A stretch of 64,000 nt of DNA from Marispirochaeta aestuarii (GTDB lineage: Bacteria > Spirochaetota > Spirochaetia > JC444 > Marispirochaetaceae), in assembly GCF_002087085.1 (NCBI RefSeq), contig NZ_MWQY01000012.1, positions 62,001 to 126,000 of the forward strand. Direction: 5' to 3'. Under the pieces are notes generated by a model. That model saw only the letters and a list, made by a program, of their open reading frames with translations, ran no database searches and was not told the origin of the DNA. Of this stretch, positions 1-64,000 are shown piece by piece. Position numbers and translations under genes: made by a program. Numbering within the stretch: the stretch's first letter is position 1; the number at the start of each line of letters is the position of its first letter.

Positions 1-1
1 C

Positions 2-970
2 GGATTTTATTCCACAACCTCGGCCATAACCGTGGATGCCAGGCCGGAACCTCATCTAAGGTTTCACGGCAGCCTGGAAACCTCCCTTGATGCCGATACC
101 CTGGAGTTCAAGAATCCCTATATCAGCGAACTGTTTATTGATTATACCCTGAACAATACCTTTTTCTTCCGGGTCGGAAAGCAGGAGCTTACCTGGGGGC
201 AGGCCCTTCTGCTGGAGAATCCCGCCGACCTTGTATATCGTCTGGACGAAGGCGTGGGCGTACGGGGATCTGCTCCCGTGGGTCCGGGAACCGCGGAAGC
301 TGTGGTCTACAGCAAGGCCAGATGGATCAGCGAGGATTTTGACAATACCGATCCCCGGGCCTTCGCGTACGCCGGTCAGTGGGCCATGAGCAGAGGTTCG
401 TTTTTTCTGGGTTTCTCCGGGCATTACAAGATGAAGGATGATGAAGAAGGCGATCTGGCTACTGCGGCCTCCCTCTCTTTCGGTCTTGGACCCTTTGCCG
501 TGGCCGGCGACTTTGTACAGCACTGGAAAACGCCGGAAGAGCTAGAGCCCGCTGACTGCTGGGATGCTCTGGGACAGATCATCTGGCAGAGTCCGAATCA
601 GAGCTGGACTATTCTGGGAGAGTACTGGTTCGACTCCGAGATTATTGATTACAGCGGGCATTATGCCGGCCTGGGAATAAAACCGCCGAAGATATTCGGC
701 AACAAGTGGCAGCCAGGTTTTACCTGGAAGCATGCCTTTCAGGACGAGTCGGGAGAAGTGGTGCTTGCCATGAGCGGAAAAGTCGCCCCCAACCTGCGGC
801 TGACCCTGGGCGTTCCGGTTATCTACGGAGCGCCGGGTTCGTATTACCGGGAGGAGCTTGTCGAGCAGGTGGAAGAGGACGAGGTCCCCCTGGAATCCGA
901 TGATGCCCGTATTCCGGTGGATAATGTGGTGAGTTTTCTGATCTCGTTGAGTTTCAGTTATTCATTCTAA
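2..970 (+). CDS. Outer-membrane beta-barrel protein, 5'-truncated by window edge
   Basis: The reading frame is open from base 2, so the gene begins upstream of the window. The visible ~320 residues alternate polar and hydrophobic residues in short strands rich in Gly, Tyr, Trp and Phe, and the protein ends in SFSYSF, the terminal aromatic expected of BAM-inserted outer-membrane proteins. The text RVGKQELTWGQ followed by a loop is typical of barrel proteins of unknown substrate. Only 14 bases separate it from the ABC ATPase downstream, so it probably belongs to an ABC-permease/lipoprotein transport operon whose other members lie upstream. Substrate unknown. Confidence 0.7.
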   Translation, partial: GFYSTTSAITVDARPEPHLRFHGSLETSLDADTLEFKNPYISELFIDYTLNNTFFFRVGKQELTWGQALLLENPADLVYRLDEGVGVRGSAPVGPGTAEAVVYSKARWISEDFDNTDPRAFAYAGQWAMSRGSFFLGFSGHYKMKDDEEGDLATAASLSFGLGPFAVAGDFVQHWKTPEELEPADCWDALGQIIWQSPNQSWTILGEYWFDSEIIDYSGHYAGLGIKPPKIFGNKWQPGFTWKHAFQDESGEVVLAMSGKVAPNLRLTLGVPVIYGAPGSYYREELVEQVEEDEVPLESDDARIPVDNVVSFLISLSFSYSF

Positions 971-984
971 AAAGGGTGTAATTC

Positions 985-1719
985 ATGAATAATCCCGAGA
1001 ATCAGGTAAAGGAAAAGAGTAAAAACGCAGCCCCGGCCACGGAGCTGAGCAGCGTCTGGAAGATATACCACCTGGGAAAGACCGAGGTTCCCGCCATAAA
1101 GGGGGTGGACCTCAGTATAAAAGAGGGTGATTTTGCAACCATCGCCGGGCCCAGCGGCAGCGGAAAATCGACGCTGCTGAACCTTATCGGCTGCATCGAC
1201 GTACCCAGCCGCGGGGAGGTAAAGGTCGTTGGACACGATACCTCCTCCTTGAGCGACAGCGAGATAACACGGCTCCGTCACAGGGCCATCGGTTTTATTT
1301 TTCAGTCCTTTAACCTGATGCCGGTGCTGAACATCTACGAGAACGTGGAGTTTCCCCTGCTGCTGGGGCCCAAACCCCCGCCCAAAGCGGAACGCCGGGA
1401 ATACGCGGACTACCTTATTGAGCAGGTGGGGCTTACGGAGTGGCGTAAACACCGGCCCAACGAGCTCTCCGGCGGCCAGAGGCAGCGGGTGGCAATCGCC
1501 CGAGCCCTGGTTACAAAACCCTCCATAGTCCTGGCGGATGAACCCACGGCAAACCTGGATTCGAAGACCGGTACAGCCATTATCGAGCTTATGAAAAGCA
1601 TAAACGCCGAGCTGTCCACAACCTTCATATTCTCGACCCACGACCCTACAATCGTGGATATAGCAGACCATGTCATACGCCTGCACGACGGCGAGGTTAC
1701 CGAAGAACTGCGGCGGTAA
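985..1719 (+). CDS. ABC transporter ATP-binding protein, LolD/MacB type
   Basis: A 244-residue ATPase with all motifs of the family: Walker [10 protein letters not shown] near residue 56, Q-loop [12 protein letters not shown] typical of the LolD/MacB/FtsE group, signature [15 protein letters not shown] near 161, Walker [13 protein letters not shown] and switch His in FSTHD. Members of this group work with FtsX-type permeases in lipoprotein release or periplasmic efflux. A GGGTG stretch before the ATG is the likely ribosome site. No permease follows, so it is presumably upstream of the window. It is co-directional with and directly behind the outer-membrane protein gene, suggesting an envelope transport role. 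Confidence 0.88.
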
Positions 1720-1752
1720 GCGGAGTTTTATTGCCGAGGCGCTGAGGGTGCG

Positions 1753-1788
1753 GAGAGGAAACTACTGGGGCTATTTAGTAGTTCTCTC
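1753..1788 (+). terminator. Stem-loop after the ABC ATPase gene
   Basis: Arms AACTACT (1760-1766) and AGTAGTT (1777-1783) pair perfectly, extended by GAGAG/CTCTC beyond a short bulge. No T-run follows, so this is at most a rho-independent-like or 3'-stabilising hairpin. Confidence 0.35.
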
Positions 1789-1867
1789 GGAATAAATTCA
1801 GGTATATTTGAAATCAGGAAATGATTCTTCGGGTTGTATAAGGAATGAACAATTCGAGGAGTTTTAG

Positions 1868-2200
1868 GTGGGAGATCCGGCAATGACCATTGGTCCTGAA
1901 GAACTGCAGAAAATCGGCGATTATGTGCGGCTGCATCTGGCTGAATGGATGGGGAACGTCCGCAGCGAACGGGACACTGGCCTTATGGAACGGTCGATCA
2001 GGATCGAAGAGGAACTGAAAGCCCAGCGACAGATCATGGAAACCCGCTTTGAGGCCATGGACAGGCGTTTTGAATCCATGGACGCTCGTTTTGAAGCCAT
2101 ACAGAAGCAGATGGACGTACGCTTCACCAGCATGCAGTGGATGATGGGGTTGGGCTTTACCCTGACGGCGGCCCTTATGGGGGTGTTCAACTTTTTCTGA
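1868..2200 (+). CDS. Small coiled-coil protein with C-terminal membrane anchor
   Basis: A 110-residue protein. The GTG start at 1868 is chosen because GAGGAG lies six bases upstream; an ATG at 1883 is the alternative. Residues ~55-90 carry a clear heptad pattern with repeated units of the form MDxRFEx, which predicts a trimeric or dimeric coiled coil. The last ~20 residues (WMMGLGFTLTAALMGVFNFF) form one hydrophobic segment. Such proteins resemble the Bdr-like and DUF1640-like coiled-coil/tail-anchor proteins found in spirochaetes and other bacteria, whose function is unknown. It is a monocistronic gene flanked by repeats. Function cannot be assigned. Confidence 0.6.
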   Translation: MGDPAMTIGPEELQKIGDYVRLHLAEWMGNVRSERDTGLMERSIRIEEELKAQRQIMETRFEAMDRRFESMDARFEAIQKQMDVRFTSMQWMMGLGFTLTAALMGVFNFF

Positions 2201-2209
2201 CGTGGTGTT

Positions 2210-2343
2210 GGAACAAAGATGGGGATGATGGGAAGGATAGAGAAGAATTCTTTTTCCACAGAGGCTCCGAGGGCTCGGAGAGGAGAACCACAGAGTGGAC
2301 TCTGAAGGGTTTTGGAACAAAGATAGACAAGATAGAAAGGATC
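2210..2343. repeat. Dispersed repeat block: A-B-A modules
   Basis: Two copies of a ~30-base module starting GGAACAAAGAT and ending near GGAAAGGAT (2210-2240 and 2314-2343) flank a module with CCACAGAG at both ends and an internal GGCTCCGAGGGCTCGGAG stretch (about 2257-2298). The same modules recur at 23.6, 25.2 and 41.6 kb in both orientations. No coding capacity is supported here. Confidence 0.75.
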
Positions 2344-2364
2344 TTCTGGTAAAAGGTTTCGGGT

Positions 2365-2573
2365 ATGCTGGATATGAAGATTAAATATTTTTCTGATACA
2401 GACACGGCGCTTGTTAGTTTTCTTCCAATGTAATCGAAGAAACAAGAGAGATAAGTGAAAGCATATATATTGATGCAGATGGGAATTTGGTGAACATGAC
2501 CATTGAACATGCCAAGCATTCGGGAATTCTAAAATCAATCAGTTATGAAGAGATCGATTCGAAAATAGCATAG
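2365..2573 (+). pseudogene. DUF2283 small protein, broken by a one-base frameshift
   Basis: The frame from ATG 2365 (or 2374) reads MKIKYFSDTDTALVSF and then meets a stop. Restoring one T in the TTTT run near 2418 lets the protein continue through SSNVIEETREISESIYIDADGN and end at TAG 2571-2573 with a total of ~69 residues. The pattern MKIxY...DTDTALVxF...E..EI...I.ID.DGNLV is that of DUF2283, a family often found beside DUF4258-type partners in toxin-antitoxin-like pairs. Either a real loss-of-function mutation or a homopolymer sequencing error. No partner gene is visible; the gene sits inside a repeat cluster. Confidence 0.7.
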
Positions 2574-2587
2574 GATACCAGCGTTTT

Positions 2588-2692
2588 GAAACAAAGATAG
2601 AGAGGATGGAAAGGACTCTATACTAACTGTTGTATCCTGTGAAAAACGCTGTGCCCTTTGTGCATCCGTGGCTAATTCTTCCGATTATGTGA
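2588..2692. repeat. Further dispersed-repeat copies before the glycan locus
   Basis: 2588-2616 is another copy of the GGAACAAAGAT-type module (here beginning GAAACAAAGATAG). 2650-2680 reads TGCCCTTTGTGCATCCGTGG, which resembles the complementary strand of the CACAGAG-type module. The remaining bases up to the flippase gene show no gene. Confidence 0.55.
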
Positions 2693-2733
2693 ATCTTTGT
2701 TCCATAAAAAATGAAAGGAAAACATAACCATAT

Positions 2734-4521
2734 ATGAAATCACCATTTGGACATATTGGGGCGGTTATTAATCTCTTAGAGCCGCGAGAAAAGCGAAGCC
2801 TGATGTTTGTATTTGCAGGTGCTGTCTTCATGTCGATGATACAGATTATCGGCGTAGGCAGTATTATGCCCTTTATTTCAGTTGCCGCGAACCCGGATAT
2901 TATTCACAACAACGAATACTTGAGCTGGGCTTACAATTTTTTCAGATTTAGTAATGAAACCTCGTTTCTCATTGTCTTGGGAGTTGGTGTCTTAATCTTT
3001 ATGTTGCTGACTAACGTCAGCAAAGCATTTTACCACTATATTAAGGTGCGTTTTACAAATATGCGCCGTCATACACTTGCTCTTAAGCTTATGAAGGGAT
3101 ATCTGAGTCAACGGTATCCGTATTTTCTACAGAGGAACAGTTACGATTTTATTCGAAACATTACTGCTGAAATTGCTCAAATGATCCAGGGGACCTTGAT
3201 TCAGTTCGTGGAACTTATTTCCATGGCTATTCAGGTGTTAATGCTCACGTTGTTTCTGTTTGTCGTAAACCCTGGTGGTACAGCCATAATGTTTGGCGCT
3301 ATCGTATTTGTATATGGGCTTATCTATCTCGGTGTTCGCAAGCTGGTAAAAAGGCTGGGAGTCGAGCGTTTTGAAATGAGCGTAGCCCTGTCAAGGATTG
3401 TGAGCGAAGCCTTCTGGGGGATCAAAGAGGTAAAAATACTTGGTGTAGAAAATGTTTTTTTGAATGAATTTTCTCCTCCCTCCAGAAAACTTGCCTGGAG
3501 TGTTTCAAAGAACGAAGTAATAAGCGATGTTCCCAAGTTTACACTGGAAGCAATTGCATTCTCCGCGATAATGATATTTGTACTGGTTACAATGGTCAAA
3601 TCTGGAGATTTCTCCGATATAGCAGCGACTGTTTCGTTGTATGCATATGCAGGGTACCGATTGATCCCAGCCGTACAGGGATTGTTCAAAGCTCTGACGA
3701 AACTACGCTATGGAGTCGGTACCGCCGATAAAATCCTGAATGAGTTTAATGATATAAAAGAAGGAGAAATTCTTCCAACAGGTTTGATTAAAGAACTGCC
3801 TTTTTCACAGGATTTACGCTTAGATAACCTGGAGTTTACATACCCTGAGGCGGATAAGCCTGTATTACGGCAGATTAACCTGACAATATCCAAAAATACC
3901 CTGGTTGGGTTCGCCGGTAAAACCGGTTCGGGAAAGACGACACTTATAGATATTATTCTCGGGCTGCATAGACCCGGGAAAGGCCGTCTGCTCGTTGATA
4001 ATACAGAAATAAATGAAGATAATCTTCGTAACTGGCAAAAAAATCTGGGTTACGTACCGCAGACAATATACCTGAGCAACGACAGCATAGCCTCGAATAT
4101 TGCGTTTGGAATCCGTCGTAATGAAATTGACATGGAGGCGGTAAAACGCGCGGCTCATATGGCACAGCTTGACGATTTTATTGAGACTGAACTTGCGCAG
4201 GGATATGACACGGAAATAGGTGAGCGGGGCGTTCGCTTAAGCGGCGGTCAGCGGCAGAGGGTTGGAATCGCACGCGCACTGTACCGTAATCCGGATGTGC
4301 TGATCCTTGATGAAGCAACCAGTGCCCTGGATGTGCATACAGAAGAAGCTGTTATGGAGGCTATAGATTTACTGATGGGGACCAAAACAATTATTATGAT
4401 AGCCCATCGACTGAGTACCCTGGAAAAGTGCAATACCATATATTTACTGGATCAAGGTAATATAATCGATGCCGGGACACATGCCGAGCTGATTCAGCGA
4501 AATCCATATTTTTCTAAGTGA
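2734..4521 (+). CDS. ABC transporter, PglK-like glycan/lipid flippase
   Basis: A 595-residue half-transporter with permease and ATPase fused. Residues 1-330 contain about six membrane segments; the N-terminal text VGSIMPFISVAANPD and the stretch YAYAGYRLIPAVQGLF closely follow Campylobacter PglK, the flippase of undecaprenyl-PP-oligosaccharides. The ATPase has Walker A GKTGSGKTT near residue 397, Q-loop YVPQTIYLSNDSIA, signature [15 protein letters not shown] near 502, Walker B DVLILDEATSALD and AHRLST. It is the first gene of the glycan locus, so export of a lipid-linked oligosaccharide or LPS/O-antigen-like unit is a reasonable inference. MsbA-like lipid transport is the alternative. Confidence 0.85.
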   Translation: MKSPFGHIGAVINLLEPREKRSLMFVFAGAVFMSMIQIIGVGSIMPFISVAANPDIIHNNEYLSWAYNFFRFSNETSFLIVLGVGVLIFMLLTNVSKAFYHYIKVRFTNMRRHTLALKLMKGYLSQRYPYFLQRNSYDFIRNITAEIAQMIQGTLIQFVELISMAIQVLMLTLFLFVVNPGGTAIMFGAIVFVYGLIYLGVRKLVKRLGVERFEMSVALSRIVSEAFWGIKEVKILGVENVFLNEFSPPSRKLAWSVSKNEVISDVPKFTLEAIAFSAIMIFVLVTMVKSGDFSDIAATVSLYAYAGYRLIPAVQGLFKALTKLRYGVGTADKILNEFNDIKEGEILPTGLIKELPFSQDLRLDNLEFTYPEADKPVLRQINLTISKNTLVGFAGKTGSGKTTLIDIILGLHRPGKGRLLVDNTEINEDNLRNWQKNLGYVPQTIYLSNDSIASNIAFGIRRNEIDMEAVKRAAHMAQLDDFIETELAQGYDTEIGERGVRLSGGQRQRVGIARALYRNPDVLILDEATSALDVHTEEAVMEAIDLLMGTKTIIMIAHRLSTLEKCNTIYLLDQGNIIDAGTHAELIQRNPYFSK

Positions 4522-4696
4522 TTATTGCTTAATTGAAGAGTATCACCGTACCAATATTTTCTCTTAGATATAAATGAATAAGACCTATGCGTAATAATTA
4601 TTCTCTATTTAGTGAGATAGATTATTAATTGTCATATAAATTACTAAATCGAACGTTGTTCAAAAGTACTATGCACTACTGAATCCAGGAGGGTTT

Positions 4697-5380
4697 ATGA
4701 AAATATTTTGTCCATCAATTCGACCTCAATATTATGAAGAATTAGCACAATCTGTAAAACCATTTGAAACAGAGTATATCAATGGAAATGGTTTTTCTTC
4801 ATTTGCGGCGCTATGCAACAAAATATTTAGAGAAAATGATCAAAGTTTTTTCATTATTGCTAATGATAAAGCAAGGCCTAATCCAGACAACATCGATAAA
4901 ATGCTAAACTTGCATAAGGATGGATTTGGATTTGTTGCACTATACAGAATGGGTTTTTTCTTGGTAGATAAAATAGTTCTTTCTAAGGTAGGATTGCTAG
5001 ATGAAAGATTTTCTGACGGCGGTTATGAGGATAATGATTATTATATCAGATTAAAAAAAAATAATATAGGTTCCTATATAAATGAGGAAATAAATTATTT
5101 ATTGAATGTAACAACTTTATGGAAACATAAAAAAAGTGCCGAGTTCTTTAGTCGCAAGTATAAAATTGATCATCGTAATAAAAAAATAATTGTAAAAATA
5201 TCTGATGAAGAAAAAAATACAGTTGAATGTTTTGATCGAGGAAAATTAAAAAATTGGGAAGAAAGTTTTCTTTGTACAATTCCACTAGTTACTTATAAAG
5301 CGCATTTTGAGGTAGTTTTAAAAGAATATGATATAGTTAATGAAAGAAAAATAAAAAAAGTATTTAGTTGGTGGAAATAA
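4697..5380 (+). CDS. Glycosyltransferase-like protein (GT2/GT-A remnant or short form)
   Basis: A 227-residue, strongly A+T-rich gene with a good ribosome site (AGGAGG, seven bases before ATG). FFIIANDKARPNPDNIDKML resembles the acidic-motif region of GT-A enzymes, and LDERFSDGGYEDNDYYIRL matches the conserved G-LDE-F-xGGxEDxDxxxRL segment seen in GT2/GT7-like galactosyltransferase C-terminal regions. It lacks a clear N-terminal UDP-binding strand motif such as VSVIIPxYN, so it is either a divergent member or a shortened one. Surrounding glycan genes support a role in sugar transfer. Codon use is more A+T-rich than nearly any other gene in the window, suggesting recent acquisition. Confidence 0.6.
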   Translation: MKIFCPSIRPQYYEELAQSVKPFETEYINGNGFSSFAALCNKIFRENDQSFFIIANDKARPNPDNIDKMLNLHKDGFGFVALYRMGFFLVDKIVLSKVGLLDERFSDGGYEDNDYYIRLKKNNIGSYINEEINYLLNVTTLWKHKKSAEFFSRKYKIDHRNKKIIVKISDEEKNTVECFDRGKLKNWEESFLCTIPLVTYKAHFEVVLKEYDIVNERKIKKVFSWWK

Positions 5381-6305
5381 ATTACACTATAAATAAGGTT
5401 CCATAAAAAATAAATACTCTTAGAATAGTTAGTTTGTTAGGATTTCTCTTGATAAAGTGCACAAAATGTGTACAGAAATAGTATTCATCTGACAGTTGTC
5501 GCTAAATAAATATCTCTATGCTACTGAAATTGGTGTTTTTTTCTCCGATCCAGTCCAAGAACGTTCGCAGTTTAGATAACTAAAATAAGCTAACATTTCC
5601 TCTGATTGGGTTAAGCAACCAAACCAAACCAATCCTTAAAGAGAGTTAACAGTGCCAAAGATTACTACAATCTTCTATCTCAGTTCATAGGAGACTCTGC
5701 CCCTCCTTTTGAGATGCTGAAATGGATAATAGTAGAGTATCTGATGCTGTTCAAAGTAAAAATGCTCAGTATATATCGGGTCTGAATCTAAAAATGATGA
5801 CTTCAGTGTATGAAATTTTAAATAGAAAATTCCCGAAAATGATTATAGAATAGAAATATCCGAAGGGCGTGATTGCGAAATAAGTCAGGCTCAACGGAGC
5901 AATCAGAAGGTGAAGAACCGCCTGAATCTTTCTAACGACGGCGCTGGATTGCAAGAATGTCGGGTTTGAAGAAATCGGGAACCGGATCTACCGAATTTTC
6001 TTCCGAGAAAACTTGCTAAGGTGTGCAGATATGAAAGAGCTGATGGTCTACAATATCGTAACCTATAAGGAAGCGCTATAATTGTAAGGGATGTGCTTGG
6101 TTAATAGTCCGTGATGTCTTTGTTTGTACAAGAATTGTTATTCGCTTTACCGTAGTATGTATTTGTCATCAATTTCAAATAGAAAAGAAACTTCAATTAA
6201 CAGATAAACTGGGGATCTGAGTATTACAGGTTATTTTAGTCCTCTTTTATTGAATTGTAGATTATTTCTGAATTTTATTTTGGAAAACCGAAAAGGAAAC
6301 TTCAA
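5381..6305. other. Long A+T-rich non-coding stretch with gene debris
   Basis: 925 bases between two glycosyltransferase genes. No intact gene is supported. It contains a transposase relic at 5884-6081 (listed separately). Frames elsewhere are short and interrupted. A stretch before 6306 (AAAAGGAAAC) supplies the ribosome site of the next gene. Confidence 0.6.
5884..6081 (+). pseudogene. IS481-type transposase C-terminal relic
   Basis: One frame reads VRLNGAIRR, then two stops within ~15 bases, then IFLTTALDCKNVGFEEIGN followed by RIYRIFFRENLL and MKELMVYNI before the TAA at 6079. This follows the C-terminal end of IS481/integrase-core transposases, where VRKV-x-G-x-I-x-W-K-G-x-x-IFLS-x-AL-x-G-x-x-VGLEEI-x-D-x-x-W-x-V-x-F is typical. 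A small indel would restore WKNRL between the two halves. The catalytic DDE core is gone. It marks past insertion activity inside the glycan island. Confidence 0.5.
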
Positions 6306-7499
6306 TTGAAAATATTATTTGTTGCTATGACTAATAGTATTCATACGGCACGTTGGATTGAACAACTAAGAGGAACATCACTTTGTGTGCATGTTTTTCC
6401 TTCAATAAATACAGATAGAATACACCCATTACTAAAAAGGAAAAATGTTATTTTTCATATTCCTTGGCAGATTAAATATCGTAAAAATAATTTATTTAGA
6501 AAATTATTTTTACGGATATATTATCATTTTTATGGAAAAACAAATCGATTTTATGTCGAAGATCAATTAAGAAAAGTAATACTAAAAATTAAACCGGATA
6601 TCATCCACAGTCTTGAAACACAACATAGTGGGTATCTTGTAAATGCTGTAAAATCTAATTGGTATGGTCATTTTAGGTTTCCTAAATGGATCCATACGAA
6701 TTGGGGAAGTGATATATATCTTTTCGGAAGACTCACTGATCACGTACAATCTATACGCCATGTATTAGCTAATTGCGATTATTATTCATCTGAAAGTTAC
6801 CGAGATAATACTCTCGCGAGACAGTACGGATTTAGTGGACATGTTTTTGCTCCTTTTCCTAATACAGGAGGATTCCATCTATATAATTTGCTAGAGTGCA
6901 GATCCAGGGTAAAAACTAGTGAAAGAAAGGAAATAATGGTGAAAGGGTATCAGGGGTGGGCTGGACGAGCGCTGTTCGCATTAGCCGCACTAAAGATGAT
7001 ATCTGAGCACCTAAGTGGATACACTATAAATATTTTTAGTAATCCTGATGGATATGATATAAAAATCGCGGCTGAATTATTTGAACATGATACTGGAATT
7101 AAGGTTAATGTGTTACCTTATATTAATAATTATAATGAAATGTTAAGTCTCTATTCGCGGGCAAGAATATATATAGGGTTAAGCATTAGCGATGCAATTA
7201 GTACTTCTTTATTAGAATCAATGGTAATGGGAACCTTTCCAATACAGTCTGATACATCTACTGCAAACGAATGGATAAATAATGGTGTAACAGGTTTCAT
7301 CGTTCCCCCCGAAGATTTAATTAAGATATCAAATAAAGTTAGAGTAGCTATATTTAACGACTCGTTAGTAGATAACGCTGCAGAAAAAAATTTAGTAATT
7401 GCAAAAAATCGTTTAAACTATGACCTTGTTCGAAGAAAAACATTGGGAATTTATGATAAAATAAAAGCAGATATTGGAAAGGAAAGCTATGATGTTTAA
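6306..7499 (+). CDS. Glycosyltransferase family 4
   Basis: A 397-residue GT-B protein. The start is TTG at 6306, supported by AAAAGGAAAC upstream. The N-terminal MKILFVAMTNSIHTARWIEQL is the usual first strand and loop of GT4 enzymes. Near the C-terminus, GLSISDAISTSLLESMVMG and the text NGVTGFIVPPEDLIKIS match the nucleotide-sugar-binding E-x7-E region (here LLESMVMGTFPI) of the family. It overlaps the next gene by 11 bases, so it is translationally linked to the UDP-sugar enzymes. It is A+T-rich. Donor and acceptor are unknown; a surface glycan is inferred from context. Confidence 0.82.
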   Translation: MKILFVAMTNSIHTARWIEQLRGTSLCVHVFPSINTDRIHPLLKRKNVIFHIPWQIKYRKNNLFRKLFLRIYYHFYGKTNRFYVEDQLRKVILKIKPDIIHSLETQHSGYLVNAVKSNWYGHFRFPKWIHTNWGSDIYLFGRLTDHVQSIRHVLANCDYYSSESYRDNTLARQYGFSGHVFAPFPNTGGFHLYNLLECRSRVKTSERKEIMVKGYQGWAGRALFALAALKMISEHLSGYTINIFSNPDGYDIKIAAELFEHDTGIKVNVLPYINNYNEMLSLYSRARIYIGLSISDAISTSLLESMVMGTFPIQSDTSTANEWINNGVTGFIVPPEDLIKISNKVRVAIFNDSLVDNAAEKNLVIAKNRLNYDLVRRKTLGIYDKIKADIGKESYDV

Positions 7500-8499
7500 T
7501 CAAAATACTTTAATGATAACCGGTGGAACCGGTTCTTTTGGAAATGCTGTTTTAAAGCGTTTCTTGGATTCAAATATTAAAGAAATTCGTATTCTCTCTC
7601 GCGATGAAAAAAAACAGGATGATATGCGAAAGAAGTACGACAATGACAAGTTAAGGTTTTATATTGGAGATGTAAGAGATTATAATTCAATCAAAGATGC
7701 ATTTATTGGTGTGGATTATGTTTTTCATGCTGCAGCGTTAAAACAGGTTCCCTCCTGCGAGTTTTTTCCAATCGAAGCGGTGAAAACAAATATCATTGGA
7801 AGTGACAATGTTATTACTGCGTGTATGGCCGCGGGGGTAAAACGTGCGGTGTTTTTAAGTACAGACAAGGCGGCATATCCTATCAATGCGATGGGTATGA
7901 GTAAGGCATTGATGGAAAAGAATGTAATTGCACGAAGTCGAAGTATTGATCCTAAAAATGGCCCGATATTATGCATTACCCGATATGGAAATGTTATGGC
8001 GTCCCGTGGTTCGGTTATACCATTGTTTTCTAAACAGATAGAGAATAAAAAACCTGTTACCATAACAGATCCTTCAATGACCAGGTTTTTAATGTCCCTG
8101 GATGATGCTGTTGATCTGGTATTATATGCATACAAACATGGAAAATCCGGAGATTTGTTTGTACAGAAAGCCCCCGCGTGTACTATAAATGATCTTGCTG
8201 ATGCGATAATGGCATATAAAGATATTACTGTAGAAAAAAATATTATTGGAACCAGACATGGAGAGAAGGTGTTTGAAACGCTGGTGACAAAAGAAGAAAT
8301 GGTAAGGTCTGTTGATAAAGGAGATTATTTCCGAATACTCCCTGATAATCGAGATCTGAATTATTCTCAATATTTTTCCGAAGGTGATTCAAGTGTACAG
8401 CAAATACAGGAATACACCTCGCATAACACTCACCGCTTGGACGTTCAAGGTGTGCTGAAATTGTTAAAAAAACTTGGAAACTTAGAGGAACAGGCATAG
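7489..8499 (+). CDS. fnlA: UDP-GlcNAc 4,6-dehydratase / C5-epimerase (FnlA/WbjB/CapE family)
   Basis: An SDR enzyme of about 336 residues. ATG 7489 (or 7492) is preferred to the TTG at 7474 because AAAGG lies just upstream. Glycine motif TGGTGSFG, LSRDEKKQDDMR, HAAALKQVPSCEF and the variant active-site stretch STDKAAYPINAMGMSK are hallmarks of the inverting UDP-GlcNAc dehydratases (WbjB, CapE, FnlA); NAMGMSK contains the Met that replaces Tyr in this subfamily. The product would be UDP-2-acetamido-2,6-dideoxy-L-arabino-4-hexulose. The next two genes encode the reductase and 2-epimerase that usually follow, and all overlap by 1 to 4 bases. Confidence 0.85.
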   Translation: MMFNQNTLMITGGTGSFGNAVLKRFLDSNIKEIRILSRDEKKQDDMRKKYDNDKLRFYIGDVRDYNSIKDAFIGVDYVFHAAALKQVPSCEFFPIEAVKTNIIGSDNVITACMAAGVKRAVFLSTDKAAYPINAMGMSKALMEKNVIARSRSIDPKNGPILCITRYGNVMASRGSVIPLFSKQIENKKPVTITDPSMTRFLMSLDDAVDLVLYAYKHGKSGDLFVQKAPACTINDLADAIMAYKDITVEKNIIGTRHGEKVFETLVTKEEMVRSVDKGDYFRILPDNRDLNYSQYFSEGDSSVQQIQEYTSHNTHRLDVQGVLKLLKKLGNLEEQA

Positions 8500-9368
8500 T
8501 GAGTAATCGTATTCTCGTTCTCGGCTCGTCTGGCATGGCTGGTCATGTAATAACAAAATATTTGGGACAGAAAGCTGAATTTGTAGTGTTCGATTGCGGA
8601 CCCAGAAAAAAACTTACTCCCAAAACATTTTTATGCGATATTGTCAGTGACACTGAATTAGCTGGTGTATTAGATGAAACCCGCCCGGATGTAATTATTA
8701 ATTGCATTGGTGTTCTGGTTAAAGAATCAGAGAATGATCATGTCTCAGCTATTACAGTAAATACTCTTCTTCCTCATCGTTTGTCTAAGATTTGTGAGAA
8801 CAGGAATATAAAGTTCATTCATTTAAGCACAGATTGTGTCTTTTCCGGAACTGCAGGTCCATATAAAATAGATGATTGTAAAGACGCATTCGATTTCTAC
8901 GGGAAAACAAAGAGTCTCGGAGAGATTGATTATGGAGATCATTTAACAATAAGAACTTCAATTGTCGGCCCTGAACTTGGTCATCATGGAACAGGTTTGT
9001 TGCACTGGTTTTTTACACAGAAAGGTACAATAAACGGCTATACAAGGGCGCTGTGGTCCGGGGTGACTACTCTGGAACTCGCACGAATTATCGAAATTAT
9101 TGTCAAAGAAAAAATAAGTATATCCGGTATTCAACAAATATCCGTGACTGAGGGTATTTCTAAATTTGATTTGCTATCGATCGTGAATAAGAAATTTCAT
9201 CGTGGGTTAAATATTGCCCCGGTAGATGAACCTAAAGTTGACAAGCGACTGATTCATAGCGCACCAGAAAATATAGAGCCAAATCCTTATAATAGACAGT
9301 TTGATGATTTATATTTATGGATGCAGGAATATAAGCAGTTATATAAGGAGTATTTTACATCCAGATGA
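8499..9368 (+). CDS. RmlD-like NADPH-dependent sugar-nucleotide 4-reductase
   Basis: A 289-residue SDR with GSSGMAGH at the N-terminus, STDCVFSGTAGPYK and YGKTKSLGE, the RmlD-type catalytic YxxxK. GTG 8499 overlaps the preceding TAG by one base. In the UDP-L-FucNAc pathway the corresponding enzyme (WbjC/CapF/FnlB) is longer and carries a C-terminal cupin; this protein has no room for one. Single-domain RmlD-like reductases (WbvR type) instead serve UDP-L-RhaNAc/UDP-L-QuiNAc formation. I therefore infer the L-QuiNAc branch. It overlaps the next gene by four bases. Confidence 0.78.
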   Translation: MSNRILVLGSSGMAGHVITKYLGQKAEFVVFDCGPRKKLTPKTFLCDIVSDTELAGVLDETRPDVIINCIGVLVKESENDHVSAITVNTLLPHRLSKICENRNIKFIHLSTDCVFSGTAGPYKIDDCKDAFDFYGKTKSLGEIDYGDHLTIRTSIVGPELGHHGTGLLHWFFTQKGTINGYTRALWSGVTTLELARIIEIIVKEKISISGIQQISVTEGISKFDLLSIVNKKFHRGLNIAPVDEPKVDKRLIHSAPENIEPNPYNRQFDDLYLWMQEYKQLYKEYFTSR

Positions 9369-10486
9369 AAGTAATGGTAATTGTCGGCACCCGACCTGAA
9401 ATAATCCGTTTATCCAGAGTCATTATTCTTCTTCGAGAGACTTTTGATTGTGTTTTTGTACATACTGGCCAAAACTATTCTTATGAGCTTGGCGAGATTT
9501 TTTATAAAGATCTCGAGTTAGATCCGCCCGATTACTATTTAAACGCCGTGGGAAATACTCTTGCTGAAACATTAGGCTTGATAATATCAAAGTCTGATGA
9601 AGTTATGGAAAAAGAGGCACCTGATGCACTCCTTGTTCTAGGGGATACAAACAGTGCTTTATCCGTTATTCCGGCAAAAAGAAGGAAAATCCCTATTTTT
9701 CATTTTGAAGCCGGGAATAGATGTTTTGACCAACGCGTACCGGAAGAAATAAACAGGAGAATCGTAGACCATACAGCGGATATTAATTTGACGTATAGTG
9801 AAATCGCCAAGCAGAATTTACTTCGTGAGGGATTACCGATGGATAGAGTGTTCAATATCGGAAGTCCAATGTTCGAGGTCCTTGAATGCTATAAAGATAA
9901 GATTAACCAGGCTAAAGTGCTTGAAAAATTCGGTCTCAAACCTGATCACTATTTTGTATTAAGTGCGCATCGGGAAGAAAATGTCGACAGTAAAGACAAG
10001 CTAAATGATTTGATGTCTGCTATAGAGAGTGTTTTAGTTGATTACCCGTTTCCGATTCTTTTTTCTGTACATCCGAGGACAGAAAAGAAATTGAAAGAGC
10101 ATGGCCTTATGCTGAATGACAGAATCATAGCCTCTAAACCTCTATGTTTTACAGAATATGTAGCGCTGCAAAAGCATGCATATTGTGTTTTATCTGATAG
10201 TGGAACGATAACGGAAGAATCTGCAATTCTGAATATCCCTGCTTTGAACTTGAGGGAGACACATGAGAGACATGAGGGGATGGAAAAAGCAGCTGTAACC
10301 ATGACCGGCTTTGATCCGAAGTTAATTAAAATCGGCATAAACATTGCGCGACGACAAGTCGATAGAACAGAAGTTCAACTCAACAGTATTCCGGACTATG
10401 CTCAGAAGAATATTTCAGAAAAAGTAGTTAAAATAATTCTTAGCTATACCTCATATATCAATAGGAAATCGTGGCTAAAAGTGTGA
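9365..10486 (+). CDS. UDP-N-acetyl-L-sugar 2-epimerase (WbjD/FnlC family)
   Basis: A 373-residue non-hydrolysing UDP-GlcNAc 2-epimerase homologue. KVMVIVGTRPEIIRLSRVI, LVLGDTNSAL, HFEAGNRCFDQRVPEEINRR, SAHREENVD, SVHPRTEKK and LSDSGTITEESAI are all present. The EAGNRCFDQRVPEE version is that of the WbjD/FnlC/CapG group acting on UDP-L-RhaNAc-type intermediates rather than of WecB, which has EAGLRT. ATG 9365 overlaps the previous stop by four bases. Together with the two preceding genes it completes synthesis of UDP-L-QuiNAc or UDP-L-FucNAc in the cytoplasm. Confidence 0.85.
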   Translation: MKVMVIVGTRPEIIRLSRVIILLRETFDCVFVHTGQNYSYELGEIFYKDLELDPPDYYLNAVGNTLAETLGLIISKSDEVMEKEAPDALLVLGDTNSALSVIPAKRRKIPIFHFEAGNRCFDQRVPEEINRRIVDHTADINLTYSEIAKQNLLREGLPMDRVFNIGSPMFEVLECYKDKINQAKVLEKFGLKPDHYFVLSAHREENVDSKDKLNDLMSAIESVLVDYPFPILFSVHPRTEKKLKEHGLMLNDRIIASKPLCFTEYVALQKHAYCVLSDSGTITEESAILNIPALNLRETHERHEGMEKAAVTMTGFDPKLIKIGINIARRQVDRTEVQLNSIPDYAQKNISEKVVKIILSYTSYINRKSWLKV

Positions 10487-10562
10487 ATTTCGGTCAATGA
10501 TCAAGCTTCCAGACAGGATATATATTCTCCAGTAAACCAGCAAACATAACAGAGGAAGATGA

Positions 10563-11543
10563 ATGGCATCGATTGCTATAAAACCTAAAGTATCTATACT
10601 GATTCCCGTATATAACGGTTCAAATTTTCTTAAGCAGGCTATTGACAGCGCTATAGGACAGAATTACACAGAAAAGGAAATCATCGTAATCAATGATGGA
10701 TCGAATGACAACGGCGCTACCAGAAAAGATGCTGAGTCATTCGTTCCCAATATTATGTACTATGAGAAGGAAAATGGCGGCGTCGCATCTGCATTAAACC
10801 TGGGAATAGAAAAATCAACCGGAGAATATATTTCGTGGCTTAGTCATGATGATTTTTATTATCCAAATAAGCTTGAAGATCAAATCTCTTACGTGACGAG
10901 TCTGGAAAACAATAAAGTTATTGTATTTTCGAATGAAGATATGGTAGATGAGAACAATATTGTTATTCGGCCCGCATTTCAACGTAAATTTGATAACTCT
11001 AAGTTTTATAGAGAATTATTAGTTAAGAAATTTATAGGAGGTTGTTCCTTGCTCATTCCCAGGAAAGCTTTTGATAGGTGTGGGGAATTTGATGAATCGC
11101 TTCGAACAGTCCAGGATTACGATATGTGGTTCAGGATGCTCAATAACGGCTATACATTTTCTTATTATCAGATAACATCTGGCGCAAAAAGGCGACACGG
11201 TGGACAGGATTCTCAACAAAAAAAAGAACTTCGCAGAAAAGAGAAAATTGTTCTGTTAAAAAGAGCTTTAACATCAATGACGGATGAAGTACTTCAAAAA
11301 AACTTTCCTAAAGGGTCCGGTGATTTCTTCACGATTGCCAGATCATTTTATAAACAGGGACTGTCTGAAGTTTATTTGTATTGTTTTGAAAGAGGTCTAA
11401 GGATAAGAACAGGTTTTAGGCAGCGATTATTGACAGTCCCCAGCTGTATATATACAAAGATATATCCTTTTTTCTATGAAAAGAGAAAAGCGATGAAAGA
11501 AATAATCAAAATCTTCTTGAAATCTGTAAGTAAGAAAAGATAA
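10563..11543 (+). CDS. Glycosyltransferase family 2
   Basis: A 326-residue GT-A enzyme. KVSILIPVYNGSNFLKQAID opens the domain, VINDGSNDNG is the nucleotide-binding turn, ISWLSHDDFYYPNKL holds the DxD-like acidic motif (here HDD) and FDESLRTVQDYDMWFRM is the acceptor-side ED-like motif. The ~100 C-terminal residues are basic and probably lie at the membrane surface. AGAGGAAG before ATG 10563 is the ribosome site. Only four bases separate it from the next glycosyltransferase. Sugar specificity cannot be read from sequence. Confidence 0.87.
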   Translation: MASIAIKPKVSILIPVYNGSNFLKQAIDSAIGQNYTEKEIIVINDGSNDNGATRKDAESFVPNIMYYEKENGGVASALNLGIEKSTGEYISWLSHDDFYYPNKLEDQISYVTSLENNKVIVFSNEDMVDENNIVIRPAFQRKFDNSKFYRELLVKKFIGGCSLLIPRKAFDRCGEFDESLRTVQDYDMWFRMLNNGYTFSYYQITSGAKRRHGGQDSQQKKELRRKEKIVLLKRALTSMTDEVLQKNFPKGSGDFFTIARSFYKQGLSEVYLYCFERGLRIRTGFRQRLLTVPSCIYTKIYPFFYEKRKAMKEIIKIFLKSVSKKR

Positions 11544-11547
11544 CTGA

Positions 11548-12726
11548 ATGAAAATCCTCCATTTCATTCCAAAGTTCTCTTCAATATCGCAATCCTTTAT
11601 TTATGATTTGCTATTACGATTGGATAAGATAGATCATGTCGACAACACAGTTCTGACGTATAAACGTAGTCAGGAAAAAGAACGCCCGTATAAGGATGTT
11701 AAGATAATAAAATCAAATACATTAATGGAACGGTTAATGTATAAAATATTGAGAAAAATCGGCTGTAAACGTATCGTCGCACCGAACATTCGTGCCCTGA
11801 GAAGGGAACTTAATAAAAAAAATGATTATGATATATTTCATGCTCATTTTGGTAATTCCGCATATAAAGCATTCATTGCTGACGATTCTGTAGAGTTTGC
11901 CATTAAAACAGTAGTAAGTATTCATGGAACGGACATAACAAAGAACTTTGCATCCAAGAAAAAGTATAGAGAGGTATTGATTTCGGCAGCGAATCGAGGT
12001 TGCATATTTCTGGCTAATTCACAGTTTTTAGCTTCAAAAGCAATTGAATTAGGACTACCGCGTGAAAACATAAAAATAGTCTACAACACTGTAAATGAAA
12101 AATTTCTCAACGCTGAACGGGAGTTACCATACGCTGATGGTCCCCTCAGAATAATCAGTATCGGGAGACTGATTGATGTCAAAGGACATGAGTATTTGAT
12201 TCGGGCTGTACCGGTTTTAAAACGGAATATCAAAAATATACAGCTGAGTATTGTCGGAGATGGTATCAATCTTAGTAAGCTCAAGAACCTTGTGCATGAC
12301 TTGGGAATTGATGAGAATGTACATTTTTTGGGTTCCGTATCACACGATAAACTGCCTGAGATTTTATCAAATCATCATATTTATGTTCAGCCATCGATAA
12401 TTTACGAGAAGACCGGACAGGAAGAGTCCTTTGGGATAGTTATTCTTGAAGCATTAGCAGTTGGTTTGCCGGTAATTGTAACAAATACCGGTGGAATGCC
12501 GGAAGTCGTTAATTTTACTTCATCGAAATGGGCAAAAATCATTCCTCAGAAGGACGAGATGAGTATAGCGAAGGCTGTTAATGAAATAATAGATAATAAT
12601 AAGAGTTTTAAATTGAAAGATCCGGATCGAATTAATATCTTAGAAAAATACACTGCTGAAAAGCAAACAGAAACACTTCTCGATATTTATTCTGATGTTA
12701 TTGGTAATTATGCTGATGAAACTTAA
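11548..12726 (+). CDS. Glycosyltransferase family 4 (WcaL/AmsK-like)
   Basis: A 392-residue GT-B enzyme. KILHFIPKFSSISQSFIYD starts the first Rossmann fold; FHAHFGNSAYKAF, TVVSIHGTDI and ISIGRLIDVKGHEYLI are typical; SFGIVILEALAVGLPVIVTN is the EX7E nucleotide-sugar motif. The arrangement resembles the amylovoran/colanic acid WcaL-AmsK group. It begins four bases after the preceding stop. The downstream ParB-fold gene overlaps its 3' end. Confidence 0.87.
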   Translation: MKILHFIPKFSSISQSFIYDLLLRLDKIDHVDNTVLTYKRSQEKERPYKDVKIIKSNTLMERLMYKILRKIGCKRIVAPNIRALRRELNKKNDYDIFHAHFGNSAYKAFIADDSVEFAIKTVVSIHGTDITKNFASKKKYREVLISAANRGCIFLANSQFLASKAIELGLPRENIKIVYNTVNEKFLNAERELPYADGPLRIISIGRLIDVKGHEYLIRAVPVLKRNIKNIQLSIVGDGINLSKLKNLVHDLGIDENVHFLGSVSHDKLPEILSNHHIYVQPSIIYEKTGQEESFGIVILEALAVGLPVIVTNTGGMPEVVNFTSSKWAKIIPQKDEMSIAKAVNEIIDNNKSFKLKDPDRINILEKYTAEKQTETLLDIYSDVIGNYADET

Positions 12727-13597
12727 AAGAAAAATATTAGGGACTGTAAGAAAACGATTGAATACCTTGAAACTCGGAGAAAAATCTGAACCAGTGCTGC
12801 AGGATCCTCGGGAGTTCCTCTACTCAAATCTAATACCGAGATTTACTGTTGAATTACCGGTAAAAAAAGGCAGGTATCTTGGTTGGTTTGATCTTGACAG
12901 AGAGGGTTTTTCGCCGATTATTCTGGCACTTCATAATTGGAATCAAAATGGGAAGAATAAGGAATCTTTTTATGGGATCCTTGCGCTTTACGCAAAGGTC
13001 GTTGTAATAGATAACCCGAATAAAAAATTATTTTTCAACTCTGAGTTTACTGTTTTTCCGGAAAAATCAGAAGCTCGAAGAATGATATACCCTTGGGATA
13101 CAGGTTCTGTTGAAAGCAGGTATAACGAGCATCTTGAAAAGGTAAGAAAAGAGAATAAGAAATACGGCCTGATGAATTCTTTTGAATCGATTGGTGACAT
13201 TAATTCATGTTCTGATAAAAAACTAAAAATGGAAGCAGAACGGTTTTGTCGACTTGCTGAATCCATAGGCGAATATGGATATAAGAAACAGCCACGGGGG
13301 CAAATTTCTGGTAGTGTATATCTTGCAGGACCTGAGTATGTCTGGGCGGTAGATGGGGGGCACCATCGAGCCCCAGTCCTATCATATCTGGGGTATGAGA
13401 GAATTCCTGTCGTAGTACGTAGATTTGTCAGAAGGGAAGAGGTTGCATTCTGGCCTCAGGTTGTTTCCGGACTCTATAGTGAAGAAGCAGCGCTCCATGT
13501 TTTTGATAACTTCTTCTATAGTCGCCAACCAGATTCCTTTAACGAATGGAAAGAGCATCCTGTCGTAGAAGAAATAAGGCGGAAGAATATTAAATGA
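12710..13597 (+). CDS. ParB/sulfiredoxin-fold protein in glycan locus
   Basis: About 295 residues; starts at 12695, 12710 and 12716 are all possible and none has a clear ribosome site, so translational coupling with the preceding gene is likely. The region around residues 195-230 (GQISGSVYLAGPEYVWAVDG, then HHRAPVLSYLGYERIPVVVR) has the ParB N-terminal pattern G-x-HR-x2-AL-x2-LG-x3-IPV. The rest has no recognisable domain and there is no membrane segment. Similar unassigned proteins occur in polysaccharide clusters. ParB-fold proteins can bind nucleotides, so a role as a nucleotide-dependent kinase or regulator of glycan building is possible but not shown. Confidence 0.5.
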   Translation: MLMKLKRKILGTVRKRLNTLKLGEKSEPVLQDPREFLYSNLIPRFTVELPVKKGRYLGWFDLDREGFSPIILALHNWNQNGKNKESFYGILALYAKVVVIDNPNKKLFFNSEFTVFPEKSEARRMIYPWDTGSVESRYNEHLEKVRKENKKYGLMNSFESIGDINSCSDKKLKMEAERFCRLAESIGEYGYKKQPRGQISGSVYLAGPEYVWAVDGGHHRAPVLSYLGYERIPVVVRRFVRREEVAFWPQVVSGLYSEEAALHVFDNFFYSRQPDSFNEWKEHPVVEEIRRKNIK

Positions 13598-14115
13598 AGA
13601 ATATGATAAAGAAGATCAGGATAATTAAAAAGAAAATTCTGTGTTCTATGTATACTCGAGCTGCTTACCGTAAAGCCGGATCTGTGGGGAAAAATTTAAA
13701 GGTGTATTTCCCTGTAAAACTTACCAAAAATACGTTTATCGGTAACGATTGCGGGTTCAATGAGTTAAAGATATTCGGCCATGGTAAGGTAACAATCGGC
13801 GATAACTTTCATTCCGGAAGAGATTGCAAGATCATCACACATGTTCATAATTATGATGAGGGAGTTACCATACCATTTGACAACACTTTTATTGTAAGGG
13901 ATATACAAATAGAGGATTTTGTCTGGATTGGATCATACGTAATAATCCTGGGTGGTGTTACCCTGGGTGAAGGTTGCATTATTCAGGCGGGCTCTGTTGT
14001 GGTAAACGACATTCCCCCTATGGCTATTGCCGGCGGACATCCTGCAAAGGTTTTTAAATATCGGGATACTGAACACTTTACAAAGCTGAAAAACGAAAAG
14101 AAATTCTTAAAATAA
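13594..14115 (+). CDS. Hexapeptide-repeat acyl/acetyltransferase
   Basis: A 173-residue left-handed beta-helix transferase of the WbbJ/MaF type. Repeats such as TFIGNDCGFNELKIFG, VTIGDNFHSG, WIGSYVIILGG and LGEGCIIQAGSVV fit the [LIV]-G-x4 hexapeptide pattern, with THVHNY carrying a likely catalytic His. PPMAIAGGHPAKVFKYR is the standard end of the domain. ATG 13594 overlaps the previous TGA by four bases, with GGCGGAAG upstream. Probably adds an acetyl group to a sugar in the surface glycan. It is convergent with the next gene. Confidence 0.83.
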   Translation: MKNMIKKIRIIKKKILCSMYTRAAYRKAGSVGKNLKVYFPVKLTKNTFIGNDCGFNELKIFGHGKVTIGDNFHSGRDCKIITHVHNYDEGVTIPFDNTFIVRDIQIEDFVWIGSYVIILGGVTLGEGCIIQAGSVVVNDIPPMAIAGGHPAKVFKYRDTEHFTKLKNEKKFLK

Positions 14116-14120
14116 AGAAA

Positions 14121-15203
14121 TCACACCATACTATGCTCGCCGGCGCATATATACAACTGAACGCTGTCGCGATCTGCCTCATTTAAAAATCTTTCGATAC
14201 GTTTTCCGAAAGATTCAAATGAATAGTTTGTTTCATAGTAAGCATTGATGTTCATCCTCAAGGTCGAGGTGTGGTTTGCATTTATTTTACCGGTTGCAAT
14301 TTCTTTCAGGATGTCAACAAGATTCTGTGTAGTCTGCCAGGTAAAACAGTTTTCCTTATCCTGGAGTTCGGGGTGGAAAATATGCGGAAACTGGGTAATT
14401 GGAACAGCACCTGCAGCCATGGATTCGATCTGATTGTGACACCAGGGATACAGGATTCCCGGGGTATAGATAAAATAGTCGGTTTCCGACAGCAGGCGTA
14501 ACCATTGGTGCTGTGGAATCCCTGCCTTCTGCGTGTCCATTATTACTACTTTGTTTCTGAGATAACCTGATTCCATTTTTTCCAGCAGGTCTTCGTATGA
14601 TCCAGGAAAGTAAGAATAGTCTGATGAAAGATTGTCCCTGATCGCTGCAATTATCTCGTACCGTGTATTAATATTGAAGTAATCTTTTGTCCGCCGGTTC
14701 GTATACTTTCTCTCCAGAATATTTCCTGCAAAGAATGCAGCAATCTTTCTTTCATGTTTTACGGATAACGAACGGGCAAAGCTTTCATTTTCCTTTGACA
14801 TTAAATCGGGATGAAAACCTATGGGATAGAAAATATCCCGCACAGGATCTACTTTATCCGTAAAAATGTTGTAATTTATCCTGACAGTTTTGTTGGAAAC
14901 AGCAGCTGGGGTATCTGAAACAATAAGTGTATTCTTTTTTTTGAATGATTTTGATACAAGTACAAAACCCTTATCACGGGTTATGCCAAAGAAATATTTT
15001 CTGTGGATAAAATTGAAAAAAGGAATGTGTACAAAGCAGCTATACCCTGCTTCCCGAAAAAGGTAGTAAATATGGGACAACCTTCGTATTGCTCCTGTTG
15101 ATACCTCCAATAATTCTATGTAGACTGAATCAGAAGGTATGTTGCTTTTGTTTTTCAACAGTAACGAGAAGTACAATATAGAATTTCGAAGCATTCTCAG
15201 CAT
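14121..15203 (-). CDS. Probable glycosyltransferase (GT-B like), divergent
   Basis: A 360-residue cytosolic protein. EVSTGAIRRLSHIYYLFREA at the N-terminus and the C-terminal segment NQIESMAAGAVPITQFP, followed by a loop and ENCFTWQTTQNLVDIL, follow the GT-B pattern where a conserved E precedes AxGxxPI. The family is not one I recognise with confidence; capsule-type glycosyltransferases are the best match. It is the only minus-strand gene of the glycan island and faces the acetyltransferase tail to tail, five bases apart. Its start region lies back to back with the nonulosonate operon, so the two may share a control region (15204-15296). Confidence 0.55.
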   Translation of the reverse strand: MLRMLRNSILYFSLLLKNKSNIPSDSVYIELLEVSTGAIRRLSHIYYLFREAGYSCFVHIPFFNFIHRKYFFGITRDKGFVLVSKSFKKKNTLIVSDTPAAVSNKTVRINYNIFTDKVDPVRDIFYPIGFHPDLMSKENESFARSLSVKHERKIAAFFAGNILERKYTNRRTKDYFNINTRYEIIAAIRDNLSSDYSYFPGSYEDLLEKMESGYLRNKVVIMDTQKAGIPQHQWLRLLSETDYFIYTPGILYPWCHNQIESMAAGAVPITQFPHIFHPELQDKENCFTWQTTQNLVDILKEIATGKINANHTSTLRMNINAYYETNYSFESFGKRIERFLNEADRDSVQLYICAGEHSMV

Positions 15204-15296
15204 TATATAACCATCTATCTTGTTGGTGTGAAATTATAAATGAAGCATGCATAATGCGTAAATTGTTGTCAATAGACGTTTTAATCGGAGAAGAAC

Positions 15297-16178
15297 ATGA
15301 CAGATATAACCTACTCCCCCCCCACCGTAATCGCAGAAATCGGTTGTAACCATAAGGGAGAAATGGACATTGCCAAAGAACTGATCAAGATGGCCGCCAT
15401 CTTCTGCAAGGCACCGGTGGCTAAATTCCAGAAACGCACCCCCAGAGAGCTGTTGAGCGAGGAACAATACAACGCTCCCCATCCCAACCCCATGCATGCC
15501 TACGGAGAAACCTACGGCGCCCACCGGGAGTACCTGGAACTGACGGTGGACCAGCATCGGGAACTGATGGACTATTGTAACGAGTTCGGCGTTGTGTACA
15601 GCTCTTCTGTTTGGGACATGACTTCCGCACGGGAGATTGCATCTCTTGATCCGAAACTGATCAAGGTGCCTTCCGCCATGAATAACTATACGGCAATGCT
15701 GGAATACCTCTGCGATAACTACGGCGGACAGATCCATATCTCCACGGGAATGTCCACCACCGAAGAGGTCGACGATATGGTCGCCTTGTTCGAAAAAAAA
15801 GGACGCGCGAAGGACCTGGTACTCTATGCCTGTACCTCCGGTTACCCGGTACCTTTCGAGGACGTCAAGCTTCTGGATATTCCGGACCTTATACAACGCT
15901 ACGGCGGACGTGTAGGGGACTTCGGCTTCTCCGGGCATCATCTGGGTATCGCTATCGATGTGGCTGCCTATGCTCTGGGGGCAACCTGGATCGAGCGCCA
16001 TTTTACCCTGGATCGTACCTGGAAGGGGACCGACCATGCGGCATCCCTGGAGCCCGACGGTCTCCGGCGACTGGTGCGCGATCTGAATGCGACGTATAAG
16101 TCCATGGGGCGTAAAGACGGCGGCCTTCTGGACATCGAGGTGGAACAGCGGGAAAAACTCAAATGGAGGGCACGCTAG
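15297..16178 (+). CDS. NeuB-family nonulosonic acid synthase lacking the SAF domain
   Basis: A 293-residue PEP-dependent synthase. TVIAEIGCNHKGEMDIAKEL, KFQKRTPRELLSEEQYN, SSSVWDMTSAREI, LIKVPSAMNNY and HISTGMSTTEEVDDMV are the family's barrel motifs, and the IERHFTLDRTWKGTDHAAS text holds the metal and substrate residues. Typical NeuB, LegI and PseI proteins are ~340-350 residues with a C-terminal antifreeze-like SAF domain; this one ends right after the barrel. It has a good ribosome site (GGAGAAG). Neighbouring CMP-sugar synthetase-phosphatase fusion implies it makes a nonulosonate (Neu5Ac-, KDN- or Leg-like), perhaps as a 9-phosphate. The base composition rises sharply here compared with the island to the left. 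Confidence 0.83.
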   Translation: MTDITYSPPTVIAEIGCNHKGEMDIAKELIKMAAIFCKAPVAKFQKRTPRELLSEEQYNAPHPNPMHAYGETYGAHREYLELTVDQHRELMDYCNEFGVVYSSSVWDMTSAREIASLDPKLIKVPSAMNNYTAMLEYLCDNYGGQIHISTGMSTTEEVDDMVALFEKKGRAKDLVLYACTSGYPVPFEDVKLLDIPDLIQRYGGRVGDFGFSGHHLGIAIDVAAYALGATWIERHFTLDRTWKGTDHAASLEPDGLRRLVRDLNATYKSMGRKDGGLLDIEVEQREKLKWRAR

Positions 16179-16180
16179 GC

Positions 16181-17347
16181 GTGGCTGTCGCGTTTATCCC
16201 GGTCCGGGGGGGGAGCAAGTCGATCCCCTTGAAGAATATAAAACCCTTCTGCAGCAAACCCCTTGTCTACTGGAACCTCCAGGCTCTTGAGCATGCCGAC
16301 GGGGTTGATCATGTTGTTGTTGCCACCGATTCCGACGCAATTGAACAGGCCGTCGCCGGTTTCGGATTTTCGAAGCTGGAGGTCTACCGCAGGAAGGCCG
16401 CCAACGCCACGGATACCGCCTCTACCGAAGCGGTAATGCTGGAGTATCTTGAAGCCCATCCGCTGAAAAGTGAGGAGCTGTTCATTCTTGTGCAGGCCAC
16501 CTCTCCTCTGACCCGCACGGAGGACTTTGCCGGTGCCCTGGAGTACTTCCGGACCTCGGACTGCGACAGTCTCCTCTCCTGCGTGCGTACAAAGCGTTTC
16601 TTCTGGCGTGAAGACGGTACTCCCCTTAACTACGATTACCGGAATCGCCCCCGCAGGCAGGAGTTCGACGGACTTCTTATGGAGAACGGGGCCTTCTACA
16701 TCAACCGTGCCGGCAATATCCTGTGGGACAAAAACCGGCTTTCCGGAAAGATCGCCGTGTATGAAATGCCGGAGTTTACCTCCGTGGAAATCGACGAGCC
16801 CGACGACTGGATCATCGCCGAATCCATAATGAGGAGGCACTCTCCCGAACGGATTTCAGAGGAAAAGCCGGAGCTTAAACTTTTCCTGAGCGACGTAGAC
16901 GGCACCCTTACCGATGCAGGTATGTACTATGATCAGGCCGGTGGAGAATGGAAAAAATTCAACACCCACGACGGCAAGGGTTTCGAGCTGCTGCGCAGCA
17001 GGGGCATAAAAACCGGAATCCTGACCAGCGAAAACACGGCGATCGTGGAACGCCGCGCCAACAAGCTTAAAGTGGATTTTCTGGTGCAGGATGTATCCGC
17101 CGGAGGTAAACTGAACGCAGCGGAGGAGCTCTGCAAAAAGCTCGGGATTTCTCTCTCCTCTGTCGCATATATCGGGGACGATATAAACTGCGCGGAGCTC
17201 CTCAGAGCCGTGGGCTTTGCGGCCTGCCCGGCCGATGCGCTGCCTGCGGTCAAACGGATTCCCGGTATCCGGGTACTATCCCTTCCCGGGGGGCACGGTG
17301 CGGTGCGGGAGTTTATCGATCTGCTTCTGGACGGGTCGGATGCATAA
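16181..17347 (+). CDS. CMP-nonulosonate cytidylyltransferase fused to KdsC-like HAD phosphatase
   Basis: A 388-residue two-domain enzyme. GTG 16181 is chosen because GGAGGG sits ten bases upstream and gives the expected N-terminus; ATG 16163 would add six unusual residues. Residues 1-225 are a NeuA-type cytidylyltransferase (FIPVRGGSKSIPLKNIKPF, VVATDSDAI, LVQATSPLTRTEDF). Residues ~232-388 are a HAD phosphatase with LFLSDVDGTLTDAGMYYD near 236, GILTSENTAIVERRA and YIGDDINCAELL, all intact. The order matches vertebrate CMAS architecture and suggests that a nonulosonate-9-phosphate is dephosphorylated and then activated by the same polypeptide. It overlaps the next gene by eight bases. Confidence 0.85.
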   Translation: MAVAFIPVRGGSKSIPLKNIKPFCSKPLVYWNLQALEHADGVDHVVVATDSDAIEQAVAGFGFSKLEVYRRKAANATDTASTEAVMLEYLEAHPLKSEELFILVQATSPLTRTEDFAGALEYFRTSDCDSLLSCVRTKRFFWREDGTPLNYDYRNRPRRQEFDGLLMENGAFYINRAGNILWDKNRLSGKIAVYEMPEFTSVEIDEPDDWIIAESIMRRHSPERISEEKPELKLFLSDVDGTLTDAGMYYDQAGGEWKKFNTHDGKGFELLRSRGIKTGILTSENTAIVERRANKLKVDFLVQDVSAGGKLNAAEELCKKLGISLSSVAYIGDDINCAELLRAVGFAACPADALPAVKRIPGIRVLSLPGGHGAVREFIDLLLDGSDA

Positions 17348-18572
17348 GGACCGGACAGTAGAATCGCCCCTTGCAGCCTGCGCGGAATATCTGGTATCGG
17401 AGAACCGCAATTCCGATCTCCCCGTGGCGGAGCGGCTTAAAATACAGAAAAAGACCTTCTACGGGAAGGTCCTGGGGCGGCTGTTTTTCTTTCACTGGCC
17501 CGGAGCCCTTCTTTTTCTTCTTTTTTCCATCCCCCGGCGGGAACGGGTGCGGCAGTACCGCGGCATGGTTCTGGCGGACCACTCCAGCAGGGTAATCGAC
17601 CATGCTCTCGCCATGGCCTGGGGCAGGGACTACAAAAATGAGCGGGAGCAGTTCGCAACAAGCAGGGCCTCCCTGGCCGGAGTGTACCTCGCCCTTTTGC
17701 GGCGTCGCGGGTATCTTAAGGAAGCCTTCCAGGCGGCGAATGTACAGCATGTAACGGAATACATACGCCTGGTGCGACTGTTTCATTTTTATCTTGTCTG
17801 GAAGGCCTGGTTTAAGAAAAACCGCCCCACAGCGGTCCTGATCGCCCGCACCAATGATCAAAACAGGCTTGCCCTGGGAGTCGTTGCCCAGGAAGAGGGG
17901 GTTCCCCTGGGGGCTTTTACAGTAGCCCGGGTTACCCTTCAGCGGCAGCTTCCCTTTTCCGTACATACGGCTTTCTGCTGGACTTCCCGGCAGGCCCGGG
18001 ACTATAAAGCTGCAGGGGTGTCTGCGGTCCGCATGCCGGTCCCGGTACTGAAGAATAGTAAGCTTCCTGTCCCGGAGCCGGGAAAGGGTCGCTACGGACT
18101 GCTCCTGAACGCTAAGATCGATACGGCAAAACTCGATGCATGGCTGGAGGAGCTTTTTCGCCTTCAAGGTATAGACAACCTCCACATCCGTCCTCATCCA
18201 GGATTCAATGAGGAAAAACTCTCCCGGATCTCCAGGGGAAAAATCTGCGACTGGCGTCAGCCCCTGTCGGAATACCTTGAAGAACTTGACCTGGCTTTTG
18301 CGGTGAACTCCCATGCTGTTATCGACGCCCTGTTACATGGCATACCGGTAGTCTATCTTGGGGGACTGGACCCTTACGAATACGACCTTCACGGATACGT
18401 TAAAGACGGTATTGTAATTCCCTGGGAAGAGGTAAAGGAGTTTCCCGCTTCTGTAGACGCTTTCTATTCATCCAGGGGATTCAGGGAACGCTGGAATACC
18501 GACGAATTTGAAACATCTCCCCGGGCGGAACAGGAAGCCGTCAAAGAACTCGCCGGAGGCTCCCTTAGGTGA
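17340..18572 (+). CDS. Unassigned GT-B-like protein of the nonulosonate operon
   Basis: A 410-residue protein starting at ATG 17340 (overlap of eight bases with the previous gene). One hydrophobic patch near residues 45-62 (LFFFHWPGALLFLLFS) may touch the membrane. The C-terminal half has IRPHPGFNEEKL, a spacer, and FAVNSHAVIDALLHGIPVVYLG, followed by DPYEYDLHGYVKDGIV, a layout seen in GT-B capsule glycosyltransferases and polysialyltransferase-like proteins (H-P-H and S/H-x-E-x3-G-P-V motifs). It may transfer the CMP-activated sugar made by its neighbours, but this is inference. No family-specific assignment can be made. Confidence 0.55.
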   Translation: MHKDRTVESPLAACAEYLVSENRNSDLPVAERLKIQKKTFYGKVLGRLFFFHWPGALLFLLFSIPRRERVRQYRGMVLADHSSRVIDHALAMAWGRDYKNEREQFATSRASLAGVYLALLRRRGYLKEAFQAANVQHVTEYIRLVRLFHFYLVWKAWFKKNRPTAVLIARTNDQNRLALGVVAQEEGVPLGAFTVARVTLQRQLPFSVHTAFCWTSRQARDYKAAGVSAVRMPVPVLKNSKLPVPEPGKGRYGLLLNAKIDTAKLDAWLEELFRLQGIDNLHIRPHPGFNEEKLSRISRGKICDWRQPLSEYLEELDLAFAVNSHAVIDALLHGIPVVYLGGLDPYEYDLHGYVKDGIVIPWEEVKEFPASVDAFYSSRGFRERWNTDEFETSPRAEQEAVKELAGGSLR

Positions 18573-20512
18573 AATCAGCGCGACACGTCAGGCATTATAT
18601 TGAAAGAGTACTGGATTTTATCAGGCGGGATATGCTCAGGAAAAAGGGTAAACGTCGCTATATTCATCCCCGCCTGGGGGTTGAGGGTTTTTTCAGGGAA
18701 CTGAAAAACCGGGACGTCAGTTATTCCGTACTGCGCTGGTTTGAATCCCTGCCGAGGGTGGAAGCGGGGGAAGACATCGACCTTCTGGTGGCCGATGAAG
18801 ATCTTGCTAAAATGAACGATCTTTTCCGGGGATCCCGCTCCTGGGGAACCCCCTGCGATATCTATACCGCAAGCGGTCTTCCGGGGAGCTCCTTCCGGGG
18901 AATAGCCTATTTTCCGGAGCACCTGGCCCTGGAGCTCCTTGAAACAGCGGTATGGCAGAACGATCTTGTCCGGGTACCCGATGCGAAGCGGCACTGCCTA
19001 TCCATGATCTACCATGTTCTCTACCACAAGGGCTATGACGCGGGGCTGCCCTCGGAGCTTGCGAAGGAACACGGGCGGAGCGTGCCGGATGCTGCTTCAG
19101 TTGATCATGATTACGCGGACGTCCTCTCCCGCTGTGCCAGTGCGGCAGAGCTTGATCTTCCACCCCTGACTCTGGAGGACCTGGACGGCTTTCTGGAAAA
19201 ACAGCGCTGGCAACCCTCCAGGGACGCACTGGAAAAACTCTCCGCCCGGAACCTCTGGGTGCATGACAGGTTCTTTGCGGATATCCCCGGTATGGAGCAT
19301 CATTGGCGGGGTTTCTCGGTGTTCATTGTCCGGGAACGCGGTGTGCAGTACCTGGACCTGGTTAGAACCATGCTCTTCGATGCGGGGTTTGAAACTCTCC
19401 TTGACCGGCCCCTGGAGGGCCCCGCACGGGAGACCGCCGCCAGGACCCTGCGGGGGGGCAACTGGAACCGGGGCCCCTGGCCGGTAAGCGGAGGAGTTCC
19501 TGCCCACTGTATTGCCGTAAACGACAGTTTTGTCCTGGAGCCTTCCGATAAACTGATCGCAAAACACAAGGGACTTGCCAACAGCCGCTTGTGGGACACG
19601 AAAATCCGAATCAGGGACGCCGTAAACGCCCTGCAGCCCCGCTCCACTCAGTGCAATATTCTCCATTCCGCGGATAATCCCCGGCAGGGACTGGAATACC
19701 TGCAAACGGCTTTGCCGGATGTTTCCGTTGAACAGATCGACGGGCGCCTCAAAGAGATCCACGGGTCTGTCAGTATCCCCTTCAGGATTGTCGGTCACCA
19801 GAACGGCTATTCCAGGAGGGCCAGGGTCTCCCTCGTTGAGTACGGCGACGCTCAGGCGATTGCCAAGGTTTATCGGCCCGGGCGGGAATGTTTTATGGAA
19901 CGCGAAATACTGGCCAGAGAGCTGGGCCGTGAACTGCCGGAAACAGTTCCGGTGCTGGAAAAAGGCCCCTCCTGGTTTGTCATGCCCCGGTACCGGGATG
20001 TGTTGAACCACGACAGACTGCTTCCTCTGGGGATTATAAAACGGGTAAGGGCCGTCCTGCTGCATTACCGCAGGGCAGGGTACGAGCTTATAGATTTTAA
20101 ACCGAAAAACCTGATTCTGGATGCTGAAGAAGGACTCAAGGTTATCGATTTTGAGTTTATGCAGCCGACAGAGAACCCGGAGGAGACAAACAAAACAGGG
20201 AGCTCTCAGTCCCTGAAAGGGAACTACTGCTGGTACCGGGTACCCCCCGGCTTTTCCGGGGACCTTCCGGTTATGACTGCAAGCCGCAGGAACAATTACT
20301 ACCGTTTCTGGTTTTCCGCTACAGCCCTTCCCAGGTTCTGTGTCGTACGGGATTATCCAGTACCCCTGTTGGCGCTTATCAGGGTGTTCTTTATTCTTCC
20401 CGCCTGGGCCATGAGGACGGTACGGAAAAATCGGGGCCGTATCAGGGAAGGCCGGCGGGCGCTCAGGTCGAGGATTATTGCTTTAGGGAAAAAGATACTG
20501 GGATATACCTGA
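18569..20512 (+). CDS. Fusion: nucleotidyltransferase-like / NDK-like / kinase-like domains
   Basis: A 647-residue cytosolic protein overlapping the previous gene by four bases. Residues 40-135 resemble a nucleotidyltransferase fold (SVLRWFESLP, GEDIDLLVADED). Residues ~247-388 follow nucleoside-diphosphate kinase: GFSVFIVRERGVQYLDLVRT at the start and QCNILHSADNPRQGLEYLQT at the end, where NILHSAD lines up with NDK's NVIHGSD and keeps the phospho-His (His366). Residues ~412-535 are a protein-kinase-like fold: AIAKVYRPG with Lys433, IDFKPKNLIL with Asp509 and Asn514, and KVIDFEFMQP with Asp527. The last ~100 residues contain one hydrophobic segment (LIRVFFILPAWAM). Likely phosphorylates a sugar or lipid acceptor of the surface glycan. 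No published name is known to me. Confidence 0.65.
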   Translation: MKSARHVRHYIERVLDFIRRDMLRKKGKRRYIHPRLGVEGFFRELKNRDVSYSVLRWFESLPRVEAGEDIDLLVADEDLAKMNDLFRGSRSWGTPCDIYTASGLPGSSFRGIAYFPEHLALELLETAVWQNDLVRVPDAKRHCLSMIYHVLYHKGYDAGLPSELAKEHGRSVPDAASVDHDYADVLSRCASAAELDLPPLTLEDLDGFLEKQRWQPSRDALEKLSARNLWVHDRFFADIPGMEHHWRGFSVFIVRERGVQYLDLVRTMLFDAGFETLLDRPLEGPARETAARTLRGGNWNRGPWPVSGGVPAHCIAVNDSFVLEPSDKLIAKHKGLANSRLWDTKIRIRDAVNALQPRSTQCNILHSADNPRQGLEYLQTALPDVSVEQIDGRLKEIHGSVSIPFRIVGHQNGYSRRARVSLVEYGDAQAIAKVYRPGRECFMEREILARELGRELPETVPVLEKGPSWFVMPRYRDVLNHDRLLPLGIIKRVRAVLLHYRRAGYELIDFKPKNLILDAEEGLKVIDFEFMQPTENPEETNKTGSSQSLKGNYCWYRVPPGFSGDLPVMTASRRNNYYRFWFSATALPRFCVVRDYPVPLLALIRVFFILPAWAMRTVRKNRGRIREGRRALRSRIIALGKKILGYT

Positions 20513-21606
20513 TGAAGAAGGCTTCTGCTGCGTTTATGGGAATTTTCCTGTGTTCCGCGCTTTACGCGGCGGACTTCGGTTTTTCCTGGAAAAACGAATG
20601 GGGATGGGTCGATAACTTCCATGATGAGTATAATCTGTACATAGATTCGCTTGAGCTGGGAATTCACGCGGATATTGATGAATACAATTTCCTGTATTCA
20701 GAACTGGGGAAGAAGGATTCCGACAGTCTGGATATGGATGCGGAATGGAATAAAGTAATAATTGGCACCGATATCGGCGGATACCTTGGATTTACAGGCG
20801 TACATCTGATCCTGAAAAACGGGTATGACGAACACGGCGGCGGGGAAGAGTATTCGGATTTTGGCCTGGTCGGCTATGCCGGTATAGGGACAGAGATGGC
20901 TGATCTGCAGAAAGACTGGGGGATCGGTTTGACTGTTACTTCCGGTGTTTTTCAGGCGTCTGTCGCCTCATCGTGGAACCTCGGCGTCGACAGCCTTGAC
21001 GGGGCTGTCGTGAATGTCGATTCCGGGCGTCAGGTTCAGTTTTTTGCCGGAGCTGTAGATATGCTTCCCGGTCTCTCTTTTGAGGCCGGCCTACGGCTTG
21101 ACCCCGATCGCAGAGGTACAACCCTTGTCTGCGATGCCGCTTACCGGATACCCCTCGAGGATTCGGTGATGACTTTCGGCGGCTCCGTGGCCCATACGAA
21201 TCTTGAAGGAACGGATTTTACCGATATTTACGGGCTTTACACTCCTGCCTTTGAAACAGTTTTCGGGCTTGGTGCGGAAATCAGGAGGGTCCTTAACGAG
21301 GATACCGAACTCTATGCGTCTGTTTCCTATAAGGGGGACGAAATTGAAGCTGTGCGGGCGCTGGGAGGCGGTGCGGGAATCAGCCATGGCGGAATCGGGG
21401 CGGAAGCAGCCACAAGTTATCATATGACCCTTTCCGCCGGAGACCCGATTTTTGAGGGACTCGATCTTTCCGTCTTTGCGGATGTCGGTGTTGCCGAATT
21501 TACCCTTGGCTATGTATTCACCGATGGATACGGCTGGAGCAGCAACTCCATTGCACCCATGACAGCCATCGGCGGGGCCTACATGAATTTTACATCGGAA
21601 TTCTGA
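20512..21606 (+). CDS. Predicted outer-membrane beta-barrel protein
   Basis: A 364-residue exported protein: KKASAAFMGIFLCSALYAAD is a signal peptide cleaved after the AxA-type site. The mature part is short alternating strands rich in Gly, Asp, Tyr and Phe, and the final residues NFTSEF end in Phe as expected for BAM substrates. Its ATG overlaps the previous TGA by one base, so it is translationally linked to the kinase fusion. Some of the surface glycan may be anchored or exported through it, but its function is unknown. Confidence 0.65.
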   Translation: MKKASAAFMGIFLCSALYAADFGFSWKNEWGWVDNFHDEYNLYIDSLELGIHADIDEYNFLYSELGKKDSDSLDMDAEWNKVIIGTDIGGYLGFTGVHLILKNGYDEHGGGEEYSDFGLVGYAGIGTEMADLQKDWGIGLTVTSGVFQASVASSWNLGVDSLDGAVVNVDSGRQVQFFAGAVDMLPGLSFEAGLRLDPDRRGTTLVCDAAYRIPLEDSVMTFGGSVAHTNLEGTDFTDIYGLYTPAFETVFGLGAEIRRVLNEDTELYASVSYKGDEIEAVRALGGGAGISHGGIGAEAATSYHMTLSAGDPIFEGLDLSVFADVGVAEFTLGYVFTDGYGWSSNSIAPMTAIGGAYMNFTSEF

Positions 21607-21614
21607 AAATCATT

Positions 21615-22670
21615 ATGCGAAGTCTTATTCTGGTATCGGTGCTGATCTTATCCTCCTGTTTCTATTCCTACGAGACGGGCATCCGCCCGATCAACGTGTC
21701 CGATCCGGTTACCCACGACAGCGATGATCCAGCGATATGGATTGATTCTGCAACACCTGGAAACAGCCTTATCCTCGGTACCGACAAAGGCGGTGATGGG
21801 GCGCTGTATGTCTACGACATTCAGGGAAATGAAATACCGGGCCTGACAATTTCCGGCCTTGATACGCCGAATAATGTGGATGTGGAGTACGGACTGGATC
21901 CATCCGGGTTCGACTATGATATTGCTGTTGTTACCGAACGTGGACGCCAACAGCTGCGGATCTACAGTCTGCCGGGTATGATTCCCATCGATAACGGTGG
22001 TATTCCCATGTTCGTCGGGGAATCCAACCGTAACTGTATGGGGATTTCATTGTATAAACGCCCCGGTGACGGTGAAATTTTTGCCGTCGTCAGCAGAAAC
22101 GGCGGTCCTTCCGGCAGCTATCTGTGGCAGTATCGGCTTGATGTAGATGGTGCCGGAATAGTAACCGCGGCTCATGTACGCTCCTTCGGCCTCTTCAGCG
22201 ACAGGTCCCAGATAGAGAGCGTTGTCGTGGATGATGAACTGGGATTTATCTATTATTCCGACGAACTTGCGGGGGTCAGAAAATACCACGCGGACCCGGA
22301 TCATCCTGATGCGGATGAACAGCTTTCCCTGATCGGTCTCCGGGACTTTTCCAGAGAATCAGAAGGAATTTCAATCTACGATCTGGGTGATGGTACCGGG
22401 TATATTATAGTCTCTGACCAGAAAGCGAACAGCTTCAATATTTATCCCAGGGAAGGAACTGCAGCTGACGGAAACCACCACCCCCTTATCAAGCGGGTGG
22501 ATGTCCAGGCAGAAGACAGCGACGGCAACGAAATCGGGAGTACTACAGTTTTCCCCCTTTATGCAGGCGGCCTGTTCGTCGCCATGTCCACAGACAGGAC
22601 CTTCCATTATTACGCCTGGGATCAGATCGCAAATGCTCCAGGAGAACCCCTTCGCAGTCTCTCTGATTAA
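21615..22670 (+). CDS. Beta-propeller phytase (3-phytase) lipoprotein
   Basis: A 351-residue lipoprotein. LILVSVLILSSC is a signal peptide with Cys15 as lipidation residue. The body matches beta-propeller phytases: THDSDDPAIWIDSATPGNSL, then LILGTDKGGDGALYVYDIQG, TPNNVDVEYG, VVTERGRQQLRIYSL, NRNCMGISLY and SRESEGISIYDLGDGTGYI. The acidic residues that bind Ca2+ and phosphate in Bacillus phytase (DD, DK, NNVD, E of SRESEG) are visible. It would hydrolyse phytate in the periplasm or at the cell surface. It is nine bases behind the barrel gene, within the glycan operon; see findings. Other phosphomonoesterase activities of the fold are possible. Confidence 0.85.
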   Translation: MRSLILVSVLILSSCFYSYETGIRPINVSDPVTHDSDDPAIWIDSATPGNSLILGTDKGGDGALYVYDIQGNEIPGLTISGLDTPNNVDVEYGLDPSGFDYDIAVVTERGRQQLRIYSLPGMIPIDNGGIPMFVGESNRNCMGISLYKRPGDGEIFAVVSRNGGPSGSYLWQYRLDVDGAGIVTAAHVRSFGLFSDRSQIESVVVDDELGFIYYSDELAGVRKYHADPDHPDADEQLSLIGLRDFSRESEGISIYDLGDGTGYIIVSDQKANSFNIYPREGTAADGNHHPLIKRVDVQAEDSDGNEIGSTTVFPLYAGGLFVAMSTDRTFHYYAWDQIANAPGEPLRSLSD

Positions 22671-22695
22671 AAATTGATAACAAAGGATAGAATCA

Positions 22696-23553
22696 ATGCA
22701 CAGCACCCAAGCCCGGGTTTCAGTAATAATCCCCACCTATAAACGGCCGATCGAGCTCAAGCGGGCACTGGACAGCGTACTGCTCCAGGATTATACGGAT
22801 TACGAGATTCTGGTAATTGATGATAACCCGCCGCAGAGCGAAACCCGAAGGGCCACAGAAGAGCTGATCTCCTCACTTGAGGGACCGATAGTACACATAA
22901 AGAATAAAGAGTCCCTGGGGGGCGCCGGGGCGCGAAACGAGGGCATTCGACAGGCAAAGGGAGAGTTAATCGCTTTTCTGGACGACGACGATCAGTGGCT
23001 TGCCGGCAAGCTCAGGGCCCAGGTGGAGCTTCTTGATTCTCTGGATAAGAATGTCTGCAGCGTGGATACCGGGTTTTACGAGGTGGACGAAACAAAGGAT
23101 ACCAGAAAAATCGTGGAACCTGCCCTGCGCGGGGCCATTTTTGACGAGCTTCTGGTCAAGCATAAGGGACGGGCTCCAAAACTCTCCACCATGCTCTGCC
23201 GTGCCGCAGCCCTCCGGGAAGTCGGCATGTTCGACCCGGAACTGCCCGCCCGACAGGACCTTGACCTCTACCTGCGGCTGGCCAGGAAATATACCTTCGA
23301 ATATATAAAAGAACCCCTGGCGGTAAAGTATATCCACTCCTCGGGCCGCATTACCGGAAATGTGCAAAGCAAGATCCGCGCCTTCGACCTCTATTACAGG
23401 AAGTACCATGACGATTTCTGCTCCCGCCCCCCGCTGCACCGCATCTTCCTGCGCAAGCAGGCCCTGTGGCTGCTTGTTGCCCGGCAATACAGGCGAGGCC
23501 TTGCCACCCTGCTACGGAGCATTGTACCGATCTGTCACGGAAACAGGAAATAA
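22696..23553 (+). CDS. Glycosyltransferase family 2
   Basis: A 285-residue GT-A enzyme: VSVIIPTYKRPIELKRALDS, LVIDDNPPQSETRR, GGAGARNEGIRQAKGELIAF and FLDDDDQWLAGKLRAQ with the DxD-type metal motif, then LPARQDLDLYLRLARKY near the acceptor side. 25 bases separate it from the phytase gene, with AAAGGATAG before ATG 22696. It is the last gene of the seven-gene operon, followed directly by dispersed repeats. It could extend a glycan containing the activated nonulosonate. Acceptor and donor unknown. Confidence 0.88.
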   Translation: MHSTQARVSVIIPTYKRPIELKRALDSVLLQDYTDYEILVIDDNPPQSETRRATEELISSLEGPIVHIKNKESLGGAGARNEGIRQAKGELIAFLDDDDQWLAGKLRAQVELLDSLDKNVCSVDTGFYEVDETKDTRKIVEPALRGAIFDELLVKHKGRAPKLSTMLCRAAALREVGMFDPELPARQDLDLYLRLARKYTFEYIKEPLAVKYIHSSGRITGNVQSKIRAFDLYYRKYHDDFCSRPPLHRIFLRKQALWLLVARQYRRGLATLLRSIVPICHGNRK

Positions 23554-23756
23554 GGAGATTCACCACAGAGACACGGAGCCCACAGAGATCTTTAGTTTCT
23601 GGAAAAGAAATCTGTTGCCTTTTTCTCTATAAAATCCGGGCCGTTTAGCCCTGTTCTAATATAATTTCTTTCCAAAACTCTCTGTGCACTCTGAGACTCC
23701 GTGGCCGTCTTCCTTCCCCGAACTCTTATCCTTCCCATCTTCCCCATCCTTGTTCC
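23554..23756. repeat. Palindromic dispersed-repeat element
   Basis: A CACAGAG-type module (CACCACAGAGACACGGAG and CCCACAGAG, 23568-23587 region) is answered by an inverted copy around 23680-23702 (CTCTGTGCACTCTGAGACTC). It ends with an inverted copy of the GGAACAAAGAT-type module at 23728-23756. About 90 bases between the arms show no gene. It separates the glycan operon from the P-loop kinase gene. Confidence 0.7.
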
Positions 23757-23789
23757 AAATTCCTCCCCCTTTCATGTATACTCTATTTT

Positions 23790-24473
23790 ATGATCATCGA
23801 ACTCATCGGGCTTCCAGGCTGCGGTAAATCCCACATTTCCGTCCTGCTTGCAGAACGCCTGCGTAACGCCGGTATACCCGCCCTGGAACCCTCCCGCCGG
23901 ATCGGCCACGGCAGACCATTGCCTCGCCTGGCCGCCAAATCCGCCTGTGCTCTTGCCTTCCTTCTTCTGCACCCCATCAACACTATCCGGACTGTCCTCG
24001 CGGTGGCGCATACCCGACAGACCTCCCTGAATAACCTTGCAAAATCCCTGTTCAACCTCCTCTTCGTCCGCGGCCTGTTTGTACTGTTCCCGCAGAAAAA
24101 CCGGGTTTTGCTCCTTGACCAGGGACTCGTCCAGGGCTGCGCTTCGGTGCATTTTTCCGCTTCCCGACCGCTGGCGCAGGGCTTTTTAGCTTCCCTGCCG
24201 GTGCCGAAACTTGTGCTGCACATCCGGGCCGACCGGGAAACAGTAATCCGGCGTCTCGGTAAACGGGTCACGGGCGCAGGGAGCCGGGTGGAGGAGAATC
24301 CCGCTGAGCAGCTCTCACGCTATGCCGAGGCTCTTGAATCCCTGACAGACAGGCCGCCTCTTGAAGCTGCGCGAATAATCGAGATGAGGAATAATGGGGA
24401 CAGTAAAACGCTTGATAAAGATCTGGATGCTGTGGTTGAGAAGATCGTACAAATGTACAAGTCTTCCAGGTGA
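23790..24473 (+). CDS. P-loop kinase-like protein
   Basis: A 227-residue protein with Walker A GLPGCGKSHISVLLAERL at residues ~6-24 and LLLDQGLVQGCASVHF and LVLHIRADRETVIRRLGKR, which mimic the Walker B and LID-like Arg region of thymidylate/adenylate/shikimate-type kinases (IRADRETVIRRLGKR). The middle section (residues 50-100) has a long hydrophobic stretch, so membrane association is possible. The substrate is unknown; a sugar, lipid or nucleotide kinase role is plausible from the adjacent glycan genes. No ribosome site better than weak purines is visible before ATG 23790. Confidence 0.6.
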   Translation: MIIELIGLPGCGKSHISVLLAERLRNAGIPALEPSRRIGHGRPLPRLAAKSACALAFLLLHPINTIRTVLAVAHTRQTSLNNLAKSLFNLLFVRGLFVLFPQKNRVLLLDQGLVQGCASVHFSASRPLAQGFLASLPVPKLVLHIRADRETVIRRLGKRVTGAGSRVEENPAEQLSRYAEALESLTDRPPLEAARIIEMRNNGDSKTLDKDLDAVVEKIVQMYKSSR

Positions 24474-24484
24474 CCAAAAATCCT

Positions 24485-24775
24485 TTATGCCGTCTCTTTC
24501 AGTTTTCCGGAAAGATATTTATGCAGAACCATGGAGACTAATGTCTGATAAGGGATCCCCTCTTCAAGGGCGCGAATCTTCAGGTTCTTGAGATCTCGTT
24601 CGGATATACGGATGTTCATCCGTTTGTCCTTTTTGAGAGTCGCTTGTGCCCGTTGCATAGCGTCGCTTATCTCTTTTTCCCTGTTTTTACGTATCGAAAC
24701 AAACTCATCATTCTTTATTGATTCCATGAGTTCTTTTTCTTCACTATCTAATGGTTCAAAATGCTTATCTTTCAT
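24485..24775 (-). CDS. Antitoxin of BrnT-like pair (CopG/ribbon-helix-helix type)
   Basis: A 96-residue protein. N-terminal residues (HFEPLDSEEKELMESIKNDE) match the toxin-contacting tail of CopG-type antitoxins paired with BrnT-like toxins, and NIRISERDLKNLKIRALEEG followed by IPYQTLVSMVLHKYL is the ribbon-helix-helix DNA-binding region. It starts within the toxin gene, overlapping it by 11 bases. Autorepression of the pair is expected from the family; no separate operator is obvious. It is the second gene of the pair, reversed relative to the common antitoxin-first order. Confidence 0.78.
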   Translation of the reverse strand: MKDKHFEPLDSEEKELMESIKNDEFVSIRKNREKEISDAMQRAQATLKKDKRMNIRISERDLKNLKIRALEEGIPYQTLVSMVLHKYLSGKLKETA

Positions 24776-25061
24776 TTTGTTCCTCTCCTGAAGGTAAATA
24801 TTTTTTCGTGTATATCCTGCTGGGAAATATCGTCTTCAAGAAAATCACGTCTTCTTTTTCATGCTTTACATATGGCACAACATAAATGTAATTGTTGAGG
24901 TTGATCAAATATAATTTTTGATCCGGGTATCTCTCAGAATTTGGATGCTGTAAAATATCGACAACCTTTCCTTCACTTATACATAAAATTATTTCTTCGA
25001 AGGAGATTGAGCGTTTATCTTTCAGCTGTTCATTTTTCTCATCATTCCAATCGAAGGTCAT
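24765..25061 (-). CDS. BrnT-like toxin (RelE/BrnT fold ribonuclease)
   Basis: A 98-residue basic protein. MTFDWNDEKNEQLKDKRSIS at the start, FEEIILCISEGKVVDILQHP, LINLNNYIYVVPYV and IFLKTIFPSRIYTKKYL follow the compact ribonuclease fold of BrnT and related toxins (WDxxKxxxNxxKHxxSFEE in BrnT; here the sequence is shortened). It is the upstream gene of the pair with the antitoxin overlapping by 11 bases. It would cleave mRNA when the antitoxin is degraded. A predicted promoter sits directly before the ATG (25067-25095). Confidence 0.7.
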   Translation of the reverse strand: MTFDWNDEKNEQLKDKRSISFEEIILCISEGKVVDILQHPNSERYPDQKLYLINLNNYIYVVPYVKHEKEDVIFLKTIFPSRIYTKKYLPSGEEQNER

Positions 25062-25066
25062 GAGTA

Positions 25067-25095
25067 AAAATAATAACGAGTGTGCCTTTTGTCAA
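25067..25095 (-). promoter_or_regulatory. Predicted sigma-70 promoter of the BrnT-like pair
   Basis: On the minus strand, TTGACA (25095-25090) and TATTTT (25072-25067) are separated by 17 bases. The -10 ends five bases before the ATG at 25061, so any transcript would have almost no leader and no ribosome site is visible. Confidence 0.5.
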
Positions 25096-25167
25096 TATGT
25101 CTGTTGTAAAAGTTGCTTATTGGCTTCCGAATGCTTCTTTATCCACCACCTCTTTGTTTCAAAATTC

Positions 25168-25310
25168 GGAACAAGATATACAGGATCAAAAGGATAAGGA
25201 GATCCACCACCGAGACACCAAGCCCACAGAGTATCCCCTTATTGTTCCTCAGTACCCCCTGCCGCTCTGTAGCCATGCTTTATCCTGCCTATTCTCCCCA
25301 TCTCTGTTCC
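25168..25310. repeat. Dispersed-repeat element with inverted ends
   Basis: A degenerate plus-strand module (GGAACAAGATATACAGGATC, 25168-25195), a CACAGAG-type module (about 25199-25231, CACCACCGAGACACCAAG), and a minus-strand copy of the first module at 25282-25310 form an inverted-end unit of ~143 bases. The rest of 25062-25400 shows no gene beyond the promoter region of the toxin pair. Confidence 0.65.
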
Positions 25311-25400
25311 ATATTTTCTTTGTGTTTCCCCGCACTGTTGATGGCTGCCGTTTTATTCCGTATGATGTAGCATCAGATCACCAGCCCAAGGATATAAAGC

Positions 25401-26372
25401 ATGCGAATCATCATTACCGGGGCCGCCGGTTTTATCGGCTCAAATCTGTCCCGCCGCCTTATCGGCGGTCACAGAGTAATCGGCATAGATAATTTCGACC
25501 CCTTCTACGATCGACGGATCAAGGAGCGCAACCTGGTCGGTTTGAAGGATCACACAAACTTCCGCCTGTATGAGGCGGACATTACCGATGCTTCAGAAAT
25601 GGAGAGGATATTCCAGGAAGAAAAACCGGATCTGGTGGTGCACCTGGCGGCCAGGGCGGGGGTTCGTCCCTCCATAGAAAACCCGGCGGGCTATGCCGAG
25701 ACCAATATAAACGGCACCATCTCCCTTCTGCAGGCCGCCCGTAAAGCCGGAGTCCGGGATTTCGTCTTTGCCTCCTCCTCCTCGGTCTACGGTAATACGA
25801 AGGAAGTCCCCTTTTCCGAGAGCTCCTTCGTGGACCATCCCATCTCTCCCTACGCGGCCACCAAAAAAGCGGGAGAGCTGATCTGTCACACCTACAGCCA
25901 TCTCTACGGTATGCGCATCGCCTCTTTGCGTTTTTTTACCGTCTACGGCAGGGGGCAGCGGCCGGACCTGGCTATCGCCAAGTTTACCCGCATGATCGAC
26001 CATGACGAGGAGATCCCCTTTTACGGCGACGGAACGACTGAGAGGGACTACACCTATATCGACGATATCCTGGACGGTATTCAGGGGGCTGTCCGATGGC
26101 TTCTGGAACAGAAGGAAGGCACCCACGAAGTCTTCAATCTGGGAGAATCCCATACCACCACGCTGTCCGATCTGGTAGCGACCATCGAAAAGGCCCTCGG
26201 GAAAAAGGCGAGGATAAAGCGGCTCCCCATGCAGCCCGGGGATGTACTGCGTACTTTTGCGGACGTGTCAAAGGCCCGGAAAGCTTTCGGCTACAATCCT
26301 TCGACCCTGCTTGCCGGGGGGGTAGAGGCGTATATAAAGTGGTACCGGGAGAACTCCGGGACGAGATATTGA
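25401..26372 (+). CDS. UDP-glucuronate 4-epimerase-like SDR
   Basis: A 323-residue extended SDR. IITGAAGFIGSNLSRRL is the NAD motif; IDNFDPFYDRRIKERNL is the signature of UDP-glucuronate epimerase/GAE-type enzymes; HLAARAGVRPSIENP, FASSSSVYGNTKEVPF and SPYAATKKAGELI give Ser-Tyr-Lys catalytic residues. YGDGTTERDYTYIDDILDGI and QPGDVLRTFADVSKARKAFG close the domain. It would convert UDP-GlcA to UDP-GalA, or a related nucleotide sugar. It stands alone after a repeat element and just before the VapBC operator; it can serve any of the glycan loci. GDP- or UDP-GalE activity is the alternative. Confidence 0.82.
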   Translation: MRIIITGAAGFIGSNLSRRLIGGHRVIGIDNFDPFYDRRIKERNLVGLKDHTNFRLYEADITDASEMERIFQEEKPDLVVHLAARAGVRPSIENPAGYAETNINGTISLLQAARKAGVRDFVFASSSSVYGNTKEVPFSESSFVDHPISPYAATKKAGELICHTYSHLYGMRIASLRFFTVYGRGQRPDLAIAKFTRMIDHDEEIPFYGDGTTERDYTYIDDILDGIQGAVRWLLEQKEGTHEVFNLGESHTTTLSDLVATIEKALGKKARIKRLPMQPGDVLRTFADVSKARKAFGYNPSTLLAGGVEAYIKWYRENSGTRY

Positions 26373-26398
26373 CGTGCGGAATTATTAATATTTACATG

Positions 26399-26426
26399 GT
26401 ATGCAATATGTAGTAGTTTTGCATAC
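26399..26426 (+). promoter_or_regulatory. Inverted-repeat operator of the VapBC pair
   Basis: GTATGCAA (26399-26406) and TTGCATAC (26419-26426) are perfect 8-base arms separated by 12 bases, one base before the ribosome site AGGAGG. Placement matches autoregulatory operators bound by RHH antitoxin-toxin complexes. Confidence 0.6.
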
Positions 26427-26437
26427 AGGAGGAGCGT

Positions 26438-26683
26438 ATGCCCTTATTACAGGTCAGAGACATTCCGGAAGATTTGTATGAAAAACTATCCCGTGTTGCC
26501 GAGCAGGATAATCGAAGTATTGCTCAGGAAACAATTGTTTTATTGAAGCAGGCACTGGCCTACAAAGAAAGCAGAATCTCCAGACGAAAAAGGATTTTAC
26601 ACGAGATTAGCAGCAATAAAGTCGAGAATGCTGACACCTTTCCGGATCCGGCTGATTTGCTGCGGGAAGATCGAGGCAGATGA
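26438..26683 (+). CDS. VapB/FitA-type antitoxin
   Basis: An 81-residue protein with PLLQVRDIPEDLYEKLSRVA followed by NRSIAQETIVLLKQAL, the ribbon-helix-helix fold of FitA/VapB antitoxins (here of the Arc/plasmid-stability group). The C-terminal acidic-basic tail (ENADTFPDPADLLREDRGR) would wrap the toxin active site. AGGAGGAG is an excellent ribosome site. Overlaps the toxin gene by four bases. Expected to repress its own promoter through the palindrome at 26399-26426. Confidence 0.82.
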   Translation: MPLLQVRDIPEDLYEKLSRVAEQDNRSIAQETIVLLKQALAYKESRISRRKRILHEISSNKVENADTFPDPADLLREDRGR

Positions 26684-27075
26684 TTGTTGTATTGGATGCC
26701 AGTGCGGGAATTGAGATAGCATTGGTACGGGAGAAATCCGCAATTTTATCTGCTGTTCTGGAAAAAGCCACGAAGGTTATTACTTCCGATTTGTATAAAG
26801 CAGAAACGGGGAACGTGATCTGGAAATACTATATCGCCGGGCTATTAAAAAGGGATGAAGTATTTCGGAGATTATCATACTGCGACAATTTAATAGATGA
26901 CTATGTAGACATTGCCGAGAATAATGAAGAAGCCTTAATTGAAGGAATACGATTGAATCATTCAATTTATGATCTTCTATATTTCACCCTGGCCAGACGA
27001 AAAGGCGCAATATTGATGACTCTCGACAAAAAGCTTAAAGAGATCGCCATAAACAATGGAATCGAAGTGGTATAA
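26680..27075 (+). CDS. VapC-family PIN-domain toxin
   Basis: A 131-residue PIN ribonuclease. The four acidic residues of the Mg2+ site are visible: Asp6 in VVLDASAG, Glu42 in YKAETGN, Asp98 in SIYDLLYF and Asp116 in MTLDKKLK. Would cleave tRNA or rRNA when free of antitoxin. ATG 26680 overlaps the antitoxin stop, which is classic for VapBC operons. Its end is five bases from the convergent WecA-family gene. Confidence 0.88.
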   Translation: MIVVLDASAGIEIALVREKSAILSAVLEKATKVITSDLYKAETGNVIWKYYIAGLLKRDEVFRRLSYCDNLIDDYVDIAENNEEALIEGIRLNHSIYDLLYFTLARRKGAILMTLDKKLKEIAINNGIEVV

Positions 27076-27079
27076 AAAA

Positions 27080-28165
27080 CTACTCCTCTTCTTCCCGCCG
27101 TATCTTGTTTTTCTGAACATGCTTGTGGGTATAGTGGATCACGGTAAAAAAGAGGGTGACGATTAATCCCGCGGACAGAAAAAGGAATACCCCCACCTCC
27201 TGGGAGTGGCTGGTCAGTGGTACGGCGATTACGCAGAGGGCTATCTGCAGGGAGTAAATAATAGCCAGCAGGCTGCGGCTGCTGAATCCAAGGTTCAGCA
27301 GTTTGTGGTGCAGGTGCGAGCGATCCGGGGAAAAGACGCTTTTTTTGTCCCGCAGGCGGCGCCAGACGGCGGCGATGGTGTCGCTGATGGGTATCGCCAG
27401 AATTATCATGGCGTGGGCCAGGGAAATGCTTTCGCCATGGTCGGATCCCTGGTCGATCAGGGGCAGAACGGCCACCATGAATCCGAGGAACTGACTTCCT
27501 CCGTCCCCCATAAAGAGCTTTGCCGGGGGCAGGTTGAAAACCAGAAAACCCCAGACAGCCCCTGCCAGGATAAAGCTGCCCATGGCTGCCTGGTAGTTTT
27601 CCTTGGTCAGGAAGAGGATACCGAAGCTGATGGCAGCGATGGAGGTTATGCCTCCTGCCAGACCGTCGGAACCGTCTATCATGTTGACGGCATTGATGAT
27701 GCCGATGATCCAGATCAGGGTCAGGGGATAACGGAAAAGTCCGAACTTAAGGGAATCGGGAAAAAACGGGATCGCTATCCGCTTGAAGGTGAAATCGGCA
27801 GCCAGCACCAGAACGGCGGCAATCAGCTGTATGACGATTTTATTCCGGGCATGAAGATTCCGCAGATCATCGACTACTCCGAAGAGGAAAATCAGCAGGC
27901 CGGCTATAATTACCAGGATAAAGCGGAATCCCCAGTTGTCCGGCAGAGGAAACTGGCGCTCCAGAACAAAGGTAAAAACAAGGATTGTCAGTATATAGGC
28001 GCTGAAAAAACCCAGGCCGCCCAGGCGTGATATCTCGCCGGTATGTATCTTGCGATGGTCCTGGTCGTCGTACCAGCCCATCCGATGGGAGAGCTTCATA
28101 ATAAGCGGCATGGAAGCCAGGGAAATCAGGAATGCCATAAGGGGCGCCGTAAGTAAAACGTGCAT
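27080..28165 (-). CDS. WecA/TagO-family undecaprenyl-phosphate sugar-1-phosphate transferase
   Basis: A 361-residue integral membrane enzyme with about ten hydrophobic segments. VDDLRNLHARNKIVIQL, AVNMIDGSDGLAGG, FMGDGGSQFLGF and the late HxH-type loop DRSHLHHKLLNLG are the cytoplasmic motifs of polyprenyl-phosphate GlcNAc-1-P transferases (MraY/WecA superfamily). SHRMGWYDDQDHRKIHTGEI at the N-terminus fits WecA/TagO rather than MraY. It would load the first sugar-phosphate onto undecaprenyl phosphate. The adjacent GT4 gene (three bases upstream on the same strand) probably adds the next residue. Confidence 0.88.
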   Translation of the reverse strand: MHVLLTAPLMAFLISLASMPLIMKLSHRMGWYDDQDHRKIHTGEISRLGGLGFFSAYILTILVFTFVLERQFPLPDNWGFRFILVIIAGLLIFLFGVVDDLRNLHARNKIVIQLIAAVLVLAADFTFKRIAIPFFPDSLKFGLFRYPLTLIWIIGIINAVNMIDGSDGLAGGITSIAAISFGILFLTKENYQAAMGSFILAGAVWGFLVFNLPPAKLFMGDGGSQFLGFMVAVLPLIDQGSDHGESISLAHAMIILAIPISDTIAAVWRRLRDKKSVFSPDRSHLHHKLLNLGFSSRSLLAIIYSLQIALCVIAVPLTSHSQEVGVFLFLSAGLIVTLFFTVIHYTHKHVQKNKIRREEEE

Positions 28166-28168
28166 CGC

Positions 28169-29293
28169 TTAACCTCTGCCTTTTAATATATCATCGACAG
28201 TTTGCAGGTAGGTGTTTATTACAATCGCCTCATCAAAGTTTTCTTTTACCAGTTTCCTGGAGGCCTTTCCCATGGCCTCTATTTCCGTGTCTGAAAGATT
28301 CAGCATCTTTTCCATCTTGTCCGCCAGATCCGCGGTGTCTCCGGGGCGGCACAGGAAGCCGTTGATTCCGTCCATAACCGGTTCCCGGGTCCCCACGGAG
28401 TCCGCGGCGATAAGGGGCTTTCCCATGGAAGCTGCTTCGAGGAGTGAGCGGGGCACCCCTTCACGATAGCGGGAAGGCAGGACCATGCAGTCCGCCTGGG
28501 CCAGAGCCTCCCGGATCTCGTCGGTGGGGCCGGGGACTTCTATGATGCCCCGTTCCTCTGCGGAGTTCAGGAGCTTCTTGTCTGCCGCCCAGGGATCGCT
28601 GCTGTCGTAGGGTCCGACCAGCATAAATCGGACCTCCGGATGCCGGGCTTTGACCTTCTCCGCAGCGGCGATAAAATCTTCCACCCCCTTGGCTTTCAGA
28701 AGCCGGCCGACGAAGAGGAAGCAGAAGGGCCCCTCCGGTCGAGGACGGGGTGCAAAGTAATCGGGATTGACCCCTGAGCCGGGAAGCCGCCCGGTCTGAT
28801 GTTTACGAACGAGTTTGCCGTCAAGAAAGAGCCTGCGGTCGTCGCTGTTCTGGAAAAAGATCATGTCCGCCCGGCTGAAGGCGTAACGGTAGAGCATGCG
28901 TACAGCCGCCTGCAGCGGCCCGTGGCGTTCGAAGACGGTTCCCAGGCCGGTAATGTTGTTGACGACGGGTATCCCCAGCCCTTTGGCTGCAATGGAACCG
29001 TAAATGTTGGGTTTTATCGTATACTGCAGTATGATTGAAGGAGAGAGTTCCCGGTAGATCCGCTTGTACTGGGACAGGGTCTTCAGGTCCCGGAGGGGAT
29101 TGATTCCCTTGGCGTCGAGTTCTATATCCCGGTACCCCAGGCCCATTTCGATCAGCTTTTCGGTGTAATCGTCCCGGGGAGCAACGACGCTTAAACGGTA
29201 GCCCGCATTCTGCAGGGCCTGGATAAGGGGCCTGCGGGTGTTCCAGACGTACCAGCAGCCGTTGTAGGATATGACTATGTGCTCTTTCTCCAT
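28169..29293 (-). CDS. Glycosyltransferase family 4 (PglA/CapM-like)
   Basis: A 374-residue GT-B enzyme. The start ATG at 29293 (MEKEHIVISYNGCWYVWNTR) gives the normal N-terminus; a longer open frame running back to 29845 lies across the opposite-strand lipoprotein gene and is rejected. LQYTIKPNIYGSIAAKGLGI, VNNITGLGTVFERH and FVGRLLKAKGVEDFIAA are GT4 markers, and YREGVPRSLLEAASMGKPLI is the EX7E nucleotide-sugar region. Followed three bases later by the WecA-type gene, so it likely transfers the second sugar onto undecaprenyl-PP-GlcNAc. The precise sugar is unknown. Confidence 0.85.
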   Translation of the reverse strand: MEKEHIVISYNGCWYVWNTRRPLIQALQNAGYRLSVVAPRDDYTEKLIEMGLGYRDIELDAKGINPLRDLKTLSQYKRIYRELSPSIILQYTIKPNIYGSIAAKGLGIPVVNNITGLGTVFERHGPLQAAVRMLYRYAFSRADMIFFQNSDDRRLFLDGKLVRKHQTGRLPGSGVNPDYFAPRPRPEGPFCFLFVGRLLKAKGVEDFIAAAEKVKARHPEVRFMLVGPYDSSDPWAADKKLLNSAEERGIIEVPGPTDEIREALAQADCMVLPSRYREGVPRSLLEAASMGKPLIAADSVGTREPVMDGINGFLCRPGDTADLADKMEKMLNLSDTEIEAMGKASRKLVKENFDEAIVINTYLQTVDDILKGRG

Positions 29294-29315
29294 TATTCCG
29301 TTACTATTGCATAAA

Positions 29316-30491
29316 ATGGCACTATTGGCAAAGACCGTCGGTTTTGCTGCGGTGATGCTCTGCATGCTCCCGATGTTTCTGGGTGGCTGTACGACAGAAA
29401 CCTGGGGCCGGTCGCGGACAACGCTGTACACCAGAGCCGCTGAGGGAGCCGGTGAAACGGCTGATGGGAGAATCCCTGAACGGGAACGCCTGCTTGTAGA
29501 GATGGACAGGCGCCGGGAAGAAGGCGCCGCGGAGTCCCGCCGGCTTATTGAGAAGTTTTTTCCTGATTCCGGGACGCTTGTATCTGAAGATCCGGAGGCG
29601 GCACGGGCGGCGGAGGCGGGGGAACTGAAGGCCGCCAGTGCAGCCTGGTGGGGTTTTGATGCCGGGGACGCCACGGATGCCCTGGCAGTAGCCTTGACCG
29701 CACCGGTGGAACTGCTTGTTATTCCCGCCATGGAAGGTCCGTGGATTTCCGGTCCCCTGGAAATAGACGGCCCCCGGCACATCCTTTTTGAACCCGGGGC
29801 GGAGCTCCTGGCAAGGGAGGGGGACTTCCGGGAGACCCGGGACACCCTGCTGCGTGTTTATCGAAAGGAGGATCTTGGCTTGACCGGCTACGGTGCCGGC
29901 ATCGCCATGCGCAAGTCTGATTACACCAAAGAACCCTACCAGTGGTCCCAGCACCGGCATGCCCTTGCGATTCTGGAATCCCGGAATATCCGTGTTGAAG
30001 GCTTCTCCATCGAGAGCGCCGGGGGTGACGGGATCTACATCGGACAAAGAAGGGGCGGACCGGTTCCACGGAACATTCTGCTTAAGAACCTTGTGCTGCG
30101 GAACAACTATCGGCAGGGGGTTTCGGTTATCTCTGTGGACGGTTTCCGTATGGAATATACTCATATATCCCATACCGGCGGGACTCCTCCGGGAGCGGCC
30201 ATCGATTTCGAACCCAACTCCGGACTGTACGGTCTGACCGATTGTGTCGTTGATTCCTGTCTCTTCGAGAAAAACGCCGGAGCGGCCCTTACGGTGCATC
30301 TTCCGAATGTGCTGGATACCCATCCTCCCGTGTCGATCCTGATACGGGACAGCCTGATTCTGGGAAATCCCCTCTCCCTGTGGGTCCACGGCCTTGGAAA
30401 CGGCGCACGGGGCAGCCTGGAGTTCAGTAATACCCGGGTTCGCGGTCTCGGCATTACCGGGCGCTCGGAGAGTTTCAGGATTATCCGCTAA
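29316..30491 (+). CDS. Right-handed beta-helix lipoprotein
   Basis: A 391-residue lipoprotein. ATG 29316 gives a signal sequence ending in LPMFLGGC, with the Cys as lipidation site. The central and C-terminal parts contain repeated short strands (SRNIRVEGFSIESAGGDGIY, NILLKNLVLRNNYRQGVSVI, LTDCVVDSCLFEKNAGAALT) typical of pectate-lyase-like parallel beta-helices (NosD/PbH1 repeats). It may bind or cut a polysaccharide outside the inner membrane. Transcribed divergently from the GT4 gene, 22 bases apart, so they could share a promoter region. Confidence 0.72.
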   Translation: MALLAKTVGFAAVMLCMLPMFLGGCTTETWGRSRTTLYTRAAEGAGETADGRIPERERLLVEMDRRREEGAAESRRLIEKFFPDSGTLVSEDPEAARAAEAGELKAASAAWWGFDAGDATDALAVALTAPVELLVIPAMEGPWISGPLEIDGPRHILFEPGAELLAREGDFRETRDTLLRVYRKEDLGLTGYGAGIAMRKSDYTKEPYQWSQHRHALAILESRNIRVEGFSIESAGGDGIYIGQRRGGPVPRNILLKNLVLRNNYRQGVSVISVDGFRMEYTHISHTGGTPPGAAIDFEPNSGLYGLTDCVVDSCLFEKNAGAALTVHLPNVLDTHPPVSILIRDSLILGNPLSLWVHGLGNGARGSLEFSNTRVRGLGITGRSESFRIIR

Positions 30492-30582
30492 GGCGGTACT
30501 CCGGCTGTCAGTGGTAAAAAGAGTTTTTTTTCTGTAGTATGCGGAAACAGGAAAAAAGATTTTCATAACAGGAGACATCTGT

Positions 30583-32247
30583 ATGCGGCGTCTTGCTTTT
30601 TATACGATCTTTCTTATGGCGGTACTGCTCCCCTTTACCGTCTTTGCCCTGGATATTACCGATCCTCTGGGCGATATATACGATGACATTCAGGTCTGGT
30701 ACGAAGCCGGGCTTATCGATGAGGTACCCTCCCTGCGGCCCTATCCGGCACAGGTGCTGGTGGCCGTTCTCAGGCAGGTGACCGCCCATTCTTCCACCCC
30801 GGCGGCCGACCGGCAGCAGGCGGAAGCCTACCTGGCGGCCCTCGAGGCTGAACGGGATATCGACGGGGTCTGGTTCGGCAAAGCCCAGCTGAAAAGCAGC
30901 GAGTCCGAGGAGTACCTCTTCGGCGGCGCCGGTATCGAGTACAACACCTGGTTCAGCGACTATGTCGCCCTGAACGGCCGCTGGGTAGCCTTCGGCAAGT
31001 ACGAGGGGGACGGCTACTATCCTGCGGGGGAGGGCCGGGAGCTGGACAGCTTCGACGACAATGCCGAGATGGCCGTGGCGGGACACCAGATCGACCTGCG
31101 GCAGCTCTTTACCAACTCCTTCAGTTTCGGCACCGACTCCCTCTATTTTCAGGCGGGAATCCACCGCAGCTCCTACGGTCCGGTTTTCGACAACGGCGCC
31201 GTCCTGGGAGGCTACGCCCATTACGCCCCCACCTTCAACGTGGTCTGGGACGAGGGCGGAAAGTTCGGCATGACCACGACCTATATGGAGCTCACCGCCA
31301 GCAACTACTACGGCGAGGAGGTCTTCTCCGACAAGCGCATGGCCATGCAGACCTATACCTACCGTCCGGTGGAATGGGCGGAATTCGAGTTCCTGCAGAG
31401 CATCGTCTACGGAAACCGTTTTGACCTGGTCTATTTTGTGCCCTTCAGTTTTCTCTTCTACAACCAGAACCTGGCGGGCTACGAGGACAACAGCTGGATG
31501 GGTTTTTCTGCGGCCCTGGATCTGCCCAGGCAGACGGGCTTCAACGCCGTGATCTATATCGATGATGCCCACTTCAACGATTTTCTGCGCTTCGACTTCA
31601 ACACCATGTTCAAGGCGGCCATCAACACCGAGTTCACCTGGACCCCCATGCACAGGTATCTGCGCCGCCTGTCCCTGGACTACCTGGCGGTGACGCCCTA
31701 TACCTACTCCCACAAAAGCGGGCGCTTTTCTGATTATCCGGAAACTGTGGGTGATGATGCAGTAAAATACTCTAAGTGGCTCGCGGAGAACGCCAACTAC
31801 CTGAATTACACCAGCTACGGGGACACCCTGGGGCCGGTGCTGGATCCCAACTCCGACCGTCTTACCCTGAAGTACAACGCCCGTCCCCTTCCCGGCCTGG
31901 ACGTCAAGCTTATCGGTCGCATGATCCGCCACGGGAATCCCACCGCGGAAGGTTATAATTCAGATGGAGTAACCGACGGATCCGTATACGACGACGGCTA
32001 CGACGATAACGAGGAGCATACCTTCAAGGACCTGCGCTTCCTTACCCAGGATGAGCTTGAGTACACCTTTACCGCCGGCTTTGACCTGGGCTACACCTTC
32101 GATCTAGATCCCCACACCATAAAGCTGCTCTTCGGCTACCGCCTCGAGCACATCCGGAACAAGATGAACGACGGCTACCCGGTCAAGGGCGACAACGAAA
32201 CCAGCCACTACCTGATGGGCGGTTTCGCCTACTCGTACCAGTTTTAG
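30583..32247 (+). CDS. Outer-membrane barrel protein, Wzi-like (first of pair)
   Basis: A 554-residue exported protein; RRLAFYTIFLMAVLLPFTVF is the signal peptide. It has the arrangement of capsule-assembly Wzi-like proteins: N-terminal helix-rich segment (residues 25-95, L-x-DIYDDIQVWYEAGLIDEVPS), then a long barrel (AFGKYEGDGYY, YFVPFSFLFYNQNLAGYED, FAYSYQF). The terminal Phe fits an outer-membrane protein. Wzi anchors capsule polysaccharide to the cell surface; in a spirochaete this can only be a suggestion. GGAGACATCTGTATG holds the ribosome site. Followed 12 bases later by a second protein of the same design. Confidence 0.6.
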   Translation: MRRLAFYTIFLMAVLLPFTVFALDITDPLGDIYDDIQVWYEAGLIDEVPSLRPYPAQVLVAVLRQVTAHSSTPAADRQQAEAYLAALEAERDIDGVWFGKAQLKSSESEEYLFGGAGIEYNTWFSDYVALNGRWVAFGKYEGDGYYPAGEGRELDSFDDNAEMAVAGHQIDLRQLFTNSFSFGTDSLYFQAGIHRSSYGPVFDNGAVLGGYAHYAPTFNVVWDEGGKFGMTTTYMELTASNYYGEEVFSDKRMAMQTYTYRPVEWAEFEFLQSIVYGNRFDLVYFVPFSFLFYNQNLAGYEDNSWMGFSAALDLPRQTGFNAVIYIDDAHFNDFLRFDFNTMFKAAINTEFTWTPMHRYLRRLSLDYLAVTPYTYSHKSGRFSDYPETVGDDAVKYSKWLAENANYLNYTSYGDTLGPVLDPNSDRLTLKYNARPLPGLDVKLIGRMIRHGNPTAEGYNSDGVTDGSVYDDGYDDNEEHTFKDLRFLTQDELEYTFTAGFDLGYTFDLDPHTIKLLFGYRLEHIRNKMNDGYPVKGDNETSHYLMGGFAYSYQF

Positions 32248-32259
32248 GAAACTGTACCA

Positions 32260-34005
32260 ATGCAGCCGGGAGTTCGCATAAAGCATTCAGCCTCTTTAAT
32301 TCTTCTGTTGTTTTCTGCTGCTCTGTTCGGGCAGAACCGTCAGGCGATCATCCCCTATGATTCTTCCCTGGTGGCGGAGCTGGGCATGGTCTACCGGGAG
32401 CTGGGAATGGCCCTGCCCTCGGATACGGCCCCCTGGACGGAGGCGGAGTTCCTCCTCATGCTGGACCGGGCCTATAATCAGGGCGGGCGGCTCTCCCCCG
32501 CGGCCAAGACTATCCTTGCGGGGATCCGGAAAGACTTAGAGAAAGATCCTGTCTACACGGAATTCGACGGTGCCCTGGCCGTCGATGCTTCGTTGAGCAT
32601 CGCGCTGGAGGGCTACCTGGGTTTTGTGGGTGACGATGAGAACAGGGAGTGGCTCAGGGGGTACGGAGAGCGGGAAGCTTTGCTTTTTGTTCCCGTGGAG
32701 CTCTACCTGCTGGACAATTTCTACGCCATGACCAGTCTGAGTCTTTCCCAGGACTACTTTGCGGTCCTGGACAGGCAGGAGAGCGGCAGCAACCTCCCCC
32801 TGGGCTTCAACGATCTTGAAAGCATGTACCCCCTGCATACCGCCCTCTCCGCCGGGGGGGAGCACTGGAACATCCGCTTTGCCCGGGAGACCCTGAACTG
32901 GGGAAGCGGCAAAACGGGAAACCTGCTGCTTGGGGCCAACGGTACGGTTCACGATTTTATCGAGCTGACTAGCTTCTGGAACCGCTTCAAGTTCACTTTT
33001 CTGCTGCTGGGCCAGGACACCTCGGCCTGGGACTGGGTGGACACGAATGGCAATGGGATTATTGATGCAGGCGATGGCGGCACGTTGTATACCGCCGGGA
33101 ACGAGATCTTTATCGCTCCAGTCTACGACAACAAGAACGACTCTTTTAACGATGCTGTATCCAGCCAGGAGACGGTACGCAACTTTCTGGCCCACAGGCT
33201 GGAGTTCCTCCCCCGGGACAACCTGCGCCTGGTCTTTACCGAGGCGGTCATGTATCAGGATCCCAGCTTTCAGTTCCGCTACCTGAATCCCATGATGGCC
33301 TTTCACAACTGGTACCAGACCGGCAGCGCCAACTACTTTATTACCCTGGAGGCCGATTATCTGCCCCTGCCGGGAGTTCGGCTCTACGGACAGTTCCTGG
33401 GAGACCAGATCGCCTTCTATTTCAACCGTCAAAGCGGCACCTACTCTGATGTTCCCGCCGCCATGGGTTACCTGGCGGGGCTGGATCTGCAGAAACCCCT
33501 TGCGGAGGGCTATCTTTTCGGCGGCCTGGAGTGGGTCAAGCTGGACCCCTACAACTACATCGACCGTTCCGGAATCAACCTCTGGTATCAGCGCCGAATT
33601 CTGAGCAACTACCTCGGCGGCCACCAGGCCCTGGTCATCACGCCCCTGGGCTACGAGAAAGGACCGGATTCCATGACCTTTTACGGGGAGTTCGGTTACA
33701 TGGTCCCCGGCAGCTGGGACGCCAAGATCAGCGCCGAGTTCTTCGTAAAGGGGGAAAATACCATAACCACAGTCTGGACCGACGAGGACGGTGCCGCCCA
33801 GGATGTGACCCCGTCGGGGAGCCATCCGATACAGACCCTCATTCTGGGCCTCGAGGGCGGGATGAACGGCTCCATGCTGGGGTTCCCGGACAGCATCTCG
33901 GTGAGTACCGGGGTAAACCTTATCCACGTTGAAAATTTCCTGCACGATCCCCGGGAGGATTTCTGGGACCTGCAGATCTGGTTGTCGGGAAAGTACAGGT
34001 TCTGA
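32260..34005 (+). CDS. Outer-membrane barrel protein, Wzi-like (second of pair)
   Basis: A 581-residue protein with signal sequence (ASLILLLFSAALFGQ). The N-terminal segment LVAELGMVYRELGMALPSDT, then helices, then barrel strands including HRLEFLPRDNLRLVFTEAVM and FRYLNPMMAFHNWYQTGSAN match the Wzi-like pattern more clearly than its neighbour. Residues ~262-274 (DTNGNGIIDAGDGG) form a Ca2+-loop-like DxNxDG turn. It ends in YRF with the terminal aromatic residue. It shares layout but little visible sequence with the upstream gene, suggesting an old duplication. A role in tethering surface polysaccharide is inferred. Confidence 0.62.
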   Translation: MQPGVRIKHSASLILLLFSAALFGQNRQAIIPYDSSLVAELGMVYRELGMALPSDTAPWTEAEFLLMLDRAYNQGGRLSPAAKTILAGIRKDLEKDPVYTEFDGALAVDASLSIALEGYLGFVGDDENREWLRGYGEREALLFVPVELYLLDNFYAMTSLSLSQDYFAVLDRQESGSNLPLGFNDLESMYPLHTALSAGGEHWNIRFARETLNWGSGKTGNLLLGANGTVHDFIELTSFWNRFKFTFLLLGQDTSAWDWVDTNGNGIIDAGDGGTLYTAGNEIFIAPVYDNKNDSFNDAVSSQETVRNFLAHRLEFLPRDNLRLVFTEAVMYQDPSFQFRYLNPMMAFHNWYQTGSANYFITLEADYLPLPGVRLYGQFLGDQIAFYFNRQSGTYSDVPAAMGYLAGLDLQKPLAEGYLFGGLEWVKLDPYNYIDRSGINLWYQRRILSNYLGGHQALVITPLGYEKGPDSMTFYGEFGYMVPGSWDAKISAEFFVKGENTITTVWTDEDGAAQDVTPSGSHPIQTLILGLEGGMNGSMLGFPDSISVSTGVNLIHVENFLHDPREDFWDLQIWLSGKYRF

Positions 34006-34016
34006 GAAAATTTTCC

Positions 34017-34045
34017 TTGCCGGATCGGGGTTCCTGTGATAGAAT
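34017..34045 (+). promoter_or_regulatory. Predicted sigma-70 promoter of the nucleoside operon
   Basis: TTGCCG (34017-34022) and TAGAAT (34040-34045) with a 17-base spacer. The first LacI-type operator begins one base downstream of the -10 hexamer, so repressor binding would block transcription start. Confidence 0.55.
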
Positions 34046-34046
34046 C

Positions 34047-34062
34047 ACTAAAACGTTTTAGT
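34047..34062 (+). promoter_or_regulatory. LacI-type operator 1
   Basis: Perfect 16-base palindrome ACTAAAACGTTTTAGT with central CG, the typical LacI-family half-site arrangement. It directly follows the predicted -10 box. An identical copy lies 49 bases downstream. Confidence 0.8.
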
Positions 34063-34095
34063 TGCGGCCGCCGCCGCTTATTATTTTACCGGATT

Positions 34096-34111
34096 ACTAA
34101 AACGTTTTAGT
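34096..34111 (+). promoter_or_regulatory. LacI-type operator 2
   Basis: A second exact copy of the 16-base palindrome, ending seven bases before the ribosome site (GGAGG, 34118-34122) of the regulator gene. Two identical sites 49 bases apart in front of the regulator suggest looping or cooperative autorepression. Confidence 0.8.
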
Positions 34112-34126
34112 TAAAGTGGAGGATCT

Positions 34127-35131
34127 GTGGCTGCGAACATAAAAGATGTCGCCCGTCTGGCGGGTGTTTCTATTACAACGGTTTCACAAATACTCAACAA
34201 GAAGCAGGATTTCCCGGTCCGGGAGGAAACCCGCAAGCGGGTTATCGATGCCGCCCGGGAACTGCACTATATACCCAATCCCATTGCACGCAGTCTGGTC
34301 CAGCAAAAGACCCGTCTTGTCGGTATGGCGGTACCCGATTTGCGAAACCCCTTTTTTACCGAGATCGCCCTGGGCTGCCAGGAAGCCGCCGCACAGAGGG
34401 GGTACCGACTGCAGATCGCCAATACAAACGAAGACTTCGACAGTGAACTTCAGCAGCTTCATGAGTTCGCCGCGGAAAAAATGGACGGAATTATCCTTGT
34501 TCCGGCCGCCCGAAGAGACAGCCGGAAAGAGCAGAGCAGCATCTTCAATCTGCCGATTGTAAACGTGGACAGAACGGCCGGTTATCCGGATATCTGCGGT
34601 TCAATATACGTGAACAGCGAAAAAGGCGCGTATGAAGCGGTCTCCTATCTTCTTCGCCGCGGAAGAAGGAGAATTGCCTTTCTGGCCGGACCCCTCAGCA
34701 GTAAAACGGTTACGGATCGTCTTGAAGGATTCAGAAAAGCCCTGGAAGAAAACGGGCTGTCCTGCAGTGAGAAGGACGTTTTTGAGGGAGGTTTCGAACA
34801 GAACTGGGGTTTTATGATAACGGAGAAAATCATTTCCTCCGAATCTCCCTACGATGCATTTTTCTGCGGCGATGACCTTATCGCTTTGGGGGCTATAAGC
34901 GCACTGCAGAAGAAGGGGTTACAGGTTCCCGGGGATATTGCGGTTATAGGGTTTGACGACATCTTTGTCTCGGAACTTATCTATCCCAAACTGACAACGG
35001 TACGTCAGCCCAGTTATGATCTCGGCCTGCGGTCGATGGAGCTTCTGATAAAGAACATTGAATCGGAGCAGGATGTTCCGGAAAAGATCATTACACTCGA
35101 ATCTGAATTCATTACAAGAGAGTCTGCTTAG
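34127..35131 (+). CDS. LacI-family transcriptional regulator of nucleoside operon
   Basis: A 334-residue repressor. GTG 34127 follows GGAGG by four bases. Residues 3-24 are the LacI helix-turn-helix (IKDVARLAGVSITTVSQILN) and the hinge helix follows (YIPNPIARSLVQQKT). The effector-binding half (VGMAVPDLRNPFFTEIALGC, IAFLAGPLSS, YDAFFCGDDLIALGAISALQ, VIGFDDIFVSELIYP) is a PBP1-like fold that binds small sugars or nucleosides. It sits directly upstream of ribokinase, nucleoside hydrolase and an ECF transporter, so ribose or a nucleoside is the likely inducer. Two palindromic operators lie at its promoter. Confidence 0.9.
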   Translation: MAANIKDVARLAGVSITTVSQILNKKQDFPVREETRKRVIDAARELHYIPNPIARSLVQQKTRLVGMAVPDLRNPFFTEIALGCQEAAAQRGYRLQIANTNEDFDSELQQLHEFAAEKMDGIILVPAARRDSRKEQSSIFNLPIVNVDRTAGYPDICGSIYVNSEKGAYEAVSYLLRRGRRRIAFLAGPLSSKTVTDRLEGFRKALEENGLSCSEKDVFEGGFEQNWGFMITEKIISSESPYDAFFCGDDLIALGAISALQKKGLQVPGDIAVIGFDDIFVSELIYPKLTTVRQPSYDLGLRSMELLIKNIESEQDVPEKIITLESEFITRESA

Positions 35132-35132
35132 G

Positions 35133-36050
35133 ATGAAGAATATAGTCGTTGTCGGCAGTTTGAACCAGGACATTTCCATCAGCGTCAGGCGTTTGCCTGT
35201 AGAAGGAGAAACGGTTCTAGCCAGGGCTGTACGAAAAGGAATCGGAGGAAAAGGCGCGAACCAGGCCATCGCGGCTTCCAGGCTGGGAGGGGAGGTTTCC
35301 ATGATCGGGTTCGTGGGGAATGACTCTGCGGGAAACGAAATGCTGGAGGCGGTTAAGGGCGGCGGAGTTGACTGTTCAGGAATCGGGATATCCGACCGGG
35401 AAAGGACAGGAAAAGCATATATCACGGTTGACGATGCAGGCAGGAATACTATCGTTGTCGATTCGGGAGCGAATTCCTGCGTAACGCCGGAATTCCTGGA
35501 GACGCTGCTGCACGACCGGATAGACGCCAATACGATCGTGCTTATGCAGATGGAGATCCCCCGCGAGTCGCTGCTGTATGGAATAGAGTATGCGAAAAAA
35601 CGTAACGCTTTTGTCATCCTCAATCCGGCTCCCGCTGCAAAGCTCCCCCGGGAGGTCTATTCGGGCATCGACATACTGACGCCGAACGAAACGGAACTTG
35701 CAATTCTCTCTTCTGCGGCAGGCAAAGATATCGCCGCCATGTCGACGGACCTCGTAAAAAACGGTACGGCCTGTGTCGTGGTTACCCTGGGGGCAGAAGG
35801 TGCCGGGATAATCCTGAACGGTACTGGCGTCCGTCGCGTTCAGGCTCCTTCGGTGAATGCTGTTGATACTACCGGGGCCGGCGACTGCTTCAACGGCGCA
35901 CTTGCTGCAGCCCTGGCACAAGGATATCGCCTTGATGATGCAGTTTTATTCGCGGTTCGTGCCGCATCCTTCAGTGTATCCAGCTTCGGTACAATAACCT
36001 CGTATCCTGATGAATCGCAGATGGAAATGACTTTTGGGGGAAATGCATGA
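35133..36050 (+). CDS. Ribokinase-type carbohydrate kinase
   Basis: A 305-residue PfkB-family kinase starting at ATG 35133. IVVVGSLNQDISISVRRLPV, GIGGKGANQAIAASRLGG near residue 38, FVGNDSAGNEMLEAV, ILNPAPAAKLP and VDTTGAGDCFNGALAAALAQ near residue 252 include both PfkB signatures; the catalytic Asp is in GAGDCF. Ribose released by the adjacent nucleoside hydrolase would be phosphorylated to ribose-5-phosphate. The upstream regulator ends one base before, and the downstream gene overlaps by four bases. Specificity for ribose is inferred from the neighbour. Confidence 0.87.
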   Translation: MKNIVVVGSLNQDISISVRRLPVEGETVLARAVRKGIGGKGANQAIAASRLGGEVSMIGFVGNDSAGNEMLEAVKGGGVDCSGIGISDRERTGKAYITVDDAGRNTIVVDSGANSCVTPEFLETLLHDRIDANTIVLMQMEIPRESLLYGIEYAKKRNAFVILNPAPAAKLPREVYSGIDILTPNETELAILSSAAGKDIAAMSTDLVKNGTACVVVTLGAEGAGIILNGTGVRRVQAPSVNAVDTTGAGDCFNGALAAALAQGYRLDDAVLFAVRAASFSVSSFGTITSYPDESQMEMTFGGNA

Positions 36051-37057
36051 TGAACAGACGAAAAATAATAATCGACACCGATCCGGGAATCGACGATGCC
36101 TTTGCAATCATAGCTGCCTTGTCCTGTTCACAGTTTGAAGTTCTCGGCATTACCGTGGTGGGAGGAAACAATCAGCTCAACTCATGCGTGAACAACGCCC
36201 TCGGGCTGGTCTCCCTGATGGACAGCCGATGTCCTGTTCATGCCGGAGCCCCGGTGTCGCTGAATGAGTTGCGCCTTGGAAAGACCGCGGTGGAGCATTC
36301 CACGGAAACCCATGGCAAGGGGGGACTCGGCGGCGTGTCGCTTCCGGGGGACCCTGCCGGGCTTTCGACGGTTCATGCAGCCGATTTCATTGCGGAGACG
36401 GTGCGTTCGAATCCGGGGGAGGTGGAAATCGTCACCCTTGGCCCTCTGACGAATATTGCACTGGCCATGGAAAGGCAGCCGGGTCTGCTGCAGGACGTAA
36501 AGTGCATATGGTCCATGGGCGGAGGAGTGGAAAAAGGAAACAGGACCGTAGTTGCGGAGTTCAATTACTGGGCTGATCCCGAAGCCGCGGCCCGCGTCTT
36601 TGCACAGGGCCAGAGTACCAGCCTCAACATGATAGGTCTTGATGTTACAACGAAAACCTCGTTTTCCATGAATGATCTGTTTTTTCTGAAACTCGAAGGC
36701 GGACGTCTCGGAAAGTTCTTCCACGATATAACGGAACAGTATACCCGTGTGTACTGGGAAAGATTCCGTCTGTGCGGTTGTGTAATACACGATCTGGTAG
36801 CCATGATGATCGCCATTGATCCCTCACTCTGCGGCGAGGGGGACGTCTTCCCCCGGGTTAACGTTCGGATAGAAACGGAAGGTATGTGCCGGGGACAGAC
36901 CCTCGTGGATCTTCATAATCACAGGGATCTCCGGGATCTGCCGAGAAACGCCTCTGTTTACATGGGAATTGACCGGAATCGATACAAATTGAGGTTCTTT
37001 GAAACAGTATTCAAGGATGTATCACAACTCTATGAGAAACATGTCCTGGGGACATAA
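36047..37057 (+). CDS. Inosine-uridine nucleoside hydrolase family protein
   Basis: A 336-residue N-ribohydrolase. IIIDTDPGIDDAFAIIAAL at residues 7-25 carries the DTDPGxDD Ca2+/ribose site, VTLGPLTNIALAMERQPGLL and FNYWADPEAAARVFAQ are typical, and CVIHDLVAMMIAIDPSLC contains the His-Asp pair near the C-terminus. It would split nucleosides into ribose and base in the cytoplasm. GGGGGAAATGC precedes ATG 36047; ATG 36050 is equally possible. Context with an ECF transporter suggests that nucleosides are imported intact and then hydrolysed. Confidence 0.9.
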   Translation: MMNRRKIIIDTDPGIDDAFAIIAALSCSQFEVLGITVVGGNNQLNSCVNNALGLVSLMDSRCPVHAGAPVSLNELRLGKTAVEHSTETHGKGGLGGVSLPGDPAGLSTVHAADFIAETVRSNPGEVEIVTLGPLTNIALAMERQPGLLQDVKCIWSMGGGVEKGNRTVVAEFNYWADPEAAARVFAQGQSTSLNMIGLDVTTKTSFSMNDLFFLKLEGGRLGKFFHDITEQYTRVYWERFRLCGCVIHDLVAMMIAIDPSLCGEGDVFPRVNVRIETEGMCRGQTLVDLHNHRDLRDLPRNASVYMGIDRNRYKLRFFETVFKDVSQLYEKHVLGT

Positions 37058-37076
37058 ATATAAAGGAGAGAATCGT

Positions 37077-37664
37077 ATGAAAAAACTTGGCATGATGTCG
37101 CTGCTGATTATTCCAATCGGAATAGCCATCAATGTGGTTTGTCGGCAGGTAACCCAAATGCTCGCCCTGCCTATTTTCCTGGATACCATAGGCACGGTCC
37201 TGGTAGGTGTATTGACCGGGCCGATAGGGGGCATGATAACCGGACTGCTTACCAATGCCGTACGGGCTGCGACGGTCAACCCCGTTTCGCTGTATTTTGC
37301 TCCCGTCAGCGGTGTTATCGGTCTTATCGCGGGACTGGCGTCGAAGAATAATTTCTACTCAAACTGGATTCAGATTTGTATTGTAGGATTGGTTCTTGCC
37401 CTTGCCGGCGTAGTCACAGCCACGCCCATTGCGGTTATTGCTTTCGGCGGCGCTGATGGCAGCGGAAGTTCCATTGTCACAGGCTTTTTCCTTGCGACAG
37501 GCAAGGGTATCTGGCAATCAGTATTTTCTTCAAAAATAATTACGGAGACAGTTGATAAAATTCTTTCGCTGATTGTCGCCATTGTCATCATAAAGAGCGT
37601 ACCGGAAAGTACGCTGGTAAAATTTCCTCTTGGAATGAATAAAATTCAAATAAAGAAATCATAA
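37077..37664 (+). CDS. ECF transporter substrate-binding (S) component
   Basis: A 195-residue hydrophobic protein with six predicted membrane segments and little else. The start at ATG 37077 follows AAGGAGAG. LPIFLDTIGTVLVGVLTGPI and GGMITGLLTNAVRAATVNPV have the general form of ECF S-components (first periplasmic loop and the AxxxA-type helix packing segments). No riboflavin, biotin or thiamine signature is clear. Position after a nucleoside hydrolase suggests it captures nucleosides or ribose. It has a 92-base gap with a stem-loop before the T-component gene. Confidence 0.75.
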   Translation: MKKLGMMSLLIIPIGIAINVVCRQVTQMLALPIFLDTIGTVLVGVLTGPIGGMITGLLTNAVRAATVNPVSLYFAPVSGVIGLIAGLASKNNFYSNWIQICIVGLVLALAGVVTATPIAVIAFGGADGSGSSIVTGFFLATGKGIWQSVFSSKIITETVDKILSLIVAIVIIKSVPESTLVKFPLGMNKIQIKKS

Positions 37665-37675
37665 TTGTAGAGGTT

Positions 37676-37717
37676 CCTCGAGGCGCGCACCTGAAACCAG
37701 GGGTGTACGCCTTGAGG
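37676..37717 (+). promoter_or_regulatory. Intercistronic stem-loop between S and T components
   Basis: CCTCGAGGCG (37676-37685) pairs with CGCCTTGAGG (37708-37717), nine of ten bases. Inner bases CGCACC/GGGTG can extend the stem. There is no T-run, so it is unlikely to stop transcription fully; an RNA-processing or attenuation role is possible. Confidence 0.5.
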
Positions 37718-37756
37718 TTCAGCTGATGTTTTTGCGGAGCCTGGGGAGAATCTGAA

Positions 37757-38506
37757 TTGAATTCGAAAAGCTGTCTATCGAAATTGTATCCCGTATCCAA
37801 GCTGACTGCAGCTCTGGTCATCGCCCTTACCGGGGTCCTGATTCAATGGGATCTTTTTGGCTATGTGGTGGTTCTGCCCCTGCTGTTTATCCTGGCGGCG
37901 GCGGACGGAAAGTTAAAAAGTTTCTTCGTAAAGATGTACGGAATGCTTGTTTTCCTTGCGATAACCATCTTCCTTATAAAAGGATTGTTTCATCCCTCGG
38001 AGGATATTCTGTTCTCGTTCTGGATAATAAAAATCAAGACCGAGGGAGCCAGAGATGCCCTGAGACTGATATCGCGGGTAATCAGCATAGCCGGGGCGCT
38101 GCTGCTGTTTTTCGAGACCACAGACCTTGAGGATTTTATGGTATCTCTCGTCAAGCTCGGTATGCCGTATACCGCTGCGTACATATTCTTATCCACCCTT
38201 CAGATTGTTCCTGATCTGATTAAACGGAGCAAAACCATCATGCAGGCCCAGAGGGCAAGGGGAATCGAGACCGAGGGGAATGTGCTGGTACGGACAAAAG
38301 CCTTTATTCCGGTTATCAGTCCTCTGATAATCTCCTCGATCACTGAAATCGAGGACCGGGTAATAACCCTTGAATCCCGGGCTTTTTCCGTAAAGGGAAA
38401 ACGGATATTTCTTGTGGAACCGAGGGCTGGAGCGGTCGACTATATGATCGGCGGTGTTTTCCTTCTGGCCTTTGTAATCTTTCTATGGATGAGGTATTTC
38501 GCATGA
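37757..38506 (+). CDS. ECF transporter T component (EcfT)
   Basis: A 249-residue membrane protein with 5-6 hydrophobic segments. The start is TTG 37757, preceded by GGGGAGA. The two coupling helices carry the Ala-Arg motifs AQRARGIETEG and LESRAFSVKGKR that dock into the ATPases. It would connect the S component with both ATPases. The ATPase gene starts inside its last codons (four-base overlap). Its presence next to a dedicated S gene and two ATPases shows a Group I ECF transporter rather than one relying on a shared energising module. Confidence 0.85.
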   Translation: MNSKSCLSKLYPVSKLTAALVIALTGVLIQWDLFGYVVVLPLLFILAAADGKLKSFFVKMYGMLVFLAITIFLIKGLFHPSEDILFSFWIIKIKTEGARDALRLISRVISIAGALLLFFETTDLEDFMVSLVKLGMPYTAAYIFLSTLQIVPDLIKRSKTIMQAQRARGIETEGNVLVRTKAFIPVISPLIISSITEIEDRVITLESRAFSVKGKRIFLVEPRAGAVDYMIGGVFLLAFVIFLWMRYFA

Positions 38507-39363
38507 AGGCCCTGGAGATACGAGATGTGTCGTTCCGGTATCCGATCGGCAAAGATTTTGTTTTGAAGAATATATCCTTCTGTGTTGATCACGGAGAATT
38601 CCTCGCAGTTGTCGGTGCGAACGGTGGGGGAAAAACCACCCTCTGCAATATTCTGCGTGGATTTATTCCGGAGTTTCAGAACGGCTGTGATTTCTCCGGT
38701 GAAGTCCTCATCAACGGAAGAAAGATCTCCGATTACAGCAGCGGAGACCTGGCGCGAGAGGTCGGCTTTGTTTTTCAGAATCCCTTTATTCAGATCAGCG
38801 GAGTAAAGAAGACTGTATTTGAAGAGATCGCCTTCGGTCTCGAGAACCTGGGAACGCCGAAAGAGGAAATGAGAAAAAGCGTAACGGATATTATCGAACT
38901 CCTGAGAATCGGAGATTTGAAGGATAAGCATCCCGCTGAATTGTCAGGAGGACAGCGGCAAAGGGTCGCGCTGGCATCCGTTCTTGTGATGAATCCGGAC
39001 ATCCTCATCATCGATGAACCGACGTCTCAACTGGACCCCCAGGGAACTCAGGAAATCTTTGATATTATCAGAATCATGAAGGAACAGAATAAAACGATTA
39101 TTCTTGTTGAGCACAAGATCGACCTTATCAGCGAATACGCGGACAGGGTAATTCTTCTGAATGATAAAGGCATACTGATCGATGATACGGTGGATGCCGT
39201 ACTCTCGGATAAAATCCTGTTGAACAACGGGGTCCCCATGCCGGAGATCGCGGAAGTTGCCGATATGTATCTTCAGTTAAAAGAAAAGAAAACAGATCGA
39301 CTGCCTGTAAATATGGAACAGGGAATACGGTTCTTTCGGGACAGCATGGGGGAAGTGAGTTAA
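38503..39363 (+). CDS. ECF transporter ATPase A1
   Basis: A 286-residue ABC ATPase. ATG 38503, eight bases behind GAGG, is preferred to ATG 38485. Walker A GANGGGKTT, Q-loop FVFQNPFIQISGVKKTVFEE (ECF/CbiO style), intact signature [19 protein letters not shown], Walker B ILIIDEPTSQLDP and ILVEHKIDLI switch His. The C-terminal extension (residues ~225-286) is typical of EcfA. Overlaps the T-component stop by four bases. Forms the heterodimer with the next gene product. Confidence 0.88.
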   Translation: MKALEIRDVSFRYPIGKDFVLKNISFCVDHGEFLAVVGANGGGKTTLCNILRGFIPEFQNGCDFSGEVLINGRKISDYSSGDLAREVGFVFQNPFIQISGVKKTVFEEIAFGLENLGTPKEEMRKSVTDIIELLRIGDLKDKHPAELSGGQRQRVALASVLVMNPDILIIDEPTSQLDPQGTQEIFDIIRIMKEQNKTIILVEHKIDLISEYADRVILLNDKGILIDDTVDAVLSDKILLNNGVPMPEIAEVADMYLQLKEKKTDRLPVNMEQGIRFFRDSMGEVS

Positions 39364-40203
39364 ATGGAAGGTATCCTGGCGGAAAATATCACCTTTTCGT
39401 ATCCTGACGGTTACACTGCGGTGGAGGATGTTTCTCTGCATATCAGTGCGGGAGAAAGTGTCGCGATTGTGGGGCAGAACGGGGCCGGTAAGACGACCAT
39501 GGTAAAAATGTTCAATGCCCTTCTGAGACCGGCATCCGGAAGAATCCTGATCGACGGAAAGGATATCGCCGGTATGAGCACAGCGGCGGTATCCAAATTC
39601 GTAGGGTATGTGTTTCAGAATCCGGGGGATCAGATCTTCAACAATACAGTGTACAACGAGATCGCCTACATATTGCGGTATAACAAGTGTGATGCCGAGA
39701 CACTGGACTCTCTTGTCCGGGATGCTGCTGAACTCTGCGGTATATCGGAATACCTGTCCATGAATCCCTATGATCTGCCCTTTTCATTACGCAAGTTTGT
39801 GACCATCGCGGTTGTAATAGCCATGGGATCGAAATATATCATTCTCGACGAACCGACAGCTGGTCAGGACCTTGATGGTCTACACCGTCAGAGGGATATC
39901 ATTCAGGAGCTGGTTGGTCGGGGAAAAACGATTATTACAATTACCCACGATATGCGTTTTGTCATAGAAAATTTCCAGAGGGTAATTGCCATGGCGGACA
40001 AACGTATTGTCGCCGATGCTCCACGGGAAGAACTGTTCTGGGATTTTGACGTACTTGAAAAATGTTCCCTCAAGCAGCCGAGGATTGCCGATCTGGCCCG
40101 GAATCTTGGTTTTCCGGGACGCATAATCAGCAAGAAAGATTTTCTTGATCATGCGACGGAGGGAGAAAAAGCGGAATTCTGCAGTAATCAAAGAACGCAG
40201 TAA
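39364..40203 (+). CDS. ECF transporter ATPase A2 with degenerate signature
   Basis: A 279-residue ABC ATPase starting directly after the A1 stop. Walker A GQNGAGKTTMVKMFNAL, Q-loop YVFQNPGDQIFNNTVYNE, Walker B YIILDEPTAGQDL and ITHDMRFV are intact. The signature near residue 136 reads PFSLRKFVTIA in place of LSGGQ-K-Q-R, so one of the two composite ATP sites of the A1-A2 dimer is probably catalytically weak. Such asymmetry is known in heterodimeric ABC ATPases. It ends the operon. Confidence 0.87.
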   Translation: MEGILAENITFSYPDGYTAVEDVSLHISAGESVAIVGQNGAGKTTMVKMFNALLRPASGRILIDGKDIAGMSTAAVSKFVGYVFQNPGDQIFNNTVYNEIAYILRYNKCDAETLDSLVRDAAELCGISEYLSMNPYDLPFSLRKFVTIAVVIAMGSKYIILDEPTAGQDLDGLHRQRDIIQELVGRGKTIITITHDMRFVIENFQRVIAMADKRIVADAPREELFWDFDVLEKCSLKQPRIADLARNLGFPGRIISKKDFLDHATEGEKAEFCSNQRTQ

Positions 40204-40267
40204 AATATCGCCCGGCCTTCAGGATCTTTGTATATTAGAAGAACAATAATCATTCTGGAGGCTTACT

Positions 40268-40477
40268 ATGAAAAAGAATATGGGTACCCTGGACCGCAGT
40301 ATTCGAACGATTCTTGCCCTGCTTGTGGCCGTTCTCTATTTTACCGGTCAGATCAGCGGGACTGCCGCAATCATCCTGGGAATAATTGCTGTGGTTTTTC
40401 TTCTTACAAGTATTGTTTCTTTTTGTCCCCTGTATACCTTTCTTAAGATCGATACCACTGGAAAAAAGAGGGAATAA
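40268..40477 (+). CDS. DUF2892 membrane protein
   Basis: A 69-residue protein: KNMGTLDRSIRTILALLVAV is the conserved DUF2892 start, followed by two membrane segments (residues ~12-30 and 35-55) and CPLYTFLKIDTTGKKRE, a typical end with Cys. GGAGGC lies eight bases before the ATG. The family is widespread, sometimes fused to rhodanese domains (YgaP), and its role is unknown. It is a single gene between the ECF operon and the HD-domain gene. Confidence 0.82.
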   Translation: MKKNMGTLDRSIRTILALLVAVLYFTGQISGTAAIILGIIAVVFLLTSIVSFCPLYTFLKIDTTGKKRE

Positions 40478-40529
40478 AGGGATATATTTCTGCACGTACT
40501 ACCACCCTTCAGCTTGAAAGGCGGTTATT

Positions 40530-41615
40530 GTGGATTTTTACAAGAACCTTCCTGCCGGGGTATTTATCGGCTCTGTAAGCGCTCTGGAGCTCTATTACGG
40601 AAAAGAGCTGTCCGAACCGGTGAACCTTGTTCTGAGGGGAAGCCTTACGGATGTTGCCCGGGAATTTGACGATGTCGATTTTCCAGGTATAGAAGGCTGC
40701 GACGCTGTGGCCCGTTATGAAGGGCATACCTGTTTGATCAGCTGTATCGACGAAGATGAACCCTTTCCCAGAATGCCGTTCTCGGTTCAGAATCTCTATT
40801 ACGATCCACGGCGAAGGGTCTTTATGGACCCTCTGAATATTTATTATGACATCCGCCGCAGAGAACCCCGTCTGCTGGACGAGGTATGCTGCGATGAACA
40901 GACCGTAATCGAAGGCGCTCTGCTCTATTCCCGATTCAAATATCCACGAAACAGGTTTTACAGAGGCCTGGACTACAACTGGGAGCATATCTCAGTTTAC
41001 GAACAGCGTTTGCTCTTGTCCCGGATACTTAAGGGTAAATACGCCCATCGGGGGCTGGATATCCTGATGCGCACCGGGTTTATTTCCACCCACTGGCCGG
41101 AACTGGCCCGTATGGATGCCACCGAACATGCCAAGGAGCATCATCCCGAGGGAAACGCCTGGGAACACACCCTGGAGACCTTCCGGTACCGGAAAAACAC
41201 CGACCTTGCTCTCTCCCTCGGACTCCTGCTTCACGACGCCGGTAAACCGGCGGCAAAACGGAACGAAGGAAACACCTTTGACCGCCATGCTCAGATAGGA
41301 ACCGGGATCGCCAGGCGATTTCTGGAACGCCTCGAATTTGAAAGAGACCTGCAGGATGAGGTGGTTTTCCTGGTCCGGGAACACATGCTGCCCGCCTTTA
41401 TTCCCCGGCTTCCCACCTACCGGACCGAACGGAGCATGTCCTCCCCCTGGTTTCCGAAGCTTCTGGAGCTCTTCCGCTGCGACCTCTCCTCCACATTCCG
41501 CGGGCCGGAGAAATACTACGAAGCCTGTACCACCTACCGAAGCTTCCTGAAATACCGGAAGAACCCCTTCAGGACTGCGGAAGGAAAAAAACAGCTGAGA
41601 CTCTACGTTGAATAG
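40530..41615 (+). CDS. HD-domain phosphohydrolase, CCA-enzyme-like
   Basis: A 361-residue protein with GTG start at 40530 behind GAAAGGCGG. Residues 1-130 look like a weakened nucleotidyltransferase-type fold (FIGSVSALELYYG, VNLVLRGSLTDVAREF), without the GGxVRD active site of true CCA-adding enzymes. Residues ~185-310 are an HD domain: NAWEHTLETF, SLGLLLHDAGKPAAKR and FDRHAQIGTGIARRFLERL, followed by HMLPAFI. It may be a degraded relative of tRNA nucleotidyltransferase with an active phosphohydrolase only. Substrate unknown. Confidence 0.75.
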   Translation: MDFYKNLPAGVFIGSVSALELYYGKELSEPVNLVLRGSLTDVAREFDDVDFPGIEGCDAVARYEGHTCLISCIDEDEPFPRMPFSVQNLYYDPRRRVFMDPLNIYYDIRRREPRLLDEVCCDEQTVIEGALLYSRFKYPRNRFYRGLDYNWEHISVYEQRLLLSRILKGKYAHRGLDILMRTGFISTHWPELARMDATEHAKEHHPEGNAWEHTLETFRYRKNTDLALSLGLLLHDAGKPAAKRNEGNTFDRHAQIGTGIARRFLERLEFERDLQDEVVFLVREHMLPAFIPRLPTYRTERSMSSPWFPKLLELFRCDLSSTFRGPEKYYEACTTYRSFLKYRKNPFRTAEGKKQLRLYVE

Positions 41616-41623
41616 GGGAATTT

Positions 41624-41860
41624 GGAACAGGTATGGGGAGGATGGGAAAGATACAGTAAGCGCCCATATCCTTATTTCTCGCTGCTACTCCGCGTCTCCC
41701 TTCTGCGTTACTCTGCGGCCTCTGCGTGATCCCTTCTCCCTGTAGTGGATCTCTTTTTCCGAATCGAGAAACATGGACAGTAAGAAAACCATGGAGTCGC
41801 TGAGAACACGGAGAAACACAGAGGAAGTATGGAACAAAGATGGGGAGGATGGCCAGGATG
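41624..41860. repeat. Dispersed-repeat block between HD gene and thrC
   Basis: Two plus-strand copies of the ~30-base GGAACAAAGAT-type module (41624-41654 and 41831-41860) enclose a CTCTGCG-rich module (about 41686-41731) and a degenerate CACAGAG-type stretch (41786-41826, ending AACACGGAGAAACACAGAG). No gene is supported. Confidence 0.75.
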
Positions 41861-41931
41861 GGTGTAGAAGTAGAAACTGATGATCCTGAACCTTGCGAGT
41901 TACGCACTTAGGTAAATCACAGTCACAACTA

Positions 41932-42066
41932 CTCCGCGTCCCCCTCTGCGCCCTCACCGACCTCTGCGCGGCCTTATTCCTCCGCGTCTCCCTTCTGCGT
42001 CCTCACCGTCCTCTGCGTAGTCCTAATCCTCAGCGTTACTCTGCGTCCTTTGCGGTCTCTGCGGCG
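41932..42066. repeat. Imperfect tandem repeat of CTCCGCGT/CTCTGCG units
   Basis: Three diverged units start at 41932, 41980 and 42029 (period 48-49), each with CTCCGCG or CTCAGCG, then CTCTGCG-CCTCACC-type text and CTCTGCG. It lies directly against the 3' end of thrC. Complementary-strand reading gives ACGCAGAG-type words like those of the other repeats. Confidence 0.7.
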
Positions 42067-42080
42067 TATCTTTTCGCACC

Positions 42081-43400
42081 TTACCCGAAGCTCTTCAGCA
42101 AATACTCCTTCAACGCTTCCAGGCTGTTCTCCACCATCACCGATTTCTTCTCGAGCTCCATGACCCCTGCCAGCTGTTCAGGTACAGGGGGCTTTTTGGC
42201 TGTGGCCTGCTCCACGATCTCGGTAAATTTTCCCGGAGCGGCTGTCCCGAGGCTTATGATCTGCGGTTTTTCGTTTCCCCGGTAGGCTTCAAGAAAGCGT
42301 CTGGATGCCAGGTATCCCACGGCAGTATGGGGGCACAGGAATTCCCCGGTCGCTTTTTCCACCTTCGCAATGGTCTCGAGGGTCTCGGCGTCGGTAACAG
42401 TGTCTCCGGTAATGACCGCGCTCATCTCTTCCCAGTCTCCCCCGAAAATTGCCAGAAGGCGTTCGAAATTGCTCGGATCACCCACGTCCATGGCGTTCGA
42501 GTAGGTCTGAACCGAGGGACGGGGGGTAAAAATACTGGATTCCAGATACTCAGGGACCACATCGTTTACGTTGGTGGCGGCAATAAAACGTTCGACCTCA
42601 AGACCCCAGCTCCAGGCAAGAACTCCCGCAGTCAGGTTGCCGAAATTCCCCGAGGGGACGCAGAACAGAAGGGGCCTCTCATTCCGGGAGACCTGCGCGG
42701 CAGCCCAGATATAATAAAAGGACTGGGGCAGAAGCCGACCCAGGTTGATGGAGTTGGCGGAACTCAACAGAATACGATCGATCAGCTCCCCGTCCACAAA
42801 GGCCTCTTTAACCATGCGCTGACAGTCGTCAAAGGAGCCTTTAACCTCCAGGGCGCTGATGTTGCCCCCCAGGGTGGTCAGCTGTTTCTCCTGAAGGGGA
42901 CTGACCCTGCCGGAGGGGTAGAGAATCACCACATCGATATTGGAGGATCCGTAAAAGGCCCGGGCTACGGCACTCCCGGTATCCCCGGAGGTGGCCGTCA
43001 GTATTACTGCCCTCTCGTCCCTTCCGGCGAGGATCGAATCCATAACCGCGGCGAGAAAGCTCGCACCGAAATCCTTGAAGGCGCAGGATGGTCCGTGAAA
43101 CAGTTCCAGAATGGAGAGGTCCTCGTCCATCTTACGCAGAACCGGCGAAAAGGAAAACGCACGCTCGCAGACGGCTTGGGCCTCCTCCCTGCTGAACTCC
43201 TGGGGCAGCAGCGTGTGGAGGGTTCTTCCTGCAATCTCGGTAAAAGGGGTATCAGGAGAAAAGGAGCGGAAGAGTTCCCGCAGATCGGGGACTGTGTCGG
43301 GATGGTACAAGCCTCCGTCCGGAGCGAGGCCGCGGAATACCGCCTCCTTGAAGCTGATCTTCTTATCCGGCGACCGGGTACTGGCAAAGGCGATGGCCAT
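42081..43400 (-). CDS. thrC: Threonine synthase
   Basis: A 439-residue PLP enzyme. FRGLAPDGGLYHPDTVPDLR is the usual N-terminus, SCAFKDFGASFLAAVMDSIL has the PLP-binding Lys109, ILTATSGDTGSAVARAFYGS the phosphate loop and CVPSGNFGNLTAGVLAWSWG the GNFGN region. It converts O-phosphohomoserine to threonine. The start overlaps the lysC stop by one base with GGAGG close upstream, so the two are translationally coupled. The 3' end abuts a repeat tract. The C-terminal portion reads intact to the stop at 42081. Confidence 0.92.
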   Translation of the reverse strand: MAIAFASTRSPDKKISFKEAVFRGLAPDGGLYHPDTVPDLRELFRSFSPDTPFTEIAGRTLHTLLPQEFSREEAQAVCERAFSFSPVLRKMDEDLSILELFHGPSCAFKDFGASFLAAVMDSILAGRDERAVILTATSGDTGSAVARAFYGSSNIDVVILYPSGRVSPLQEKQLTTLGGNISALEVKGSFDDCQRMVKEAFVDGELIDRILLSSANSINLGRLLPQSFYYIWAAAQVSRNERPLLFCVPSGNFGNLTAGVLAWSWGLEVERFIAATNVNDVVPEYLESSIFTPRPSVQTYSNAMDVGDPSNFERLLAIFGGDWEEMSAVITGDTVTDAETLETIAKVEKATGEFLCPHTAVGYLASRRFLEAYRGNEKPQIISLGTAAPGKFTEIVEQATAKKPPVPEQLAGVMELEKKSVMVENSLEALKEYLLKSFG

Positions 43401-44794
43401 TACTGTACCTCCTCCAGAAATGCCTTATGCACGGCATTGAGTGCGGCGCTCCGGCTCTCCTGATGAATAACAAAGCTGATATTTCGCTCCGAGGATCCCT
43501 GGGCTATAGCGAGAACATTGATGTTGGCCCGACCGAGAGCACTGAAAAGGCGGCCGGAAATTCCCGGGGTACCCCGCATGTTCTCACCCACCACGGCGAT
43601 AATCTCCAGTTCATTTACAAGCTCGATGCTCTGGATCATTCTGTAGCGCAGTTCCTCCGCCAGTTCGGTTTTCAGCGCGGCTACCGCAAGGGCTGCCTCT
43701 TTTTCACGGCAGACCATGCAGATGCTGTGCTCCGAGGAGGCCTGGGATATCATGATGATGTTTACCTTTGCGTGGGCCAGGGCACTGAAAACACGGGAAG
43801 CGACTCCGGGATGACCGAGCATGCCGCCGCCTTCGATGTTGATCAGGGCGACATTTTCAATGGAGGCAATGCCGGTAATGGGGGCTGATCCACCTTTGGC
43901 TCCGGCTGCGATCCTGGTCCCTGGAACGTCCGGATTCAGGGTGTTTTTAATATAGATGGAGATATTCTTGTCCACGGCGGGAAGCATGGTGTAGGGGTGA
44001 ATGACCTCTGCCCCGAAATAGGAAAGCTCCATGGCGTCTTCCAGGGATATCTCCGGCAGAACAAAGGCCGTCGGAACGAGCCTGGGGTCCGCTGAGAGTA
44101 CGCCGTCCACATCGGTCCAGATTTCCACCCTGTCGGCATCGATGGCGGCTCCCACCAGGGAGGCGGTGTAGTCTGAGCCGTTGCGCCCGAGGGTGGTGGT
44201 GACGCCCTTCTCGGTACGGGCGATAAAGCCGGTAACGACGGCAATACCTTCCACCTTTGAAAGGGTCTGGCGGATCAGGGGATAACTGGCTTCAAAATCG
44301 ACCTTTGCGTTGCCGTGGCTTGAATCGGTGACAATCATGCTGCGGGCGTCAACATACTGTGCCGGAGTTCCGCTGGCGCTGAGATACGAGGCAATCAGTC
44401 TGCAGTTTATTCGCTCACCGAAGCTCATGATCATATCCATGGTTCTGACGGAACATTCCCTGACCAGTTCAACACCGTGGAGTATGTCGGATAGCTCGTC
44501 GAGAAGGGTTCCTATCTCCTTTTCAATGGTTTTCGCAGTATCGTTACCGAAAAGGGCGGCAATGGCTTCCTTCTGCCGGGTTTTTATTTCCTCAACCAGT
44601 CGCCGATAGGCGGGATCGCCCTTTTCTGCTGATGTCGCTGCGTCGATCAGCATATCGGTAATACCTTTCATGGCGGAGAAAACCAGGACGACTGGCTCCG
44701 AGGAAGCAGCCCTGCGGGCTATATCGCTTACATGCTGAATCTTTTCTGCATCTTTGACGGAACTTCCGCCGAATTTCATGACCTTCATGGGCAA
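43400..44794 (-). CDS. lysC: Aspartate kinase
   Basis: A 464-residue kinase. KVMKFGGSSVKDAEKIQHV is the family start, FGERINCRLIASYL and GRNGSDYTASLVGAAI follow, DRVEIWTDVDGVLSADPRLV closes the catalytic part. C-terminal residues ~310-464 form two ACT domains (NVALINIEGGGMLGHPGVAS, IIAVVGENMRGTPGISGRLF), consistent with feedback control by lysine and/or threonine. It makes aspartyl-4-phosphate at the start of the lysine/threonine/methionine branch. Paired with thrC; no homoserine dehydrogenase or kinase is in the window. Confidence 0.92.
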   Translation of the reverse strand: MPMKVMKFGGSSVKDAEKIQHVSDIARRAASSEPVVLVFSAMKGITDMLIDAATSAEKGDPAYRRLVEEIKTRQKEAIAALFGNDTAKTIEKEIGTLLDELSDILHGVELVRECSVRTMDMIMSFGERINCRLIASYLSASGTPAQYVDARSMIVTDSSHGNAKVDFEASYPLIRQTLSKVEGIAVVTGFIARTEKGVTTTLGRNGSDYTASLVGAAIDADRVEIWTDVDGVLSADPRLVPTAFVLPEISLEDAMELSYFGAEVIHPYTMLPAVDKNISIYIKNTLNPDVPGTRIAAGAKGGSAPITGIASIENVALINIEGGGMLGHPGVASRVFSALAHAKVNIIMISQASSEHSICMVCREKEAALAVAALKTELAEELRYRMIQSIELVNELEIIAVVGENMRGTPGISGRLFSALGRANINVLAIAQGSSERNISFVIHQESRSAALNAVHKAFLEEVQ

Positions 44795-44871
44795 TCCTGT
44801 TGATAAGTGATTTGATCTGACTATACAAAATTACCGGGTAAAAAAAAAGAGTGGCACATACCCTTCTTCCT

Positions 44872-44880
44872 TGGTATGAT
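44872..44880 (+). promoter_or_regulatory. Extended -10 promoter before lipoprotein gene
   Basis: TGGTATGAT matches the extended -10 pattern TGnTATAAT at eight of nine informative positions. It ends nine bases before ATG 44890, leaving only about three bases of leader. No -35 hexamer or ribosome site is seen. Confidence 0.4.
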
Positions 44881-44889
44881 TTGCATCGT

Positions 44890-46071
44890 ATGAGCCTTTT
44901 GTACCGGCTTTCAGCAGGTATATGCATTATAACCGTCTCATTTCTCCTTATTCATTGCAGTACAGGCCCCAATGTTGTTCCAGCTGTTCCTGTGCAGACG
45001 GATAAGGAGCTGAGTGAAGGGCAAGGCGGGGACCAGGTCTCCGGCACGGGGAATGCTGCGGATCGTTCCGAGGAGCTTTCCGGAGAGATACCTTCTGAAA
45101 AGGACCTGCAGAGCTTTGCATCTCTTCTGAATTCCGAAATACGACCGGTTCTGGATTACAACGGCAAGCCCCTGATGGAAACATGGCAGCGGGATGGCAG
45201 GATCTATGGTGCGGTACTCTGTGTACAGAATGACGGGGAGTATCGGTTTCCGGTTCTTTCTGATCTTTCACGCATGTACGAACAGGAGTCCCGGCAGTTT
45301 TTCTATGTGGCAAACATACAAGGCTACAGAGGAAAGGTGTTTTTAGCCTATATAACGGAGCTGGGGGATTTCCCGGTTATCGATCGCTACTCGGCAGCTC
45401 CTTTCGGCAGCGCCTCGGCACCGGTGGCGCTCAATGTGGGGTTCCAGACCGGAGAAGGGGGAGAAGAAATTATCCTGTTCCTCAATGAGCGGGAAGCTGA
45501 ATCCATCAGACTGCGCCAGAACTCTGCTTCCTATGCACAGCGGCGGGATCTGGACGGAGACGGCATTAATGATGTTCTTCTGTACGAGGCAATTTACGAA
45601 GAGGGAACCGGCAAGGAGACCTTTGTATCCTGGTATCGCTGGGACGGTAAGGGTCTTTCCATCTACCAGACCACCACAATAGTCAGAAGACTTAATGAAT
45701 ATCTCCGGGGGGCTGCCGATCTGCTGGAGGAACACAGCTTTGACCGTTTTATCTCCCGTTATGTCGCGCCTCCGGAAAAACAGTCGCTGCTGCTGACCCT
45801 TCCCTTTGAAGAGGCTTTTCACCGATTATTCTCCCCGGACAGGCAGATGTCCGTTCACGTTCCCCTGGATCGGGGTGCCTTTGCCTCGATACGGCGGGTA
45901 GCCTTCCCGAATATTCTTGAGAATCCCTTTAACGTGGCTGCGAAGGAGTACTCGGTGGAGCTGCCTGTCCATTTTATCGCTGATCGTGATTACCGCTATA
46001 CCGTTCGTCTTCTGATGGATTCCAATCCCTTCAAGGACCGTCCTTTCAATTTCGTTCCCCGGCAGCCTTGA
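44890..46071 (+). CDS. Hypothetical lipoprotein
   Basis: A 393-residue protein. ATG 44890 gives MSLLYRLSAGICIITVSFLL followed by IHCSTGP, a lipoprotein signal with Cys as lipidation site; an upstream start at 44851 would place 13 extra residues before it. The mature part begins with an acidic, Gly-rich linker (residues ~35-60) and then a soluble domain with a DxDGDGxxD-like turn (LDGDGINDVLLYEAIYEE) that resembles FG-GAP/VCBS-like Ca2+ loops. No known family can be named. It is a single gene between lysC (divergent) and murA. Confidence 0.6.
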   Translation: MSLLYRLSAGICIITVSFLLIHCSTGPNVVPAVPVQTDKELSEGQGGDQVSGTGNAADRSEELSGEIPSEKDLQSFASLLNSEIRPVLDYNGKPLMETWQRDGRIYGAVLCVQNDGEYRFPVLSDLSRMYEQESRQFFYVANIQGYRGKVFLAYITELGDFPVIDRYSAAPFGSASAPVALNVGFQTGEGGEEIILFLNEREAESIRLRQNSASYAQRRDLDGDGINDVLLYEAIYEEGTGKETFVSWYRWDGKGLSIYQTTTIVRRLNEYLRGAADLLEEHSFDRFISRYVAPPEKQSLLLTLPFEEAFHRLFSPDRQMSVHVPLDRGAFASIRRVAFPNILENPFNVAAKEYSVELPVHFIADRDYRYTVRLLMDSNPFKDRPFNFVPRQP

Positions 46072-46103
46072 ACAGCATCCAAGGCTAGGATAGATTTCTC
46101 AAT

Positions 46104-47387
46104 ATGTACAGTTATAAAATAGAGGGGAATATCCCCTTAAAGGGGACAATAAAAGCGAGCGGCAACAAGAATGCCGCCTTGCCCTGTCTTGCAGCCTGTC
46201 TCCTGACCGATCAGCCGGTTATTTTACGGAACATTCCTGATATTGAAGACGTTTCGGTAATGCTTCAGATATTGAACACCCTTGGTGCAAAAGCGGAGCA
46301 TCGGGGAAACGGCACTGTGGCGGTCTGTTGTGCCGACACTCCCAAGTCTGAGGTTCCCGCCGACCAGGCCCGGGATATCAGGGCCTCGATTCTCTTTGCC
46401 GGTTCCCTGCTGGCACGGACCGGAAAGGTCCTGCTTCCTCCTCCCGGGGGAGACGTAATCGGCCGCAGGCGGCTGGATACCCACTTCATGGCTTTTTCGG
46501 AACTGGGAGCGCGGGTCGAGGTGGACGGAATCTTCAAGCTCACCGCCAACAAGCTGGTGGGGGCGGATCTGTTTCTGGACGAGGCCTCGGTTACGGCAAC
46601 GGAAAACGCCCTGATGGCATCGGTAACGGCGGAGGGCACCACGGTAATCCGAAACGCCGCTTCCGAGCCCCATGTTCAGGACCTCTGCAACATGCTGAAC
46701 TCCATGGGGGCTAAAATCAGCGGAATCGGTTCCAACATCCTGACCATCCAGGGGGTTAAAAAGCTTAAAGGTGCCGATTTTTCCATCGGCGCGGACTTCA
46801 TGGAGGTGGGAAGCTTTATCGGTCTTGCGGCGGTTACCCGGGGAGAGATCGAGATTCAGAATGCCAATCCCGAGCACCTGCGCATGACAAAAATCGCCTT
46901 TAACAAACTGGGAATCCACTGGGAGACCGACGGCAGCACCATCCGGGTTCCGGCGGGTCAGAATATGCGGGTCATGCCCGATCTCGGGGGTATGATTCCC
47001 CATATCGATGATGCTCCATGGCCGGGGTTTCCTGCGGACCTGACCAGCATTATTACCGTCGTTGCCACCCAGGTTGAAGGAACGGTGCTGGTTCATGAGA
47101 AGATGTTCGAATCACGGCTCTTTTTCGTGGACAAGCTTATCGGCATGGGGGCAATGATTGTGCTTTGCGATCCCCACCGGGCTGTTGTTACCGGTCCGTC
47201 CCGTCTTCGGGGTGCTGACCTTATTTCTCCCGATGTACGTGCCGGCATGGCCATGGTTCTGGCCGCCCTCTGCGCGGAGGGGACGAGCATGATACACAAT
47301 GTTTACCAGATCGAACGGGGATACGAAAATCTCTGTGACCGCCTGGCGAATCTGGGTGCGAGGATCGAGCGTATTTCCAATCGTTAA
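46104..47387 (+). CDS. murA: UDP-N-acetylglucosamine 1-carboxyvinyltransferase with Asp at the fosfomycin Cys site
   Basis: A 427-residue EPSP-synthase-family enzyme: [20 protein letters not shown], residues [52 protein letters not shown] and [10 protein letters not shown]. It transfers enolpyruvate from PEP to UDP-GlcNAc in peptidoglycan synthesis. The catalytic/fosfomycin-binding Cys (Cys115 of E. coli, motif PGGCxIGxRxxDLH) is Asp117 here, in [20 protein letters not shown]. Asp variants stay active but are fosfomycin-insensitive, as known for mycobacterial and chlamydial MurA. It converges with the next gene, overlapping by four bases. Confidence 0.92.
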
Positions 47388-47791
47388 TCTTTTCTGCGGG
47401 AGTTTATGATTCTGTCATGGGCTTCCCTGATTTTCAGGAATGCCTCCTCCGAGGTTTTTCGCTGGGCCTCGCTCAGATAAAGCCCGGTATCGGGATGAAA
47501 CTGGGACGCCAGGTTCTTGTAGACCCTTCGTACTTCCGTGAGATTCGCTTCCGGTTTGAGTCCCAGGATTTTATAGTCCTCTTCCCGGGCAGTATGGTCT
47601 TCTTTTTCCGGTGTATGCTGTTTACTCCGCGCTTTTTCCCGGGCAGCTGTGAGCTCCCGGCGCAGAAAATCAGCGTACATAAGCCCCAGTATCAGGGTAA
47701 AAATCAGGCCGAAGAGAATCGATCCGGATATCAGAAAAATCAGAGCAACCAGTAATATGGGGAGAATGGCCAGGCGCTTATACTGAATCAC
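47384..47791 (-). CDS. Membrane-anchored J-domain protein
   Basis: About 135 residues if the GTG at 47791 is used (overlap of 14 bases with the upstream gene); a longer frame to 47848 is less likely. Two hydrophobic segments (residues ~8-22 and 26-42 of [16 protein letters not shown] and [16 protein letters not shown]) precede a charged linker and a C-terminal J domain: [20 protein letters not shown], then FHPDTG with the HPD motif, and [16 protein letters not shown]. It would bring DnaK to the inner face of the membrane. It overlaps murA tail to tail. Confidence 0.78.
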
Positions 47792-49499
47792 TCGTGCTTT
47801 GTCCTGCAAGCAGAATAAGGCTACCGGTAAAGAGCAGTGCCTGCACAAACAGCATCGCCACGAGGCTCAGCAGGAAACCGCTCTGAAGCAGCAGGTATAA
47901 CTGCAGGAGCCGGCTGGCATAGAGATACAGGTCTGACAGAATAAAAACGACAACGGGAATCACCGGAAGCAGCAGCACATGATACCATCGGCGACCGAAA
48001 CGGGCCCGCAGGGCCCAGCCGATGGCGATGCTCAAGGTACCGAATATCAGCAGACTGAAGGGCCGCATACTCCTCATCAAAAGCTCACTCTCCACCGAAG
48101 CGGGGTGAAATCCCCGCTCTTCGTATCCCTTTCGCAGGGCAAGAAGCTCGTGAAGGTACTGCAGTTTAAGGGAGGATTCTGTCATACTGTAGCCCGGTAT
48201 CTCTGTAATCGAGGGAGAGAGAGGCTTCAGGGTTGATGGGGTTCCCCGGGGCGAGCCTTCCAGGTAGACCGGTTCATACACAAGGTCCGGAATGTTCCGG
48301 TGTATTGATTTGAGCATGATAAGCGTACCGTCGGATTCTATGATCTTTCCGGCGGGCACTGTAAAGTGGTAGATAAGGTCTCCCCGGGGTGAAATCCCGA
48401 GAAATTCGATATCAAACGCATAGGCCAGGGTTCCAAGGGACACAAAACGGTTGAAATAGACAAACTCCCGGAGCTCGGGTTCCGATTTATTCAGAAAGAA
48501 GATCCTGTGCCTCCCCGGGATGGGACGTACGTGATCGGTCTCATCGATAAAAAAGGTCTCCTGCCGTACCCGTTTCAGAGCTTCTGAGCTGAAGGTCTGT
48601 ATATCCCTGTCCAGGGGATACTCGTTAAGCAGATCCGTAAAGAGATAATAGGCCTCAATGGTATTTCCCCGGTTCAGCTGGCTGTACGCTTCGCGTTTGC
48701 GGCGGAACAGGTCCCCCGATTCCTTTGCTTCTCTGCTGAATTCTGATTCCTTGATTCTGTTCCAGGCCTCGGCGGCGACCCGTCGGGCATCTTCACGCTG
48801 GGGATCGAGCTGCATTGCCATGTCAGCGTAATAGTGGGCGGAGTAATAATCCCTGCGGGCCAGGTACTCCTGTGCTGTAGCTGTCAGTTCCCCGGCATCC
48901 TGATTCAGCATCTCCGAGCGCCTGGTTTCCGTTTCCTCAGACCTGGAAAGCCCTTCATCGTCTTCATCAAGCTCCAGGGCGGCAGCGGCTTTTTCCCGGC
49001 GCGCCGATACCTCTTCATTATCGGGATCGATGGAAAGATAATAATCGAAGTAGGGCAGCGCTTCCTCGAGCCTGTTCTGAAGGAACAGACGATCGCCCTC
49101 CTTCAGGGAGCCTTCGGCGAAGCGGGTGTTCCCTTTGTACTCTTCAAGACGTACCCTGAGGCCGGGGGCAAAACCTTCAGCGAACATGGTATAGACCGCA
49201 ACAAGAAAGATAAAAATGAGAAGCGAAGTTCCGGTTATCCGGTGGAAATTCAGGGATGAGTTGGGGGTTCCGGAGGCTTTGAAAAAGAAGCTGAAGCTGA
49301 GGAGGATTGCGGAAATTGTAACCGGCATGAATGCTTCAATTGTCCTGATGCCGGCTTCGGTGAAGACCCACTGCCACAGGTATCCGGGAAGAAGTTCCGA
49401 GGCAGGAAAATGGATAAGACCGAGGATAAAAAAACCGAGATATGCAAGGAAGTTGAAGAGCAGAATGATTAAAAGCAGGCGGCGACCGACGTTTTTCAT
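47778..49499 (-). CDS. Membrane protein with TPR-like middle region
   Basis: A 573-residue protein. Four N-terminal membrane segments (residues ~8-28, 50-70, 88-104) precede a soluble part with TPR-like helical pairs (NRLEEALPYFDYYLSIDPDN, YLARRDYYSAHYYADMAMQL, GNTIEAYYLFTDLLNEYPLD), then a beta-rich region, and four more hydrophobic segments at the C-terminus (residues ~470-570). No assigned family. It overlaps the next upstream gene by four bases, and both encode related-looking inner-membrane proteins. It may be a spirochaete-specific envelope protein. Confidence 0.6.
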   Translation of the reverse strand: MKNVGRRLLLIILLFNFLAYLGFFILGLIHFPASELLPGYLWQWVFTEAGIRTIEAFMPVTISAILLSFSFFFKASGTPNSSLNFHRITGTSLLIFIFLVAVYTMFAEGFAPGLRVRLEEYKGNTRFAEGSLKEGDRLFLQNRLEEALPYFDYYLSIDPDNEEVSARREKAAAALELDEDDEGLSRSEETETRRSEMLNQDAGELTATAQEYLARRDYYSAHYYADMAMQLDPQREDARRVAAEAWNRIKESEFSREAKESGDLFRRKREAYSQLNRGNTIEAYYLFTDLLNEYPLDRDIQTFSSEALKRVRQETFFIDETDHVRPIPGRHRIFFLNKSEPELREFVYFNRFVSLGTLAYAFDIEFLGISPRGDLIYHFTVPAGKIIESDGTLIMLKSIHRNIPDLVYEPVYLEGSPRGTPSTLKPLSPSITEIPGYSMTESSLKLQYLHELLALRKGYEERGFHPASVESELLMRSMRPFSLLIFGTLSIAIGWALRARFGRRWYHVLLLPVIPVVVFILSDLYLYASRLLQLYLLLQSGFLLSLVAMLFVQALLFTGSLILLAGQSTSDSV

Positions 49500-50437
49500 C
49501 TGCCCGTCTCGTTTTCGGGGAAGCGGCGGAAAGGAATGAAGATAAGGTCCCAGAGAACAAGCACCGCTCCCGCTCCTGTGAAGATGTAGTGTATAACATC
49601 GGTTAACCTGCGCTCCGGGACAAATGCCTTGAACAGCTCCTGAGCCTCAGATCCCAACAGCAGGGCCGAGAGAAATACAACGATTCTCATGACAAAGAGC
49701 AGATAGACCGCATTCAACAGTGGCCAGGAGGTAAAGCGTCCAAAAATCCAGCAGGCGCATATCAGAAAGCCGAAGGAAGCAATAACCAGCACCGCCTGAT
49801 ATAACGATCTGCTGTAGCTGTAGGCGAAAAAAGAGCTGATCACCGTAAAATCCTGAAATATTCCTCTGATAACAGGCGGGGTCTGCAGGGCCTCGTTGAA
49901 GAAAGGATTTTTTGGTATGCGATCAAGGGATATGTTGCCCAGGCTCACCACTTTGTCGCTGACCTCCTGGATTTTCCCCGCCGTCAGGTTCAGATTACCG
50001 GAAACGGACATAATTACCCCAGGATCACCCTGAGTAAAGGATTTCTCGATGTAGACAGCCCCATCCCGGTAGGAGTGGATTTTTCCCGGGATCTCCACCG
50101 GGGAAGAAACCCGTCGCGGCAGGGGCTGATAGGGACGGAGGTACGCGATCTGCAGGAAAAGCAGGCCGGAAAAACTCAGCCAGAGAGCGATGAACATCAG
50201 CCAGGGAATACCTTTGCCTCCCTGCAGCATCAGGATCAGAATTACCAGAGCGACAAGGGATGCAGGAACCAGTACTGCGTACAGGCTGCGAAAAATAAGC
50301 CCGGCATGTTCATGCATCCCGGTAATCTGCATGGGGTTTTCGCACCAGCTGTACACATAGACGCCCAGTGTAAGTATAAAAGCGCATAACAGGTAGATGA
50401 GAAGATACTTTACAGGAATAAGAACTGTCCCTTTCAC
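49496..50437 (-). CDS. Multi-pass membrane protein, unknown
   Basis: About 313 residues if translation begins at GTG 50437 (KGTVLIPVKYLLIYLLCAF is then the N-terminal segment); an open frame to 50536 exists but has no ribosome site. Hydrophobic segments occur at residues ~5-25, 50-70, 80-100 and four more after residue 190; a central soluble region (VEIPGKIHSYRDGAVYIEKS, SVSGNLNLTAGKIQEVS) may face the periplasm and form a bactofilin- or LptF-like beta structure. No family assigned. Linked to the following gene by a four-base overlap. The 317 bases upstream contain a DnaA-box cluster. Confidence 0.55.
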   Translation of the reverse strand: MKGTVLIPVKYLLIYLLCAFILTLGVYVYSWCENPMQITGMHEHAGLIFRSLYAVLVPASLVALVILILMLQGGKGIPWLMFIALWLSFSGLLFLQIAYLRPYQPLPRRVSSPVEIPGKIHSYRDGAVYIEKSFTQGDPGVIMSVSGNLNLTAGKIQEVSDKVVSLGNISLDRIPKNPFFNEALQTPPVIRGIFQDFTVISSFFAYSYSRSLYQAVLVIASFGFLICACWIFGRFTSWPLLNAVYLLFVMRIVVFLSALLLGSEAQELFKAFVPERRLTDVIHYIFTGAGAVLVLWDLIFIPFRRFPENETGR

Positions 50438-50510
50438 TATGCTCACTTCGAAACGAATCGTAGCATGAGGACCGCCCCCTGACAAGCATTCAAAATGTAA
50501 TACGCACAAC

Positions 50511-50743
50511 TTATCCACATTGGATTTCTGGTACATCTACTAAGGTTTGGGAACAGAAATTTACTATTTCTTTGTATAGCGTGCAGAACTGCAATGGAGT
50601 TTTTGAAGATATGGGTTTAATTCATTATCCAGAAAGAACTTATTTGTCCTGCCGTGTTCGCCCTGTACAGGCACGCTTTCAGCAAAATGCTTATGCTGTA
50701 TGTATTTAGCTGTTATCCGGAACTTATTCAGAACTTATCCACA
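50511..50743 (+). other. DnaA-box cluster
   Basis: Two perfect TTATCCACA boxes (50511-50519 and 50735-50743), plus close relatives TTATCCAGA (50625-50633), TTATTCAGA (50724-50732) and TTATCCGGA (50713-50721). The last three start exactly 11 bases apart and all five have the same orientation. The region is A+T-richer than its neighbours. dnaA itself is not in the window. Confidence 0.6.
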
Positions 50744-50754
50744 ATCTATTCAGA

Positions 50755-51441
50755 TCAGCGGAGCATATAGCCCCCGGGACGGCAGGTCAGGATGACAGTA
50801 CGAACCTCCGGAGGGAGGGCTGCTTTCATTTTTTTCCGCAGTTTTGCGATATGCATGTCAATTGCCCGGGATTCTTCACGGTGGACTCCCCACAACAGGT
50901 AAGACAGCAGTTCCTTTTCCACACGCTTCTGCCGGTTTCGTACCAGGGTTCGCAGTATCGTTTCCTCCGCAGGACTCAGTATTGCACTTCCCCCGGGACC
51001 CAGACATTCGTTGTTTCTCAGACGCAGGTCTCCCCAGGGGTAATCGAGGTTGACGGCATTACGAATCTGCTGTGCTCTGGTCAACAGTTCCCGCTCGTCC
51101 CAGGGTTCCTTGAGATAATCGCTGCAGCCGGCAAGAAAACTGCCCGGAAGGCCGTAGGCGGGTCCATATACAAAAACAGCTTTTCCCGTCAGGAAAGGAA
51201 CCGATCGCAGCCAGAACAGGCAGCTGAGGGGAATTAAGTAGAGATCTATCCGTGTGTCTGTGAGGGGTTCATCACTGAAGCAGAAGGCGATTCCTCTGTT
51301 TTCGCGGGCAAACAGATTCAGTCGAAGCTCCAGTTCTTCTTCCCGGGGCGCCAGATTGACAAGAATTCCCTGGGAAACTCCTGAGAAGAAAGAGGTGTAT
51401 ACATTCTTTTCGGGGATAAGTCCGGATTGATCAGCTTTCAC
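50755..51441 (-). CDS. PhoB-type winged-helix regulator with degenerate receiver
   Basis: A 228-residue protein with GTG start. Residues ~150-228 are an OmpR/PhoB winged helix: LSPAEETILRTLVRNRQKRV, LLSYLLWGVHREESRAIDMH and IAKLRKKM followed by TVILTCRPGGYMLR. Residues 1-125 have a receiver-like size, but the usual DD pair, phospho-Asp and Lys are not recognisable, so phosphorylation is unlikely and control may rely on protein or ligand contact. It has no neighbouring histidine kinase. Directly downstream, on its 3' side, is the DnaA-box cluster. Confidence 0.65.
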   Translation of the reverse strand: MKADQSGLIPEKNVYTSFFSGVSQGILVNLAPREEELELRLNLFARENRGIAFCFSDEPLTDTRIDLYLIPLSCLFWLRSVPFLTGKAVFVYGPAYGLPGSFLAGCSDYLKEPWDERELLTRAQQIRNAVNLDYPWGDLRLRNNECLGPGGSAILSPAEETILRTLVRNRQKRVEKELLSYLLWGVHREESRAIDMHIAKLRKKMKAALPPEVRTVILTCRPGGYMLR

Positions 51442-51514
51442 AGGTTTTTACAAATATACTTTTTCAACATTACAATAAAATTCAAGAAAACAGGAGAACA
51501 GGTCTGTTTTTTCT

Positions 51515-52066
51515 CTATCCCAGAAATACCTGCCCTGAATTGTCGATGGCCAGAATGGTTTTGCACTCGGAGCAGCGAAAACGTCCCGATTTGGTCGCCT
51601 TGAGTTTCTTGCCGCAGATCGGGCACTGGAAAATCTTCGGAAAAACATCGGTGGAACCGCTCTTTCCATCGGAATTGAAAAAATCAACCGCTTCGTTGAG
51701 ATTGTCCTTGATGTTAAAGAACTGAGAGAAACCGAGGAGCTGAAAAACTTCGTATACCTTGGGCTGGATCTCCAGCAGGACCAGATCGCCTCCCCGGGGT
51801 TTTACCGCCTTGAGAAATGCGGTAAACGAGCCAATTCCCGTACTGGAGACATAGTTGAGACCACCGCAGTTAAAAATCAGCTTGGTATAACCGCTTTCTA
51901 CAGCCCGGGTAACTCTTTTTTGAAAGAAGTTGGAATTATAGGTGTCGATATATCCTGTAAGATACAGCACCAGACATCCGTCGACGGAGTCGACTTTCTG
52001 CAGGCGGATCTTGAGGCTGTCGTCCTTTTCGTCGTCAAAACCAGCTACAATGTCGTTATTGCTCAT
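51515..52066 (-). CDS. STAS-domain protein with C-terminal zinc ribbon
   Basis: A 183-residue protein with AGAGG before the ATG. Residues ~28-130 are a STAS domain of the anti-anti-sigma type: CLVLYLTGYIDTYNSNFFQK, LIFNCGGLNYVSSTGIGSFT, where Ser74 or Ser75 aligns with the phosphoserine of SpoIIAA. Residues 148-168 are a zinc ribbon, CPICGKKLK and RCSECKT (Cys148, 151, 165, 168). The combination of partner-switch domain and zinc ribbon in one chain is unusual. The cognate kinase or phosphatase is not in the window. Confidence 0.78.
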   Translation of the reverse strand: MSNNDIVAGFDDEKDDSLKIRLQKVDSVDGCLVLYLTGYIDTYNSNFFQKRVTRAVESGYTKLIFNCGGLNYVSSTGIGSFTAFLKAVKPRGGDLVLLEIQPKVYEVFQLLGFSQFFNIKDNLNEAVDFFNSDGKSGSTDVFPKIFQCPICGKKLKATKSGRFRCSECKTILAIDNSGQVFLG

Positions 52067-52241
52067 GTGACCTCTTTCATCAGAAATGGAATTCCTCAGA
52101 CTATGCTAATAGTATAGGGCTCTCCATTCTTTGTCAAATTATTACCACATATTCCCGAAATTACAAGACATTTATCAGTATTATCCGGGAATCCCTATAA
52201 TCTTTTCATCGGCTAAAGTCTGCTTCATCTTAACTGCTTAC

Positions 52242-52271
52242 TTGACCGGTAATAAGCTAAGGACGTAAGAT
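52242..52271 (+). promoter_or_regulatory. Predicted promoter of secreted-protein gene
   Basis: TTGACC (52242-52247) and TAAGAT (52266-52271) with an 18-base spacer, 22 bases before the ATG. A better -10, TATAAT at 52196-52201, lies further up but has only a weak -35 (TTATCA). Confidence 0.35.
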
Positions 52272-52293
52272 TATTGCAAAGGGGGAGTAACCT

Positions 52294-52770
52294 ATGCTGC
52301 GATCTGTTCTCCTTGTACTGCTGATTGCTTTATGCGGGATCTCTGTTTCGGCGGAAACTCCGTTCCAGGCGCTTTCGGATATCCTGGATCTGGAGGCTTC
52401 CCTTAAGGCCGTGAGCACCGATCCGGCTCTTATTGAGGAGCTGCGGGATAATCAGCGACTGGTACTCTTTACCGGGACCATCGCCGCCAGAAAGATAATC
52501 AACGGAGACGAGGCCGATTTTATCGGGGAACTGGAGCTGATAGATGGAGAATGGCACGGGACAAGCGCCGTCTCCATGTATAAAAGCTACCTTCGCCTCG
52601 AGGGACCCCGGTATTACGGAACGATACCCGAACGGCGAAGCCGCCGGCAGGACCCCAGGGAGATCGAAACAAACACCCGCTATCTGGTTATCGGGGAGGT
52701 TATTGATCTCCGGCGGGAGGACAGGGGGGTTTTTCCTGTCATTAATGTGATGTTTCTGCGCCGGATATAG
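52294..52770 (+). CDS. Small exported protein, unknown
   Basis: A 158-residue protein with a clear signal peptide (LRSVLLVLLIALCGISVSAE, cleavage after SAxA-like site) behind the ribosome site GGGGGAG. The mature part is acidic-basic mixed with strands RLVLFTGTIAARKIINGDEA, FIGELELIDGEWHGTSAVSM and YLVIGEVIDLRREDRGVFPV. No family recognised. It is a single gene between the STAS gene and the sigma-54 activator; likely periplasmic. Nothing in the sequence gives a function. Confidence 0.6.
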   Translation: MLRSVLLVLLIALCGISVSAETPFQALSDILDLEASLKAVSTDPALIEELRDNQRLVLFTGTIAARKIINGDEADFIGELELIDGEWHGTSAVSMYKSYLRLEGPRYYGTIPERRSRRQDPREIETNTRYLVIGEVIDLRREDRGVFPVINVMFLRRI

Positions 52771-52797
52771 TGCCTCAATCCCATGGCCCCTCCTGTA

Positions 52798-53907
52798 TCA
52801 GCTGAACAGCAGGTCTTCTCCCCGTATCAGGTCGGATTCTGCAATCAGCGCTGCCCGGGTAAGACAGGAGCTGAGCTGACGAATGTTTCCCGGCCAGTCA
52901 TAATCCAGTAAACGGTCCATTGCCCGGTGATCCAGGCGTTTATCCTTTTTTCGGAGAAGGTGGAAGGTCAGGAGGGGAATGTCCTCCTTTCGTTCCCGCA
53001 GCGGAGGGATGTGGATGGGGAGAATATTCAGGCGATAGAAGAGGTCTTCCCTGAAGCACTTTTCCGTGACCATTTCTTTCAGGTCCCGGTTGGTGGCGGC
53101 GATAAAGCGCGTATCCACGCTAACCGGTCTGTTCGAACCCAGGGGGTGAAAAACCCCCTCCTCGATAACCCGCAGCAGTTTGGCCTGATGGTCCATGGGG
53201 AGTTCTCCGATTTCGTCCAGGAAAAAACTTCCTCCGTTGCTGAGTACCAGTCCGCCCGCCCGGTCTACGGCCCCCGTGTAGGAGCCGGTTTTTGTTCCGA
53301 AAAGCTCGGACTCGATCAGGGCCGGGGGAATGGCGCCGCAGTTCCGGAAGCAGAAAGGTCCATCTCTGCGGGGTGAAAGCTTGTGAATAATCTCCGCCGC
53401 AACCCCTTTTCCCGTGCCGCTTTCGCCGCTCAGTAATACTGGCTGGTTTGAGGCGGCGAACTTTTCCATCAGCTGTTTTACCTGCCTGATTGCGGTACTT
53501 TCTCCGAGGAAGCCGTCAAATACCGAATTTTCGCCGCAACACAGGGGTTCCGTGTTTCTGCATAAAAGTTCCGTGCACAGCCTGGTTATTGTACCGGGTT
53601 GGGGCGGATCAGGAAGCCAGTCATAGGCCCCCAGCTTCAGGGCCTGTACAATCGAGTTTACCTCCGAACGGGGGGCCAGGGCCAGAATCGCCGGGGAAAA
53701 TGCCTTTCTGCGGATTTCCTTGAGAACTTTCTGCCAGTCCCGTATACCGAGATCGAGAATGACAGTGTTAAAGGATTCATGACCCCGGCAATCCTCGATG
53801 GAGCGGCACACTTCGGTACAGGAAGAGGGAGGCACCATGGCATCAATGAGGGAGGATGTAAGTGTATTGTCTGTAATAATCAGTAGTTTCAACATTTTTA
53901 ATTGCAT
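52798..53907 (-). CDS. Sigma-54 interaction-domain regulator without DNA-binding domain
   Basis: A 369-residue AAA+ activator. Residues 1-110 look like a receiver with Asp52 in VILDLGIRD but without the conserved acidic pair, Thr/Ser and Lys (IITDN, LALAPRS, DWLPDPP), so it is probably a pseudo-receiver. Residues ~130-350 are the sigma-54 domain: Walker A GESGTGKG (161-168), GSYTGA (208-213) in place of GAFTGA, Walker B FFLDEIGE (228-235), ATNRDLKEMV and FREDLFYRLNILPI. It stops at DLIRGEDLLFS with no Fis-type helix-turn-helix. ATG 53895 is an alternative start. It may act from solution, or on other proteins. Confidence 0.78.
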   Translation of the reverse strand: MQLKMLKLLIITDNTLTSSLIDAMVPPSSCTEVCRSIEDCRGHESFNTVILDLGIRDWQKVLKEIRRKAFSPAILALAPRSEVNSIVQALKLGAYDWLPDPPQPGTITRLCTELLCRNTEPLCCGENSVFDGFLGESTAIRQVKQLMEKFAASNQPVLLSGESGTGKGVAAEIIHKLSPRRDGPFCFRNCGAIPPALIESELFGTKTGSYTGAVDRAGGLVLSNGGSFFLDEIGELPMDHQAKLLRVIEEGVFHPLGSNRPVSVDTRFIAATNRDLKEMVTEKCFREDLFYRLNILPIHIPPLRERKEDIPLLTFHLLRKKDKRLDHRAMDRLLDYDWPGNIRQLSSCLTRAALIAESDLIRGEDLLFS

Positions 53908-53968
53908 CCATAGTACACCATAACTCGGGATTTTGCAAGTAATTGGTCAGTCCACAGCGTTTTTCTGA

Positions 53969-53998
53969 TTGACATGGAGGCTGGCTGCACGCGAGAAT
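53969..53998 (+). promoter_or_regulatory. Predicted promoter of fxsA-like gene
   Basis: TTGACA (53969-53974, perfect) and GAGAAT (53993-53998) with an 18-base spacer. The -10 ends seven bases before ATG 54006, so transcription would begin at or next to the start codon; no ribosome site is seen. Confidence 0.4.
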
Positions 53999-54005
53999 AG
54001 AAACG

Positions 54006-54449
54006 ATGATCACCGAACGCCCGCTTCTCGGACTCTTTGACCGCGCCGCCATATACCGGCTTTTTTTACTTGTTCTTGCAGTTTCTCTGCTCTTTATCGC
54101 TGAAATAAGCCTCTATGCCCGGGCTTTTTCCCTCTTTTCTCTGGACCTGGTTCTGGCTGTTACAGCGGGAACCGGTTTTCTGGCCTTTTTCTGGCTCGTG
54201 CTGATGGTACGGCGACTTCTTAACCGTATCCTTAAGGAGATCCGGACGGGGGTATTTCCGGAGCAGCTTGTCGTCCGTCTTCTGGGGGTCATATCCGGGG
54301 GGCTTCTGCTGTTGCTCCCGGGCTTTATTACCGATTTCCTTGGTCTTGTGATACTCCTGAGTTTCCTCAAAAGGCTTGCCGGCAGGATACTTCTGGCTGT
54401 CTACGGAGAGAGGATCAAAGGCGCCTACGAGTATCTCAAGCTTTCCTGA
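54006..54449 (+). CDS. FxsA-family membrane protein
   Basis: A 147-residue protein with three or four membrane segments (residues ~17-35, 45-67, 91-120). LLLLPGFITDFLGLVILLSF followed by LKRLAGRILL is the conserved core of the FxsA/SuppressorF exclusion family (GxLLLxPGFxTDxLG). The function of the family is only loosely known from phage T7 exclusion in E. coli. There is no ribosome site; see leaderless finding. Its 3' end overlaps the glycosyltransferase gene on the other strand by 14 bases. Confidence 0.75.
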   Translation: MITERPLLGLFDRAAIYRLFLLVLAVSLLFIAEISLYARAFSLFSLDLVLAVTAGTGFLAFFWLVLMVRRLLNRILKEIRTGVFPEQLVVRLLGVISGGLLLLLPGFITDFLGLVILLSFLKRLAGRILLAVYGERIKGAYEYLKLS

Positions 54450-55188
54450 TGCGGGCAGAGAGCATTGCGAAGCTGAAAAAAAGGTAAGCGAATCCACGCA
54501 GCGTCCGCCACGGGCGTTTCAGGAGAAGGGGCAGCACATAACGGCCTTTCTCCCAGGATTCCCGGGAGATTCTTTTCTTTTTCCCGGCAAAAATTTCAAA
54601 ACAGTCGCCGCAGTAGATGTATATTCCCTCCGAGAGTCTGTCACGGTTCTCCAGAAGCCATTTTTCCCGGCCCTTGATGCCCCGGCCGGTAAGCAGCAGG
54701 GACGGCGATGCCTTGCGAATGGCCAGAAGAATATTCTCCTCCGCCGGCCGCTTGTAATGACCCGCGCAGCGCCCCACGATATTGAGACCCGGAAAAGAGG
54801 TACGCAGGTTTGAAGTGGATATCTGGATATTACCGTGGGTTGACCCCAGAAGGTAGACCGATTTCCCGTAACGCTCCAGGCAGCCCAGAAGCTTGATAAT
54901 AAAATCAAAGGGCATGTAGGTGGCGGGTACCGGCCGTTTGAGAAAGCGGCATACCCGTCCTGTTCCGCGGGTAACGGGGATAACCAGGCTCGCTTCCTGG
55001 AGAATGCGGGCGCGCTCATGACTGTGCCGGGCCCGGATAAGGTCCCAGGTCTCCACCAGAACTATCTGGTGTTTTCCTCCCCGTTCCAGCATCTCCCTGA
55101 CTGCAGCGTCGAGGTTCTCCTCCGGCAGATCGTGTACCGGTACGGAAAGAAAATCTATGCGCCGTGTTCCGGCGACTTTAACTGCCAT
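54436..55188 (-). CDS. WecG/TagA/CpsF-family glycosyltransferase, active-site variant
   Basis: A 250-residue GT26 enzyme: FLSVPVHDLPEENLDAAVRE, GKSVYLLGSTHGNIQISTSN, FPGLNIVGRCAGHYKRP, PSLLLTGRGIKGREKWLLEN and CFEIFAGKKKRISRESWEKG with PLLLKRPWR at the C-terminus, a membrane-docking tail. Family members transfer ManNAc, ManNAcA or glucosyl residues onto lipid-linked GlcNAc. The usual IPDG-x-G motif with catalytic Asp reads IPVTRGTGR at residues 70-78, so the canonical Asp is missing. It overlaps the rsmE 3' end by 34 bases; a slightly later start cannot be excluded. Confidence 0.78.
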   Translation of the reverse strand: MAVKVAGTRRIDFLSVPVHDLPEENLDAAVREMLERGGKHQIVLVETWDLIRARHSHERARILQEASLVIPVTRGTGRVCRFLKRPVPATYMPFDFIIKLLGCLERYGKSVYLLGSTHGNIQISTSNLRTSFPGLNIVGRCAGHYKRPAEENILLAIRKASPSLLLTGRGIKGREKWLLENRDRLSEGIYIYCGDCFEIFAGKKKRISRESWEKGRYVLPLLLKRPWRTLRGFAYLFFSFAMLSARIRKA

Positions 55189-55925
55189 CTCCCTGACTCC
55201 CGCAGAATAGTCTGTACCGCCGCGACAGCGTAGATGGCCGCGGTTTCGGCCCGGAGTACGCTGTCTCCCAGGTAGATCGAATCATAATGCAAGGAAGAGA
55301 AAAGTTCCAGTTCCTTATGGGAAAATCCGCCCTCAGGGCCGATCAGAAGCCCGATCCTGCCGGATGTGTTCTGCAACAGTCCGTGCAGACCAGAATCCCC
55401 CAGGGGTTTCTCGTGAAAAAAAAGGACCGTATCCAGGTCCCTGGTAGTTGCTTTCAGGTCTTTGTGCCTTATGGGGAGCAGTATTTCCGGGGGGATCCCT
55501 GTTCCGCTCTGCTGCAGAGCTTCCCTGGCGACTTTTTTCCAGCGTTCCTGTTTACGCCGGAAGTCCCCGGGCTCGAGCCTGACGCTGGAATGATCACTTA
55601 GAAAAGGGACAATCCTGCGCACACCGCATTCCGTTGCCTGCCGCACAACCTGGTCCATCTTTTTCCCCCTGGGGATACCAAGGATGAGACTCAGCTGGAA
55701 GTCCGCCTCCGGTACTTTTTTGTTCTGCGGACGAATCTTCACAGAGGTGCTTTCGCTGTCCATGGACAATATGCAGCAGTCAAAGCGTCTGCCGGCGCTG
55801 TCGAGGGCCGGAAATTCGATTCCGGGACTCAGGCGCAGCACCCTGCTCAGATAATGGTGTTCCCCGCCGGTCAGAACGAGGTCCTCCTCGCCGGACCAGG
55901 AGGGGGGCAGCACAAACTGGCGCAT
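55155..55925 (-). CDS. rsmE: 16S rRNA m3U1498 methyltransferase
   Basis: A 256-residue SPOUT methyltransferase. LTGGEHHYLSRVLRLSPGIE is the N-terminal PUA-like segment, LGIPRGKKMDQVVRQATECG and IVPFLSDHSSVRL the central part, and IGLLIGPEGGFSHKELELFS with SIYLGDSVLRAETAAIYAVA the knotted SAM-binding site (GPEGGF and LGxxxLRxETA). It methylates U1498 of 16S rRNA. It overlaps the yjbQ-type gene by one base and the glycosyltransferase by 34. Confidence 0.92.
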   Translation of the reverse strand: MRQFVLPPSWSGEEDLVLTGGEHHYLSRVLRLSPGIEFPALDSAGRRFDCCILSMDSESTSVKIRPQNKKVPEADFQLSLILGIPRGKKMDQVVRQATECGVRRIVPFLSDHSSVRLEPGDFRRKQERWKKVAREALQQSGTGIPPEILLPIRHKDLKATTRDLDTVLFFHEKPLGDSGLHGLLQNTSGRIGLLIGPEGGFSHKELELFSSLHYDSIYLGDSVLRAETAAIYAVAAVQTILRESGRWQLKSPEHGA

Positions 55926-56329
55926 CAGGCAGATGGTATAAGCTGTACAAATACCGAGCGGTTCCGGGGACCGTCAAACTCGGTCAGATAGATTCCCTGC
56001 CAGGTCCCCAGGGTCAGTCTGCCGTCGTGTACCGGAATCGAAACGCTGGGGCCCATCATGCTGGTCTTGATGTGGGCTGCGGAATTGCCCTCCGCATGGG
56101 CGTAGCCGTCCTGAAAGGGGACAATCCTGTTCAGTTCCATCAGCATGTCCCGCTGTACGTCGGGGTCGGCGGCCTCGTTTATCGTAACTCCGCAGGTGGT
56201 GTGGGGGATGTAGACGAGGCAGATCCCCTCCCGGAGACCTGCGTCGGCGACAATCCGTTTTACCTGGCTGCTGATATCCATGAATACGGTCTGCCCGGTG
56301 GTTTTTATCTTGAAATTGATAAAAGACAT
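55925..56329 (-). CDS. YjbQ/UPF0047 family protein
   Basis: A 134-residue protein with the family's conserved stretches: IKTTGQTVFMDISSQVKRIV, VYIPHTTCGVTINEAADPDV, HAEGNSAAHIKTSMMGPSVS and LTLGTWQGIYLTEFDGPRNR. The His and Cys residues in HTTCG and HAEGNSxAH form a metal or catalytic site. Some members have thiamine-phosphate-synthase-like activity; the biological role is uncertain. One base overlaps rsmE and two bases separate it from ctpA, so the four minus-strand genes probably form one operon. Confidence 0.88.
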   Translation of the reverse strand: MSFINFKIKTTGQTVFMDISSQVKRIVADAGLREGICLVYIPHTTCGVTINEAADPDVQRDMLMELNRIVPFQDGYAHAEGNSAAHIKTSMMGPSVSIPVHDGRLTLGTWQGIYLTEFDGPRNRSVFVQLIPSA

Positions 56330-56331
56330 AA

Positions 56332-57741
56332 TTACCGCACCTCCCCGGACTCGAGCATCTCCACAGCCCGCTGAAGAACCTTGTCGAACTCCAGGTCGTA
56401 GACCGGAGGAAAATCCATGCGGCGGTTGTATTCGCTGCGGACAAGAAAACGTATGTCCCGTTCATCGAGACTGATCCCCTGGTTCCGGAGTCTGTCGATA
56501 AAGGCGTCTACCTTCTCCGGGTCTTCCCGGGGATTCTCCTCCACAAAGGAAACGATGGTGTTGTTTTCGAATATCTGCTGCAGAGACGCCTGTTCCTCTT
56601 CACTCAGTTCTTCCGGGGGTATACCCAGATCCGGCTCTACTCCGACCTCATCCACGCTGATACCCGCCGGGGTGTAGTAGCGGGCAATGGTCAGTTTGAA
56701 TCCGGTTTCTCCGAACTCTCTGACCCATTGAACGGATCCCTTGCCGTAGGTGGTTTCACCGATCAGGTATCCCCGGCCGGAATCCTTCATGGCACCGGCA
56801 AAGATCTCCGACGCAGATGCGGATCCCTTGTCCACCAGCACAATTACCGGTACCGTCTCCGGGATTTCCGTGGAAGAATCCGCGGTAAAGCGCTTGTTTT
56901 CGCTGGGAATCCGGGAACGGGTACTTACGATAGTCCCGGAATCGAGAAAGAGGTCCGCCACATCGACGACGGAATCAAGCAGACCGCCGGGGTTTCCCCT
57001 GACGTCGACGATAATGGACCGGTATCCCCGCTCTTCAAAGAAGTCGAAGGCCTCCCGTACCCTGTCGTCGGTATAGGGGGTCCAGTCGACGATGCGGAGG
57101 TACGCGATAGTGCCGATCATATCCTGCTTTATGGTGGGAACCTCGATAATCGCCCTGGTAATGGTAACATCAAAACTGATGGAATCCCGTCTGAGGATCT
57201 TAACCTTAACCTCTGTTCCCGGGGGGCCTTTCAGCTTGTCCACGACCTCGTCCAGGGTCAGTTCTTCGGTGGATTCTCCTTCCACGGCAGTGATATGGTC
57301 CCCGGCATGGATGCCGGCCCGGTACGCCGGGGCCCCTTCAATGGGCGAGACAACCTCGACGTACTGTGGATAGGGCCGCCGGGGGGTGGGTTCCAGCTCC
57401 AGGGAAGGATCCGGCTTGGATATGATCAGACCTACGCCGCCGAAGCGTCCGGTGGTGGTGTTGCGGAGCAGCCGCATATCGTTTTTCGTCAGGTAGACCG
57501 AATAGGGATCGTCGAGGCTTTCAAAAAGTCCCTTGATGGCTCCCATGTAGAGGGTTTCCGGGTCTATTTCCTCCACGTAGTTATCCTGTACGTATCTGAA
57601 CAGAAAATTGAACATGTTCAGGTATTCCTGGGTATTCTCGGTCTGGGATTCCGCTGTCAGAACCGGGTTTGACAGGGCAGAAAACGAGATAAAAACCGCC
57701 AGGACGGTGGCCATGATCAGCAGTACAGGTTTCAGTTTCAT
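56332..57741 (-). CDS. ctpA: C-terminal processing protease (S41, PDZ)
   Basis: A 469-residue exported serine protease. Residues 1-30 are a signal/anchor segment. The PDZ domain spans ~100-195 (GVGLIISKP, YRAGIHAGDHITAVEGESTE). The protease follows: IIVDVRGNPGGLLDSVVDVA, DKGSASASEIFAGAMKDSGR with Ser309 as nucleophile and TYGKGSVQWV with Lys334 as base, at the usual spacing of 25. It would trim C-terminal ends of periplasmic or outer-membrane proteins. It is first in the minus-strand operon with yjbQ- and rsmE-type genes. A C-terminal ~80-residue extension is acidic and helical. Confidence 0.92.
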   Translation of the reverse strand: MKLKPVLLIMATVLAVFISFSALSNPVLTAESQTENTQEYLNMFNFLFRYVQDNYVEEIDPETLYMGAIKGLFESLDDPYSVYLTKNDMRLLRNTTTGRFGGVGLIISKPDPSLELEPTPRRPYPQYVEVVSPIEGAPAYRAGIHAGDHITAVEGESTEELTLDEVVDKLKGPPGTEVKVKILRRDSISFDVTITRAIIEVPTIKQDMIGTIAYLRIVDWTPYTDDRVREAFDFFEERGYRSIIVDVRGNPGGLLDSVVDVADLFLDSGTIVSTRSRIPSENKRFTADSSTEIPETVPVIVLVDKGSASASEIFAGAMKDSGRGYLIGETTYGKGSVQWVREFGETGFKLTIARYYTPAGISVDEVGVEPDLGIPPEELSEEEQASLQQIFENNTIVSFVEENPREDPEKVDAFIDRLRNQGISLDERDIRFLVRSEYNRRMDFPPVYDLEFDKVLQRAVEMLESGEVR

Positions 57742-57842
57742 GGTGCCTCCTCTATAGATCCTCTATAGAATAGTGTAGCCATTATCGCAAAGAAAATCAC
57801 CTCCTGAAAGCCTCTTAGCCCTTCAACCTTGACTGGTCCAAC

Positions 57843-57871
57843 TTGACTGGCGTAAGTGCTGTACGTACAAT
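57843..57871 (+). promoter_or_regulatory. Predicted sigma-70 promoter, near-consensus
   Basis: TTGACT (57843-57848) and TACAAT (57866-57871), five of six matches each, with an ideal 17-base spacer. A second TTGACTGG lies 14 bases upstream. The -10 ends seven bases before ATG 57879. Confidence 0.6.
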
Positions 57872-57878
57872 CGATACT

Positions 57879-58352
57879 ATGATGCGACGTCCCTGGCTGT
57901 TTCTCGGTGAATTTGTATGGGAAATCCTGCGCCTGGCGCTGGTTTTCAACCTGGTTGTGTTACTTGCCAACCGGGAAGGTTTTTTTGATACCGCTGCTCT
58001 CCTGTTTCTGCTGGGTATTCCCGGAACAATCTACCCCGTCGGGATCCTGGCCCTCTTTTTCGAGCCGGACAACTCAAGCCTCCGCATGATCCTTGCCCTG
58101 GGCAAGGGCCTGATGGTTTTAACTGAAGCTGTTTTACTGGGACTCGTTTCTGTTCTGGGGACCTTTCTCTCCCAGGTATTTCCTGCTCTTCTTTCACTGC
58201 GGCTCCCGGCATCCCTTGGTCCTGCGATTCTGATTCTGCTTGTCGCCGATTTGCTTTTCTTCTTCCTTCTGTTATTATTTAAAACGTCCCTCTCCGGGTC
58301 CGGAGAAAGGGGCATTCCCGAACCGCCGATCGTGGAAATCAAGGAGGAGTAG
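57879..58352 (+). CDS. Multi-pass membrane protein, unknown
   Basis: About 157 residues starting at ATG 57879 (ATG 57882 is equally possible); the upstream frame to 57843 overlaps the promoter and is rejected. Four hydrophobic segments (residues ~9-28, 35-57, 67-92, 108-132) and a short acidic tail (PEPPIVEIKEE). No family recognised. The stop touches the ATG of the FlhG-like gene and supplies its ribosome site (AGGAGGAG), so the two are translationally coupled. It might be part of the cell-pole or flagellar apparatus together with FlhG and FapA. Confidence 0.6.
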   Translation: MMRRPWLFLGEFVWEILRLALVFNLVVLLANREGFFDTAALLFLLGIPGTIYPVGILALFFEPDNSSLRMILALGKGLMVLTEAVLLGLVSVLGTFLSQVFPALLSLRLPASLGPAILILLVADLLFFFLLLLFKTSLSGSGERGIPEPPIVEIKEE

Positions 58353-59495
58353 ATGCAGGTTTTGCCAATAGCAAGCGGTAAAGGCGGAGTCGGCAAGTCT
58401 CTGGTTGCGACGAACCTGTCCATCGCCCTGGCCCAGGCGGGAAAGCAGGTCGTGCTGGCGGATCTTGACCTCGGTGCCTCCAATATTCACCTGGTCCTGG
58501 GCCTGGGATCGGTCCGGGAGGGCATAGGAACCTATCTGGAGAATCCCGGAAAAAAGATTAACGATGTTGTCATCGATTCAGGTTACGAAAACCTGCGTTT
58601 TATTCCCGGAGATGCAGAAATCCCCGGTATTGCGAATATTAAGACTTCCCAGAAAAGGAAGCTCCTGAAGGACCTTGGGTCCCTGGACGCGGATTACCTG
58701 ATAATGGACCTGGGGGCGGGAACGAATAATAATATCCTCGATTTTTTCCTTTACTCAGGGCAGGGAATTGTGGTTACCGCTCCAACCCTGACGGCGACCT
58801 TGAACGCCTATCTTTTTCTGAAGAATGCCATTTTCCGGATCATGAGCAACTCCTTCAAACGTAATTCCGCCGCCTGGGACTACCTGGACAAACTGCGGCA
58901 GGATGGGCAGTCCCTGCAGAAGGTCTATGTCCCCAAGCTGCTTGAGCGGATGAGCGCCGAGGATCCGGAAGGATTTGAGGTTTTCGAACGCAAGATGAGT
59001 CTTTTCCATCCCGGTCTCATCATGAACATGCTGGATGATCCCAAGGAGGGTGTCCGGGCACAGAAGATCCGGCGCTCCTGCAAGGAGTACCTTGGTCTGG
59101 ATCTTGAACACCTGGGAATAATCTACCGTGATCATCTGCAGGATGTAGCCCTGAACTCCCGGCTGCCTATTATTGCCTATAAACCTCAGACGGTCCTTTC
59201 CCAGGCCATCTATCGTATTGCCGACAAGATTCTGCAGCAGGAGGGGGAAAACACCGGTCCCCTGGACTATATGACCCTGGATGACTCCTATTTAACCGCC
59301 GAACTTGAGGCGGAAATAGATTTTGACGCCAGGGTTTTTGAGATGGAGGGGATGCTCAATTCCGGCGCCCTCTCCTATGGGGATCTGGTGGAAACCATCA
59401 AATCGCAGCAGTATGAGATTTCCCAGCTGCGTAAAGAGAATGCTCTTTTAAAAAAGAAGATAGTAAGCCTGATGCAGGACAGACAGGATTTTTAA
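58353..59495 (+). CDS. FlhG/MinD-like ParA-type ATPase
   Basis: A 380-residue ATPase starting directly after the preceding stop. The deviant Walker A is ASGKGGVGKSLVATNLSIAL (residues 7-26); VVLADLDLGASNIHLVLGLG is the switch region, YLIMDLGAGTNNNILDFFLY the Walker B. It belongs to the MinD/FlhG group with dimer-linked membrane or protein binding. The C-terminal ~60 residues are a coiled coil (IKSQQYEISQLRKENALLKK). With fapA next door, a role in flagellar number/placement or cell pole control is likely. It lacks the amphipathic MinD C-terminal tail. Confidence 0.82.
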   Translation: MQVLPIASGKGGVGKSLVATNLSIALAQAGKQVVLADLDLGASNIHLVLGLGSVREGIGTYLENPGKKINDVVIDSGYENLRFIPGDAEIPGIANIKTSQKRKLLKDLGSLDADYLIMDLGAGTNNNILDFFLYSGQGIVVTAPTLTATLNAYLFLKNAIFRIMSNSFKRNSAAWDYLDKLRQDGQSLQKVYVPKLLERMSAEDPEGFEVFERKMSLFHPGLIMNMLDDPKEGVRAQKIRRSCKEYLGLDLEHLGIIYRDHLQDVALNSRLPIIAYKPQTVLSQAIYRIADKILQQEGENTGPLDYMTLDDSYLTAELEAEIDFDARVFEMEGMLNSGALSYGDLVETIKSQQYEISQLRKENALLKKKIVSLMQDRQDF

Positions 59496-59527
59496 TCCTG
59501 CCAGGCTGGGACAGGTAAGAGAGAAGA

Positions 59528-62482
59528 ATGGCGGCGAAGGCAGATTCTGGAGCTTTTCAATTAATTGTTGATGAAACAAAACTATCCGCCGGTATACGAT
59601 TCACCCCCCGGGCTGAAGGTGCCGAATATTCTGCCGAGGATCTCAGGAACTTTCTGACTGCCCAGGGAATACGTCAGGGAATTGACAATAAGGCCCTGTC
59701 CGAAGCCGCTGCACGTTTTTCCGAAGGGGAGGAGTCGGAAGCCGGAATGCTTGCCCTGGGGGAAGCCCCCCGGGATCCGGAACCGGCGCGGTATGAGTGG
59801 GAGGATCTTCCGGTCCCGGAGGATCTGAAATACGAGGCTTCTCTCGTGCTGGATAATGCCCCTCCTCCCGAAATTTTTCAGACCAGGACGGAAAAGGTTA
59901 AACGGCACAGGACGGTCCGAAAAAAAGGGCTTCTTCCTTTTATGCCTGTCAAAGAGAAGACCGTCGAAGTTGTAGAAAAGCTTGAAAAACAGGAAAAGGT
60001 TTATGTCGATCCCCGCGTTCTGGCTTTCGGCTGGTGTGAAAAGGATGCACGCATAGGAACCGTTCAACCCGGGAAGCCCGGGACACCGGGGGTCAATGTT
60101 TTCGGTCAGGCACTGCCTCCTAAAGTCGACAGCCGGTCCTTTTTCTGCGGCCAGGGGATACACCTGGAGAAGGGAACCTTGGTTGCCGGAGATTCCGGTT
60201 TCTTTCGCCGGGGAGATAACTGGATAGATCTTGTTCCCTATACCCTGCATCAGTGGGATGTCTCCCTCTCAGAAGACCGAAATACCTGTTATCTGGACTT
60301 CAATCCCGGATTCAAGGATGCGGCTCCCCCCGCGGCGGAGGATATTGTACACGCAGCCGTGGAACTGGGATATCCAAAGGAAAAGCTCCTGGCAAGTCAG
60401 GATATCCAGAACATGATTGCCGAAGCCGTAAAAGCCGGAACGGCCCTGAGAAAGCAGGGAATCTCCGTGGATGAAGACGGCTGGTTCGCTGTTCGGGTCT
60501 CCGAGGATAAACTGAAGGCACACCTTTCCATACGCAAACGCCGGGGAGGTGGCAAGCCCCTGGTTTTGAAAGAGGTCGGCGCGGCCATTGTCCAGGCAGG
60601 GTTCAAGGGGCTGGATAAGCCTGCGGTTCAGGCGGCTATCATGGAGTTTTACCGCGGTCCAGAGGCTGAAATGCGGGACTATGTTCTGGTGGAGGGAAAA
60701 GCCCCGCTTGCCGGCGATGACGAGAGTTTTTCGTTAAAGGTTACTTCCCTGGCCCAGGCGGATATGTCCGCCATTATCGGGCGGGCCGAACAGCTGCGCA
60801 GGGACGGGCTGATCGACCTGGAATCCTGGAACATCTTCCCCCCGGAGAAGGTCGAAAAGATGGCCCTTGTACGGGCAGAGCAGCTCGTGGGAGAGATAGT
60901 CAAAGGGAAGAACGGCGAGGCGGGAACCGATGTTTTCGGTGCCAGGATCGAAGCTCCAGCCGGAAAGAAGGCGCCTCTTCACGTCTGTGAGGGACTGCGC
61001 ATAGAGAAGAACCTTATTGTGGCCGAGTCCGACGGAGTTCTGGAGATCGGCGAACAGGATGGTACTACCTACCTGCGTCATCACCCTCATAAAAGCGCAT
61101 CGGTGTCTGTACGACTCTCCGAGGACCGGATGAAGGCCGTATTGACGGTCAGCCCTGTGGAAGGGACAGGTTTTCCCGCCACGGAGGAGGATATCCGGGA
61201 GGCCCTTAAGAAAGCCGGGGTGAGTCAGGGGATTGATGAGGAACTCTGTGCGCGGGTCTGTGCCCGGACCTCCCGGGGAGAGGCTGTAAGCGATATGGTC
61301 GTGGCGCGGGGAAGAGCCCCCCGGGATGCAGGCAGGGTGGAGGTAGACTTTAAAATCGACTTCGCCAGTGGAAAAGGGGTAACCATAAACAAGAAAGGGC
61401 AGGCGAATTATCGCAGCCAGGACCGCATGACCACCGTCAATGAGGGGGATTTGATCGCCGAGGTGCGGGTTCCCCAGGGGGAATCGGAACCCGGCTGGGA
61501 TGTAACCGGTAAAACCCTGAACTCCCGCGAGCTGAAGCAGATTCCCCTGGAAGCGGGGGAGCATGTCGAGGTCCGGGAGGAGGAAGCCGGGCTAACCCGA
61601 TTTTACGCTTCCGCTTCCGGAGAACTTATCCGGGAAAAGAACCTCATCAGTGTGCGCAATGTCTATACCATCGCCGGTGACGTGGATATGAAGACGGGTA
61701 ATATAAAGTTCTCGGGTCCGGTCCAGATCAAAGGCTCGGTAATGCCGGGTTTCGTTGTCTTTTCCACCGGTGACGTGCAGATCGGAGGGCTCGTGGATGC
61801 GTCTCTGGTTTCCTCAGAGGGCTCCATATACATCGGGCACGGGGTCAAGGGAGGGGGAAAGGCCGTGCTGCGGTCGAAAAAGAACGTATATGCCGGTTTT
61901 ATCGAGCAGGGACATGTAATGGCCGTGGGAGATATCGTCGTTAAGAACTCCTGCCTGCGTTCCTCCCTTCGCTGCAACGGCAAACTGGTTTTGAAAACCG
62001 ACAAGGGAAACCTGAACGGGGGAATAGTCAAAACCCGGCAGGGAGCGGAGGTCCAGAACCTGGGAAACCCGAACGGTGTAAAGACCCAGGTCTCCTTCGG
62101 CCAGGATTATCTGGTAGCCGACCGCATTCAGGTGGAGGAGAAAGAGATTACCCAGACCCGGGACAAGGTAATAAAGCTGGATTCAATATTGAACCGGCTG
62201 GAAAAGGCGGGGGAGACGGAAAAACTCCATCGGGCCCGGCAGGAAAAGCTGAAGTTTATCAAGCTTATTGAAAAGCGCAGCCTGCGTCTTTTTACCCTGC
62301 GGGAAAAGTATGAAGAACACTACCCCTCCGAGGTGGTTGTGCGGGGCAGCCTGTATCCGGGGGTGGTGTTCGAGAGCCACGGCCGCTATTACGAGGTGGA
62401 CAAAGCCGAATCCGGGGTCGTGGTTTTCTTCGATTCCAGGGTGGGCAAGATCCAGAAAAAGCCGATCAGTAAAGAGGAGTAG
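59528..62482 (+). CDS. FapA (DUF342) protein with multiplied N-terminal unit
   Basis: A 984-residue protein; known FapA/DUF342 members are commonly 450-700. An N-terminal module recurs at roughly residues 17, 244, 323 and 527, each with an SED-x4-A/L pattern (VSLSEDRNTCYLDFNP, VRVSEDKLKAHLS, VRLSEDRMKAVLTVSP). A second motif, G-x2-G-x-DVFG, recurs near 190, 460 and 655. Residues ~700-840 are the DUF342 beta-helix (KFSGPVQIKGSVMPGFVVFS, YIGHGVKGGGKAVLRSKKN). Residues ~875-925 are a coiled coil (EKLHRARQEKLKFIKLIEKR). Cytosolic; probably an assembly scaffold of the flagellar or pole complex with the upstream ATPase. Confidence 0.82.
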   Translation: MAAKADSGAFQLIVDETKLSAGIRFTPRAEGAEYSAEDLRNFLTAQGIRQGIDNKALSEAAARFSEGEESEAGMLALGEAPRDPEPARYEWEDLPVPEDLKYEASLVLDNAPPPEIFQTRTEKVKRHRTVRKKGLLPFMPVKEKTVEVVEKLEKQEKVYVDPRVLAFGWCEKDARIGTVQPGKPGTPGVNVFGQALPPKVDSRSFFCGQGIHLEKGTLVAGDSGFFRRGDNWIDLVPYTLHQWDVSLSEDRNTCYLDFNPGFKDAAPPAAEDIVHAAVELGYPKEKLLASQDIQNMIAEAVKAGTALRKQGISVDEDGWFAVRVSEDKLKAHLSIRKRRGGGKPLVLKEVGAAIVQAGFKGLDKPAVQAAIMEFYRGPEAEMRDYVLVEGKAPLAGDDESFSLKVTSLAQADMSAIIGRAEQLRRDGLIDLESWNIFPPEKVEKMALVRAEQLVGEIVKGKNGEAGTDVFGARIEAPAGKKAPLHVCEGLRIEKNLIVAESDGVLEIGEQDGTTYLRHHPHKSASVSVRLSEDRMKAVLTVSPVEGTGFPATEEDIREALKKAGVSQGIDEELCARVCARTSRGEAVSDMVVARGRAPRDAGRVEVDFKIDFASGKGVTINKKGQANYRSQDRMTTVNEGDLIAEVRVPQGESEPGWDVTGKTLNSRELKQIPLEAGEHVEVREEEAGLTRFYASASGELIREKNLISVRNVYTIAGDVDMKTGNIKFSGPVQIKGSVMPGFVVFSTGDVQIGGLVDASLVSSEGSIYIGHGVKGGGKAVLRSKKNVYAGFIEQGHVMAVGDIVVKNSCLRSSLRCNGKLVLKTDKGNLNGGIVKTRQGAEVQNLGNPNGVKTQVSFGQDYLVADRIQVEEKEITQTRDKVIKLDSILNRLEKAGETEKLHRARQEKLKFIKLIEKRSLRLFTLREKYEEHYPSEVVVRGSLYPGVVFESHGRYYEVDKAESGVVVFFDSRVGKIQKKPISKEE

Positions 62483-62486
62483 GTTT

Positions 62487-63431
62487 ATGTCACTACCGCT
62501 GGCCTATCTGCAGTTTCCCGACTGGATATCTCCGGTCATTTTACCCGGCCTGCCCTTTCGCTGGTACGGCCTCATGTATCTCCTTGCCTTCGGGACCGCC
62601 TACCTCCTGGTGCGGTATCAGGTTCGAAGGGAGGAGCCGAAACTCTCCACTGATATTGTGGCGGACCTCTTTTTCTGGATAATCCTCGGCCTGCTTCTGG
62701 GTGGACGCCTGGTTTCTACCCTGATTTATGATACTTCCGGTATCTACTGGGTCAAACCATGGCTGATTTTCTGGCCCTTCGATGAATCCATGCGCTTTGT
62801 GGGGCTTCAGGGGATGTCCTACCATGGCGGCCTGCTGGGCGGAACCATCGGAGGAGTCCTTTTTTGCCGTCGCAGGGGGCTCTCTCCCTGGCTCTGGGCA
62901 GACAGGATTGCCCTGGCTGTCCCCCTGGGGTATACCTTCGGACGTCTGGGCAACTTCATCAACGCCGAGCTCTACGGCCGTGTTACCAGCGCCCCCTGGG
63001 GGATGGTCTTTCCCGGGGCCCCGGAATTTCCCCTCTCCGTCGACTGGGTGGCCGCCATGAGCCGCGAACTGGGTCTGGCAGCGGAGGGAGGCGTAAATCT
63101 GCCCCGGCACCCGAGCCAGCTGTACGAGGCTTTCGGTGAGGGGGTCCTTCTCTGGCTCTTTCTCTGGTTCATCATCCGGAAGCGAAAGAGTTTTAACGGA
63201 TTTATAATGGGGTGGTATCTGATAGGGTACGGGGCTGTCCGCTTTGTAATTGAATACTTCAGGCAGCCCGACAGCAACCTGGGCTTTATAGTCGAACTGG
63301 GTTCTCCCCATTCCATCTATCAGACCGGAAGTTTCCTGAATTTCACCATGGGACAGCTCCTGTGCACTCTGATGATTCTTGCCGGGGCAGGGGTCCTGAT
63401 TTTCGCCGGACATCGCTCCCGGAAATCCTGA
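62487..63431 (+). CDS. lgt: Prolipoprotein diacylglyceryl transferase
   Basis: A 314-residue membrane enzyme; ATG 62487 follows AGAGGAG by six bases. PFRWYGLMYLLAFGTAYLLV is the first segment with the conserved RWYG, SYHGGLLGGTIGGVLFC and FGRLGNFINAELYGRVT (the Lgt signature, with the essential Arg and Glu) follow, and HPSQLYEAFGEGVLLWLFLW with FRQPDSNLGF complete the family. It transfers diacylglycerol to the Cys of lipoproteins such as those at 21.6, 29.3 and 44.9 kb. Followed by a perfect 13-base hairpin. Confidence 0.94.
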   Translation: MSLPLAYLQFPDWISPVILPGLPFRWYGLMYLLAFGTAYLLVRYQVRREEPKLSTDIVADLFFWIILGLLLGGRLVSTLIYDTSGIYWVKPWLIFWPFDESMRFVGLQGMSYHGGLLGGTIGGVLFCRRRGLSPWLWADRIALAVPLGYTFGRLGNFINAELYGRVTSAPWGMVFPGAPEFPLSVDWVAAMSRELGLAAEGGVNLPRHPSQLYEAFGEGVLLWLFLWFIIRKRKSFNGFIMGWYLIGYGAVRFVIEYFRQPDSNLGFIVELGSPHSIYQTGSFLNFTMGQLLCTLMILAGAGVLIFAGHRSRKS

Positions 63432-63437
63432 TTCTTA

Positions 63438-63475
63438 TCGGGGATTCCCCGATGCCAGGATAGGGGAATCCCCGA
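63438..63475 (+). terminator. Perfect 13-base stem-loop after lgt
   Basis: TCGGGGATTCCCC (63438-63450) and GGGGAATCCCCGA (63463-63475) are exact inverse complements separated by 12 bases. An A-run rather than a T-run follows on the plus strand, so it may act as a 3' stabiliser or rho-linked stop rather than a classical terminator. Confidence 0.5.
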
Positions 63476-63569
63476 AAAACAGTCTCAAGAATCCCTGATT
63501 GCGGGTTCGTGCTTTCCGCGTGATTATTGATCTGAGATCAGACCAATTTGGTTGCGCAGGAGCATGATC

Positions 63570-64000
63570 ATGATGAATACGGCACAGGTTTCCCGGATTG
63601 AGAATGATGACTATTATGGCATCGACAGCGATCCCCTGGCCCTCTATCTGCGGCAGATTGCCGGATACCGCCTTCTCAGTAAGGCTGAAGAACTCAAGCT
63701 CGGGAAGGACATCGTGGAGCTTCGAGGACAGATAAAAAGCCTGGATAATGATCTGAGCCGCGGTACTATTGATTCTGCGGATTATCGTGCCCTTCGGAAT
63801 TCCCTTGAGGCTGAGCTTGGGCTTCTGAAAAACCGCATGATAACATCTAACCTGCGGCTTGTGGTCTCCATCGCGAAGAGGTATCAGCACCGGGGTTTGA
63901 GCCTGCTGGACCTTATCGACGAAGGCAATATCGGTCTCATCGAGGCGGTTGAACGCTTTGATTATACCAGGGGCTGCAAATTCTCCACCTACGGCACGTG
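63570..64000 (+). CDS. Sigma-70 family RNA polymerase sigma factor, 3'-truncated by window edge
   Basis: At least 143 residues; the gene runs off the end. ATG 63570 (or 63573) is favoured by AGGAG seven to ten bases upstream; ATG 63564 is too close. [20 protein letters not shown] is region 1.2, a charged linker follows, and [20 protein letters not shown] with [20 protein letters not shown] and [16 protein letters not shown] are regions 2.1-2.3. Lack of a long region 1.1 fits RpoS-like or secondary group-2 factors rather than the housekeeping factor; which one cannot be told from this part. Confidence 0.88.

Follow-up and report, generated by a model that had tools for sequence, protein, structure and literature searches.

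A tripartite DnaA-box element at the murA/STAS locus, a putative second copy of the oriC architecture in Spirochaetia

The DnaA boxes found between genes of the window (the whole stretch of 64,000 nucleotides of Marispirochaeta aestuarii DNA analysed here, positions 62001–126000 of contig C12 in a 4.21-Mb genome of 78 contigs) form one tripartite element, in which two DnaA arrays of like orientation flank a central palindrome. Comparison of relatives shows the element in many Spirochaetia families. We found no description of it in the open-licence literature.

The control of replication has been little studied in spirochaetes; in Borrelia burgdorferi, oriC has been placed between dnaA and dnaN with two hypothesized boxes only (PMC9879097). 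The arrangement described here, two arrays flanking a palindrome on a single helix face, yields a class rule for origin architecture drawn from sequence alone, which also locates oriC, reveals a second, separate copy in many Spirochaetia genomes and predicts a palindrome-binding factor. Spirochaetes thereby become a further, independent setting for testing how general the discrete origin-near DnaA sinks are that have been widely proposed from Escherichia coli and Bacillus.

Results

The initial annotation listed two perfect boxes (50511 and 50735) and three near-boxes (50625, 50713 and 50724) on one strand, and all five were found again, on the + strand, as was the 11-base step between the starts of the last three, to which a weak fourth unit can now be added (Table 1). 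Four of the five stand as DnaA boxes. The fifth, TTATCCAGA at 50625, was rejected, as it is part of the central palindrome and what is conserved there is the palindrome, not a DnaA box. Three perfect boxes occur in the window where about 0.5 are expected, and boxes with at most one mismatch number 24, as compared with 12.9 ± 3.6 in shuffles. Across the whole genome there are 49 perfect boxes and 18 matches to the reversed motif; the 163-kb contig C12 carries nine of the 49, with 1.9 expected (Poisson p = 1.6e-4). The right array is nearly unchanged in relatives, with a single base different in G002 and close matches in G001 and in Candidatus Marispirochaeta associata, the best match among the named records found with the STAS gene (97% protein identity). 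Beyond genome-wide motif counts, the sequence of the source genome was read on contig C12 and in selected stretches.

Table 1. Coordinates of the element and of the genes around it, numbered from the first base of the window.
Feature	Position	Strand	Remarks
murA	46104..47387	+	other conserved boundary of the locus
Membrane protein gene	49496..50446	-	weak DUF4131 similarity; start adjoins left array in the genus
Promoter-like site for membrane protein gene	50457..50485	-	9/12 match; 26 bp from left strong box
Left DnaA array, whole	50500..50519	+	weak and strong box, 11-bp period
Left array, weak box ATACGCACA	50500-50508	+	starts 11 bp ahead of the strong box at 50511
Left array, strong box TTATCCACA	50511-50519	+	perfect DnaA box
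Central 27-bp palindromic motif TTAATTCATTATCCAGAAAGAACTTAT	50617..50643	none	palindromic EM motif; class consensus approximately TTAATTnnTTATnnnnnATAAnnAATTAA
Right DnaA array, whole	50713..50754	+	9-mers with 2 bp between
Right array, box TTATCCGGA	50713	+	near-box
Right array, box TTATTCAGA	50724	+	near-box
Right array, strong box TTATCCACA	50735-50743	+	perfect DnaA box
Right array, box CTATTCAGA	50746	+	weaker fourth unit, in register
OmpR/PhoB-type winged-helix regulator, degenerate receiver	50755..51441	-	Pfam Trans_reg_C 1.6e-12
STAS/zinc-ribbon gene, conserved	51515..52066	-	box-independent anchor

Across 65 non-redundant elements, each end carries an array of three or more boxes in the order weak–strong–weak, with an 11-bp period and AG joints; at the left end a degenerate TTATNCACA is found 11 bp to either side of the strong box, and the A+T content of the interior is highest at its centre. 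Motif discovery on the interiors returned the palindrome with a log-likelihood ratio of 356, as compared with about 48 in dinucleotide shuffles, which were given fewer random starts than the real data. The window's own copy is degenerate, with 12 of 27 positions agreeing with its reverse complement, and is among the less symmetric copies; from its centre the left strong box is 115 bp away and the right one 109 bp. On the left, distances from the palindrome centre to the strong box group at about 85, 95, 106, 116 and 126 bp; on the right, they group at about 107, 119 and 127 bp. They are quantized with a best period of 10.6 bp, approximately one helical turn (p < 1e-4 on each side, as compared with jittered values). 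Box-to-box spacing is phased too, with p at or below about 0.003 if each genus contributes a single value (n = 68); this phasing is weaker in the STAS-chosen set described below (p 0.02–0.11, according to which period is taken). The DnaA of E. coli favours box pairs 2–3 bp apart in vivo (PMC11317965).

Conservation was assessed at 80 named spirochaete loci picked by the neighbouring STAS gene alone, independently of the boxes. A same-strand pair of TTATNCACA boxes 180–260 bp apart is carried by 39 of them, and all 39 pairs sit at one place, next to the 3' side of the regulator and STAS genes, while 60 permuted motifs gave a mean of 0.07 in the same 80 loci. When loci in 60 relatives were instead probed with the regulator, two same-strand box clusters 190–250 bp apart were found beside its 3' end at 18 of 29, so that the conservation of the boxes in relatives, which the initial annotation had put forward as a check, is borne out in both sets. 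The strict pattern of box, palindrome core and box occurs in 67 of 395 Spirochaetia genomes and the reversed pattern in none, in a sample of species representatives whose kinship is corrected only in part by per-genus sampling; in approximately 103 genomes of the other classes of the phylum the strict pattern was not found. These counts refute the idea that the boxes cluster by chance, which draws on the shortness of the motif and on nothing else, and which we regard as having next to no probability. The element is not universal, because about half of the STAS-chosen loci show no such pair at the stringency used, some of them owing to contig ends, at which many loci stop. Twenty further strict matches comprised 12 at the murA/STAS locus, six upstream of dnaA and two elsewhere.

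The element lies, as the initial annotation had said, among membrane and signalling genes, namely those for the membrane protein and the OmpR/PhoB-type regulator. The common gene order in relatives is NtrC, STAS, (YbjN), PspA, regulator, element, (YbjQ, anti-sigma, sigma), membrane gene, TPR, DnaJ and murA. The 3' end of the regulator gene marks the element in many families. The flanking gene nevertheless varies by family (membrane protein, YbjQ, murA or NtrC): the place of the membrane gene is taken elsewhere by YbjQ, murA or other genes, and in several families the murA stop codon directly adjoins the element. In several families it sits between convergent genes, that is, between two gene ends, so a promoter role does not hold for the element in general. 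An explanation by a terminator or promoter was also rejected in the window, where there is no terminator and the single promoter-like site does not rise above shuffles. The best Rfam match to an RNA gene in the intergenic region had E = 0.11, far below the gathering score, and a tRNA search of the window returned none. The regulator has no Pfam receiver match, although its N-terminal half resembles a degenerate receiver; it is an orphan that is kept beside STAS and PspA genes.

The only full-length dnaA of the genome is at 36.8 kb on C12, 75 kb from the array on the same contig, which agrees with the initial annotation in placing the array away from dnaA. The cumulative GC skew of C12 has its minimum at 36–44 kb, at dnaA, and rises steadily through the array at 112 kb, with no switch at the element on this contig; the array is therefore not the replication origin, and the suggestion that it might be oriC itself was dropped. 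A switch at the element is likewise absent in G002, G027, G028, G194, G146, G256 and G053, where the skew turns at or near dnaA; in G010 the cumulative skew is flat. The initial annotation would have yielded to a skew with no switch nearby combined with boxes not conserved in relatives; the skew does not switch, but the boxes are conserved.

A model of the palindrome was trained on elements at the murA/STAS locus only. On C12 it matches best at position 36261, in the dnaA–gyrB intergenic region upstream of dnaA, and second best at the element of the window. The palindrome was also detected in 20 of 21 dnaA-upstream regions, all outside the training set, at p ≤ 0.05 as compared with shuffles (16 of them at p < 0.01), and in most of these regions boxes stand at the same quantized distances from it. 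The oriC of the class thus appears to have the same plan as the element: two arrays of TTATNCACA in the same direction, a central palindrome and quantized distances. Because the model matches the dnaA–gyrB region best and recovers the palindrome upstream of dnaA so widely, we interpret the element as a second, conserved copy of the architecture that spirochaetes have at oriC. It is unlike oriC in that it lies 7–260 kb from dnaA in genomes with both on one contig, has no skew switch and stands beside murA, STAS and regulator genes. What the origin-like reading of the initial annotation had not recognized is the central palindrome, the layout in two arrays and the fact that the dnaA–gyrB oriC of the class shares them. 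Both copies are present in at least 12 genomes (G000, G001, G002, G012, G015, G020, G024, G027, G028, G037, G041 and G047), the palindrome of the element being weak in G001 and G015. In family f8 (G194, G010, G256 and G053), the murA copy alone was found in the stretches scanned (60–80 kb for G194, G010 and G256).

Discussion

We hold with moderate confidence that the element is an origin-proximal, non-coding DnaA-binding site for the control of initiation, acting like datA or the DnaA-box clusters of Bacillus. Binding of DnaA is suggested by the match to DnaA boxes, those of the dnaA–gyrB region included. DnaA would bind each array cooperatively, spreading from the strong box to the weak boxes 11 bp away, while a putative dimeric factor on the palindrome would bend or bridge the DNA; two DnaA oligomers, both seated on one side of the helix, could then meet through the bend or bridge in a complex that would mimic the one at oriC. 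Since the element would be duplicated soon after oriC fires, we propose that DnaA would be withdrawn or inactivated and early re-initiation prevented. The enrichment of perfect boxes in the genome and on C12 supports a control element; in E. coli, box enrichment near the origin has been linked to titration (PMC12371093). Several points count against this reading: the palindrome copy of the window is degenerate, a datA-like IHF site is lacking, about half of the STAS-chosen loci are without a box pair, titration alone would require neither a conserved palindrome nor phasing, and the left array is, in the genus, so close to a promoter-like site that gene regulation has a place among the possible functions.

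Several known DnaA-control systems come close to the element. At E. coli datA, intergenic non-oriC boxes flank an IHF site, and their spacing to this site is important (PMC4585315, PMC10950094). Like datA, which acts in DDAH, the element has non-oriC boxes with constrained spacing on both sides of a central motif, at which a protein would be bound. Unlike datA, it is centred on a 27-bp palindrome without an IHF consensus, its arrays are regular 11-bp head-to-tail repeats kept across many families of the class, and its layout matches the organism's own oriC. We looked for the IHF consensus WATCARNNNNTTR and found it in one of 65 element interiors (2.15 in shuffles) and nowhere in the window; the element was not filed as datA for this reason, and an IHF-centred datA homologue was rejected. 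Where the initial annotation wrote of an origin or a DnaA-control region, the origin-type architecture and its conservation in relatives have held up, whereas oriC itself is contradicted by the skew, and present evidence does not place the element with datA, given the lack of the IHF consensus, or with DARS. In Bacillus subtilis and Streptomyces, oriC-proximal clusters of DnaA boxes are described as repressing untimely initiation in work cited in PMC4585315 and PMC10950094. The element resembles these clusters as an origin-proximal group of several boxes near but outside oriC, and differs from them, as they are described in the open-licence literature, in its tripartite layout, conserved palindrome and helical phasing. 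Surplus boxes near the origin also recall the E. coli titration pattern, but that pattern is a diffuse density peak (PMC12371093) and here there is one discrete composite element. With E. coli DARS1 and DARS2 it has in common that it is a non-coding DnaA-box cluster away from oriC.

The likeness to oriC raises the possibility that the element is a second, conditional or back-up origin, an oriC-type initiator site that could load helicase and would be used rarely or under stress. The layout shared with oriC in the same genomes, the genomes that hold both copies and the three f8 genomes (G194, G010 and G256) in which the murA copy is the only tripartite match in the stretch scanned would fit such a role, but the skew turns at or near dnaA rather than at the element in G000 and in the seven relatives listed above, and in G276 the genes from dnaA to the element (dnaA, dnaN, yidC, jag and murA) are mostly directed outward from dnaA, which fits an origin there; we consider a back-up origin unlikely. 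The palindrome and phasing common to the two sites, and a distance to the origin that is variable yet origin-proximal, could belong to a structural site where DnaA and the factor on the palindrome tie the element to oriC in space, by handcuffing or in origin organization, instead of acting as a sink. The palindrome factor is putative, and the palindrome is presumably unlike the GC-rich parS type; we think such bridging quite unlikely. A broader view, more speculative than our preferred one and in our opinion rather unlikely, is that many Spirochaetia may possess two oriC-type elements of one plan, whose palindrome would be read by a putative class-specific origin-binding factor, the second being a dormant or conditional origin or a coupling partner of oriC.

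Two further readings look to the neighbouring genes. DnaA is a transcription factor in other bacteria, and the left array of the window adjoins the promoter-like site of the membrane protein gene, as a DnaA-dependent transcriptional switch of the membrane protein and regulator genes would have it. Such a switch is improbable, as the adjoining gene differs by family, several contexts are two gene ends with no promoter, no one consistent target promoter was found beside the boxes, and a phased two-array layout that matches oriC exceeds what a promoter site needs. OmpR/PhoB regulators bind 11-bp direct repeats, and with a regulator gene of this type adjoining the element the repeats might be its operator and not DnaA sites. 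We judge this very unlikely and rejected it as the main reading: the core of the element is the DnaA consensus TTATNCACA, the same as in the dnaA–gyrB boxes, and the element is kept in families f8 (murA/NtrC context) and f24 (STAS only) with no detectable adjacent regulator, where a very diverged one is possible.

Some observations concern DNA outside the element. Positions 2000–14000 of the window have a low GC content (0.34–0.42, as compared with 0.52–0.57 around them) and a strong positive GC skew, perhaps marking an acquired island. Outside the window, near the skew minimum, three DnaA boxes on the - strand lie between jag and ahcY (C12:44216-44401; L034:4216-4401) and may be part of the origin region; box pairs between jag and metK in other families mostly have no palindrome. 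These jag–ahcY/metK boxes were rejected as a third copy, the palindrome scoring low or missing at four of the five loci, with a partial match at one (L201). Box pairs 200–250 bp apart also occur in other gene contexts in families f12 and f26 (L206, L209, L185, L192, L183 and L196), for example beside a fructose-bisphosphate-aldolase-like gene; the palindrome is mostly missing, and these pairs were excluded from the count of elements. In G146 (L235–L240), a tripartite element lies approximately 5.3 kb upstream of dnaA in addition to the one at murA, which suggests that the oriC copy can move. Strict tripartite matches outside both the dnaA and the murA/STAS contexts were seen at L328 (G065) and L335 (G369), the latter with ideal spacing (94/107).
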